NCBI GenBank assembly: GCA_903824505.1
Contig: CAIJXG010000097.1
Span: forward strand, 1 to 42,558
Reading direction: 5' to 3'
Length of the DNA stretch: 42,558 nt
From: an uncultured Pseudomonadota bacterium
GTDB lineage: Bacteria; Pseudomonadota; Alphaproteobacteria; UBA9219
Under the pieces are notes generated by a model. That model did no database searches. It was given only the letters and a program-made list of their open reading frames with translations, and was not told where the DNA came from. Position 1 is the stretch's first letter. The number at the start of each line of letters is the position of its first letter. This document shows, piece after piece, positions 1 through 42,558 of this stretch. The translations under genes and the position numbers were made by a program.

Positions 1-114
1 AGGCTCCCCAAACACCGATCCGTCTTTAACGCCTTTACACACCTAACCGCCGCCGTGATAGCCTATCAGCTCAACCCGTTGCCCTCCAAACAAATCCGCG
101 TTTCTATCCCTTGA
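1..114 (+). CDS. 3' end of an unidentified protein (partial)
   Basis: Frame 1 is open from the first base to a TGA at 112-114, giving 37 residues that start RLPKHRSVFNAF and end KQIRVSIP. The gene begins outside the window, so its start and size are unknown. The basic, hydrophobic C-terminus could be the tail of a transposase or another enzyme, but I do not recognise the family. The stop overlaps the TTG of the next ORF. Confidence 0.3.
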   Translation, partial: RLPKHRSVFNAFTHLTAAVIAYQLNPLPSKQIRVSIP

Positions 115-554
115 AAACCCGTAACTCGGGTTACGTAAGAAAAAAACTTGGGTTAGACGAAACACCCATAATCTCATCCCCCGCACCCTCAACGCCCACT
201 TGTAAAATCAATGTAACCCAGCCGGGTGGCTCTTCTGTATCCGTAGAATCATCGCTGCCTCCAGAGGGATGCAATATCGCGCTTAGGGATATTATGGCGG
301 GCCAAGCTCGAGCAGCAACACCTCAACCACCTGCTTCCACCCATCCCGTTCCTCCCCCTCCCATTTCCCCGGCAACACTTACGCTGGCTAAAATTGATGG
401 AGCCTGCATGGGCGTAAATAATCGGCTCTGCGGACTTACACAGGGACAGGGAGCATCCGAAGAAAAGTTGGCAAAGATGGGCGGTTATTGTAAAGGCCCG
501 AACGGCGCCCGGAATCCCAAAATCTGTGCGATTGTTCAAGCTCCCGCCCCTTAA
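111..554 (+). CDS. Hypothetical proline-rich, cysteine-containing protein
   Basis: This is an open frame of 147 residues whose only early start is TTG at 111; the first in-frame ATG is at about residue 63. The middle is low-complexity and rich in Pro, Ser and Thr (residues 20-90). The C-terminal 50 residues hold four Cys (near CMG, LCG, YCK and ICA) and many Gly, like a small folded or secreted module. No signal peptide is evident, no family is recognised, and no convincing ribosome site precedes the TTG. It could be the tail of a longer gene broken upstream. A nested hairpin with a T-run follows the stop, which favours a real transcript end here. Confidence 0.35.
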   Translation: MKTRNSGYVRKKLGLDETPIISSPAPSTPTCKINVTQPGGSSVSVESSLPPEGCNIALRDIMAGQARAATPQPPASTHPVPPPPISPATLTLAKIDGACMGVNNRLCGLTQGQGASEEKLAKMGGYCKGPNGARNPKICAIVQAPAP

Positions 555-560
555 AGATGG

Positions 561-614
561 GGAGTCAAGTCACCCCTGACAAAGGTCTTTGTCATTCTGA
601 CTCCTGCCTCTTTT
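561..614 (+). terminator. Nested hairpin followed by T-run
   Basis: Outer arms GGAGTCA (561-567) and TGACTCC (598-604) enclose the perfect inner palindrome TGACAAAGGTCTTTGTCA (577-594). TTTTT follows at 610-614. It lies just after the stop at 554 and before the chemotaxis gene, so it fits an intrinsic terminator. Confidence 0.55.
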
Positions 615-811
615 TGAGCTATTTTCCTGTGCAAAAAGAATGGCTTGCGAAACGGTGCTCGTTTTTGTGCCGCCTTCTGCCGTTTAACTGAATGGCCCCG
701 TTTCTTTTTCTGTTCTCCTTTCTGGCGGGATGCTATGCTACCTGAAGTTGTTTGTGCGAATCTCGCCTCCCTTTAGGGTTTTCTTAATCTTTCCTTCCTT
801 ACAGGCTCGAC

Positions 812-2749
812 ATGAGACTTGCCGACCTTCCTTTGTCACGGAAACTCGCCGCTATTTTTATTTTACTGGCCTTGCCGACGCTTCTGTTATGCGTTTTTCT
901 GTATCTAGAATCGGCAAAATCGATTCACGTCGCCCAAAAGGAAGGGCAGGGCGTGGCGTATATTGACGCCGGAAATAAGCTCCTTCTGACCCTTCTGATT
1001 TCTCCGCACGCGCAAGAGGCTCAGATGGGGGCCGTGGAGGATTTGGCCGCCCGTTATGCGAGTTTGGGGGATCATATCAAGGCCAAAGATCCTGCGCCTG
1101 TTCTCGATAAAATACGTCAGGGCAAAGGCCTGAAAGCGACTCTTGAAAATCTTAAAGAAATGGTTGATCAGGCCTCTGTTGGCTCGGGTCTGACCTTCGA
1201 TCCCCAAATGGATACATTCTTTCTGGGGCATCTATTGGTCGAGGATGTCCCCGCCCTTGCCACAATTTCTAATCAGTTGATGAGTGATTTGACGGATTAT
1301 GGGGCCGACAAGTCCGAGGATAATAAATTTTCTTTCGAGCTGTCGCGCCAGACTCTTTTGTCTCTGAATTCATCGATTCAGAAAGACATCCAAAAGGTTT
1401 TTGCTGAAACGGATGACCATAGTGGACAAGCGGAACTGGAGGAGACAGCGAAGATTCTTGGGGCGGCTGTGGATCAGATCACTCTTGGCTGTTTCAAACA
1501 AGATGTAGCGCAAACACGCGTGGGGGTCGATCACCTCACGACTTCTTTGGGCATCGCCAATCAAAAGCTTGTGGCGCAGCTGACGGCGCGTTTGGAAAAA
1601 CGCCGGACCGTCCTTTACGCCAACCTCGTCATGCATTTTTGTTTTGTCGCCTTTGGTTTTACCTTGGCCGTTTGGCTGATCGGGCGGATTACGCGCCTTA
1701 CAGTGGGGCCTTTGCAAGAGGCCTGCAGCGCGATGAAGCGTCTGACAGAGGGGGATATGCAAGTCAGCGTACGGACGGTTTCCCGCGCCGACGAAATCGG
1801 CACGCTGTATGAGGTTTTGCAGAAAGTCTTTCTTGTCATGAAAGAGCGCGAAGAGAGGCATCAAATCGACGCCCAAGAAGCGGAAGAAAAAAGCGCCCGC
1901 GCCAACCATCTTCGGGCCTTGGGCGATGCGTTTCGCCTGAGCGTCCGCACGGCGCTTAACCAATTAGGACAGGCCTCGGAAACCTTGACTCATATGGCCA
2001 ACCGCATGGTGGGGGATTGCGCGCGCGCCTCGGCTCAGGCTTCTTCTGTTGCGGCGGCGGCAGAACAGGCTTCGGCGAATGCGCTGTATGTCGCTGAGGC
2101 TTCAGGAAAAATTTCTGTTTCCGTTCAGGGCGTGGCGGCGCGAGCGGGGGAATCTCTTGTGGTTATTCACAAGGCTACCGAAGACGCCAAAGACGCCCAT
2201 GCGAAGATGAAACTCCTTGCCTCGGCCACAGGACGAATCGGGGATGTCACGGAATTGATCAGCCGAATCGCCGAGCAGACCAATCTTTTGGCGCTCAACG
2301 CCACGATTGAGGCCGCGCGGGCAGGCGAAGCCGGCAAGGGATTTGCTGTGGTGGCCCATGAAGTTAAGATGCTGGCTAATCAAACAACCCAAGCGACCGA
2401 GGAAATTGCCGGCCATATTGCAGCGCTTCAGCAAGCAGGATCCGACGCGACCGTCAGCTTGGAAAGCATTTTTGACGTGATCCGCCGCATTAACGAGATG
2501 TCGCATAGCATTTCAAGCGAAGCGGAAGCTCAAAATACCGCGACAGCCGAAATTGTAGATAATATGCAAAAAGAGGCCGAAGGCTCTCAAGCAGTGACAG
2601 AAAACGTCAAGGAAATCGCCAAAATCATTGCGATTCAGCAAGGGGTCGCTAATCAGGTGCTGGAATCGGCCATTTCGCTTCAAACCCAGTCCGGTAGTCT
2701 GGATGGCGAGGTGAAGTCCTATCTCTCTCAGGTCGAAAACGGTGGGTAG
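812..2749 (+). CDS. Methyl-accepting chemotaxis protein
   Basis: This is a 645-residue transmembrane chemoreceptor. TM1 is at about 12-32 ([18 protein letters not shown]). A mostly helical periplasmic sensor of about 235 residues follows, and TM2 lies at about 272-290. A HAMP linker (about 292-345, with GPLQEA and ADEIG) leads to the cytoplasmic coiled-coil signalling domain. The hairpin tip that binds CheA and CheW is clear: [19 protein letters not shown], then [15 protein letters not shown]. The ligand is not predictable. There is no C-terminal CheR/CheB-tethering pentapeptide. No che genes are adjacent, so it would signal to an array encoded elsewhere. The ATG at 812 gives a normal N-in first membrane segment. 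Confidence 0.95.
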
Positions 2750-2814
2750 CTTTCCGTTCTCCGGACAGAGCTGACAGCGGGCGTTTTCTGGTTTCCTTAG
2801 GGCATGGATCCAGA

Positions 2815-2933
2815 TATACTCGGGCACCTTCGGTCCCCCTCACGTTTTGTCCGCGCAAAAGGCGCATCAGCTTCGCTGCGTCCGTGTTTTGCACGGGGGA
2901 GCATCCTTCCGCTTTCCAAGGAAACCGAGTATA
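2815..2933 (+). repeat. Dispersed palindromic intergenic repeat, full copy A
   Basis: This 119-bp element starts TATACTCGGG and ends ACCGAGTATA, giving 9-bp terminal inverted repeats. It contains four local hairpins: a left arm closed by TTC, a GCGC/AGC-TTC-GCT centre, CCGTGTTTTGCACGG, and a right arm around TTTCCAAGGAAA. It shares a 43-bp core (about 2849-2891) with every other long copy in this window. It sits between the chemotaxis gene and the HAD phosphatase gene. Confidence 0.95.
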
Positions 2934-2972
2934 GACAGAAAGGGCACGCCTCCTCCTGATAAAGAAGTCTTC

Positions 2973-3572
2973 ATGCCCGCCTCCGTTGCTATTTTTGATT
3001 TTGATGACACGCTGGTCGAAAAAGACAGCTTCTGGCTTTACCTTTTTCTGGTCGCCGGACGATTCGCTTCTTACCTGATTTTGGGCGAAGCGCTCCTGCG
3101 CTATATCCTCAAAAAAGCCGTCGGACGTCCTTCCAACACAGACTTTCGGACCTTTATCAAAGCTCATTTGCTGCACCGTTTATTGGTCGGAAAGAAAGAG
3201 GAAAGGCTGCGCACAACGGCACGGCTTATGGCGGGGAAGCAGAAAAGGATCCACGCGACTCTTCAAGCGCTGAAAGAACATAAGGAAAAGGGCGCGGTGA
3301 TCGTGATCGCCTCGGGTGGGCTTGATCTGTATCTGCCCTCTCTTTTACGCGATATTCCGTATGATGCGCTGATTTGCACAGAAATTGGCGTTGAGAACGG
3401 AGTGATAACAGGGGAAATGGTCAAGGGTAATTGCGTTCGCGCGCGCAAGGCGGAGCGAGTCGCGGCATGGCTTGCTGCGCATGGCCCTTTTGAGGAAAGT
3501 TTCGGCTATGGTAATTATCCGGATGATCTTCCGATGCTCGCGCTCGTGCGGCATCGGATTCTTGTGTCGTGA
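2973..3572 (+). CDS. HAD-superfamily (subfamily IB) phosphatase
   Basis: This 199-residue protein resembles the phosphoserine-phosphatase branch of the HAD hydrolases. Motif I is FDFDDTL with D9 as nucleophile and D11 as acid/base. Motif II is VIASGG, the motif III lysine lies in KGNCVRARK, and motif IV is GNYPDDLPML, which supplies the Mg-binding acids. The region between motifs I and II is a helical cap. The substrate is unknown. A longer frame runs upstream from 2847, but it translates repeat copy A. I chose ATG 2973 because the family begins just before motif I and AAAGAAG lies upstream. The cca gene starts 6 bp after the stop, so the two are probably co-transcribed. Confidence 0.88.
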   Translation: MPASVAIFDFDDTLVEKDSFWLYLFLVAGRFASYLILGEALLRYILKKAVGRPSNTDFRTFIKAHLLHRLLVGKKEERLRTTARLMAGKQKRIHATLQALKEHKEKGAVIVIASGGLDLYLPSLLRDIPYDALICTEIGVENGVITGEMVKGNCVRARKAERVAAWLAAHGPFEESFGYGNYPDDLPMLALVRHRILVS

Positions 3573-3578
3573 GGGCAG

Positions 3579-4778
3579 ATGCTAAGGCCTGAACAAAAAG
3601 AAACTCTGCTTACACCTTCGGTGCGGCGGCTTTTCGAGGTGATCGCTGGGGGGGGCGGGGAAGCGCGGCTTGTCGGCGGTGCCGTACGAGATGTCGTTTT
3701 AGGTCGTCCGGTGAGGGATAGAGATTTGGCGACGACTTTGCCGCCCGACCGTGTGATGGAGCTTTTGATTGCCCAAGGCATTAAGGTTGTCCCGACCGGT
3801 TTGGCGCATGGAACTGTTACGGCTATTTTAGACCGAATGGGCTATGAAATCACAACCTTGCGCCGCGATGTCACCACCGATGGGCGCCGCGCGACTGTCG
3901 CTTTCACGGATGATTGGCGCGCGGATGCCGCCCGACGCGATTTCACCCTGAACGCTCTTTACGTGGATGCCGCCGGCAATCTGACGGATTATTTTGAGGG
4001 AATCGCGGATGCGCGCGCAGGGCAGATTCGATTCATTGGCGCGGCGTCAGCTCGTATTCAAGAGGATGTGTTGCGGATTCTCCGCTTCTTCCGTTTTTAT
4101 GCGTGGTTTGGGGCTGGAGAGCCGGATGCCGACGCGTTAACTTCTTGTCGTGCGCTCGCGCCCTTGATTCCCCGCCTATCTTTTGAGCGAATCGGGCGGG
4201 AAGTGCTGAAACTCCTTGCCGCGCCGTCTCCCCTTTCCGCGTGGCGGTTGATGCATGAGGGAGACATTTTGCCGTTTTTTGCAGAAGAAGCCCAAAATCT
4301 TGGTCGTTTGGAATCTCTTTTGGAGACGGAAAAAGCTATCAACGAACCGCCTTGTGCCCTGAGCCGTCTGGCCGCGCTTTTGCCGGAAGAGGAGGGGGCG
4401 GCTGAACAAGTCGCGGGGCGGCTAAAATTGTCGAACAGAGAAACAGAACAGTTAAAGGCGCTCGCGGTTTTGCCTATCCTTATTCGGGCCGATCCCTCGT
4501 CCCAAGGGATCCGGAAGCTTGTATATAGGTATGGATGTCAGAAAATGCGCTCTGCGGTTTTGCTGGAGCCGTCAGGCGTTCAGGAGTCCTTGGAGATTGT
4601 AGCGGCGTGGGAGGGGGCCGTTTTCCCTCTCAAAGGGCGGGATCTTTTGGCTTTTGGGATTCCGGCGACTCCGCGTTTGGGCGAAATCCTTAAAGATATT
4701 GAGACATGGTGGATTGAGGGCGATTTCCGCGCGACACGCGACGCCTGCCTGAAAAAAGCGGCTGCACTTGTTGTTTAA
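3579..4778 (+). CDS. cca: CCA tRNA nucleotidyltransferase / poly(A) polymerase family
   Basis: This 399-residue class II nucleotidyltransferase adds or repairs the 3' CCA of tRNAs. The head domain shows LVGGAVRDVVLG (31-42) followed by RDRDLATT, with D47 and D49 as the metal-binding carboxylates. RRDFTLNALY marks the second conserved motif, and DVLRILRFFRF marks the neck domain that selects the base. The helical C-terminal half is typical of alphaproteobacterial homologues. It has no HD domain. It follows the HAD gene by 6 bp. Poly(A) polymerases share the fold, but the length and neck motif favour the CCA-adding enzyme. Confidence 0.92.
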   Translation: MLRPEQKETLLTPSVRRLFEVIAGGGGEARLVGGAVRDVVLGRPVRDRDLATTLPPDRVMELLIAQGIKVVPTGLAHGTVTAILDRMGYEITTLRRDVTTDGRRATVAFTDDWRADAARRDFTLNALYVDAAGNLTDYFEGIADARAGQIRFIGAASARIQEDVLRILRFFRFYAWFGAGEPDADALTSCRALAPLIPRLSFERIGREVLKLLAAPSPLSAWRLMHEGDILPFFAEEAQNLGRLESLLETEKAINEPPCALSRLAALLPEEEGAAEQVAGRLKLSNRETEQLKALAVLPILIRADPSSQGIRKLVYRYGCQKMRSAVLLEPSGVQESLEIVAAWEGAVFPLKGRDLLAFGIPATPRLGEILKDIETWWIEGDFRATRDACLKKAAALVV

Positions 4779-4835
4779 AGGATGGATTGAAGACGGGATC
4801 AGAATGCCCCAAACTTCTCCACAGAATAGTGCGCG

Positions 4836-4850
4836 TTAATCTCTCGTTAA
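4836..4850. promoter_or_regulatory. CtrA box upstream of the giant coiled-coil gene
   Basis: TTAATCTCTCGTTAA is an exact match to the full CtrA site TTAA-N7-TTAA. It lies about 130 bp before ATG 4981 in the gap after cca. Only two exact matches were noticed in the window, both in intergenic DNA. Confidence 0.6.
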
Positions 4851-4893
4851 GACTTCCCTTTGCCGTTCCAAAACTGTTAGGATGCGTAGCTGT

Positions 4894-4913
4894 CTGATTC
4901 CGGTCCGAATCAG
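4894..4913. promoter_or_regulatory. Inverted repeat with two GANTC methylation sites
   Basis: CTGATTC (4894-4900) and GAATCAG (4907-4913) form perfect 7-bp arms around CGGTCC. Each arm contains GANTC, the CcrM methyltransferase target of alphaproteobacteria. The palindrome lies between the CtrA box and the giant gene, so it could be a regulatory site or a leader hairpin. The function is inferred from position only. Confidence 0.4.
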
Positions 4914-4980
4914 CAAGGCATTTCTTCAGAATCTGTGGAGTCTTGCCTTGTTTCGGTCGTGAAAACCCTAGAGGAAACCA

Positions 4981-7900
4981 ATGACTTTACAGAAGACACC
5001 GATGTCTCCGCCCGCCGCCACCGCGCAGACTTCCACGCCTTCTTCCTCTCGGAAGCCTGTGCCATCCCGAGATGGATCTGTTTTTGCGCCTTTCTGGATG
5101 GGGCTATGCCTGTCGGTTGCTTGGATCTGCGGCGTGTGCATCGTTTTACTTCAAACGGCCCCCGCCTCAGCTTGGGCGGGCGCGTCTTTGCTTGATTGGG
5201 CTATTGGTATTTCAGCAACGGTATCACCGGTCGCGTTGATCTGGATGGTCACGGCTTATGTGCAGCGCGCGTCGGACATTCGGTCCGTGACGGATCCTTT
5301 GCGCCGCCAATTGACGCTTATTACCGGCGAATCGGGCGCAGCCGACGCCCGAATCCGGCGCTTTAATCAGGCGATCAGGGAGCAGCTTGATTTGCTCCGC
5401 AACGTCCAGGCCATGAGTCAGGACGATATCGAAGCCATTGTCGAGCGAATCCGTCAGCATCGCGCCGAGCTGGAGCGTTTCGAGAGTTCAAGTTCCCAGC
5501 AGGTTCTAGAGATCCAAGATATCGTTCGCCACGGTATGATGCAGATCGAAAAGACGATGGAAGATAAGTTCACCATGCTGCGGATTCTGGATGGGCGCCT
5601 GCAACAGAATGGTGACGGCATCGCGCGGCAGGTTCAGGGCGTCGGCGATCAAGTCGCTCGGATGCTGCAGGAGATTGAGCAAAACGGGGCCCAAGTTGCG
5701 GATGCTCTTGATCGCGCCCAAAAAGACAGTCGGAAATTGGCGGATACGTCGCGCTTGCAAGAAGCGTCGCTGACCAATGCGGCGACTGTTGCCTCTGAAA
5801 CCTTGGGCAGCCTTTCTGGTAAGATCGATCTAAGTGTCACGCGGTTTCTAGAACGCGCCTCCAGCGCGCGCGAAGAAGCCGAACGTTTGGCGCAAGCCTT
5901 GGATGCCCAGACGCGGGCCTTGGATGATTTCAGCACCACTCTACCTGCCCGTGTCAGCGAAGCTGAAACGGTCTTGCGCGGCGTGGCCGATCGTTTGTAC
6001 GCCAGCGAACGGTTGGCTTGCGATCAAGCGGCGCGATTGGGGGATCGGCTTGCGCATCAAGTTGATTCGCTGCACGCTTTTATGGAGCGTTTTTCATCCC
6101 GCATGAACGAAATCGACGGCGGTCTCGATCGGCGCGCGGTTGATCTGAATGGCCTTGCCGCGCGGATTGGTGAAACGGCGTCCAGCTTTGTGGAGTCGTG
6201 GACGCAGACAACAACCGGACTTGAAGGCAAGACGGGAACCCTCCTCACGCGTTTCGCCGTCGCGAATGAAGAATCGCGCCGGAACGCGGAAACCGTGGCC
6301 GCGCATTTGGCCGATACGACAGGGCGCTATGAGGATGTCGTGGTGCGTATGCGCGCTCTTTCAAACGAAAGCGGATCCCAGATGAAGGAAATGACCGAAG
6401 AGGCCGCCCGTTACCTAGGCCAGTTCGAAGCGCTGGGGCAGGCGGCGAGCCAAGCGGGCGAGGAAGTGCAACAGCGCGCCGCTGTCGCTTTACAGAATTT
6501 GCAACAGGTGTTGGAACGGGTGCTGCTGGCCCGCGATGTCACGCAGGCCGTCGGCGACAAGCTGGTGAAAGATATAGCTGATGCGGTCGCCCAGAATGAA
6601 GGGCTGATCCATCGGTTGAGCGAAACCGCGCAGATGGGCGCGCGCGCTTTGGCTGTTGCAAGCGAGACGCTGGAACATCAAGAAGGTGTCTTGGTTGGCA
6701 AGATGCGCGAGGGCGAAAACGCCGTTCTCGACTCGGTGCAAAAACTTCAATACCAAGCCGAAACTGCAGGCGCGACGTTGCGGGAGCAGACGGTCAATCT
6801 GCGCTCGCTTCTCAGCGAAACTCAGACGCAATTGGCCCTCACAGATCAAAAGCTTAAGAGCTTCGCGGCGCAGGCGATTCAGCCAATTCAAACGGCTGTC
6901 AAGCAGATCGATTCCAGCGCTGAAAATGGGTTGCGCACCCTCACCCATTATGGGGAAGGCGTGACTCAGCAAGTGGGGCGTTTACAAGAGATCAACAACC
7001 GCGTCGGCGCGATGACCGAGGAAATGGGTAAAACGGCGGCTCATAGCGTCGGTCTTTTTGAAAGTCTGAGTGAGCGTTTTGCCTCTGTTCGGACGACTCA
7101 AGAAGCGGCGGCGCGGCAAACTTTGTCAGATTTTGCGACGCTCTCCGACCGTTTGCAGCGAGAAATTGGCGGGTTGGATACACATGCGTCTCAGGCGGTG
7201 GATGCCCTGCAGCAAGCGGCTTTAAAGGTCGGCGAACATTCTTATCAGATGTTGGAAAACGCGCGCAATTCAGGAGCTCAGCTGAAGGATGTCTCGGCTT
7301 TGTTGCAAGCTGAAGCCACTCAGATTCGCACGGTCTTGCGTCAACAAACCGAAGAGATTGGGCAAGATCTGGCCCGGGCTGAGCAAAAATTCACGGCTAT
7401 TGGTGAGACGATCCGTGATCGTGCGGATACGACGCTAGAGGTTCTGGATCGCGCCGCAAGCGGCTATGGCCAGATTGCGCAGCGAACGGATAAGGTTGTC
7501 GCTGAAACGCAAATCCGCGTCGAAGGGCTTCATGCCGCTTTGGCCTGTCAGGCGGATCGGATTGAAACGGATTCCGCAAAAATTGGGGAACGCGCGGGCG
7601 AAATCGCGACGCAAAGCGGGCGGGCGCTTCAGAATCTTTCTCTTTTGAACGATAAAATGTCGGTCACCCGCGACATGGTGACGGTCTCGGGCGACCATGC
7701 GCTTGAACGGCTTGAAGCTTGCGCGGCGGCCTTCCAGCGGCGCGCAACGGATTTAACGCAGCTGGCTGAAACGGCAACCAGCTCTGTAACAACGGCAGGT
7801 CAGGCTTTTGGCGAACAAGCAGGGCGTTTGGTCGATGACGGCCAAAAGGTCGACGGCCTCTTGCGCCAGCTGACGGTCACAACTACGGCCCTTGCGGATC

Positions 7901-10900
7901 AGGCCAGCCAAATCCGCATGGGAATGGAACAGCAAAACAGCCGTTTAATGTCTCATTTGGCCGATGCGGTCGCGCAGCTCGATGTTACTGGCAGTCGTTT
8001 GCAGTACGTGGTCACGGCGGCGCTGCAAGGAGCCGATCAGGCCAGTGCGCGTTTTGCCGAAATGACGGATTGGGCGTCGGAGCGTCTGGAGCTTTCCGGG
8101 CAAGATCTTCAATCTCTGTCCGAACGGGTCGACGCGAGCTTGCAAGGGCTTGGCGCGGAAGTCACGCGACAGGCGGCTTCTTTGGCTATCGTGGGGGATC
8201 AAATTGGGGCGCAGCAAAAACTGATTGCCGAAGCGAACGAACACCAACGTTTAGATATGCTTTCGCTCTTCGATCGCTTGGGGGCGGCGCATGGGCAGGC
8301 GGCAGAAATCGCTGAACGCTCGATTGCGTGTCTGTCTCAATCCCTTGCCGATATTCAGGGCCAGATGGGCCTTTTGGGTGACCGTTCACAAGAAGCGGTG
8401 GGGCATGTCCAGCAAGCGGGGATGGGATTTGCCGAACATACCGCCACACTTTTGCGGGAAGTCCAAGCGGCCGAACAGCAAACCCGCGCAGTTCTCGCGG
8501 CGACCTCCGCTCTTCAGGAGCAGGCGCGTCATTTGCGCGAGGGGCTTCAAGCTGAAAGCGCCCGCGCGACAGAAAATCTCGATGGGTTGCTGACGCGCCT
8601 GACTCAAAGTAGTCAGACGGTGCAGTTGGTGGGTGGGGATGCAAAGACTCTGCTTGCAACGCTTCATGAGGCGATGGAGACCCAATCCAGCACTTTGGGT
8701 CAAACGATGGACTCTCTTACGGCGCGTCAGACAAATCTGACTCGGTCCTTGGACGCGCAGCGTGAGGTTCTAAACGGACTTTTGAACCGTCTGGCGATCG
8801 CGCAGGATGAAACAACCCTTGTCGCGCGTCATGCCGCCGAACGGCTTGGCTCCGAAACCCAAAATATCCTGCAGAGCGCGGATCTTGTGGGCACGCGGGT
8901 GCAAAGCGCGCTCAGCGGAATCAAGGCCGCTTCGGCCAGTTTTGTGTATGAAGTGGATGCTATCACCCTTTCAGCGCAACAGGCTGAACAACGCGCGGAG
9001 GCTGTTGTCGAATCCACCTCACATTTACACACACAGATCAAAACGATTCGCATGGCGATGGATGAAGCGTGCGGCAAAACGGAAACGATCGTCGACGGTC
9101 TGCTCAAGCGCGTAACCTCCGGCAGCGATGAACTGCGCGATGTGGCCGCGATGGCCGAGACTGTTTTGGGCTCGATGCATCGCGCTATTGGCGATCAAAC
9201 GGAAGAGCTGGGCTCAACGCTTGAAGAGATCACTGAGCGTCAACGCACACTCAAGAACACGCTCGACGGCCAAGATCAGGTCCTTACCTCTTATCTCAAC
9301 AGGCTTGGCGCGGCGCAGGGGGAAACCTCTGTTCTCGCGGATCAAGCGGTTCAGACTCTTAGGGAGGTTGAAAAGGCGACAGAAACGCTGTTCACCCAAA
9401 CGGGGGCGCTCGCGCATCAGGGCCGCGATGTCGAACAGCAAATGAAGTCTTTGCTAGTGGTTGGTGCGACGACGGGCGATCAGCTGGGCCATCTACGGGA
9501 GGCGATGGAAGTCGAATCCCTTCGTGTTGTTGAGACGTTGTCTTTGGTCATCGCCGGCCTTGACGATGCGGCGAACAAAATTCGCACCGAAAGCGCGGCA
9601 GCCTCTGGCCTGTTCGATCAGACGGCTGGGCGTTTTGAGACTCTTGCGACAAGCGGCGTTTCTGCCCTGCGGGCGCAGAGCGAAATCCTTGCCCAAACCA
9701 GCGATATAGCTGAAGCGAAAATGGCCCGTGCCGAAGATCGCTTGAAGGGGCAAACACGTCTTGTCGGGGAAGTGGGGGAACAAACGGGGGCCTTGGCTTC
9801 TCGTCTTGCCGAGGGGGCTGAATTTGCGACAACACGGCTTGTGACGCTTCGGGATACGTTGGGGCAGAGCGATCACATCGGTCCCGATCTTGTCGCGGGC
9901 GTGTGCACGCAAATGGATGCGTTGAAGGGCGTTTTGAAAGACGCGCTGGCTCACTTTGCCGAAGCATCGCAGGACTCGCTGGGGCAAGTTTCCAGCGCGG
10001 CGCAGCTTCTGTCTGTTCAAAGCGATGTTTTGCGAGCGAATCTGTCCTCTTCCGAAACGGCCTTAAGTGGGGCGGCCTCTTTGTTACAGGATGAAACAAC
10101 CCGCCTGCCCGCCCTTTTGGCGCAGAGCGTGGAGGCGATCGATACGGCGACGCGGACTCTCAAAATCAATGCCGAAGGCACGGACCAGACTCTTGCAAAA
10201 ACGGCGCAGAGCTTTGAGCGCATCACAGCTACGGCGCGTGACAAGATGGCCAATGAAATGCGGCGGCTTGGGACTCTGGCAGAGGAAGCCGACAAAATTC
10301 TTGGCCATTTCAGCCAAACACTGGGGGATCAGGTCGCTGCGTTTCAGAACGGCGCGACGACTCTTTCCGGTGAACAACGGGGGCTTGCGGAACGGGCAGC
10401 GGAAAGCGTTGCGCTTTTGACGGTCGCCGGAGAAAAACTCGGCACATTGCGAACAGAGACGGTGGATACCGCCGCGCGTCTGGCGCAAGAGTTTGATTTG
10501 ATTGATCAACGCGCATCCGCTTCCAGTGAGCGACTCATTCAGGCAGGCGAGTCGCTCGCGGCCCAGACGGCGGCGATTGGCATGGCCTCGGTTCAGGCTG
10601 AAAAACAGATGCTCGGGGTTGGTCAGACACTCCGCGATCAGCTTGAGCGAATCCGCGCAGGTCTGCAGGGGCAGATCGATGATATCGCGCATGGGCTTAT
10701 GCAGATCACGACCGAATTGGATCAGTCGTCTCAGCGGTTGACGGCCTCGGCGCGGGAGGCTGTTGATTTGGCTGGGCAGGCGGGGCAGGGGCTTCTTGAC
10801 TCCGGTGGCGCGGCGACGGCTGAAATCAATGCCCGTGTGACCCAAATGCGTACGGCGATTGATTCCCTCGATGGCTATCTTGAGAATTTTGGCAAACGTC

Positions 10901-11424
10901 TGAACGGCACGTTAGATCAAATGGCGATTGCGGGAGAGGGGATCCGTCAGCAGGAAGGCGATACCATCACGCGCGTTCAGGGCGTTCTGGCCCATTTGGG
11001 AGATGTCGCGGCGCAAATTAACGAAACCCGAACCCTGTCGGATGGAGCCAGTGACCATGCGATCCAACGCTTGAATGATGTCGTTGAGGCTGTTCGCTCG
11101 CATATGACCAGCCTGACGGCAGGCGCGCAGACGGCAGCCGGCGTGGTGCGGGGTGTCGGACAGCTTTATGCCGAACAGACCCAATCCGTTACAAAAGGCG
11201 TAGGCGAGGCGCATAAACAAGTCCTCGGCATGAACGAAAGCCTTGGCGAGATGCAGCAACGGGCGGATCGCATGCGGGTGGCGCTGAAGCTTCAAAGCGA
11301 TGAGCTGATGGGGTCTTTGCGTCAGATCTTGCTTCAGCTTGAAGAAACGGGGGATGGGATCAGCGAGACGGTCGATACCGTCCTGCACCAACGCGCGGCC
11401 GAAGCCTTGCAGCATATGGTTTGA
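4981..11424 (+). CDS. Giant membrane-anchored coiled-coil protein (2147 aa)
   Basis: I recognise no catalytic domain. Residues 1-30 are Ser/Pro/Thr-rich. Two hydrophobic helices follow at about 35-55 (MGLCLSVAWICGVCIVLL) and 62-84 (WAIGISATVSPVALIWMVTAYV). Everything from about 100 to 2147 is heptad-like, rich in Ala, Gln, Leu, Glu and Thr, nearly free of Pro and Cys, and should be a very long cytoplasmic coiled coil. Residues 1185-1288 and 1356-1461 are clearly related, so part of it arose by duplication of a unit of about 171 residues. The start is ATG 4981, preceded by GAGGA. Two N-terminal membrane helices plus a long coiled coil recall the polar organiser TipN of Caulobacter (about 880 aa), and a CtrA box lies upstream. 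The TipN comparison is architectural only, not shown homology. Chemoreceptor-like helix bundles could look similar, but the MCP hairpin tip is absent. Confidence 0.85.
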   Translation: MTLQKTPMSPPAATAQTSTPSSSRKPVPSRDGSVFAPFWMGLCLSVAWICGVCIVLLQTAPASAWAGASLLDWAIGISATVSPVALIWMVTAYVQRASDIRSVTDPLRRQLTLITGESGAADARIRRFNQAIREQLDLLRNVQAMSQDDIEAIVERIRQHRAELERFESSSSQQVLEIQDIVRHGMMQIEKTMEDKFTMLRILDGRLQQNGDGIARQVQGVGDQVARMLQEIEQNGAQVADALDRAQKDSRKLADTSRLQEASLTNAATVASETLGSLSGKIDLSVTRFLERASSAREEAERLAQALDAQTRALDDFSTTLPARVSEAETVLRGVADRLYASERLACDQAARLGDRLAHQVDSLHAFMERFSSRMNEIDGGLDRRAVDLNGLAARIGETASSFVESWTQTTTGLEGKTGTLLTRFAVANEESRRNAETVAAHLADTTGRYEDVVVRMRALSNESGSQMKEMTEEAARYLGQFEALGQAASQAGEEVQQRAAVALQNLQQVLERVLLARDVTQAVGDKLVKDIADAVAQNEGLIHRLSETAQMGARALAVASETLEHQEGVLVGKMREGENAVLDSVQKLQYQAETAGATLREQTVNLRSLLSETQTQLALTDQKLKSFAAQAIQPIQTAVKQIDSSAENGLRTLTHYGEGVTQQVGRLQEINNRVGAMTEEMGKTAAHSVGLFESLSERFASVRTTQEAAARQTLSDFATLSDRLQREIGGLDTHASQAVDALQQAALKVGEHSYQMLENARNSGAQLKDVSALLQAEATQIRTVLRQQTEEIGQDLARAEQKFTAIGETIRDRADTTLEVLDRAASGYGQIAQRTDKVVAETQIRVEGLHAALACQADRIETDSAKIGERAGEIATQSGRALQNLSLLNDKMSVTRDMVTVSGDHALERLEACAAAFQRRATDLTQLAETATSSVTTAGQAFGEQAGRLVDDGQKVDGLLRQLTVTTTALADQASQIRMGMEQQNSRLMSHLADAVAQLDVTGSRLQYVVTAALQGADQASARFAEMTDWASERLELSGQDLQSLSERVDASLQGLGAEVTRQAASLAIVGDQIGAQQKLIAEANEHQRLDMLSLFDRLGAAHGQAAEIAERSIACLSQSLADIQGQMGLLGDRSQEAVGHVQQAGMGFAEHTATLLREVQAAEQQTRAVLAATSALQEQARHLREGLQAESARATENLDGLLTRLTQSSQTVQLVGGDAKTLLATLHEAMETQSSTLGQTMDSLTARQTNLTRSLDAQREVLNGLLNRLAIAQDETTLVARHAAERLGSETQNILQSADLVGTRVQSALSGIKAASASFVYEVDAITLSAQQAEQRAEAVVESTSHLHTQIKTIRMAMDEACGKTETIVDGLLKRVTSGSDELRDVAAMAETVLGSMHRAIGDQTEELGSTLEEITERQRTLKNTLDGQDQVLTSYLNRLGAAQGETSVLADQAVQTLREVEKATETLFTQTGALAHQGRDVEQQMKSLLVVGATTGDQLGHLREAMEVESLRVVETLSLVIAGLDDAANKIRTESAAASGLFDQTAGRFETLATSGVSALRAQSEILAQTSDIAEAKMARAEDRLKGQTRLVGEVGEQTGALASRLAEGAEFATTRLVTLRDTLGQSDHIGPDLVAGVCTQMDALKGVLKDALAHFAEASQDSLGQVSSAAQLLSVQSDVLRANLSSSETALSGAASLLQDETTRLPALLAQSVEAIDTATRTLKINAEGTDQTLAKTAQSFERITATARDKMANEMRRLGTLAEEADKILGHFSQTLGDQVAAFQNGATTLSGEQRGLAERAAESVALLTVAGEKLGTLRTETVDTAARLAQEFDLIDQRASASSERLIQAGESLAAQTAAIGMASVQAEKQMLGVGQTLRDQLERIRAGLQGQIDDIAHGLMQITTELDQSSQRLTASAREAVDLAGQAGQGLLDSGGAATAEINARVTQMRTAIDSLDGYLENFGKRLNGTLDQMAIAGEGIRQQEGDTITRVQGVLAHLGDVAAQINETRTLSDGASDHAIQRLNDVVEAVRSHMTSLTAGAQTAAGVVRGVGQLYAEQTQSVTKGVGEAHKQVLGMNESLGEMQQRADRMRVALKLQSDELMGSLRQILLQLEETGDGISETVDTVLHQRAAEALQHMV

Positions 11425-11453
11425 AACGGAAGCCAGAATTCTGGCGTCCGTTT
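11425..11453 (+). other. Hairpin directly after the giant gene
   Basis: AACGGA (11425-11430) pairs with TCCGTT (11448-11453), and GCCAG pairs with CTGGC around AATT. The stem starts at the first base after the TGA stop. There is no long T-run, so it may protect the mRNA 3' end or be part of a repeat rather than a terminator. Confidence 0.4.
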
Positions 11454-11458
11454 CAACA

Positions 11459-11521
11459 GAGCGATTCAGTAAAACAACAAAACGCGACACAAAAATAGCC
11501 GTCATCTCGTCGAAAGACGGG
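11459..11521 (+). repeat. Second repeat family, copy 1 (3'-end repeat)
   Basis: The block starting GAGCGATTCAGTAAAACAAC is nearly identical to 42353 onward. The two stay similar through AACGCG, an A-run, AGCCGTC and ATCnCGT. Both copies sit at the 3' end of a gene on the + strand. Confidence 0.65.
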
Positions 11522-11535
11522 GTGACGGCCTTTTT
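11498..11535 (+). terminator. Intrinsic terminator of the giant gene
   Basis: GCCGTCA (11498-11504) pairs with TGACGGC (11523-11529). CGTC/GACG lies inside the stem, with a GAAA-containing loop. TTTTT follows at 11531-11535. The stem lies within the second repeat family and ends + strand transcription before the convergent hydrogenase-like genes. Confidence 0.65.
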
Positions 11536-11609
11536 ATGCGGTTAGCTTCGTTTACTCAATAGACCTGCCGTTTCAAGACCAGTTATGACGGCTGGATAAA
11601 AACCTTCCG

Positions 11610-12143
11610 TTACGCCCTTTTTCCCTCTGCTGCCGTCTCCAAAAGGGCGAGTAGGCCTTTCAGAAGATCGATCGGCTGAGGGGGGCAGCCTTTAATATGC
11701 AGATCCACGGGAATGGTGGAGGCAACGCCTCCCAGATGGGCATAATTTTCGGTGAACACGCCACAGCCTGCCGCGCAATCCCCCACGGCGACAATCCATT
11801 TGGGATCGGGTGTGACCTCATAGGCTCGCTTGACCGCAAATTCCATGTTTTTAGTGACAACTCCGGTGACCATCAGCACGTCCGCATGTTTGGGCGAGGC
11901 AACGAATTTGATCCCAAAACGCTCTAGATCATAAAAGGCGTTGTTCAGGGCGTGGATTTCCAGCTCGCAGCCATTGCAGGACCCTGCATCGACCTCGCGG
12001 ATCGTCAGCGAACGGCCTAGCTTGGCGCGGGATCTTTCATTCAAAGCCTTGGCAAGTTCTGCCAGCGCGGCCTCATCCGGTTGAGGGGCTGGAATCGTGA
12101 CGGGCTTACTCAGAAGCGATTGGGCGAGAAGTTTGGCGGTCAT
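11610..12143 (-). CDS. NuoB/HyfI-like iron-sulfur (small) subunit of a hydrogenase-related complex
   Basis: This 177-residue protein belongs to the family of complex I NuoB and group 4 NiFe-hydrogenase small subunits, which carry the [4Fe-4S] cluster next to the large subunit. The ligand pattern is complete: C56 and C59 in SCNGCELEIH, C123 in GDCAAGCGVF, and C153 in KGCPPQP. GVVTKNM and the GCPP loop match the family. The start at 12143 has AAGGA just upstream, although the frame runs 13 codons further. The ATG lies 11 bp after the stop of the large subunit, so the two are one transcript. It resembles HyfI/HycG more than NuoB of a classical nuo operon. The missing membrane and NuoF/G-like partners must be encoded elsewhere or be lost. 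Confidence 0.85.
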   Translation of the reverse strand: MTAKLLAQSLLSKPVTIPAPQPDEAALAELAKALNERSRAKLGRSLTIREVDAGSCNGCELEIHALNNAFYDLERFGIKFVASPKHADVLMVTGVVTKNMEFAVKRAYEVTPDPKWIVAVGDCAAGCGVFTENYAHLGGVASTIPVDLHIKGCPPQPIDLLKGLLALLETAAEGKRA

Positions 12144-12154
12144 GGGAGTCTTCC

Positions 12155-13636
12155 TTATAAATCCTGTCCCGCATAGGAACAATTGAAGGATTTGTTACAG
12201 AGCGGAAAATCCGCAACAATATTGCCTTTGATGGCGTTTTCAAGCAGCGGCCATTGGAACCATGACGGATCGCGCGGATGACAGCGCTCAATCTTTCCAT
12301 CCGTGATCCGCAGCCAGATAAACACATCGCCCCGGAAGGCTTCGACCAGCGCCGCGCCTTCCTGCGTTTCGGCAGGAGGGGACTCAGGCAAACTAAACGC
12401 GATGCCGCCTTCGGGAATATGGTTCAGAATTTGGCGGATCAGCGAAAGGCTCTGCCGGATTTCACAGATGCGGATCCAAACCCGCGCATTCACGTCGCCT
12501 GTGTTACGGAGAGGGATTTCGAAATCTAGCCTGTCATAAGGCGGGTAGGGGGTGTTCTTGCGGGAATCGAATTGGCGGCCTGAGGCGCGGCCCACATGCC
12601 CGCCTGCGCCATACAACGTGACAAGCTCGGCCGAGACTGTACCCGTCGTATCGGTTCGATCTCGTAGCGAAGCTGTGTTGTCGTAAAGATCGACCAAAAT
12701 CTCGAAGTGTTTTTCTGTTTTCTGGGCCCAAGCGAGGATTTTTTCAGCTGAATCGCGAGTCAAATCGACTTTGACGCCGCCCGGAACGATCCGGTCCATC
12801 ATCAAACGATGTCCAAAACACTCAAAAGCCAGACGCAGAGTCTCTTCCCTTAAAATCCCGCAATGGGCAAGCATAACCGAGAAAGCCGCGTCATTACAAA
12901 TCGCGCCGATATCCCCCAGATGATTAGCGATTCGCTCGATTTCCGCAAAAAGGGCGCGCAGGAAATGCGCCCGTTGCGGCACGTCAAGACTCCACGCAGC
13001 TTCAACTGCGCGGGCATAGGCAAGACTATAGGCAACCGTGCTGTCGCCCGAAAGCCGCGCGGCGATTTTCGCGCCGCCTGAAATGTCTTGGCCTTCAAAA
13101 AGCTTCTCAGCGCCCCTGTGCATATAGCCCAGACGTTCTTCCAGACGCACAACAGTTTCCCCGTTGGCGGTGAAGCGAAAATGGCCGGGCTCGATAATGC
13201 CGGCATGGATGGGGCCGACGGGAATTTGGTGTAAGCCCTCTCCCTCGACGGGAAGGAAGGTATAAGGCGGCGGCGGATCGGTATGGGGCTTGTTGTCTGT
13301 CAAAGGAGCTTTCACGCCCCAGACTCCGTGATCTTGCCACGGGCGTGGATCTGGACAGCCGACAGGCGTAAAGCCGCACATATCGGTGATGCTGCGCTCC
13401 AGACGCAGTGCCGGAAGATAATGCTTCGCGATTGACGGAAATGTGCCGTCTGGAACAGGTAAATGAGCGACAGAGGATTTCCCAGAAACGGGATCCAGCA
13501 ACGCCATCGACACATGCCCGCGCCCTCCCCACAAAGAGGTCAGGACATATTTTCCGCGCGCGAGATCGCGTCCCAGCCCTTCCCAGCTTGCCACATCAAC
13601 CGCGTTTGGCTCCCAAGGAGTGTGAAGATTTGTCAT
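12155..13636 (-). CDS. NuoCD/HyfG-like large subunit lacking the NiFe-binding cysteines
   Basis: This 493-residue fusion has a NuoC-like domain (about 1-130) and a 49-kDa/NiFe large-subunit domain (about 131-493). Family motifs include GPIHAGIIEPGHF (141-153), MHRGAEK (172-178) and GDIGAICNDAAF. A catalytic NiFe enzyme has CxxC after the RGxE motif and DPCxxC near the end. Here the first site reads RLSGDST (194-200), so both Cys are gone. The second reads FNCSYAG, so only C486 remains. This matches the energy-converting-hydrogenase-related (Ehr) and complex I-like proteins, not an active hydrogenase. The gene is first in its unit, and repeat copy B lies directly upstream where hyfB-F-like membrane genes usually sit. 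The redox partner is unknown. Confidence 0.85.
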   Translation of the reverse strand: MTNLHTPWEPNAVDVASWEGLGRDLARGKYVLTSLWGGRGHVSMALLDPVSGKSSVAHLPVPDGTFPSIAKHYLPALRLERSITDMCGFTPVGCPDPRPWQDHGVWGVKAPLTDNKPHTDPPPPYTFLPVEGEGLHQIPVGPIHAGIIEPGHFRFTANGETVVRLEERLGYMHRGAEKLFEGQDISGGAKIAARLSGDSTVAYSLAYARAVEAAWSLDVPQRAHFLRALFAEIERIANHLGDIGAICNDAAFSVMLAHCGILREETLRLAFECFGHRLMMDRIVPGGVKVDLTRDSAEKILAWAQKTEKHFEILVDLYDNTASLRDRTDTTGTVSAELVTLYGAGGHVGRASGRQFDSRKNTPYPPYDRLDFEIPLRNTGDVNARVWIRICEIRQSLSLIRQILNHIPEGGIAFSLPESPPAETQEGAALVEAFRGDVFIWLRITDGKIERCHPRDPSWFQWPLLENAIKGNIVADFPLCNKSFNCSYAGQDL

Positions 13637-13786
13637 GGTGCTTTTCCTTTAATCAAACAACGTGCTTGGGGAAAAAAGACGAGGCTCGCACAAAAGTCCT
13701 TCCGTACCCTTTCGCCTAAGCTATCTACACAAGTCGGCGGAGGCTGGCAAAGGAAGATTCACGGTCTGGAGGGATGGATTTTTTGC

Positions 13787-13905
13787 TATCCTCGGTTTCC
13801 TTGGAAAGCGGAAGGATGCGATTCCGCGCAAAACACGGACGCAGCGAAGCTGATGCGCCTTTTGCGCGGATGAAACTTAGGGGGTTCCGAAGGGGCCCAA
13901 GTATA
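13787..13905 (-). repeat. Dispersed palindromic intergenic repeat, full copy B (reverse)
   Basis: This 119-bp copy is in the opposite orientation to copy A. It starts TATCCTCGG and ends CAAGTATA, so each terminus has one substitution. The 43-bp core (about 13829-13871) is identical to the other long copies on the reverse strand. It is the most diverged copy in the left arm. Confidence 0.95.
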
Positions 13906-13949
13906 TTTTAGAGGTTTTGCCCTCATCTTTTTTGCAGAAAAACGTAATT

Positions 13950-13964
13950 TTAACGCAAAATTAA
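13950..13964. promoter_or_regulatory. CtrA box upstream of rcdA
   Basis: TTAACGCAAAATTAA exactly matches TTAA-N7-TTAA, about 90 bp before the rcdA start codon and just outside repeat copy B. CtrA control of the gene for its own degradation adaptor would make a feedback loop. Confidence 0.7.
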
Positions 13965-14054
13965 TGGGTTATATACCTCTTCTTAAGGAGATAGGGGCTA
14001 TGGATGGGTCAGGAAGTCACCAAGACTTCAAAACACAACATAAGGAGTTTTTCC

Positions 14055-14519
14055 ATGTCAACGCCCTATCCCGCCACCCTGCTCGATCATACTTTTGAAG
14101 AGGGGATCGCTCTGACGCAAGAGGCGCGGAATTATATCGCCTATCGTGAACAGGCGGATCGCCGCGAATTCGACCTGCCGCGTTGCCTTGTCGCGGGGTA
14201 TCAACACACACGTATTTCCGCCCGCCTCATTCAAGTGATGACATGGCTCTTGGCAATGAAAGGCTTGCTGGCCGGAGAGATCTCCCCCGAACAGTTCATC
14301 TCGCCCCAATACGCCATCGAGGATAGCGAAGAATGCTCAAGCGACAAAGGAGAGGGCGATGAAGGAATGCCCGTAGGGCTGCGCGATCTTCTGATACGGA
14401 GCCACGCTCTTTACGCTCGTATCCGTCGGTTAGACGCTATGGTGCGCACGAAGCTGGCGGCCGGAGAAGTTCCCAATTTTGCGTCTCTGTCTGGACCCGC
14501 GATCGTGACCTTGCACTAA
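14055..14519 (+). CDS. rcdA: RcdA-family protein (DUF1465), regulator of CtrA degradation
   Basis: This 154-residue protein belongs to DUF1465. In Caulobacter the family member RcdA is an adaptor that helps deliver CtrA to the ClpXP protease. Family features seen here are a helix with RISARLIQVMTWLLAMKGLLAGEIS (about 55-79), a short acidic variable loop (ECSSDKGEGDEG), and the segment GLRDLLIRSHALYARIRRLD. The start is ATG 14055 with AAGGAG 8 bp upstream; a longer frame from 14004 has no ribosome site. An exact CtrA box lies upstream. The gene is convergent with the cyclophilin gene, with 3 bp between the stops. Assignment as the functional RcdA orthologue is inference from family membership. 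Confidence 0.82.
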   Translation: MSTPYPATLLDHTFEEGIALTQEARNYIAYREQADRREFDLPRCLVAGYQHTRISARLIQVMTWLLAMKGLLAGEISPEQFISPQYAIEDSEECSSDKGEGDEGMPVGLRDLLIRSHALYARIRRLDAMVRTKLAAGEVPNFASLSGPAIVTLH

Positions 14520-14522
14520 AAG

Positions 14523-15098
14523 TTACGATTTCACATCCGCCGCCACACGCAGATGAATAATGCGGGTGGGATCTGACACGGTGCCGTTGTTTGATGAAGA
14601 TCCTTTCTTGATCTCATCGACCGCCTCCATACCAGAGACGACGTCGCCCCAGACGGTATATTGCCCGTCCAAATAGGGCGCGGGCGCGAAGCAGATAAAA
14701 AACTGGCTGTCGGCACTGTCGGGATTCGTTGCGCGCGCCATAGAAACGGTTCCGCGCAGATGGAGCTCTTTTGAAAACTCGGCCTTCAGTTTTTGGCCAG
14801 AGCCGCCCGTGCCATCGCCGCGCGGGTCGCCCGTTTGGGCCATGAATCCAGGAATGACCCGATGAAAGGCGAGACCGTCATAAAAACCCTGACGCGCCAG
14901 CTCCTTGATCCGCGCGACATGATGGGGCGCAAGATCGGGGCGGAGCTTGATGACAACGCGTCCCGCAGGCAGGTCAAGCCAGAGGGTGTTTTCAAGATCA
15001 GGGGGTAAGGCGGCAACAGCGGTCATCGGAAAAAGTCCAGCAAGAGTGAGAAAAAGAGCGCCCACACATAAAAGCGCCCGACGCATAAAAGCTTTCAT
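14523..15098 (-). CDS. Periplasmic cyclophilin-type peptidyl-prolyl isomerase
   Basis: This 191-residue protein has a signal peptide (MKAFMRRALLCVGALFLTLA, probable cleavage after AVA at about 29-31) followed by one cyclophilin domain. The domain shows FHRVIPGFMAQTGDPRGDG, then MARATNPDSADSQFFI, the substrate-binding core of PpiA/PpiB proteins. It would catalyse cis-trans isomerisation of prolyl bonds in the periplasm. ATG 15098 gives a proper signal peptide; the frame extends 78 codons upstream without a signal sequence and with an improbable Cys- and Trp-rich translation. The TauE gene follows 77 bp upstream on the same strand. Confidence 0.9.
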   Translation of the reverse strand: MKAFMRRALLCVGALFLTLAGLFPMTAVAALPPDLENTLWLDLPAGRVVIKLRPDLAPHHVARIKELARQGFYDGLAFHRVIPGFMAQTGDPRGDGTGGSGQKLKAEFSKELHLRGTVSMARATNPDSADSQFFICFAPAPYLDGQYTVWGDVVSGMEAVDEIKKGSSSNNGTVSDPTRIIHLRVAADVKS

Positions 15099-15175
15099 CG
15101 CAGAGTTTCCCTCGGATAGAGAAGAGGCTCTAACTGTAGACGGACAGGTGGTGAAAGAAAAGGAGAAGATACCCT

Positions 15176-15922
15176 TCATTCGAAGAATTTGGTCCCTGCA
15201 ACGATGATATCGACAGCAAAAGCAGCATAGAGAATCTTCTTCTGCGTGGAACCAGAAAGATTCCCCATTTTTTCTAGCAGAAACCCACCAACATACCCGC
15301 CGACCAAGCAGCCGACAGACAAGGGAATCCACAAGGCAGAAACAAGATTGCCGCTAATCAGATGCACGATAACGGCAATGATTGTTGTTAAAAGCTCGGC
15401 AAAACGCGCCTGAATTTTCACGAAGGCGATTTCTGAATCCGCTGGATATTTCAGCCGCATAAGCGCAACCAGCATAACGCCAATACCTGCGCCGAGAACG
15501 CCTGTGTAAAAACCGATAGCGAAGCTGAAAAGAGCAAACCCTTTGTTTGTGATTTTTGAAGCGAATTTTGGCGCTTGAATCGTGAAGATGATGGCAATCA
15601 GAATCGCTGGCAAAAGCCATTTCTGATCCAGACGCGAAATGGTTGTTGACCCAACGGCCGTTCCCAAAAGAAGCGCAGGCATCGTTTTAAGAACTTGAAG
15701 AAAGGCAATCTGCTTCCATGTCGAAAGCGTCGAACCAACGCCGCGAAAGAAAGAGCTGACTTTGATATTGCCAACAATCGCGCCCAAGGAAGCTTGCGGA
15801 AAAATCCATTCTACCAAGGGGATTGAAACAAACATGCCCCCCCCTACGGCAACAGAAAAGATGCCAATCACAAGACCCGCAACAGCGAGGAGGAGAGACT
15901 GAAGGGTGAAGAGGTCAAGCAT
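15176..15922 (-). CDS. TauE/SafE-family sulfite/organosulfonate exporter-like membrane protein
   Basis: This 248-residue polytopic protein has about eight hydrophobic helices. The N-terminal part reads LLLAVAGLVIGIFSVAVGGGMFVSIPLV, the Gly-rich first repeat typical of TauE/SafE (DUF81) proteins. A second copy of the pattern is FYTGVLGAGIGVMLVALM at about 140. The family exports small anions such as sulfite or sulfoacetate across the inner membrane. No sulfur metabolism gene is adjacent, so the substrate is open. Together with the next gene it looks more AT-rich than the surroundings. Confidence 0.82.
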   Translation of the reverse strand: MLDLFTLQSLLLAVAGLVIGIFSVAVGGGMFVSIPLVEWIFPQASLGAIVGNIKVSSFFRGVGSTLSTWKQIAFLQVLKTMPALLLGTAVGSTTISRLDQKWLLPAILIAIIFTIQAPKFASKITNKGFALFSFAIGFYTGVLGAGIGVMLVALMRLKYPADSEIAFVKIQARFAELLTTIIAVIVHLISGNLVSALWIPLSVGCLVGGYVGGFLLEKMGNLSGSTQKKILYAAFAVDIIVAGTKFFE

Positions 15923-15940
15923 AAGAAAATCTTCTTAAAG

Positions 15941-16858
15941 TTAAGCTGTGCCGAAACCAAGTGTCTGTGCCAGACGAGCAGCCGGCTCAACGAATTTCTG
16001 GTCCCTTGGCTGATCGGGGAATCCATAAGGGCAGAGAGGAAGGCGTTCTTTTAACGAACGGGCGGCTAGATGTTCTGGCGCCTCTTTACCTTTGTGCGCG
16101 ACAATAATCCATGTCAACCTGTTGAGTAAATCACCTTGAGGATAAACTAGAATACGAGGGTTTTCTTCACGGGCTGATGCCAAAAGAGCTTTCCCTTTGT
16201 CATCCTCTGGAGATAGATATGGGCACGGAGCCAGAATGGGGGTTGTTGGAGCTGCAAACCAAGAGTTTTGATAGTGTGCTTGAAGAATATTTACAGCTTC
16301 CAGCACATCCATTGTAGAGGTGAGGACAATAACAAGTCGGCCTCCATCTACAAGACAAGTTGTCGATTTTTCGATTGCCTTCTTGAAGTAATATAGTCCC
16401 CCATTTCCCCCATCCATGGCTTGCTTTATGGTCTTTGCAGTGCTCGTTGGAATATGATTACTCTGACGACAGGGAGGGTTAACGGCGATCAGGTCAAACT
16501 TTTCTGTTTTTGAGCCAGAATCTTCAATCGATTCAATAGAGGTATTAATAGATGCTTTGTTTTTCTTTGCGTTTTTTTTCGTATTTTTTAGGGCTATCTG
16601 ACTAACATCTGTCGCTTGAACATGGCCAACGCCGATTTTTGCTAATGCAACAGCAGCGGGGCCATTTCCTGCGCACCACTCGATGGCATGAAATGTTGAG
16701 AGGGGCGCTTCTTTTTCTGCAGACAGGACGTAGGCCTGCTGAACAGCGACCAGTGCCAGCAACTCAGATTGGTAGGGATTAACCGGGTAAAAACCCTCTG
16801 GATTCTCAAAGTTAAGAATCACTCCAGACGGAAGGCAAAAGGAGTATGAACTACCCAT
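15941..16858 (-). CDS. Class I SAM-dependent methyltransferase with NPPC motif
   Basis: This 305-residue protein has a Rossmann methyltransferase core. The SAM-binding motif is IEWCAGNGPAAVAL (59-72), the acidic loop is ATDVSQ, and the catalytic motif is FDLIAVNPPC (121-130). (D/N)PPY-type motifs are used by enzymes that methylate amide or ring nitrogens, such as HemK/PrmC and RsmC/RlmG; the last residue here is Cys, not Tyr. The target is unknown. ATG 16858 is preserved by AGAGGAAATA; six codons upstream is a second ATG with a poorer site. The gene lies 20 bp after the pyrC stop and is noticeably AT-rich (Lys/Asn-rich stretch KNTKKNAKKNKASIN), which suggests transfer. Confidence 0.75.
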   Translation of the reverse strand: MGSSYSFCLPSGVILNFENPEGFYPVNPYQSELLALVAVQQAYVLSAEKEAPLSTFHAIEWCAGNGPAAVALAKIGVGHVQATDVSQIALKNTKKNAKKNKASINTSIESIEDSGSKTEKFDLIAVNPPCRQSNHIPTSTAKTIKQAMDGGNGGLYYFKKAIEKSTTCLVDGGRLVIVLTSTMDVLEAVNILQAHYQNSWFAAPTTPILAPCPYLSPEDDKGKALLASAREENPRILVYPQGDLLNRLTWIIVAHKGKEAPEHLAARSLKERLPLCPYGFPDQPRDQKFVEPAARLAQTLGFGTA

Positions 16859-16878
16859 TATTTCCTCTGTTTTCAAAT

Positions 16879-18180
16879 CTATGTGTGGAGAATTTCTCCA
16901 TTTTGATATTTTAAGCGTCCACCTCTTATAACCATCACGGCTTTGCCTGTCAATTTCTTTCCGTCAAAGATACAGTTCTTGCCTTTGGAGAAGCTGTTTT
17001 TATACGCATCCACAATCCATTCTTGGCGCGTATCAAAAATCGCGATGTCGGCATCCGCGCCGACGGACAGTGTGCCCTTATTGACCCGCAGGATTCGCGC
17101 GGGCTCCACGGTCATTTTAGAGATCCCCTTGCTGAAGGAAATATGCCCGGGCTTGACCAGATAGGTGTTCATCACCGCAAAGCTGGTCTCAAGGCCTGTT
17201 GAGCCGAAGGCCGCGTTTTGGAAAGTCTCTAGCTTATCGGGTTCAATATGGGGGGCGTGATCGGTTGTGAAGGCGTCGTAGGTATCGTCCTTGATCCCTT
17301 CGATAATCGCCTCGATATGTGCCTGAGAGCGCAAAGGCGGATACATTTTGGCGTTTGTGTTGTAGTGGAAACATTCCTCGTCCGTCAGGGCAAAATGCTG
17401 GACAGAGACTTCCGCCGTGATATTCGTATGGCCTTTGCGCTTGGCCTCTCGGATCGCCTCGGTCGCGCCTTTGGTCGAATTATGCAGCAGATGCAGCCGC
17501 GCTCCGCACATATTGGCGAGCATGATATTTTTGTGTACCGCAAGATCCTCGACTTCCGCCGGAACGCCGGGTAGACCCAGCTGGGTTGACACCCAGCCTT
17601 CATGCATCACGCCGCCGTTGGTAAGTTTTTCGACTTCGCAATGGCTCATCACCAAAATGTCGCAGGTCTTGGCGTATTGAAAAGCGCGGCGGAGGAGATT
17701 TTCATCCTGCACATCCACGCCATCGTCGGTAATGGCAATAGCCCCTGCGTTTTTCACTTCGTTAATCTCTGTCAGCACATGCCCCTTTTGCCCTTTAGAG
17801 ATAGCCCCTGATGGGTAGACCGTAATCAAGCCCACATCGTGCGCGCGCTTAAGGATAAATTCAATCACAGCCTGATTATCCGCCACGGGCGATGTGTTGG
17901 GCATGGAGACAACGGCCGTAATGCCGCCCGCAAGGGCAGCTTTAGATGCCGTTTCAATCGTTTCGCGATCTTCCCGTCCGGGCTCGCGCATGTGAACCTG
18001 AAGATCAATGAGGCCGGGCGTAACGGTCAGGCCTGTCGCGTCGATCACCTCATCCGCCTGAGTCGTGAGAGAGGTCCCCACTTTGGCGATTTTGCCGTTT
18101 TCAACCAGAATATCTTGGATGCCGTCCACGTGGTTAGCGGGATCCACGACATGTCCGTTTTTGATAAGGATTGAGGTCAT
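16879..18180 (-). CDS. pyrC: Dihydroorotase, class I
   Basis: This 433-residue amidohydrolase catalyses ring closure of carbamoyl aspartate to dihydroorotate, the third step of pyrimidine synthesis. It has TPGLIDLQVHMREPG near residues 54-68, MPNTSPVADN, SHCE (metal-binding His) and TTDHAPH with the catalytic Asp. The usual HxH metal pair reads Q61-V-H63, so the first His is Gln, as in some dihydroorotase subfamilies written DPQVHFREPG. The start codon overlaps the pyrB stop by 4 bp, so the two are translated together. Many alphaproteobacteria pair pyrB with an inactive pyrC-like protein; the retained catalytic Asp and REPG argue for an active enzyme here, but the Gln deserves a check. Confidence 0.9.
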   Translation of the reverse strand: MTSILIKNGHVVDPANHVDGIQDILVENGKIAKVGTSLTTQADEVIDATGLTVTPGLIDLQVHMREPGREDRETIETASKAALAGGITAVVSMPNTSPVADNQAVIEFILKRAHDVGLITVYPSGAISKGQKGHVLTEINEVKNAGAIAITDDGVDVQDENLLRRAFQYAKTCDILVMSHCEVEKLTNGGVMHEGWVSTQLGLPGVPAEVEDLAVHKNIMLANMCGARLHLLHNSTKGATEAIREAKRKGHTNITAEVSVQHFALTDEECFHYNTNAKMYPPLRSQAHIEAIIEGIKDDTYDAFTTDHAPHIEPDKLETFQNAAFGSTGLETSFAVMNTYLVKPGHISFSKGISKMTVEPARILRVNKGTLSVGADADIAIFDTRQEWIVDAYKNSFSKGKNCIFDGKKLTGKAVMVIRGGRLKYQNGEILHT

Positions 18181-19169
18181 TTGCGTTTGAACTCCTTGAT
18201 GCTGCTATCCGTACGGTTGCCAAGCAGCCACAGCAGCGTTTTGCGGATCGCCATGCCGTTTTCAACCTGTTGCAGGATGTGGGCACGTTCATCGACCGAC
18301 ACAAGGGCTGAGTGCACGTCGATATCGCGGCGTACGGGACCCGGATGCATCAAAATGGCGTCTTTGGCCGCCAGATCGAGGCGTCTTTTGCTGATTCCAT
18401 ACATTTTGGAATATTCGCGGGCCGTCGGGATAAAGCCGCCCGCCCCGCGTTCTTCTTGAACGCGCAAGGCATAGACCACATGGGCTCCCTCAAGGGCTTC
18501 GTCGACTTTGTGATGGAGGGTAAGGCCAAAATTTTCGACATGTGCGGGAAAGAAAGTTTCTGGCCCCGCGACGCGGATTGTTGCGCCCAGCTTTTTAAGG
18601 ATTCGGCTTAAAGAGCCAAAAACGCGCGAATGCAAAATGTCGCCGACAATCGTGACGGTGCGTCCCTTAAGATCCGCCCCCTTAAAGTGATCCAGCATAG
18701 TCAAGGCGTCCAGAAGAGCTTGGGTGGGATGTTCGTGCCACCCATCGCCCGCATTAATCACGCTTGTTTGGACGTGCCGCGCCAGAAATTCCGGTACACC
18801 GGCTTCACGTGCCCGAACCACCAGAATTTTGAGATTATAGGAATCGAGGGTTTCGGCAGTATCCAAATAGCTTTCGCCCTTAGTGGTTGAGCTGTTGGAG
18901 CCAACATTGCTGGTGTCCATCGACAGTTGCTTGGCCGAGAGATCAAAGCTCGCCATCGTGCGGGTCGAGCTTTCAAAGAAGGCGTTGACGAGGCTGCAGC
19001 CTTTATTGAAAGAAAATTTATGTGTGCCGTAACTTCTGAATTTTCGGGCAAGAGCAAAAATCAGCTCCATATCCTGCGGCGTCACGGAATCAATGGAAAC
19101 CAGATCAAAAAAGCTAGTATCGCGTCCAGCGCGGGTTTCGATCAGATCTTTTTCGGGGTCTATAGCCAT
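18177..19169 (-). CDS. pyrB: Aspartate carbamoyltransferase catalytic subunit
   Basis: This 330-residue enzyme condenses carbamoyl phosphate with aspartate, the committed step of pyrimidine synthesis. The carbamoyl-phosphate loop is ESSTRTMASFD, the second site is TTKGESYLDT, and HPTQALLDALTM is the aspartate-side motif. The C-terminal domain has TIVGDILHSRVFGS and VYALRVQEER, close to the family consensus. There is no regulatory subunit gene (pyrI) nearby, as expected for the class that works with a dihydroorotase-like partner. It is first in the unit pyrB-pyrC-methyltransferase-tauE. Confidence 0.95.
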   Translation of the reverse strand: MAIDPEKDLIETRAGRDTSFFDLVSIDSVTPQDMELIFALARKFRSYGTHKFSFNKGCSLVNAFFESSTRTMASFDLSAKQLSMDTSNVGSNSSTTKGESYLDTAETLDSYNLKILVVRAREAGVPEFLARHVQTSVINAGDGWHEHPTQALLDALTMLDHFKGADLKGRTVTIVGDILHSRVFGSLSRILKKLGATIRVAGPETFFPAHVENFGLTLHHKVDEALEGAHVVYALRVQEERGAGGFIPTAREYSKMYGISKRRLDLAAKDAILMHPGPVRRDIDVHSALVSVDERAHILQQVENGMAIRKTLLWLLGNRTDSSIKEFKRK

Positions 19170-19291
19170 GGGTCACCCTGCTTTATTATCGCGACCTGTC
19201 TTAGGGCATGTTGTAAGCGAAGGCAAAGATTTTGTGACGCAACGGGTAAGAAATAGGGCAGATTGACCCGCCTCTTTCTTGAAAGGACTGC

Positions 19292-19981
19292 ATGCCCCCC
19301 CCTCTTTTTGACGAAAAATTGGTGCAGCAGCATCTTGATCGGGCACAGGGAAACCTTTCCGCGCATGATGTTCTTTTTAACGAGGCAGCCCAAGCCTTGA
19401 GCGACCGACTTGCGGACGTCAATCGCTCTTTTATATCCGTTCGGGATCTTAGTCCTTTTCCCTTTTTGAAAGAAACCGCGCCTTTGGAAGAGTCACATTA
19501 TGATCTGATTGTCAGTAACCTCGCGCTCCATTGGGTCAATGCGTTGTCTGAGACTTTGGCCTCCATCCGCGCTCTTTTAAAGCCGGAGGGGCTTTTTCTG
19601 GGGAGTCTTATTGGCGGAGAAAGTCTAAAAGAGCTTCGCGCCTGTCTGATGGAGGCAGAGCTTTCCGTCACAGGCGGGGTCAGCCCACGCATTTCCCCTA
19701 TGATAGATTTATCCAGCGCGAGCCGTCTGATGCAGCACGCGGGCTTTCACCTACCTGTTGTGGATAGCGACTCGTTGACTCTAACCTATCCCGATCTTTT
19801 CGCCCTGATGCGTGATTTGCGCGGCATGGGGCAAAGTAATGCTCTGACCGAGCGTTTGCGCCGCCCGACTCCGCGTGCCGTTTTTCTTGAGGCGGATCGG
19901 TTGTATCGTGCCCGTTTTTGCAACTCTTCGGGCCGAATTTCTGCCCGTTTTGATATTGTGTATCTGCACGGATGGGGGTAA
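19292..19981 (+). CDS. BioC/NDUFAF5-like methyltransferase lacking SAM motif I
   Basis: This 229-residue protein belongs to the methyltransferase-11 group that includes BioC and the complex I assembly factor NDUFAF5. The end of the core is well kept: YDLIVSNLALHWVN (70-83), LKPEGLFLGSLIGGE, GVSPRISP and YPDLFALMRDLRGMG. Homologues are near 270 residues and carry a VLDLGxGxG SAM-binding loop after the opening LADVNRSF segment. Here F47 runs straight into VRDLSPFPF, so about 40 residues containing motif I are missing, with no frameshift visible. The enzyme may be inactive or structural. ATG 19292 follows GAAAGGA. Confidence 0.72.
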   Translation: MPPPLFDEKLVQQHLDRAQGNLSAHDVLFNEAAQALSDRLADVNRSFISVRDLSPFPFLKETAPLEESHYDLIVSNLALHWVNALSETLASIRALLKPEGLFLGSLIGGESLKELRACLMEAELSVTGGVSPRISPMIDLSSASRLMQHAGFHLPVVDSDSLTLTYPDLFALMRDLRGMGQSNALTERLRRPTPRAVFLEADRLYRARFCNSSGRISARFDIVYLHGWG

Positions 19982-19990
19982 AAGCCTCTG

Positions 19991-20017
19991 TATACTCGGG
20001 CACCGAAGGAACCCGAG
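19991..20017 (+). repeat. Short derivative of the palindromic repeat (left-arm type)
   Basis: TATACTCGGG at the left is identical to the left end of the long copies. It is followed by CACCGAAGGAA and CCCGAG. CTCGGG (19995-20000) pairs with CCCGAG (20012-20017), so the sequence is a single hairpin. The whole core of the long element is absent. Confidence 0.75.
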
Positions 20018-20060
20018 CGTTTTAAAAAAATTCGTTCAACCTCTAACCCTCCGGTGCTTT

Positions 20061-21455
20061 ATGTCCCATCGTTTCCATCCTACCATCATCCGCGAGTATG
20101 ACATCCGCGGGATTGTTGGCCAAACGCTAGCTGTTGAAGACTCGCTAAATTTGGGCAAGGCTTTCGGCACGATGGTCGCACGGGCAGGCGGAAATCGAAT
20201 TGTTGTCGGCTATGATGGGCGCACTCATTCGCCCGCTTTTGAAGAAGCCTTGGTTGAAGGGTTGGTGTCGACGGGGGCCACGGTCGAACGTGTCGGGCTT
20301 GGCCCTACGCCGATGGTCTATTTCGCGGCGGCCTCACGGGATTCCGATGCGTGCATCATGGTTACGGGGTCTCATAATCCTGCCGATCAAAACGGCTTCA
20401 AAATGCAGATGTCCAAACGCTTGACAGGCGGCGGACCTGTTTATGGCGAGGGGATCCGGAAACTGGCGACGCTTGCGGCGGAGGGTGATTTTGTATTAGG
20501 CACGGGGTCCTCAACACAGGTGGATGTCCAAGATGCCTATGTGTCTCGTATGCTGCAGGATTATAAGGGCGGGAAGCCTCTTAACATCGTCTGGGATTGT
20601 GGCAACGGCGCGGCGGGGGAGATTGTTGAAAAGCTCGTCGCCAAGCTGCCGGGCACCCACACGATTCTCTTCGGCGATATCGACGGGCGGTTTCCAAACC
20701 ATCATCCGGATCCAACCGAGCCCCACAATCTGATTGATCTTCAGAAGGAAGTCGCGGCACGTAAGGCCGATCTCGGCATTGCTTTCGACGGCGACGCCGA
20801 TCGGATCGGCGCGATCGATGGGCAGGGGCGTATCGTGGCGGGCGATCAGCTGCTGGCCCTTTATGCGACCGAGGTTCTTAAAACACATCCGGGCGCGACG
20901 GTTATTGCCGATGTCAAAGCCTCGCAGGTCTTGTTCAACCATGTTTCCGCGCTGGGTGGCAAACCCTTGATGTGGAAAACGGGGCATTCACTTATTAAAG
21001 TGAAAATGGCCGAAACCCACGCACCCTTGGCCGGGGAAATGAGCGGCCACATCTATTTCGCCGATGGCTATTATGGCTATGACGATGCGATTTACGCGGC
21101 CGTGCGGCTTGTCTCTCAATTGGCGCGGTCAGACCAATCTTTGGGCGCATGGCTTGATACCTTGCCGCGCACCTATTGTACGCCGGAGCTGCGCTTTCCG
21201 GTGGATGAGTCTCTGAAATTCAAGGTTGTTGAAGACGTCAAGGCGCGGCTAAAGGCCGCGCAGGCGACTGTCGATGAGATTGACGGGGTGCGCGTGTCAA
21301 CGCCCGATGGCTGGTGGCTGGTGCGCGCCTCGAACACGCAAGCGGCCCTGATTGTCCGGGCTGAATCCCTCACACCTGAAGGGCTGGATCGTTTAAAGAA
21401 AGCCGTGACGGATCAATTGCAGAGCTGTGGTCTCAACACTCCTTTGGCGGCCTGA
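20061..21455 (+). CDS. Phosphomannomutase/phosphoglucomutase
   Basis: This 464-residue enzyme of the alpha-D-phosphohexomutase superfamily interconverts hexose 1- and 6-phosphates for sugar-nucleotide and polysaccharide synthesis. Domain 1 holds the phosphoserine loop MVTGSHNPADQNGF with S104 as the active serine. The metal loop is DGDADRIG (243-250). The sugar-specificity loop is GEMSGHIYF. The C-terminal phosphate loop is VRASNTQAALIVRAE. This is the AlgC/ManB pattern. ATG 20061 opens at the conserved IIREYDIRG N-terminus; the frame continues upstream through repeat-like DNA. Export genes follow directly. Confidence 0.92.
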   Translation: MSHRFHPTIIREYDIRGIVGQTLAVEDSLNLGKAFGTMVARAGGNRIVVGYDGRTHSPAFEEALVEGLVSTGATVERVGLGPTPMVYFAAASRDSDACIMVTGSHNPADQNGFKMQMSKRLTGGGPVYGEGIRKLATLAAEGDFVLGTGSSTQVDVQDAYVSRMLQDYKGGKPLNIVWDCGNGAAGEIVEKLVAKLPGTHTILFGDIDGRFPNHHPDPTEPHNLIDLQKEVAARKADLGIAFDGDADRIGAIDGQGRIVAGDQLLALYATEVLKTHPGATVIADVKASQVLFNHVSALGGKPLMWKTGHSLIKVKMAETHAPLAGEMSGHIYFADGYYGYDDAIYAAVRLVSQLARSDQSLGAWLDTLPRTYCTPELRFPVDESLKFKVVEDVKARLKAAQATVDEIDGVRVSTPDGWWLVRASNTQAALIVRAESLTPEGLDRLKKAVTDQLQSCGLNTPLAA

Positions 21456-21458
21456 CCC

Positions 21459-22022
21459 ATGAAACGACTTGTCCTCTTCTTGTCGCTTCTTCTTCTCGCT
21501 GTTCCGGCCCGTGCTGAAGAGCAGCCGATCTACCGAGTCGTGGCGGGCGATGTGCTCCAAATCACCATTTGGAAAGAGCCCAATCTGGATCGCGAAGCCT
21601 TGGTCTTGCCCGATGGAAGCCTGACTTTTCCTCTGGTGGGGCGGATTCAGGTTGAAGGCTTGACGCTTGAGACCGTGCAACGCGTCGTTAAAGAGCATCT
21701 GAGAGCCTTCGTTCCATCCGCAACTGTAACCGTCACGGTTAAATCCGTTGGCGGCCATGCCATCAGCATTCTGGGACAGGTTAACAGGCCCGGGGAAATC
21801 ATCTCGGCGCGGGCCTTGAGCGTTATGCAAGCGCTCAGCCAAGCTGGAGGGCTGACCTCCTATGCCAGTGAAAAGAACATCGTGATCTTAAGGCGGCAAG
21901 GGGGGACGGAGACCTCCATTCCTTTCTCGTATAGCGATGTTTCGTCCGGAGAGAATCTGGAAGCCGATATTGTCCTCGAGCCGGGTGATGTCGTGGTGGT
22001 TCCAACGGCGCGTCTTTTCTAA
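21459..22022 (+). CDS. Polysaccharide export periplasmic protein (Wza/poly_export family)
   Basis: This 187-residue secreted protein has a signal peptide (MKRLVLFLSLLLLAVPARA, cleavage after about residue 19). The polysaccharide-export domain starts IYRVVAGDVLQITIWKEPNL. An SLBB-like domain follows with SILGQVNRPGEI and VMQALSQAGGL. It lacks a lipobox Cys and is much shorter than E. coli Wza, so it is the short periplasmic type. It would form part of the channel for polymer export. It begins 3 bp after the mutase stop, and its own stop TAATG overlaps the start of the barrel gene by one base. Confidence 0.9.
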   Translation: MKRLVLFLSLLLLAVPARAEEQPIYRVVAGDVLQITIWKEPNLDREALVLPDGSLTFPLVGRIQVEGLTLETVQRVVKEHLRAFVPSATVTVTVKSVGGHAISILGQVNRPGEIISARALSVMQALSQAGGLTSYASEKNIVILRRQGGTETSIPFSYSDVSSGENLEADIVLEPGDVVVVPTARLF

Positions 22023-23167
22023 TGAGACGCGCGTGTCTCTTCCTTTTTCTTCTTGCTCTCGTGTGTCCGGTTGACTCTGCTCAGGCTCAAGACTGGTCGC
22101 TAGAATCGACCCTGTTTCAGAGTTTTTATGCGGCGTCCAATCCCTTTCTGGTGACAGGCGGGGGGACGCCGCTTTACGGATCCGTAACCTCTCCGGACCT
22201 TGTTTTGAAGCGTAAGGGGGAAGACTCGCTTTTGGATCTCGACACGCGGGTGGATCAAAATATCTTCAATCAATCGACCTATGATTCAACCGATCTGCAT
22301 CTGAAGACGGATACTTCTATCCGCCAGCCTTTATGGGCGGCCAGTCTGGGCGGCGGTGTCGATCTTGACACCACGCGCACCAGTGAGCTTGTTACTTATG
22401 GACGCACGCCGGTCTCGAGTTCCCATACGGGGCTGAGGTTATTGCCGGAAATCGCTTATACCCTGACGCCGCAGGATCGCCTCGGCCTGTCCAGCAAGAT
22501 CGACTCGTCAAATTACGCCAACGCGGCTTTTACGGATTACGCGCTTTTTGCGGTTACCCCCGTTTATACGCATCAGGTGACTCCTCTCAGCACCTTGAGC
22601 TTGCGTTTTGATTTGCAGCATTTTGAGGCTTTGGGAAATGCAAAAAATAAAATTGACACCCTTGCCCCCCTGATCGGGTGGGAGGGGGCTCTTTTGCCGA
22701 CCCTTACAGCTCACCTCGCGGCAGGCGGGCAAGCGCGGCGCGCTTCTTTGGGGGGGAAAAGAGAAACACCCGTGGAATGGGATGCTGTTTGGGATTCCGG
22801 CCTCAGCTGGAAAGGTTTGAATGACCGGCTGGATGTTACATCTGTGCGGGCGGAAACGCCTTATGGGAACGGCACCTCTGCCCTTCAAACAAGCATAGGT
22901 CTCGTCGAAACCCACAGCTTTACGCCGCTTTTTGACTTTAGGGTGGGGGGCAGTTACGCGGAAGGTACCTACCCCGTCTCTGTCACAGGCAGTCTCTCCA
23001 CCCTTGCCATGGGGCAAACGGGGCTTGCGTGGCATGTGACGGATTCGCTCGCTTTGGATCTTCACTACCAATACCGCGCCGCTAAGATGGTGAACATTCC
23101 GGGAACCGCAGAGGACCATATGATCGGTCTGCAGCTCGAGATCACCAAACCGCTGCGGCTTAATTGA
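22022..23167 (+). CDS. Predicted outer-membrane beta-barrel protein
   Basis: This 381-residue protein has a signal peptide (to about residue 23, ending SAQA). It then has many alternating short hydrophobic strands with aromatic caps, such as LLDLDTRVDQNIF, LSLRFDLQHFEAL and LALDLHYQYRAAK, and it ends in LRLN. The pattern fits an outer-membrane barrel of about 16 strands. I recognise no named family with confidence. Translational coupling to the Wza-like gene suggests it is the outer-membrane exit or an accessory barrel for the same polymer. Confidence 0.78.
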   Translation: MRRACLFLFLLALVCPVDSAQAQDWSLESTLFQSFYAASNPFLVTGGGTPLYGSVTSPDLVLKRKGEDSLLDLDTRVDQNIFNQSTYDSTDLHLKTDTSIRQPLWAASLGGGVDLDTTRTSELVTYGRTPVSSSHTGLRLLPEIAYTLTPQDRLGLSSKIDSSNYANAAFTDYALFAVTPVYTHQVTPLSTLSLRFDLQHFEALGNAKNKIDTLAPLIGWEGALLPTLTAHLAAGGQARRASLGGKRETPVEWDAVWDSGLSWKGLNDRLDVTSVRAETPYGNGTSALQTSIGLVETHSFTPLFDFRVGGSYAEGTYPVSVTGSLSTLAMGQTGLAWHVTDSLALDLHYQYRAAKMVNIPGTAEDHMIGLQLEITKPLRLN

Positions 23168-23231
23168 GGGGGAGAAGATCCTGTCCGCAAAATAAGTCGC
23201 CAAACCCAAGAAAATCCCGTAAAAGTCCCTT

Positions 23232-24596
23232 ATGACAAAGAAACTTCATATCAAAACATGGGGATGCCAGATGAATGTCTATGACTCGAGCCGCATGGCC
23301 GATGTCGTAGCGCCCCTCGGCTATGAATCGAGCGAGACGGCTGCAGATGCCGACCTTGTAATCCTAAACACGTGCCATATTCGCGAAAAGGCGACGGAGA
23401 AGCTTTTTTCCGAGCTAGGGCGCCTGCGCACGCTGCAAAAGGCCAAGGCCGAAAAGGGCGAGCGCATGATCGTGGCCGTCGCCGGATGCGTGGCCCAAGC
23501 TGAAGGGGCGGAGATTCAGCGCCGCGCCCCCTATGTCGATATGGTCTTCGGGCCGCAAACCTATCCGCAGCTTCCTGAAATGATCGCGCGGGTGACAAGG
23601 GGGGCAGGGGGGATCCTTAATACAGATTTTCCGGTCGAGCCAAAATTTGACGCGCTGCCTCAGCAAGAAAAAACGGGAATCAGCGCTTTTCTATCTATTC
23701 AGGAAGGCTGCGACAAATTCTGCGCTTTTTGTGTCGTTCCCTATACGCGCGGGGCGGAATATTCGCGCTCTATCAAGGCTATATGTGAGGAGGCTCACCT
23801 TCTTATTGAAAAGGGCGCGCGCGAGATCACGCTGTTGGGGCAAAACGTGAACGCCTTTCATGGCATGGCCGAAGACGGATCGGTTTGGGGTTTAGGGAAA
23901 CTAATCCACGCCTTGGCTAAGATCCCGAATCTTAAACGTCTGCGCTATACGACCTCGCACCCCAGCGATATGGACGCAGCGCTGATTGACGCGCACCGCG
24001 ATGTGCCCTCCTTGATGCCTTTTCTGCATTTGCCTGTCCAAAGCGGGGCGGATCCTGTGCTGGCCGCCATGAACCGGAAACATAAAGCGGCGGATTACTT
24101 GGACCTTGTTGGCAAACTCCGCGCCGCGCGGCCGGATCTGGCCCTGTCATCGGACTTTATCGTGGGTTTTCCGGGCGAAACGGAGGCGGATTTCGCGCAA
24201 ACACTTGATTTTGTGCGCACAGTTGGTTTCGCTCAGGCCTATTCTTTTAAATATAGTCGCCGCCCGGGGACACCCGCCGCCGCGCTGCCGAACCAAATTC
24301 CGGAAGAGGTTAAAGACGCCCGCCTTCACGCGCTACAAGAGATTTTGCGCGACCAACAAATCAAATTTAATCAAAGTCTTGTCGGCAAGACTTTGCCCGT
24401 TTTATTTGACGATGACGGGCGGCATGAGGGGCAAATTCATGGCCGCAGCCCCTTTACGCAATCCACCTATATCCCCCTACCTCCCCGCGGCCGAGACGCT
24501 ATTGTCGGGCAAGAGCTGCAGGTCATCATCACAAGCGCCCGGCAAAACAGCCTGAAGGGAGACCTTGCAATACCCTTAGGCGGCGTCAGGGAATAA
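23232..24596 (+). CDS. miaB: tRNA-2-methylthio-N6-dimethylallyladenosine synthase MiaB
   Basis: This 454-residue radical SAM methylthiotransferase modifies A37 of tRNAs reading UNN codons. The N-terminal UPF0004 domain supplies the auxiliary cluster cysteines C12, C48 and C86. The radical SAM cluster motif is C160-DKF-C164-AF-C167 followed by VVPYTRG. FHGMAEDG, HLPVQSGAD and DFIVGFPGETE match MiaB, and the C-terminal 60 residues form the TRAM domain (GRSPFTQSTYIP). The window shows no ybeZ/ybeY next to it, which is the common alphaproteobacterial arrangement. It is convergent with purQ. Confidence 0.95.
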   Translation: MTKKLHIKTWGCQMNVYDSSRMADVVAPLGYESSETAADADLVILNTCHIREKATEKLFSELGRLRTLQKAKAEKGERMIVAVAGCVAQAEGAEIQRRAPYVDMVFGPQTYPQLPEMIARVTRGAGGILNTDFPVEPKFDALPQQEKTGISAFLSIQEGCDKFCAFCVVPYTRGAEYSRSIKAICEEAHLLIEKGAREITLLGQNVNAFHGMAEDGSVWGLGKLIHALAKIPNLKRLRYTTSHPSDMDAALIDAHRDVPSLMPFLHLPVQSGADPVLAAMNRKHKAADYLDLVGKLRAARPDLALSSDFIVGFPGETEADFAQTLDFVRTVGFAQAYSFKYSRRPGTPAAALPNQIPEEVKDARLHALQEILRDQQIKFNQSLVGKTLPVLFDDDGRHEGQIHGRSPFTQSTYIPLPPRGRDAIVGQELQVIITSARQNSLKGDLAIPLGGVRE

Positions 24597-24618
24597 GCGC
24601 GCCTTTTTTCCGGAAGTC

Positions 24619-25281
24619 CTACGCCACCGCCTTCAGCAAACTTTCAAACAAGATGCGCCCGTCTGTGCTGCCTTGCAGTTCTTCGACCGCGTCTTCGGGA
24701 TGGGGCATCATGCCCAGCACATTGCCGCTCTCGTTGACAATTCCGGCGATGTCGTTGACCGAGCCGTTGGGATTTTCACGATAGCGGAAGGCGACTTGCC
24801 CGTTACCTTCCAGCCGATCCAGCGTCGCCCGATCTGCGAAATAATTCCCGTCCCCATGCGCGATGATCAGGCGCAGCTCTTGCTGCGTGTGGCACAGGGT
24901 GGTGAAGGGGGTTGCAGTGTTCTCGACCGTCAGAGTCACGGGTTTGCAGATGAATTTCAGGCTTTTGTTGCGCATCAAAACGCCCGGCAACAGGCCGGAT
25001 TCGCATAAGATTTGAAAGCCGTTGCAAATGCCCCAGACTCGCACGCCTTGAGCCGCGCGGGCCTTAATCTCGCGCATCAAGGGGGCGTGCGCCGCCATTG
25101 CACCCGTCCGCAGATAATCGCCATAGGAAAACCCGCCCGGCAAAAGGATTAAATCCACCTTGGGGAGCGTGGACTCAGCGTGCCAGACGATATGCGGCTT
25201 GCGTCCCGTGACTCGCTCAAGGGCCAAGGCGGCATCCCGTTCGCGGTTCGAGCCCGGAAAAACAACGATAGCGGTATGCAT
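24619..25281 (-). CDS. purQ: Phosphoribosylformylglycinamidine synthase glutaminase subunit PurQ
   Basis: This 220-residue class I glutamine amidotransferase supplies ammonia to PurL in step four of purine synthesis. It shows VVFPGSNRERD at the N-terminus, GFSYGDYLRTG, the nucleophile C86 in WGICNGFQIL, and the dyad H194/E196 in MPHPEDAVEELQ. ATG 25281 has GGAG upstream; six codons earlier is another ATG. The usual purS and purL neighbours are absent, so the gene stands alone between miaB and the GGDEF gene. Confidence 0.93.
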   Translation of the reverse strand: MHTAIVVFPGSNRERDAALALERVTGRKPHIVWHAESTLPKVDLILLPGGFSYGDYLRTGAMAAHAPLMREIKARAAQGVRVWGICNGFQILCESGLLPGVLMRNKSLKFICKPVTLTVENTATPFTTLCHTQQELRLIIAHGDGNYFADRATLDRLEGNGQVAFRYRENPNGSVNDIAGIVNESGNVLGMMPHPEDAVEELQGSTDGRILFESLLKAVA

Positions 25282-25385
25282 AGGAGACTCCGAAAACAAA
25301 AATCCATCTTAAGGCAGGATAGGGACCATCGCTTCTTAGGGTGTCTTAAGCCATCCTCTCCTCTGAAACAAACAGAAAAACCAAT

Positions 25386-26015
25386 CTATTCTTGTGTCCG
25401 AGGCTCTTTCTCCCGATTCGGCGGCAGAGTCTTCCGTAAAGCCCGTTCTTCGTTTTCTGAGGCTGGATCTTCTTTATCTCCAAAGGTATAGGCACCATAG
25501 GCCACTTTCAAAGGCGCAGAAAGTCCCTGAACCCGCGCCAGCAAGTCTTCCAACACACAAGCCAGACTTTCCCCCTTACGCCACGCCATATCGTTCGGGC
25601 AGCGCATGAGCATGACTCCGAATTCATCGGGAGCCAACCGCCCAACAATATCCGATTTACGGACATGGTCGCCAAGAGCCCCGCCTATTTTTTCAAGCAA
25701 AGCCTGAGATCGAACAGAGCCCAACACACCAAAAGCCTCGCCCAGACCTTCGATGTCCAGATACAGGACGCTGGATGTCCCGCCATAGCGTTCGTCGAAG
25801 GCCAGCATGCGGGCGACCTCGCGATTGAAGTCCGTCCGTGTAAGAAGCAGCGGGGCGTTATCTTGGTCAGCCTCTAACTGCCGGATTTTTTCAGCCAACG
25901 CCTTGTTTTGGGCTTGAAGTTCTTTCACCGCCGTGCGGCAAGTTTGCCACGCGCGCCGTTCATCGGGCGTCAGCGGCGCGTGGGCAAGCCAATCGGTGGT
26001 CAGGTCAAGATCCAT
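25386..26015 (-). CDS. Degenerate GGDEF-domain protein with intact I-site
   Basis: This 209-residue soluble protein has a short N-terminal helix with coiled-coil character (17-50) and then a GGDEF fold (about 57-180). The catalytic signature reads APDEF (128-132) instead of GGDEF, and the substrate-side LDxDxFK region reads LDIEGLG. Cyclase activity is therefore doubtful. The inhibitory-site motif RKSD (119-122) is intact and sits exactly five residues before the signature. In related proteins this site binds cyclic di-GMP, so it may be a receptor. The last 25 residues are charged and probably disordered. It lies 50 bp after the rho stop on the same strand, so it may be read from the rho transcript. 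Confidence 0.8.
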   Translation of the reverse strand: MDLDLTTDWLAHAPLTPDERRAWQTCRTAVKELQAQNKALAEKIRQLEADQDNAPLLLTRTDFNREVARMLAFDERYGGTSSVLYLDIEGLGEAFGVLGSVRSQALLEKIGGALGDHVRKSDIVGRLAPDEFGVMLMRCPNDMAWRKGESLACVLEDLLARVQGLSAPLKVAYGAYTFGDKEDPASENEERALRKTLPPNREKEPRTQE

Positions 26016-26065
26016 GTTTAAAGACCCCTGCGTTTCCCTGAAATCCGAAAAAAGGAGGGGGTTCT

Positions 26066-27439
26066 TTACTCTTTTTCTGTGTTGGTCACGCCCGAGGATG
26101 AACTGCGCCGCGCCAATGTCGCGCGTTGAACCGTGGGGCCGCCATTGCTCTCATTGGTACCGCCGCCGCCGCCTTGTCCCATGCTGTCAAAGAAATCCGC
26201 ATTTGTCTTGGCATATTTAAGCTTGTCCAAAAGGAATTCCATGGCGTCCACCGTGCCCATCGGCAACAAGACGCGGCGCAAAACCCACATGCGCGACATG
26301 GTGGCCTTGTCCACCAACAATTCTTCCTTGCGCGTGCCCGATTTGGTGATGTCGATGGCAGGGAAGGTCCGGCGGTCGGACAATTTGCGATCCAGAATGA
26401 TTTCCGAATTGCCCGTGCCTTTAAATTCTTCGAAGATAACTTCGTCCATACGGCTTCCTGTATCAATCAGGGCCGTGGCGATGATCGTCAGAGATCCCCC
26501 CTCTTCGATATTTCGCGCCGCGCCGAAAAAGCGTTTGGGGCGTTGCAGCGCATTGGCATCCACACCGCCAGTCAACACCTTGCCCGAAGAAGGCACAACA
26601 GTGTTATAGGCACGGGCTAGACGCGTCACGCTGTCCAACAAAATCACGACATCGCGCTTGTGCTCGACCAAGCGCTTGGCCTTTTCGATTACCATTTCAG
26701 CGACTTGCACATGCCGAGTCGCAGGCTCATCAAAGGTGGAACTAATCACCTCGCCCTTGACTGAACGCGCCATATCCGTGACTTCTTCCGGCCGTTCATC
26801 AATCAGCAGGACAATCAGATAAACCTCGGGATGATTGGTGGTAATGGCATGCGCAATGTTCTGCATCATCATGGTCTTGCCGGTGCGTGGCGGCGCGACG
26901 ATCAACGCGCGTTGCCCCTTACCAAGCGGCGAGATCAAATCGATGATCCGCGAGACATATTCTTTTTTCGTAGGATCCGGCAGCTCAAGCTTCAAATGCT
27001 GCTTGGGATAAAGGGCGGTGAGGTTATCAAAGCCGATGCGGTGGCGGGCTTTGTCGGGATCCTCAAAGTTAATCCGACTGACCTTTAGCAGCGCAAAATA
27101 CCGTTCGCCTTCTTTGGGGGATCTGATGTCGCCATCTACAGTATCGCCGGTGCGCAGGTTGAATTTCTTGACCTGCGAGGGCGAGACGTAAATATCATCC
27201 GGCCCGGGCAGATAATTCGCTTCCGGCGAGCGCAAAAAGCCGAACCCATCGGGCAAAACTTCTAAAACGCCTTCGCCGGAAATGGTCTGATCGGCCTGTT
27301 CCCCGATATGTTTTAAAATCGCGAAGAGCATGTCCTGCTTGCGCATCGCGCTGGCGCCCTCGACGCCCAGTTTTTCAGCCATACTCAGCAATTCGGCGGG
27401 CGTTTTCGCCTTCAACTCGCGTAAATTCGTGGATGTCAT
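26066..27439 (-). CDS. rho: Transcription termination factor Rho
   Basis: This 457-residue hexameric RNA helicase terminates transcription. It has an N-terminal helical domain ([17 protein letters not shown]), a cold-shock-like RNA-binding domain with [15 protein letters not shown] (57-71), the Walker A loop APPRTGKT (182-189), [13 protein letters not shown], and the Q/R loops around [15 protein letters not shown]. The core ends near DFFDSMG at about 421. A further tail of about 38 residues, rich in Gly, Ser, Asn and Thr ([12 protein letters not shown]), has no counterpart in E. coli Rho (419 aa). It is probably the main promoter-proximal gene of the unit with the GGDEF gene. Confidence 0.96.
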
Positions 27440-27661
27440 AGTGTCCTTTGGGATTGTGGGGGCTCGGGCTCGGTTGAACCGCAGCGGGATCCGTTGAACG
27501 GAGGCCTCGACGCCTATGGAGAAGTTTCCGGCTTTCTTAAAAACGCAAACGACCGTTTAAATGCCGCGCCGGATTTTGAACCTTTCTAGCGGGATAAAAC
27601 GGAAGAGTCAAGCGTCAAAAATCACATGGATGAATGGACCCTCAGATCGGTAAAGGGGGGC

Positions 27662-27780
27662 TATACTCGGTTTCCTTGGAAAGAGGAAGGATTCGATTCC
27701 ATGCAAAACACGGACGCAGCGAAGCTGATGCGCCTTTTGCGCGGACAAAACGTGAGGGGGCCCGAAGGAACCCGAGTATA
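27662..27780 (-). repeat. Dispersed palindromic intergenic repeat, full copy C (reverse)
   Basis: This 119-bp copy has perfect ends TATACTCGG and CCGAGTATA. It is in the same orientation as copy B. The 43-bp core (about 27704-27746) matches the other copies exactly on the reverse strand. It lies between rho and the toxin-antitoxin pair. Confidence 0.96.
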
Positions 27781-27839
27781 TTCAACGGATTGGACTTAAT
27801 TTAGCTAGAATTAGAATTGCTGCGCTTTGCTTTCTTTGC

Positions 27840-27878
27840 TTGACCTATTTCATACCATCAAATAATATTCAATGGTAT
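27840..27878 (+). promoter_or_regulatory. parDE promoter and operator
   Basis: TTGACC (27840-27845) and TAATAT (27863-27868) are spaced by 17 bp. ATACCAT (27852-27858) and ATGGTAT (27872-27878) form a perfect 7-bp inverted repeat that brackets the -10. Antitoxins of the ParD type usually repress their own promoter by binding such palindromes. Confidence 0.55.
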
Positions 27879-27899
27879 CTTTCACGGGAGGCCAAGGCC

Positions 27900-28145
27900 A
27901 TGCAGCAAAAAAATACCAGCGTCACCCTTGGCGCACACTTTGAACAGTTCATTGCTCAACAAATCCATGAGGGGCGCTACGGTTCGGCTAGTGAAACCGT
28001 TCGCGCTGGCTTACGACTGCTAGAGGAGCGTGAGTTAAAGATTGCCGCCTTACAGAAAGCTCTTATTGAAGGAGAGGAAAGCGGCAGAGCCAATTATTCC
28101 CTGAAAAGCCTGATAGCCGAGATTGACCGAGAAAGTGTCAACTAA
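27900..28145 (+). CDS. parD: ParD-family type II antitoxin
   Basis: This 81-residue protein has a ribbon-helix-helix N-terminus (NTSVTLGAHFEQFIAQQI), then EGRYGSASETVRAGLRLLEERE, the hallmark of ParD/CopG antitoxins. The disordered C-terminal part (GEESGRANYSLKSLIAEIDRE) should wrap the toxin. ATG 27900 has GGGAGG 9 bp upstream; a longer frame from TTG 27840 would overlap the promoter. The stop overlaps the parE start. It should bind the inverted repeat at 27852-27878. Confidence 0.9.
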   Translation: MQQKNTSVTLGAHFEQFIAQQIHEGRYGSASETVRAGLRLLEERELKIAALQKALIEGEESGRANYSLKSLIAEIDRESVN

Positions 28146-28384
28146 TGACAGGCTTTGTTCTCACCCATCAAGCCCTATCAGACCTTAAAGCCATTGGTAT
28201 CTACACTCAAAACACATGGGGAAAGCGACAGAGAGACCGCTATTTAACCGCACTTGATAAAGCTTTTCACGCCTTGGCAACAGCAATTCTAATTCCAGAA
28301 AAATTAACATATAACATACTGATGCAGAACGAAGAAACTTTTTACCCACAGATTTTATATCCGCTCGGTTATCAAGGAATCTGA
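28145..28384 (+). pseudogene. parE: ParE-family toxin with replaced C-terminus
   Basis: Residues 1-44 match ParE/RelE-fold toxins well (MTGFVLTHQALSDLKAIGIY, then WGKRQRDRYLTALDKAFHALA). The family then has a beta-sheet half with conserved Arg residues and a total of about 95-100 residues. Here the frame instead continues with AILIPEKLTYNILMQNEETFYPQ and stops at 79. The replacement is AT-rich, and the other frames do not restore the family, so this is a recombination or deletion rather than a simple frameshift. Toxic activity is unlikely. The antitoxin upstream is intact. Repeat copy D lies 69 bp downstream. Confidence 0.75.
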
Positions 28385-28452
28385 GCATATTTATTGACTT
28401 TTGGAGTGCGCTTAAAAAACAAACCCCAACAAAAAATGAAAAATATCAATGC

Positions 28453-28560
28453 TATACTCGGGCCCCGAACGATTCATCCGCGCAAAAGGCGCATCAGCTT
28501 CGCTGCGTCCGTGTTTTGCACGGAATCGCATCCTTCCGCTTTCCAAGGAAAGCGAGTATA
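28453..28560 (+). repeat. Dispersed palindromic intergenic repeat, copy D
   Basis: This 108-bp copy starts TATACTCGGG and ends GCGAGTATA. It has a shortened left arm (CCCCGAACGATTCA in place of the TTC-loop hairpin). The 43-bp core (about 28478-28520) is identical to the others. The right end carries one mismatch to the inverted repeat. Confidence 0.95.
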
Positions 28561-28594
28561 TTTCAGAAAATTCGAAGAAAAGTCTAAAAAAAGC

Positions 28595-28623
28595 TTGACG
28601 TGGTTGCTTGGGTATTATTTAAT
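28595..28623 (+). promoter_or_regulatory. Promoter of the RHH gene
   Basis: TTGACG (28595-28600) and TTTAAT (28618-28623) are separated by 17 bp and each match the sigma-70 consensus at five of six bases. The start codon is about 61 bp further on. The -10 lies in the small palindrome GTATTATTTAATAC. Confidence 0.45.
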
Positions 28624-28684
28624 ACAACCTGTGGGTGAATCCATGGGGGAAAGGCCCTTTCTTTAGTTTTTAGGATACAAGCTT

Positions 28685-29107
28685 ATGCACACAGATTCCC
28701 TTCCCACGCCGGATGGCGTTACGGCAAAACCGGGGCGGACACGCAGTGCGCTCCGGAGTCGTAATGTCGTGATTTCGACCCACCGGACAAGCGTACGGCT
28801 TGAACCGGCGATGTGGGATGCTTTGATGGAGATTTCCCGACGCGAAAAACAAACGCTTCATGGGCTGTGCACGACAATCGCCTTGAAGAAAGATGCGGAG
28901 AGCTCTTTGACGGCCGCCATTCGTGTTTATGTCATGCAATATTTCCGTGTCGCGGCAACCGAGGAGGGCCATGCGCGCGCAGGGCATGGCGAGGTCATGG
29001 GCTTTGTGCGCAATACGCTGGCGCGTCCTCCCCTTAATGGCCAAGCTCACCCCCTCAACGGCCAAACGCACGGACAGGTTTCGGCCTTCAGAAAGTCTTC
29101 TTGGTAA
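28685..29107 (+). CDS. Ribbon-helix-helix domain protein
   Basis: This 140-residue protein has an RHH domain of the type found mainly in alphaproteobacteria (RHH_4). VVISTHRTSVRLEPAMWDAL is the strand and first helix (28-47), EISRREKQTLHGLCTTIAL the turn and second helix (49-67), and SLTAAIRVYVMQYFR the third. Such proteins are DNA-binding regulators; some affect outer-membrane or cell-cycle genes, but no target is known here. The C-terminal 50 residues are extra. They include a short duplicated PLNGQAH/PLNGQTH motif with no family match. A weak AGGAT site precedes the ATG. Confidence 0.75.
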   Translation: MHTDSLPTPDGVTAKPGRTRSALRSRNVVISTHRTSVRLEPAMWDALMEISRREKQTLHGLCTTIALKKDAESSLTAAIRVYVMQYFRVAATEEGHARAGHGEVMGFVRNTLARPPLNGQAHPLNGQTHGQVSAFRKSSW

Positions 29108-29226
29108 TTTTTCTCCCTCGGCAAGACGCATGATTGGACTACACAAGTGCCTTGCTGAGGCTCTTCCTTCGTCTCATTTCCTTACGTTACCGACATCAGA
29201 AGGGCTGCAGAGTGTGAACGCAATGC

Positions 29227-29250
29227 ACTCGGTTTTCCAAGGAAGCCGAG
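29227..29250 (+). repeat. Short derivative of the palindromic repeat (right-arm type)
   Basis: ACTCGG, TTTTCCAAGGAA and GCCGAG make one hairpin matching the right arm of the long copies. The outer TATA is lost. It lies 32 bp upstream of the broken transporter-like gene. Confidence 0.55.
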
Positions 29251-29281
29251 CCTACAACTCTTTATTCAGAAGGCTTCTGTC

Positions 29282-29593
29282 GTGCTTGTTATCCTCTTTG
29301 CGGGCGGCCTAGCGATGACCCTCGGCGATGTCATCATGAAGCAATGGCTTTTGAACCAAGATTGGAGATATGGAGCTTGAGGCATGATGGCATGGGTTCT
29401 TGGACTCCTTTGTCTTGCCGCTACATTGAAGGGGCAGAATATCGCGCTCGCTACCCTTACCATCGTCTTGTTTAACGTGGGGACCTTGGCCTTATTGGAA
29501 TGGCTTCTCTTTCATAATCCTCTTACCATTCAACAAATAACGGGTTTATTACTGGGGATGTCCGCGCTCATTTTACTTGAAACATCCTCTTGA
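29282..29593 (+). pseudogene. Small DMT/SMR-like membrane protein broken by an in-frame TGA
   Basis: Frame 29282 (GTG, with AGAAGG 8 bp upstream) reads VLVILFAGGLAMTLGDVIMKQW and meets TGA at 29378-29380. The same frame resumes with GMMAWVLGLLCLAATLKGQNIALATLTIVLFNVGTLALLEWLLF and ends at 29593, with IQQITGLLLGMSALILLE as the last helix. Read through, the product is about 103 residues with four hydrophobic helices, like a small multidrug resistance or half-EamA transporter. Replacing the TGA by a Trp codon would restore it. A second start at ATG 29384 would give only 69 residues. Confidence 0.6.
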
Positions 29594-29645
29594 CCCCTCC
29601 CTCCTTTCTCGTCACCATGAGCCGTTCTTTCCCAAGAGGCTTTCC

Positions 29646-30953
29646 ATGTCTAATTTTACCTATTCGACCGTCGCGCTTGATCGCCTTCAGAAAAGCGATT
29701 CTGAGATTTTCAACGCCTTGATGCACGAGGAAATCCGTCAGACCGAAGGGATTGAGCTGATCCCTTCCGAAACCTATCCCTTTCCCGAAGTCTATATGCT
29801 GTTGGGCTCTGTCTTTAACAACAAATACGCGGAAGGGTATCCCGGGCGGCGCTATTACGGCGGTCAAGAAAACACGGATGTGATCGAAAATCTAGCGCGG
29901 GACCGAGCGAAGGCGCTTTTCCGTGCCGAGCATGCGAATGTGCAGCCTCTCTCGGGCTGTCCGATGAATGAAGCGGTTTATTTCGGGCTTTTGCAGCCGG
30001 GGGATACGATTTTGGGCATGGAGCTGTCGCATGGCGGCCATTTGTCTCACGGCCATCCGGTAACCAATATGGCCAAGATTTTCAATTTCGTGCGCTACCG
30101 AACGGAAATACCCGATGGACGTATCGATCTGGATAAGGTTTTGCATATTGCCCGCGAGACAAAACCCAAATTGATCATTTGCGGTCATTCCTCTTATCCG
30201 CGCGAATATGATTACGCCGGTTTTCGAAAAATCGCGGATGCAGTCGGGGCACTTTTAATGGCCGATGTCAGCCATTTGGGCGGCTTGATCGCCGCCGATG
30301 CCTTGAAAAACCCGATGGATTTCGGCTTCGATGTGATGACCACAACAACCCATAAGACTCTGCGCGGCCCCCGAGGCGGCATGATTTTGTGCAAAAAGGC
30401 GCATGCCGCCGCGATTGACAAGTCTGTCTTCCCGGGGATGCAGGGGGGGCCCCATATGCACCAAATCGCGGCGATCGCGACCACGTTGAAACTGGTCGCA
30501 ACCGACTCGCACAAAGCCTATGCGCGACAAGTTCTGGCAAATGCCCAAACGCTGGCGCAGACATTTCTAGATGGTGGCGCACATGTCGTGACCGGCGGTA
30601 CGGAGAACCATCTTTTAGTTCTGAATACGGCGACCGGCTTTGGCATTACGGGCGACATCGCTGAACACGCGTTGGATCAGACGGGCATAACCGTGAACAG
30701 GAATGTCGTGCCAGACGAGCCGAACCCGCCCTTTCGACCCAGCGGTATTCGTTTCGGCTCCCCCGCGGCGACAGTGCGCGGCATGGGCGAGGCGGAAATG
30801 AAAATTCTGGTCCGCATCATGCTGGCCGCCCTGCGCGATCCAAAGAACGAAACGCTTCTGAGTAGTTTGCGAGAGGAAACGCGGGCTTTGTGTGAACAGT
30901 TTCCGGTGCCGGGTCTGGAATCCGTAACGGCAGCCTGCCGTTCAGCGGCTTGA
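29646..30953 (+). CDS. glyA: Serine hydroxymethyltransferase, divergent type
   Basis: This 435-residue PLP enzyme interconverts serine and glycine with tetrahydrofolate. [15 protein letters not shown] (61-75), [30 protein letters not shown] and [14 protein letters not shown], with K237 forming the Schiff base, are all present. It departs from the usual bacterial sequence at places normally near invariant. SENxxS reads SETYPFP (41-47), and the PHSGSQAN segment reads [16 protein letters not shown]. It seems to come from a minor SHMT clade. The start is ATG 29646 after AAGAGG. The gene is upstream of nuoE on the same strand. Confidence 0.88.
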
Positions 30954-31023
30954 TCTTGTTGTTTTTTCGACAAGAAAGGGAGACTGTGACTCGCTTAAAA
31001 CCTTCCAGCACAGGGATGGCCTT

Positions 31024-31608
31024 ATGAACGCTTCCTCCTTCACCTTCACCCCCGAAAATCTTGCCCGCGTGGACAGGATTATCGCTCAGTACCCTCTGGG
31101 CAAACAGGCCAGCGCGGTCATGCCCCTCTTAGATCTTGCCCAACGGCAAAGCGGTGGATGGGTGCCGCAAGAAGCGCTCGATTATGTTGCGGATTTTCTC
31201 AAAATGCCGCGCATCGATGTGTATGAGGTCGCGAGCTTCTATACGATGTTTAACCTGAAGCCCGTCGGGACAAACCTCGTTCAGGTTTGCACGACGACCC
31301 CATGCTGGCTGCGCGGATCGGAGGGCATTGTCGGTGCCTGTAAAAAGAAACTGGGAATCGATGTCGGCGAGACAACACCGGACGGACAGTTTACGCTGAT
31401 CGAAGTCGAATGTTTGGGCGCCTGTGTCAATGCTCCGATGGTTCAGATCAATGAGTCGTATTATGAAGATCTAACGCCTGAGGGGATTGAAAAAATCATT
31501 GACGCGCTGAAAGCAGGGCAGAAACCTGTGGCTGGATCTCAAACAGGCCGTGCGGGATCTTGTGCTCAAAGCGGCTCAACAAGTCTTGATTTAGGAAACA
31601 CTCCATAA
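31024..31608 (+). CDS. nuoE: NADH-quinone oxidoreductase subunit E (24 kDa)
   Basis: This 194-residue thioredoxin-like [2Fe-2S] protein would work with NuoF in the NADH-oxidising module of complex I. Cluster ligands are C89 and C94 (CTTTPC) and C130 and C134 (CLGAC). [14 protein letters not shown] and VNAPMVQIN match the family. The last 35 residues ([16 protein letters not shown]) are a low-complexity tail. The other nuo genes are not in the window: nuoF, its near-constant partner, is missing and the next gene is mnmA on the opposite strand. It could serve complex I encoded elsewhere or another NAD-linked dehydrogenase. Confidence 0.9.
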
Positions 31609-31634
31609 GCAGCACGACCCTGTTTCTGGCTGAG

Positions 31635-31655
31635 GTAGGTGAGGCACTCACCTAC
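31635..31655. terminator. Perfect hairpin between convergent nuoE and mnmA
   Basis: GTAGGTGAG (31635-31643) pairs perfectly with CTCACCTAC (31647-31655) around GCA. It overlaps the mnmA stop codon and lies 27 bp after nuoE. No T-run flanks it, so it is a stable 3'-end hairpin rather than a proven terminator. Confidence 0.45.
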
Positions 31656-32805
31656 AAATCCACCCCCCACCCAGCACGCGGTTTTCTTGATAAATAACCC
31701 CCGCCTGTCCGGGCGCAACACCGAAGGCGGGCATGTCGAGCGTCAAATGGCCTTCTAATCCTGCGCTCCTCGTGAAATGGGCGGGCAGAGGCGGTTGCGC
31801 TGAGCGAAGCTTGACCTGCACCTCTATTCCTTCCGGCGGCACGGGATCGCCTAGCCAGTTTATGTCCCGCAGCGTGACCTTTTGTTGGGCCAGAGACGCG
31901 CGAGGACCGACAACGACTTGTTTTGTCGACGCATCAATACGGATCACATAAAGCGGTTCATTCTGTTCGCCAGAACGGTCAGAAAGATTAAGTCCTTTCC
32001 TTTGGCCGACGGTGAAATGAATGATCCCTTCATGCTGGCCCAGAACCGTGCCTGTTTCATCCACGATCTCGCCCGCCTCAATAGCGCCCGGGCGCAGCCG
32101 TGCAACGACGCTGGCGTAATCGCCATTCGGGACAAAGCAAATATCCTGACTGTCCGGTTTTGTGGCCACGGGCAGGCCGAATCGTTCTGCCAGCGCCCGC
32201 GTTTGCGTTTTCGCCTGCATATCCCCCAAAGGAAAACGCAGAAAATCCAGCTGTTCTTGCGTGGTCGCGAACAAGAAATAGCTTTGGTCCTTGCTGTCAT
32301 CGGCGGCGCGGTGAAGCTCTGCTCCTTTCGCCCCCATGACCCGCCGGACATAATGACCGGTTGCCAGAGCCTCGGCCCCCAATTCTCGGGCCATAGACAA
32401 AAGATCGCGGAATTTAACCCGTTGGTTACAGAGCACACAGGGTAGAGGAGTCTCGCCGCGTGTATAGCTGTCCGCAAAATCCTCCATCACGCTTTGGGAG
32501 AAGCGGCTTTCGTAATCCAGCACATAATGGGGAATGCCAAGCTTGTCTGCCACCTGCCGCGCGTCGTAAATATCCTGCCCGGCGCAACAGGCCCCTTTGC
32601 GGGCTATCGCCGCGCCATGATCATACAGCTGCAAGGTGACGCCGACGACATCATAGCCTTGCTCGGCAAGCAAAGCGGCCGTGACAGAGCTATCCACCCC
32701 GCCCGACATGGCGACAACGATGCGCGTATCTCGCGGCGGTTTGGAAAAACAAAGATCGATTTGAATTCTCCTAAAATTTTGACCCCTTAGGTCGTGATGC
32801 GCCAC
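31648..32805 (-). CDS. mnmA: tRNA-specific 2-thiouridylase MnmA
   Basis: This protein of up to 385 residues forms 2-thiouridine at U34 of Lys, Glu and Gln tRNAs. The PP-loop is [10 protein letters not shown] (32-41), the nucleophile is C123 in PCVLCNQ, and the persulfide Cys is C223 in [11 protein letters not shown]. The C-terminal barrel is complete. The only early in-frame start is GTG 32805, which overlaps the end of lpxC by 19 bp. A strong AGGAG at 32768-32772 instead sits seven bases before an ATC at 32758-32760, so translation may begin at residue 16. The body of the gene is certain; the start is not. Confidence 0.93.
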
Positions 32806-33656
32806 GCTTCGGGCTGGGCAAAAAGGGCGGTTAGAAGCTGATTATTCAGCGCATGCCCCGTACAAGCAGCATCAAAGCGTCCGCGCAGAGGAAGCCCCGC
32901 CAGCGCTAAATCGCCGATAGCGTCCAGAACCTTGTGGCGGGCAAATTCATTACGATAGCGCAGACCTTCGGCGTTCATAATCTCCTCGCCCTTGATCACA
33001 ATCGCATTGTCCAGCGAGCCGCCCCGCGCGAGCCCCATTTGGCGGAGTTGATCCACCTCCTCAAAAAAGCCAAAGGTGCGGGCGCGGCTGATCTCATTCT
33101 TAAATGTGGCTGCCGACAAAGTCACGGCGCAGCTTTGCTGCCGAATAGGGGCGCGGTCAAAAGAGATCGAAACGCTATAAGAAGTTTCAGTTGCGGGAGA
33201 CAAGGTCGCGCGTTTGCCCCCCTGTGTCACGCTTATGGGCTTAAGAATTTCAATCACGCGACGGGGCGCGTTTTGTTGACTGACACCCGCAACTTCCAAA
33301 AGAAACACAAAAGATTCCGCGCTTCCATCCATCAACGGCACTTCCGGTCCGTCAATTTCAATTTCCGCATTGTCGATGCCGCAAGCGGCAAGGGCGGCCA
33401 TCAAATGTTCGACTGTGCCCACGCTGCCCCCATGATCATTCCCGATCACCGTGCAAAGTTTTGTATCTATGACCTGATCCCACTGCGCCCGAATTTTGCG
33501 CGCCCCATTCACCAAATCGGTACGGATAAAAACAATGCCCGTATCCGCCGGAGCGGGATTAAGGCGCAGCGTAATCTCTTGCCCCGAATGCAGGCCGATG
33601 CCCGAACAGGCGACGGAACGGGCCAAACTTTGTTGAAGAAGGGAAGGTGCAGACAT
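32787..33656 (-). CDS. lpxC: UDP-3-O-acyl-N-acetylglucosamine deacetylase LpxC
   Basis: This 289-residue zinc deacetylase catalyses the committed step of lipid A synthesis. [21 protein letters not shown] opens the first domain. The zinc ligand H84 lies in [17 protein letters not shown], and [14 protein letters not shown] follows. The second domain shows [18 protein letters not shown] and [12 protein letters not shown] 33656 fits the family length; ATG 33677 is an alternative. In most gammaproteobacteria, and in many alphaproteobacteria, lpxC follows ftsZ. Here it is 3 kb away, on the same strand but separated by four other genes, and it runs into mnmA. Confidence 0.94.
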
Positions 33657-33762
33657 GGGAAGACCAAGCTCATACAAAAAGAACAGCCTGACCCTAAAAC
33701 GCGCCCCAAGGAAACCAAAGACAATCCTTCTTACAGATTGTTACGAGCAGAAATGTTTGACA

Positions 33763-33792
33763 TATACTCGGTTTCCTTGAAAAGCCGAGTAT
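33763..33792 (-). repeat. Short derivative of the palindromic repeat (hairpin)
   Basis: This 30-bp hairpin has arms ATACTCGG (33764-33771) and CCGAGTAT (33785-33792) around TTTCCTTGAAAAG. It matches the right arm of the long copies closed on itself. It lies between lpxC and the endonuclease-family gene, near the lpxC promoter. Confidence 0.7.
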
Positions 33793-33815
33793 TCGATAAA
33801 AAAAGGGCATATCCT

Positions 33816-34619
33816 TTACAATAAGTGAGGCCAAAGCATTTTTGGACGCTCCAAATCGACGGTCAGGATGGGGTGATCGGAAAGACCTTTTTCGACGCTC
33901 GTTTTTTCCAACAGAAACCGCCGATCACAGAGAATATGGTCGATTTGGCCGTTTATTTCCTCTGGGAAATAGTCGTTCATGCTGAAGCGAACCGTATTTC
34001 TCAGAGAGGTGGGGCCGATAGAGTTGGGGAAAAGCTCTTCAATTGGATTGGCCTTGTTGTTGAAATCACCGCACACGATCAAGGGGCGGTCGGAGCCAGT
34101 CAGAAGCTGCTCGATTTCCGAAAGGACGGTTGGAAATTCTTGAATGCGGCGCTTGAATTTATGGAACGGAAAACCGTGCAGATTAATAATCTCAACACTC
34201 CCTAAAGGGGTTATGATGTCACAAAGCTGCGCGTGTTTGTCGTGCAGCGCGTAAGTTTTTCCGTTGTGCCATCTGGTTGTAAGCTGCGGGTTGGAAAATG
34301 TCACAACGCGGTAGTTTTGAATCTTCCACCGGCTGAGTACCGACAGGCCGTACCATTTTCCTTCATTCAACCAAGATTGATCTCCGATGACGGAATGGGA
34401 AAAAGAAAGGCCGAGCTGTTTGGAAAGGGCGTCAATGAAATAACTTTGCCCCGTATCCGTCTCAAACGGCACTTCGGCGAGGCATAAAATATCGGGATTT
34501 ATGCGCTTGAAAACATTCACAAACGCATCAGGATTGTAAAAGTCAGCCGGATTGCCTGTCCCATGCACTTCGTCAAAAAGCGCGATGCACTGCATGGCGT
34601 TATTGAAGGTAACCCGCAC
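33816..34619 (-). CDS. Endonuclease/exonuclease/phosphatase-family hydrolase
   Basis: This 267-residue protein has the DNase I-like fold. Motifs are NNAMQ near the N-terminus, DILCLAEV (catalytic Glu), INLHGFPFHKFKRRIQE, CGDFNN, GQIDHILC, and LSDHPILTVDL with the catalytic His. The family includes nucleases, inositol and sphingolipid phosphatases, and no membrane segment or signal peptide is seen. The substrate is unknown. I prefer GTG 34619, which has AGGGAG upstream and starts at the first strand (VRVTF). ATG 34658 would add 13 charged residues with a poor ribosome site. It is divergent from holA. Confidence 0.78.
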   Translation of the reverse strand: MRVTFNNAMQCIALFDEVHGTGNPADFYNPDAFVNVFKRINPDILCLAEVPFETDTGQSYFIDALSKQLGLSFSHSVIGDQSWLNEGKWYGLSVLSRWKIQNYRVVTFSNPQLTTRWHNGKTYALHDKHAQLCDIITPLGSVEIINLHGFPFHKFKRRIQEFPTVLSEIEQLLTGSDRPLIVCGDFNNKANPIEELFPNSIGPTSLRNTVRFSMNDYFPEEINGQIDHILCDRRFLLEKTSVEKGLSDHPILTVDLERPKMLWPHLL

Positions 34620-34736
34620 GGCTTTCTCCCTTTGTTTTGGCTCTTCGCTGTGTCCCATAAAGCGCGGGTAGATTCAACCCCTTGCCTTTTGTCCTTAACT
34701 GTGGACGGACGGATGCAGCCTCTTTAAACTGCGTTT

Positions 34737-35750
34737 ATGAAACTTCCGCCCGCGCGACTTGCTGCGTTTCTTGCCAAACCTGATCCTGCCGTGCGGGTGG
34801 TTGTGGTCTATGGTCCCGACGCAGGGTTGGTGCGCGAGCGGGCGCGGAATCTGGGCACAAGTGCGGTGGGGGATTTAAACGATCCCTTTCGCGTTGCAGC
34901 TCTGACGGGCGCGAGTGTTGTCGAAGATCCTGCGCGGCTGTTCGATGAAATGGCCTCTCTGAGTCTGGGCGGCGGCAAGCGGCTGGTCCGTTTGCAAAAT
35001 CCCAGCGAGACTCTGACACCCATTCTCAGCCGTTTGCTGGACTCGATGCCCCAGACGGATAGTTTGCTGGTGATCGAAGCGGGGGATTTGGACAAAAGAT
35101 CAAAACTGCGCGCGCTGGCGGAATCTGAAAATGCGCTGATCGCGTCGATTCCCTGTTACGCCGAAGATGCGGCGGCCCGTCAGCGGACTATTGCGGCTTT
35201 GTTGGAGTCGGAACAGATTCGTGCGCCTCGTGAGATTGTGGCGCTTTTAGGCGATATTTTGCCTTCTGATCGGCTGGCTTTACGCAGCGAGATCGAAAAA
35301 TTCGCGCTTTACGTCGGCAAAGGCAATGCCGCCACGGCTGAGGATATTCATGCAGTCTTGCAAGATGCGGGTGCGGCCGAGCTGGATGATCTTGTCTTTG
35401 CCGTTGGCGCGGGCGAGCCGAAACGGGTCACGCATTTGTTGGATCGTCTCTTTGCCGAACAAACCGCGCCCGTGGCAATTCTTCGCGCCGCGCAGCGGCA
35501 TTTCTTGCGCCTAAGCTGGGCCCGTGCGCAGCTGGATAGCGGCCTTAGCGCCACAGATGCCGTCAAACGGCTTCAGCCGCCTGTTTTCTGGAAACATGAA
35601 AGCGCCATGGCGGCGCAAGTCCGGCGCTGGAGCCGCGCGCGTTCGGACACCGCCTTGCGGCGTCTGTATGATGCGGAGGCTGCCGTCAAACGCACAGGCA
35701 CGCCCGATGAAACGCTTTGCGCTCAGACTTTGTTGGGGCTGGCCGCATGA
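34737..35750 (+). CDS. holA: DNA polymerase III subunit delta
   Basis: This 337-residue clamp-loader subunit opens the sliding clamp. VVVYGPDAGLVRERA (17-33) begins the AAA+-like domain. The rest is FDEMASLSLGGGKRLVRL, LLVIEAGDLDKRSKLRALAE and the collar helices (VAILRAAQRHFLRLSWARAQLDSG). It lacks a working P-loop, as is normal for delta. The start ATG 34737 has no strong site. Its stop overlaps the amidase start by four bases (ATGA), so the two are coupled. LptE, its frequent neighbour, is absent. Confidence 0.9.
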   Translation: MKLPPARLAAFLAKPDPAVRVVVVYGPDAGLVRERARNLGTSAVGDLNDPFRVAALTGASVVEDPARLFDEMASLSLGGGKRLVRLQNPSETLTPILSRLLDSMPQTDSLLVIEAGDLDKRSKLRALAESENALIASIPCYAEDAAARQRTIAALLESEQIRAPREIVALLGDILPSDRLALRSEIEKFALYVGKGNAATAEDIHAVLQDAGAAELDDLVFAVGAGEPKRVTHLLDRLFAEQTAPVAILRAAQRHFLRLSWARAQLDSGLSATDAVKRLQPPVFWKHESAMAAQVRRWSRARSDTALRRLYDAEAAVKRTGTPDETLCAQTLLGLAA

Positions 35751-36439
35751 GCCTTTCGCCCAATTTCAACGCGCGCGCCCCTTCTGTGCCGTTGCAGTAT
35801 ATTGTGTTGCATTATACGGGGATGGAAACGCCGCACGCGGCGCTAGAGCGTTTGAGGGATCCGGCGGCCCAGGTCAGCGCGCATTATATGATCGATGAAG
35901 CCGGAGCCTTGTTTTCCTTAGTTCCCGAAAGCGAACGGGCGTGGCATGCGGGGGCGAGTTTTTGGCGGGAGGAGACGGATCTGAACAGCGCCTCGCTGGG
36001 GATTGAGCTGGTTAATCCGGGTCACGTCTTCGGCTATCGCCCGTTTCCGCACGCGCAGATCGCCTCTTTGAAGATTTTGCTTCACGAGATCATCGCCCGT
36101 CACGGGTTTGACTCCGCGAGATGTCTTTTGGCCCATAGCGATATCGCGCCCTGTCGCAAAGAAGATCCGGGGGAGTTTTTTCCGTGGGAAGAACTGGCGC
36201 GCGAAGGGCTTGGCTTTTGGCCTGTGCCCACGGATTTCACTCCCGAAAAAGAAGGGGAATGTGAGTCTTTGTTGCGACAGATCGGCTATGACCTGCACAA
36301 TCCTAAGGCCGCGCTTTTGGCCTTTCAGCGCCGCTATGCGCCCCAGTGTTTAACAGGAGTCAGTGACCCCGACACGCTGGCGCGTTTACGGGCGGTGGCG
36401 CTTTTTCTTTCGACAGGACTCCGCGCAACGCTCCGTTAA
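35747..36439 (+). CDS. AmpD-like N-acetylmuramoyl-L-alanine amidase
   Basis: This 230-residue zinc amidase cuts the bond between muramic acid and L-Ala in peptidoglycan or its recycling fragments. Zinc ligands are H22 in [10 protein letters not shown]130 in [16 protein letters not shown] and D140. WHAGASFW is the usual substrate-side motif. The last 60 residues resemble a peptidoglycan-binding helical domain ([23 protein letters not shown]). No signal peptide is seen, which points to a cytoplasmic recycling enzyme rather than an autolysin. It is translationally coupled to holA, and its stop overlaps the ftsZ stop on the other strand. Confidence 0.9.
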
Positions 36440-38247
36440 TGATTGTTCTGCCGACGTAGGAAGGCGGGGATGTCCAGCGCTTCCTCAGTCTGATCGATCG
36501 AGAGGGTCGAGGGATTCGTGCCGCCTTGTCCTGTATGTTCCGTGACCAACTCGTCCGTCGGGTGCATCTCGGTCGTGTCGTCCTCGTGATGTTGAGCCGA
36601 GGGGCGCACCATGCCAAATCCCGTGATGCGTGTAAAAAGGGACTCAGCGCGACGCTGACGGCGCTGCTCCGATCCTGTTTGGGGGGGCTGCGTTTGGGCT
36701 GGTTGTGCCTGAGGCATGAGCTGGGTCATGCGCATTTCCGCGCCCTGTGCCGCCAAAGGCGGAGAGGCCGGACGCGTCGTGCGTGGCGTGGTAGAAGGGG
36801 GCGTTTGGCTTGGCGCGTTCTGGGAAGCGGAAGCCTGAGGCCCGACATAGGAAGAGGTTTCAGCCGGTTTGCGCCAGCTTTCGGTTGCGCCCCAGCCTGC
36901 GCCGGATGACGGGGATTCTGTGCTTTGTGGGGTTGCGGTGGGCGTTTCTGTATCGCTTCTCTCGGAGGCTGAAACAGGGGGTGAAACAGATTCTAGCCCC
37001 TTTTGATCTATTGGCGAATCAATCTTTGCGGGGGAAGAAACAACAGGCTGTGTCGCCATCCCTTGAGGCATAGAAAAATAAGAGACCGGCGCTCCCGTAG
37101 GAGGGGCGGAAACCGGACGCATCCAAGAAGAAGATGCCGTGGGGTGGGAAGCGGATTGAGGTGCCGCCTGAACAGGAGGCGAGACGGGTGAGGGGGTCTG
37201 TGCCTGCGGCGCTGTTTGCTTAGGTGTCGGGCGGATATGGGATGTGCCGCTGCCGCTTGACGCGCTCGTCCGCGTGGATGTCGCCGCGTCAATGCCTGTC
37301 GCGATCACCGAGACGCGGATCGAGCCGTCCATATTTTCGCCCAGTGTCGATCCGACCTTGATTTGCGCTTCGGGATCGACTTCTTCGCGGATGCGGTTGG
37401 CGGCCTGATCCACTTCGAACAGAGTCATGTCCAGCCCGCCCGTGATATTGATCAACACGCCACGCGCGCCCTTCATCGACACGTCGTCCAAAAGTGGGTT
37501 GGAAATGGCGGCCTCGGCTGCACGGACCGCGCGATTTTCACCTTCCGCCTCGCCCGTGCCCATCATGGCTTTGCCCATTTCGCCCATGACGGTTTTCACA
37601 TCCGCGAAATCCAAATTCATAAAGCCCGGCATGACCATCAAATCCGTGATGCCGCGCACACCGCAATGCAGGACTTCGTCGGCCAAACGGAACGCTTCTG
37701 CAAAAGTCGTGCGCTCATTTGCGATACGGAACAGGTTTTGATTCGGAATGACGATCAGCGTGTCCACATATTGTTGCAGCTCATTCAGTCCTGCCTCGGC
37801 CTGACGCATGCGGCTGTTACCTTCGAAATGGAAGGGCTTGGTGACAACGCCGACGGTCAAAATCCCCGCCTCGCGGGCCACACGCGCAATCACAGGCGCG
37901 GCACCCGTCCCCGTGCCGCCCCCCATGCCCGCAGTGACGAACAGCATGTCCGAGCCTTCCAGCGCGGCCATGATGTCGCCCAATTGTTCTTCTGCTGCCG
38001 CGCGGCCGATATCGGATTTCGAGCCTGCGCCCAAACCGCGCGAAAGATTGATGCCCAACTGAATTTTGCGGCCCGCCAGCGACATAGCCAGCGCTTGCGA
38101 ATCCGTATTTGCCGCAATGAAGTCGCAACCTTCCAGCTGACAACGGATCATATTATTGATGGCGTTGCCCCCTGCGCCGCCTACGCCGATAACCGTCAAG
38201 CGTGGACGCAGATTGTGTTCAGGGTCAACCATCGACAAATTGATCAT
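36436..38247 (-). CDS. ftsZ: Cell division protein FtsZ with long C-terminal linker
   Basis: This 603-residue tubulin-like GTPase forms the division ring. The GTP signature [10 protein letters not shown] lies at 109-118, [11 protein letters not shown] at 19-29, and the T7 loop at [11 protein letters not shown]. Residues about 330-585 are a disordered linker rich in Pro, Ser, Gln and Thr. The end is the conserved peptide [10 protein letters not shown] that binds FtsA and other partners. E. coli FtsZ is 383 residues; long linkers are common in alphaproteobacteria. ATG 38247 follows GGAG. The stop overlaps the convergent amidase stop by 4 bp. ftsZ is divergent from mraZ instead of lying at the end of the cluster after ftsQA. 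Confidence 0.97.
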
Positions 38248-38622
38248 GGAGTTTCTCCGGATAGGGGGCGCACGAAAAGAGGCAAACGAATCACTCCGCA
38301 CATTTCAGCTCTTTCTCTTGATTCGCGCAACAAAAACATGCGGCAAGATGCGGGAATTTCAGGCAGTTAGGAACAAAAGCAGCCCGATTAAGCGAAAGAT
38401 AAAGCCTATCCAAAAAGTTACGGGGTGAAGCGGATGTTTTGGATGAGCGGCGAGTTGATGTGGTGAGCAGCCAACTGAAAAAATATGAACTAGAGGCGGG
38501 AAGGGGCTTGAATTCCCTTGACGGCCCACCCTGTCCCATGATATCCCAAGACATCCCACGGAAGCTAAGACACCCTTTGAAGGGCGCCCCGCAACCGGCT
38601 GGATGTGGATTCTGGGGCATAC
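38248..38622. other. Divergent control region between ftsZ and mraZ
   Basis: This 375-bp region must hold promoters for both units. On the mraZ side it has TTGACG at 38518-38523, followed by the MraZ box array. On the ftsZ side I see a GGAG ribosome site and one GANTC site (38290), but no perfect CtrA site. Confidence 0.65.
38524..38558 (+). promoter_or_regulatory. MraZ operator (direct repeats)
   Basis: TCCCA occurs at 38534, 38544 and 38554 with exactly 5-bp spacers, and a near copy GCCCA is in phase at 38524. On the other strand this reads TGGGA-N5-TGGGA-N5-TGGGA, the arrangement bound by the MraZ octamer in E. coli. The boxes start right after a TTGACG -35 (38518-38523), so binding should repress mraZ. 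Confidence 0.85.
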
Positions 38623-39102
38623 ATGGGTGTTTTTCTCTCCAGCTTCGTCAACAAGATTGACAAAAAAGGGCGCGTGTCCGTGCCTGCGCCTTTTCGCGCG
38701 GTGCTGGGCGCGGAAGCAGCCGGAATCGTCGTGTTTCCCTCCCTGCAGCATGAGGCGCTCGAAGGCTGTTCGACCGCGCATCTGGAATTGCTGAGCCAAA
38801 GTCTGGAAAAACAAGATTTGCCGTCTGATGTCTTTGACTTGATCGAGACGACGATTTTCGGCGGCTCGGTCTCGCTGACCTTTGATGGAGAGGGGCGCAT
38901 TACCTTGCCCCAACATCTGACGATGTCCATTGGCGTGACAGAAGAAGTCGCTTTTGTCGGACGCCGCAAGACATTCCAGCTTTGGAATCCTGCAAAACTC
39001 GTTGCCCACGAAACGGCCGCGCGCGCCAAAGCCAAAGCCCAAGAAATTTCGCTCAGCAAAATCATCGCGGCTGTCGCGCATGGGGCAGGGGGTGCGGGAT
39101 GA
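38623..39102 (+). CDS. mraZ: Transcriptional regulator MraZ
   Basis: This 159-residue protein has two SpoVT/AbrB-like DNA-binding domains. The first reads [18 protein letters not shown] (8-25) and the second [17 protein letters not shown]. MraZ represses its own operon, the first genes of the division and cell-wall cluster. ATG 38623 matches alphaproteobacterial homologues ([13 protein letters not shown]); an upstream GTG has no support. Three perfect TCCCA boxes lie 65-90 bp upstream. The stop overlaps the rsmH start (ATGA). Confidence 0.96.
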
Positions 39103-40064
39103 CCCAAGCGATCCGCGCTCATGTCCCTGTTTTGCGTCATGAAGCCGTGGCGGCGCTTGCGCCGCATGCAGGCGGAACCTATGTAGACGGAACCTTCGGG
39201 CGGGGCGGTTATACGCAGACACTTTTGGACTCCGCGCCGGATCTTCAAGTCTTTGCCATCGACCGCGACCCTGAGGCCATTGCCGCCGGACAGAAAATGG
39301 TGGCCGCCTACGCGCCGCGCCTGACGCTTCTGCATGGCCCGTTCGGCGCGATGGATGTTTTGCTGGCGGGGCAATCCGTGACACAGGTGGATGGGATCGT
39401 CTTGGATATCGGCGTGTCTTCGCCTCAACTCGATGATCCTGCGCGGGGTTTTTCGTTTGGTGCGGACGGCCCCTTGGATATGCGGATGAGCCAAAGCGGC
39501 CCCAGCGCGGCAGATATCGTGAATGAAATGCCGGAGCGCGACCTCGCGGATTTAATCTTTACGTTGGGCGAGGAACGCTGCGCGCGCCGTGTGGCCCATG
39601 CGATTATTGAAGCGCGCGCGCTTCAGCCTTTGACCCGGACAACCGAGCTGGCTACGCTGATTCGCAAAGTGGTGCCCCGTGCGCGGGATGGAATCGACCC
39701 CGCGACTCGTAGTTTCCAAGCCTTACGCATTTATGTGAATGACGAGCTTGGGGAATTGAGGCGTGCGCTTGAGGCGGCCCTGCGGTTGCTCAAACCTCAG
39801 GGGCGTTTGGCGGTTGTGTGTTTTCACTCGCTTGAAGATCGCGTTGTGAAGGAGTTTATGCGCTATCAAGCAGGCGGTCTGTCTGTCTCGCGCCACAGAC
39901 CCGCCAATGACGTGCCTCCGCCTTGTTTGCGGATTCTGACGAAAAAGCCTGTAAGCCCAAGCGAGACCGAGTGCGCCGTGAATCCACGCGCCCGTTCCGC
40001 CCGTTTGCGCGCAGCTGAACGTACCGATGCGCCCGTGCCTGTGCACAGAAAGGAAGGCGCATGA
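39099..40064 (+). CDS. rsmH: 16S rRNA (cytosine(1402)-N(4))-methyltransferase RsmH
   Basis: This 321-residue enzyme (also called MraW) methylates C1402 in the ribosomal P site. The SAM loop is [16 protein letters not shown], and [19 protein letters not shown] and [15 protein letters not shown] are family signatures. [13 protein letters not shown] opens the protein. The start is ATG 39099, coupled to mraZ; the stop overlaps the ftsL start by 4 bp. Confidence 0.97.
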
Positions 40065-40576
40065 CGAAACCCTCTGTTGCTCTTCTATTCTGGCTTGGGC
40101 TTATTATTCTTTCCAGTGTTGGGCTCTATCATACCAGCGATCAGGTAACGTCGTTACAAAGCCAGCTTAAAAGCCTCAAGACGCAGATTGATTCCGAACA
40201 GGAAACCATGCGCGTGCGTAAGGCCGAATGGGTTTATCTGGCTAATCCGGCACGGATCGAAGCCGATGCGCGGAAATGCTTGGCGCTGCAGCCAACGCCA
40301 CCTGCGCGTGTGGTGACGTTGGACGGGATGGCACCGCTTTTGGCTATGAGGGACGGGACCAAACTGCCTGTCGCCGCCCCCCCTGCCGTTCAGCTGGCTG
40401 AAGCCACACCTCCGGCTTCTTACGCGCCTGTTCGGCAAAGTCGTGAACGCGTCGTAAGGCCCCTGTCAACAGAGGGCAGGATTAACGACCACATCACTCT
40501 TCAGCATGGCGCGGCGGTTCAGGCCTCGGCAGATCCCATCGGCGCGCTGATTGGGTCCTTGAATTTCCGCCCATGA
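40061..40576 (+). CDS. ftsL: Cell division protein FtsL
   Basis: This 171-residue bitopic protein has one membrane helix (about 6-24, [18 protein letters not shown]) followed by a heptad region ([21 protein letters not shown]) that should pair with FtsB. Conserved [17 protein letters not shown] follows. The C-terminal 80 residues are a variable periplasmic tail rich in Ala and Pro. It is recognised mainly from its place between rsmH and ftsI and its topology, as FtsL diverges quickly. Confidence 0.88.
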
Positions 40577-42366
40577 AAAAATGGCGGTTGAAGTCTCCTT
40601 TCGGTTCTGCACGTCAGCCTGAAATTCCCGGGCTCTTCCCCCAGCCCCGCACGCGCCGGTTGCCTACCGCGCGGGAACAGGCGTTGGAGATTGCTCACGC
40701 CCGTCTCAGTTTTGTGATGTTGATGTTCGCTTTGGCATGGTGCGTTTTAGGCGGGCGCTTATCCTACCTCACTTTATTCAATGGCAGCGCGCCAGAGCCT
40801 TCCGTCTCCTCGGCTTCTGACGGGCCGGTTCATCGCGCCGACATCACAGACCGGAACGGAGTTGTCTTGGCGACTTCTTTGCCGACGACATCTCTGTGCG
40901 CGGATTCCAAAGCTATCCAGAACCCTGATGAGGCGGCGCAAGGCCTACGTCGAGTTCTGCCGGATCTCGACTCCAAAAAACTACAGGAAGACCTGCGCGG
41001 TGGCAAACATTGCGCGATGATTAAGCGGCATCTGACTCCGCGCCAGACTTACGAGGTGAATAAACTGGGGATTGCAGGTCTTGAATTTCTGCCTGATGAA
41101 CGCCGCGTCTATCCGTCGGGGGCTGTGGCGGCCCATATCGTTGGTTATACAGATATTGATAATGAGGGGATCGCCGGAGTCGAGAAATCCATGGGCGATG
41201 TCCTAAGCGACACGCCCAACCCTCTGGCGCTTGCCTTAGATTTGCGGGTGCAGACGATCTTGCGCCAAGGGCTGATGGAGGCGATCGCAACCTATCATGC
41301 CCAAGCGGGGGCAGGGCTTGTGATGGATATCACGACGGGCGAGATTCTCAGCCTTGTCTCTTTGCCAGATTTTGATCCGGATCATCCGGGCAGCGCGACG
41401 GACGATCAGCGATTCAATCGCGCAACGCTGGGCGTTTATGAAATGGGATCTACCTTCAAGATTTTTAACACCGCACTCGCGCTTGATTCCGGCCTTATCC
41501 ATGTGTCCGATCGGTTCGACGCGGTGCATCCTTTGATTATTGGGCATCACAAAATCCGCGATTTTGACAAAGAAGACCACGCGCTGAATGTCGCGGAGGT
41601 TTTCACCCATTCCTCGAATCTCGGTTCGGCCCGTATGGCCGAAGTCTTCGGCGGCACGCGACAACGAGCTTTTTTCACCCGTTTGGGTCTGACGGAAAAA
41701 ATTCCACTGGAGATTCCCGAAATTGGCGCCCCCTTGATGCCTTCCGAGAAGAATTGGACCGAAGCGACAACGCTCACCGCCGCTTTCGGTCACGGAGTCG
41801 CCGTAAATGCGCTTCAATTGGCGGGCGCGGTTGCCACAGTCGTTCATGACGGGGTGCCTGTGCATCCAACTCTTTTAAGAAGGACGGAGCCGCCTCAAGC
41901 CGAATCTCCCGTTATTTCGCCCCGCACCTCCGCGATGGTGCGCGGCTTGATGCGTTTGGTCGTCACGCGCGGCACGGCGAAAAAAGCCGATGTCGTTGGC
42001 TATTTGGTCGGCGGCAAAACCGGCACGGCCCAGAAATTGGTCGGAGGCCATTACGCCGAGCATGCCCGGCTGTCTTCTTTTATAGGCCTTTTTCCAATTC
42101 ATGCGCCCCGTTATCTAGTCTTTGCCATGCTTGATGATCCCAAGGGCAACGCCCAAACAGCGGGCTTTGCGACAGGGGGGTGGGTATCAGCCCCGATCGT
42201 CAACCGCACAATCTCTGAAATGGCACCGCTTTTGGGCATGCCGCCTCTGACAAAGGAAAAGGAAAGAGAGGCGGAACAACAAATCCTTAAACCCCTCGGA
42301 GACATAGAGGTGGACGGAGTCCCTGTCTCCACGATCCAAGATCCAAGAGGCGGAGCGATTCAGTAA
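40573..42366 (+). CDS. ftsI: Peptidoglycan D,D-transpeptidase FtsI (PBP3)
   Basis: This 597-residue septal transpeptidase has a membrane helix at about 46-66. The dimerisation/pedestal domain starts ITDRNGVVLATSLPTTSLCAD. The catalytic motifs are STFK (S293 nucleophile, K296), SSN (347-349) and KTGT (482-485). The ATG overlaps the ftsL stop. The last codons (GGAIQ-stop) lie within a block shared with 11459 onward, so the C-terminus may have been shaped by a repeat insertion. murE and the rest of the cluster would follow outside the window, but repeat DNA comes next. Confidence 0.96.
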   Translation: MKKWRLKSPFGSARQPEIPGLFPQPRTRRLPTAREQALEIAHARLSFVMLMFALAWCVLGGRLSYLTLFNGSAPEPSVSSASDGPVHRADITDRNGVVLATSLPTTSLCADSKAIQNPDEAAQGLRRVLPDLDSKKLQEDLRGGKHCAMIKRHLTPRQTYEVNKLGIAGLEFLPDERRVYPSGAVAAHIVGYTDIDNEGIAGVEKSMGDVLSDTPNPLALALDLRVQTILRQGLMEAIATYHAQAGAGLVMDITTGEILSLVSLPDFDPDHPGSATDDQRFNRATLGVYEMGSTFKIFNTALALDSGLIHVSDRFDAVHPLIIGHHKIRDFDKEDHALNVAEVFTHSSNLGSARMAEVFGGTRQRAFFTRLGLTEKIPLEIPEIGAPLMPSEKNWTEATTLTAAFGHGVAVNALQLAGAVATVVHDGVPVHPTLLRRTEPPQAESPVISPRTSAMVRGLMRLVVTRGTAKKADVVGYLVGGKTGTAQKLVGGHYAEHARLSSFIGLFPIHAPRYLVFAMLDDPKGNAQTAGFATGGWVSAPIVNRTISEMAPLLGMPPLTKEKEREAEQQILKPLGDIEVDGVPVSTIQDPRGGAIQ

Positions 42367-42420
42367 AACAACAGAACGCGCCGAAAAAACAGCCGTCGTC
42401 ATCCCGTTGAAAAACGGGAT
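42353..42420 (+). repeat. Second repeat family, copy 2 (overlaps ftsI end)
   Basis: This copy starts GAGCGATTCAGTAAAACAAC and matches 11459 onward through AGCCGTC and ATC-CGT. It supplies the ftsI stop TAA (42364-42366). It ends in a perfect hairpin at 42401-42420, ATCCCGTT-GAAA-AACGGGAT. Confidence 0.7.
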
Positions 42421-42468
42421 CCAGCGCGCGCGATAGCGCACCCATGAGTTAAAAAGCCCACTTCAATA

Positions 42469-42558
42469 TATACTCGGGCCCCTTCGGGCCCCGACCTTTT
42501 TGTCCGCGCAAAAGGCGCATCAGCTTCGCTGCGTCCGTGTTTTGCACGGAATCGAATC
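42469..42558 (+). repeat. Dispersed palindromic intergenic repeat, copy E (cut by window end)
   Basis: This copy starts TATACTCGGG in the same orientation as copy A. The left arm is a strong hairpin GGGCCCC-TTC-GGGCCCC. The 43-bp core follows exactly, and the window ends within GGAATCGAATC before the right arm. It lies after ftsI. Confidence 0.93.

Follow-up and report, generated by a model that had tools for sequence, protein, structure and literature searches.

The giant protein encoded at positions 4981–11424 of the window (the whole 42,558-nucleotide stretch analysed here, from an uncultured alphaproteobacterium) is real and conserved. Its relatives belong to the order Micavibrionales (Micavibrio-like; the name is taken from public titles), and by analogy with studied systems the Micavibrionales protein is probably an inner-membrane-anchored cytoplasmic rod that scaffolds a cell pole, a version of the GPR/RgsE/TipN family. 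An alphaproteobacteria-wide family of inner-membrane-anchored cytoplasmic scaffolds probably includes both GPR/RgsE and TipN. In size, the window protein is nearer to GPR (2115 aa) and RgsE (2089 aa) than to TipN; these two, the closest studied proteins by size, were not named in the first-pass annotation, which had likened the layout to that of TipN.

An intact gene for a giant membrane-anchored protein

The gene is a single reading frame with no internal stops as read from the sequence, and it fills 15% of the window, as the first-pass annotation had stated. Its start is in line with that of relatives (MTLQKTP in the window, MALQKTP in relatives). The features of the gene and its product are as follows.

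4970–4975, + strand: likely ribosome-binding site, purine-rich AGAGGA, read from the sequence
4981–11424, + strand: giant two-TM (transmembrane) coiled-coil gene, one ORF with an ATG start, 2147 aa
4981–5085, + strand: proline-rich N-terminal tail, aa 1–35, from the sequence; predicted to be cytoplasmic from positive charges beside the TM pair
5086–5157, + strand: transmembrane helix 1, aa 36–59; hydropathy, AlphaFold helix and family hairpin profile (E 8e-11)
5188–5262, + strand: transmembrane helix 2, aa 70–94, running on into the coil; hydropathy, AlphaFold model and hairpin profile
5257–5394, + strand: most conserved block following TM2, AYVQRASDIRSVTDPLRRQLTLITGESGAADARIRRFNQAIREQL, ~aa 93–138; alignment A1 and conservation profile
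5296–11310, + strand: uninterrupted coil with a 25-residue/7-turn hydrophobic seam, aa 106–2110; periodicity and autocorrelation
7993–9360, + strand: tandem 171-residue units, ~2.7 copies, aa 1005–1460; ungapped offset scan, and indels of 171, 342 and 513 residues
11299–11358, + strand: C-terminal helix motif, conserved and specific to the order, DELMGSLRQILLQLEETGDG, aa 2107–2126; conservation profile

The loop between the two hydrophobic helices has no positive charge, while K/R residues lie on both outer flanks, and by the positive-inside rule both ends of the protein would thus be cytoplasmic. The charge distribution, together with fusion data for RgsE, points to the inner membrane and its cytoplasmic side. 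Structure prediction, one of the checks proposed beforehand, gave a low-confidence AlphaFold model with helices at aa 35–59 and 70–142, the second entering the coil. The protein has 14 prolines, just four of them beyond residue 106, and searches of its whole length against Pfam, NCBIfam and PHROG returned weak coil-type matches only.

Interruption of the frame in relatives had been named as an observation that would count against the protein; the frames proved intact, with complete homologs in the order spanning 1878–2537 aa. A homolog is present in all 24 order relatives that are at least 90% complete, conserved at ~20–60% identity, and the window's own genome (1.9 Mb) holds one copy. A dN/dS of 0.064 for one pair of relatives, 94% identical, indicates purifying selection. 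In many relatives mutS, recognised from sequence, lies directly upstream of the giant gene; in the window a poly(A) polymerase-type gene adjoins it instead, and the surroundings are housekeeping.

Other genes of the window are recorded here for completeness. Directly downstream and convergent with the giant gene lie genes for a NuoB-like (190 aa) and a NuoD-like (493 aa) protein (11610–13636, − strand). The NuoD-like protein scores far under the NCBI NuoD cut-offs and also gives weak matches to hydrogenase large-subunit profiles, and a NuoE gene stands apart from the pair at 31024–31608. LpxC, FtsZ (621 aa, unusually long), FtsL and a penicillin-binding transpeptidase are encoded at 32787–42366, at least 21 kb from the giant gene.

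Relationship to GPR, RgsE and TipN

The profile search for a relationship to polarity proteins, likewise proposed beforehand, linked the window protein both to a GPR-like and to a TipN-like protein. A profile of the membrane hairpin alone, built with no Micavibrionales rows, matched the window protein (E 8e-11), the GPR-like L147 (E 4e-8) and the TipN-like L179 (E 5e-5), whereas control ORFs, unrelated and from the same loci, gave E-values of 1 or worse; the match to L180 from Caulobacteraceae was marginal (E 0.013). With the class-only N-terminal profile, domain E-values were 3e-26 for the window protein, 8e-20 for L179 and 8e-17 for L180. With the N-terminal alignment of 195 residues, 94 of 289 sampled alphaproteobacteria gave a match, the matching ORFs being ~260–2500 aa long, and the hairpin-bearing relatives are single-copy proteins in many alphaproteobacteria. 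Four family members (L166, L167, L168 and L169) lie near an apparent MCE/MlaD-type lipid-transport cluster, as judged from sequence.

L147 has a GPR-like layout (1985 aa, Pro-rich N-terminus, two TMs, long coil, Pro-rich region) and matches a C-terminal domain profile built without it (E 5e-16). Three Caulobacteraceae genomes were recognised by their MreB, 94–96% identical to 4cze, which we take to be Caulobacter MreB, and two of the three encode ORFs of 838 aa (L179) and 1005 aa (L180) with two TMs plus coil. They match the C-terminal domain at E 6e-6 and 2e-5, and we infer from size, layout and genome, not from name, that they are TipN orthologs. Since a hairpin profile without the order finds both the window protein and the TipN-like Caulobacteraceae protein, homology of the window protein to TipN is supported at the family level and is probable. 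The likeness to TipN seen in the first-pass annotation is upheld at this level; at the other end of the protein the C-terminal domain is missing.

Loss of the C-terminal domain in Micavibrionales

Family members outside the order have a common C-terminal domain of ~110 residues (alignment A2: L086, L090, L102 and others), detected in 12 of the 13 outside-order genomes tested and absent from G122, which by N-terminal score is the outside lineage nearest to the order. AlphaFold predicts a confident all-helical fold (mean pLDDT 90, pTM 0.85), to which no Pfam name could be attached; neither a fold search with the model nor a sequence profile of the domain gave a significant PDB match. The domain is absent from the window protein and was found nowhere in any of the 33 order genomes searched; the idea that another locus of these genomes encodes it is not supported by the same search. 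As this domain, common to the rest of the family, is missing, the window protein is not just a longer TipN.

In members of the order, a terminal helix motif, (D/E)L(M/L/I)xSLxQI(L/I)xQL, replaces the globular domain, and it stands out even in family f2, where the upstream sequence has turned Pro-rich. MreB was found in the window's own genome and in 30 of the 33 order genomes. PopZ was also found in the own genome; a search across the class with a low-complexity PopZ fragment as query gave no match. The Micavibrionales branch may be regarded as a natural deletion experiment, in which anchor and rod are kept, the C-terminal domain is dropped and MreB coexists, and the parts serving polarity and those serving polar growth therefore become separable as a question.

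Proposed role as a polar scaffold

The two-helix hairpin would anchor one end of the protein in the inner membrane, and the remainder would form a stiff and nearly straight coiled coil, whose helices probably run parallel and presumably form an oligomer. Fully extended, at 0.15 nm per residue, it would measure ~300 nm, a large share of a cell of 0.5–1.5 micrometres. The conserved end segment that stands in place of the C-terminal domain most likely serves to recruit a partner at the end remote from the membrane. The examples of GPR, RgsE and TipN suggest that the protein may gather at a pole or at the site of division and there organise the growth of the envelope, the partitioning of the chromosome or the polar flagellum. 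The window protein need not itself be an elongation organiser, since MreB is present, and with MreB retained we favour a role in polarity, division or organelle positioning over one as an elongation machine.

Several observations speak against a scaffold of this kind. The window protein is without the C-terminal domain, yet Agrobacterium needs the C-terminal region of GPR, deletion of whose last 221 or 332 residues blocked function (PMC8262873). In Rhizobiales, Rgs proteins and MreB are mutually exclusive and polar growth proceeds without MreB (PMC7327166), whereas most order genomes have MreB. Distant RgsE homologs have been reported in Rhodospirillales and Emcibacterales, and the authors suggested a different role for those beyond Rhizobiales (PMC7327166).

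A 25-residue lattice and modules of 171 residues

The earlier description of a 2147-residue protein that has two membrane helices at its N-terminus followed by ~2000 residues of coil was borne out by the intact ORF, by hydropathy and by a hydrophobic-period power of 124 in the coil, where 60 shuffles reached at most 11.5. For 90% of residues 101–2147 the local amplitude is above the 99% null level. The hydrophobic period is 3.57, unlike the 3.5 residues of the classical heptad, and autocorrelation is best at a lag of 25 residues, or seven turns, with a lattice phase that drifts slowly along the coil and is never lost. The other order members measured have periods of 3.565–3.576, mostly as one dominant line (power 83–184, shuffle maxima 8.9–12.8). 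By the same method, the coil of the chemoreceptor (MCP) encoded in the window has a period of 3.51 and that of L147 one of 3.66; the family members L086–L089, L091, L092, L148 and L149 lie at ~3.62–3.63 (near 29/8), not 3.57. A seam of 3.57 would make the rod nearly straight and its left-handed pitch long. With its regularity, the 25/7 lattice is also attractive as a template, supplied by nature, for coiled-coil rods of this type and of very great length.

Length varies within this lattice. The commonest indels in pairwise alignments are of 11, 171, 22 and 7 residues, those of 342 and 29 being frequent too, and a unit of 171 residues corresponds to ~48 turns. An ungapped offset scan detected ~2.7 copies of this unit in the window protein and ~5 in L032 and L036; self-BLAST of the giant protein had returned no repeats. 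Other expanded coil units are found in L046 (76 and 40 residues, within residues 1167–1574) and L050 (186 residues, within residues 479–1347).

These observations bear on a second reading, in which the protein is a length-setting ruler or tether whose rod bridges a fixed distance between inner membrane and partner, tuned by 171-residue modules (~25 nm each) and hendecads. Coherence of the lattice across ~2000 residues, the range in copy number of the tandem units and the preferred indel sizes all fit such a device. Total length, however, differs by species over the whole span given above, which leaves no single fixed distance. Of 334 indels, 51% lie no more than 0.15 turn from the 25/7 lattice, against 28% expected from random lengths, a statistic in which the pairs are non-independent and periodic sequence biases gap placement; moreover, any coil should show phase-keeping indels. 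A stricter test of anchor-to-anchor distances gave weak significance for the 25/7 lattice (p 0.04) and a better fit for 3.5, and is for this reason not relied on. We consider a ruler unlikely and prefer the polar scaffold.

Other explanations

The anchor may also serve another job, peculiar to these predatory or epibiotic bacteria, in which a cytoplasmic tether holds the nucleoid, the chemoreceptor array or the pole used for prey attachment. The order-wide loss of the C-terminal domain with a new conserved end motif, the retention of MreB, and the single polar flagellum and prey attachment of Micavibrio would suit this idea. Against it, the giant gene adjoins housekeeping genes and linked predation genes were not seen, and the anchor is common to many other alphaproteobacteria, so that a tether of this sort appears rather improbable beside a polar scaffold.

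For GPR, an apolipoprotein-like array of lipid-binding helices that organises the membrane has been proposed, and apolipoprotein domains are annotated in GPR and RgsE (PMC8262873, PMC7327166). The window protein has a weak match to PF01442 (E 8e-4, 19.6 bits) that lies under the curated cut-off of 90, a difference from GPR and RgsE. This profile is unspecific, matching 7 of 14 control genomes, Bacillus and Thermotoga included, none over the cut-off, and a scan across the class placed no alphaproteobacterium over it. The hydrophobic stripe of the window protein is narrow, covering about one third of the helix surface and nearly devoid of aromatics. The core of the seam is 60–66% LIVMF with 0–1% charge, and K/R residues peak on one side of it and D/E on the opposite side; this narrow, uncharged core with oppositely charged flanks favours a coiled coil over a broad lipid-binding face, and a lipid-binding array is considered very unlikely.

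A chemoreceptor, phage tape-measure or surface protein, relationships that the first-pass annotation had listed as refuting, can be dismissed almost entirely: despite a chemoreceptor gene at 812–2749 in the window and a very weak PHROG tape-measure match (E 0.0066), Pfam, NCBIfam and PHROG gave no convincing match of these kinds, and the giant ORF has no MCP signalling domain, no signal peptide by inspection, a coil period different from that of the MCP, conservation across the order and housekeeping rather than phage neighbours.

Comparison with studied systems

Scy and FilP of Streptomyces and the hendecad coiled-coil families are bacterial examples of polar scaffolds, or of long coils, with repeats other than the heptad; the hendecad families have reportedly been surveyed by Martinez-Goikoetxea and Lupas in 2023. 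Their repeat lengths differ from that of the window protein, and we know of no two-TM anchor in Scy or FilP.

GPR of Agrobacterium tumefaciens (Atu1348) forms a growth-pole ring on which rod shape depends, and has two N-terminal TMs, a cytoplasmic bulk and a continuous helix of ~1700 aa (PMC8262873). The window protein resembles it in size, in its ~2000-residue coil and two N-terminal TMs, and in a hairpin that is homologous by way of L147. It differs in its 3.57 period and missing domain, where the GPR-like L147 has a hendecad-like period, Pro-rich ends and the C-terminal domain. RgsE of Sinorhizobium meliloti (SMc00190), a GPR homolog, is a membrane-anchored, polar protein with a cytoplasmic coil, and its depletion and overproduction phenotypes resemble those of GPR (PMC7327166). 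The window protein is of near-equal size, with a predicted membrane anchor and coil; the C-terminal domain is gone, and, as a difference from both GPR and RgsE, MreB is present in its genome.

TipN, the new-pole marker of Caulobacter, has 882 aa and disordered ends (PMC13170164); the window protein is, as first claimed, more than twice as long. The two have in common the N-terminal module, two TMs and coil, as seen in L179 and L180, which differ from the window protein in carrying the C-terminal domain (E 3e-5) and in a weak period of 3.58–3.61. Localisation to the new pole and roles involving ParA and the flagellum are features of TipN. A bolder proposal, which we advance tentatively, is that GPR, RgsE and TipN form one ancient family defined by hairpin, non-heptad coil and C-terminal domain, from which the Micavibrionales made a domain-less, length-tunable rod on a 25-residue lattice, with expandable 171-residue modules and a new end motif, beside MreB. 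GPR and TipN are still termed 'analogous' in a 2026 paper (PMC13170164); if both have the hairpin and the C-terminal domain in common, they would be homologs, which would suggest a single ancestral polar scaffold for the class.
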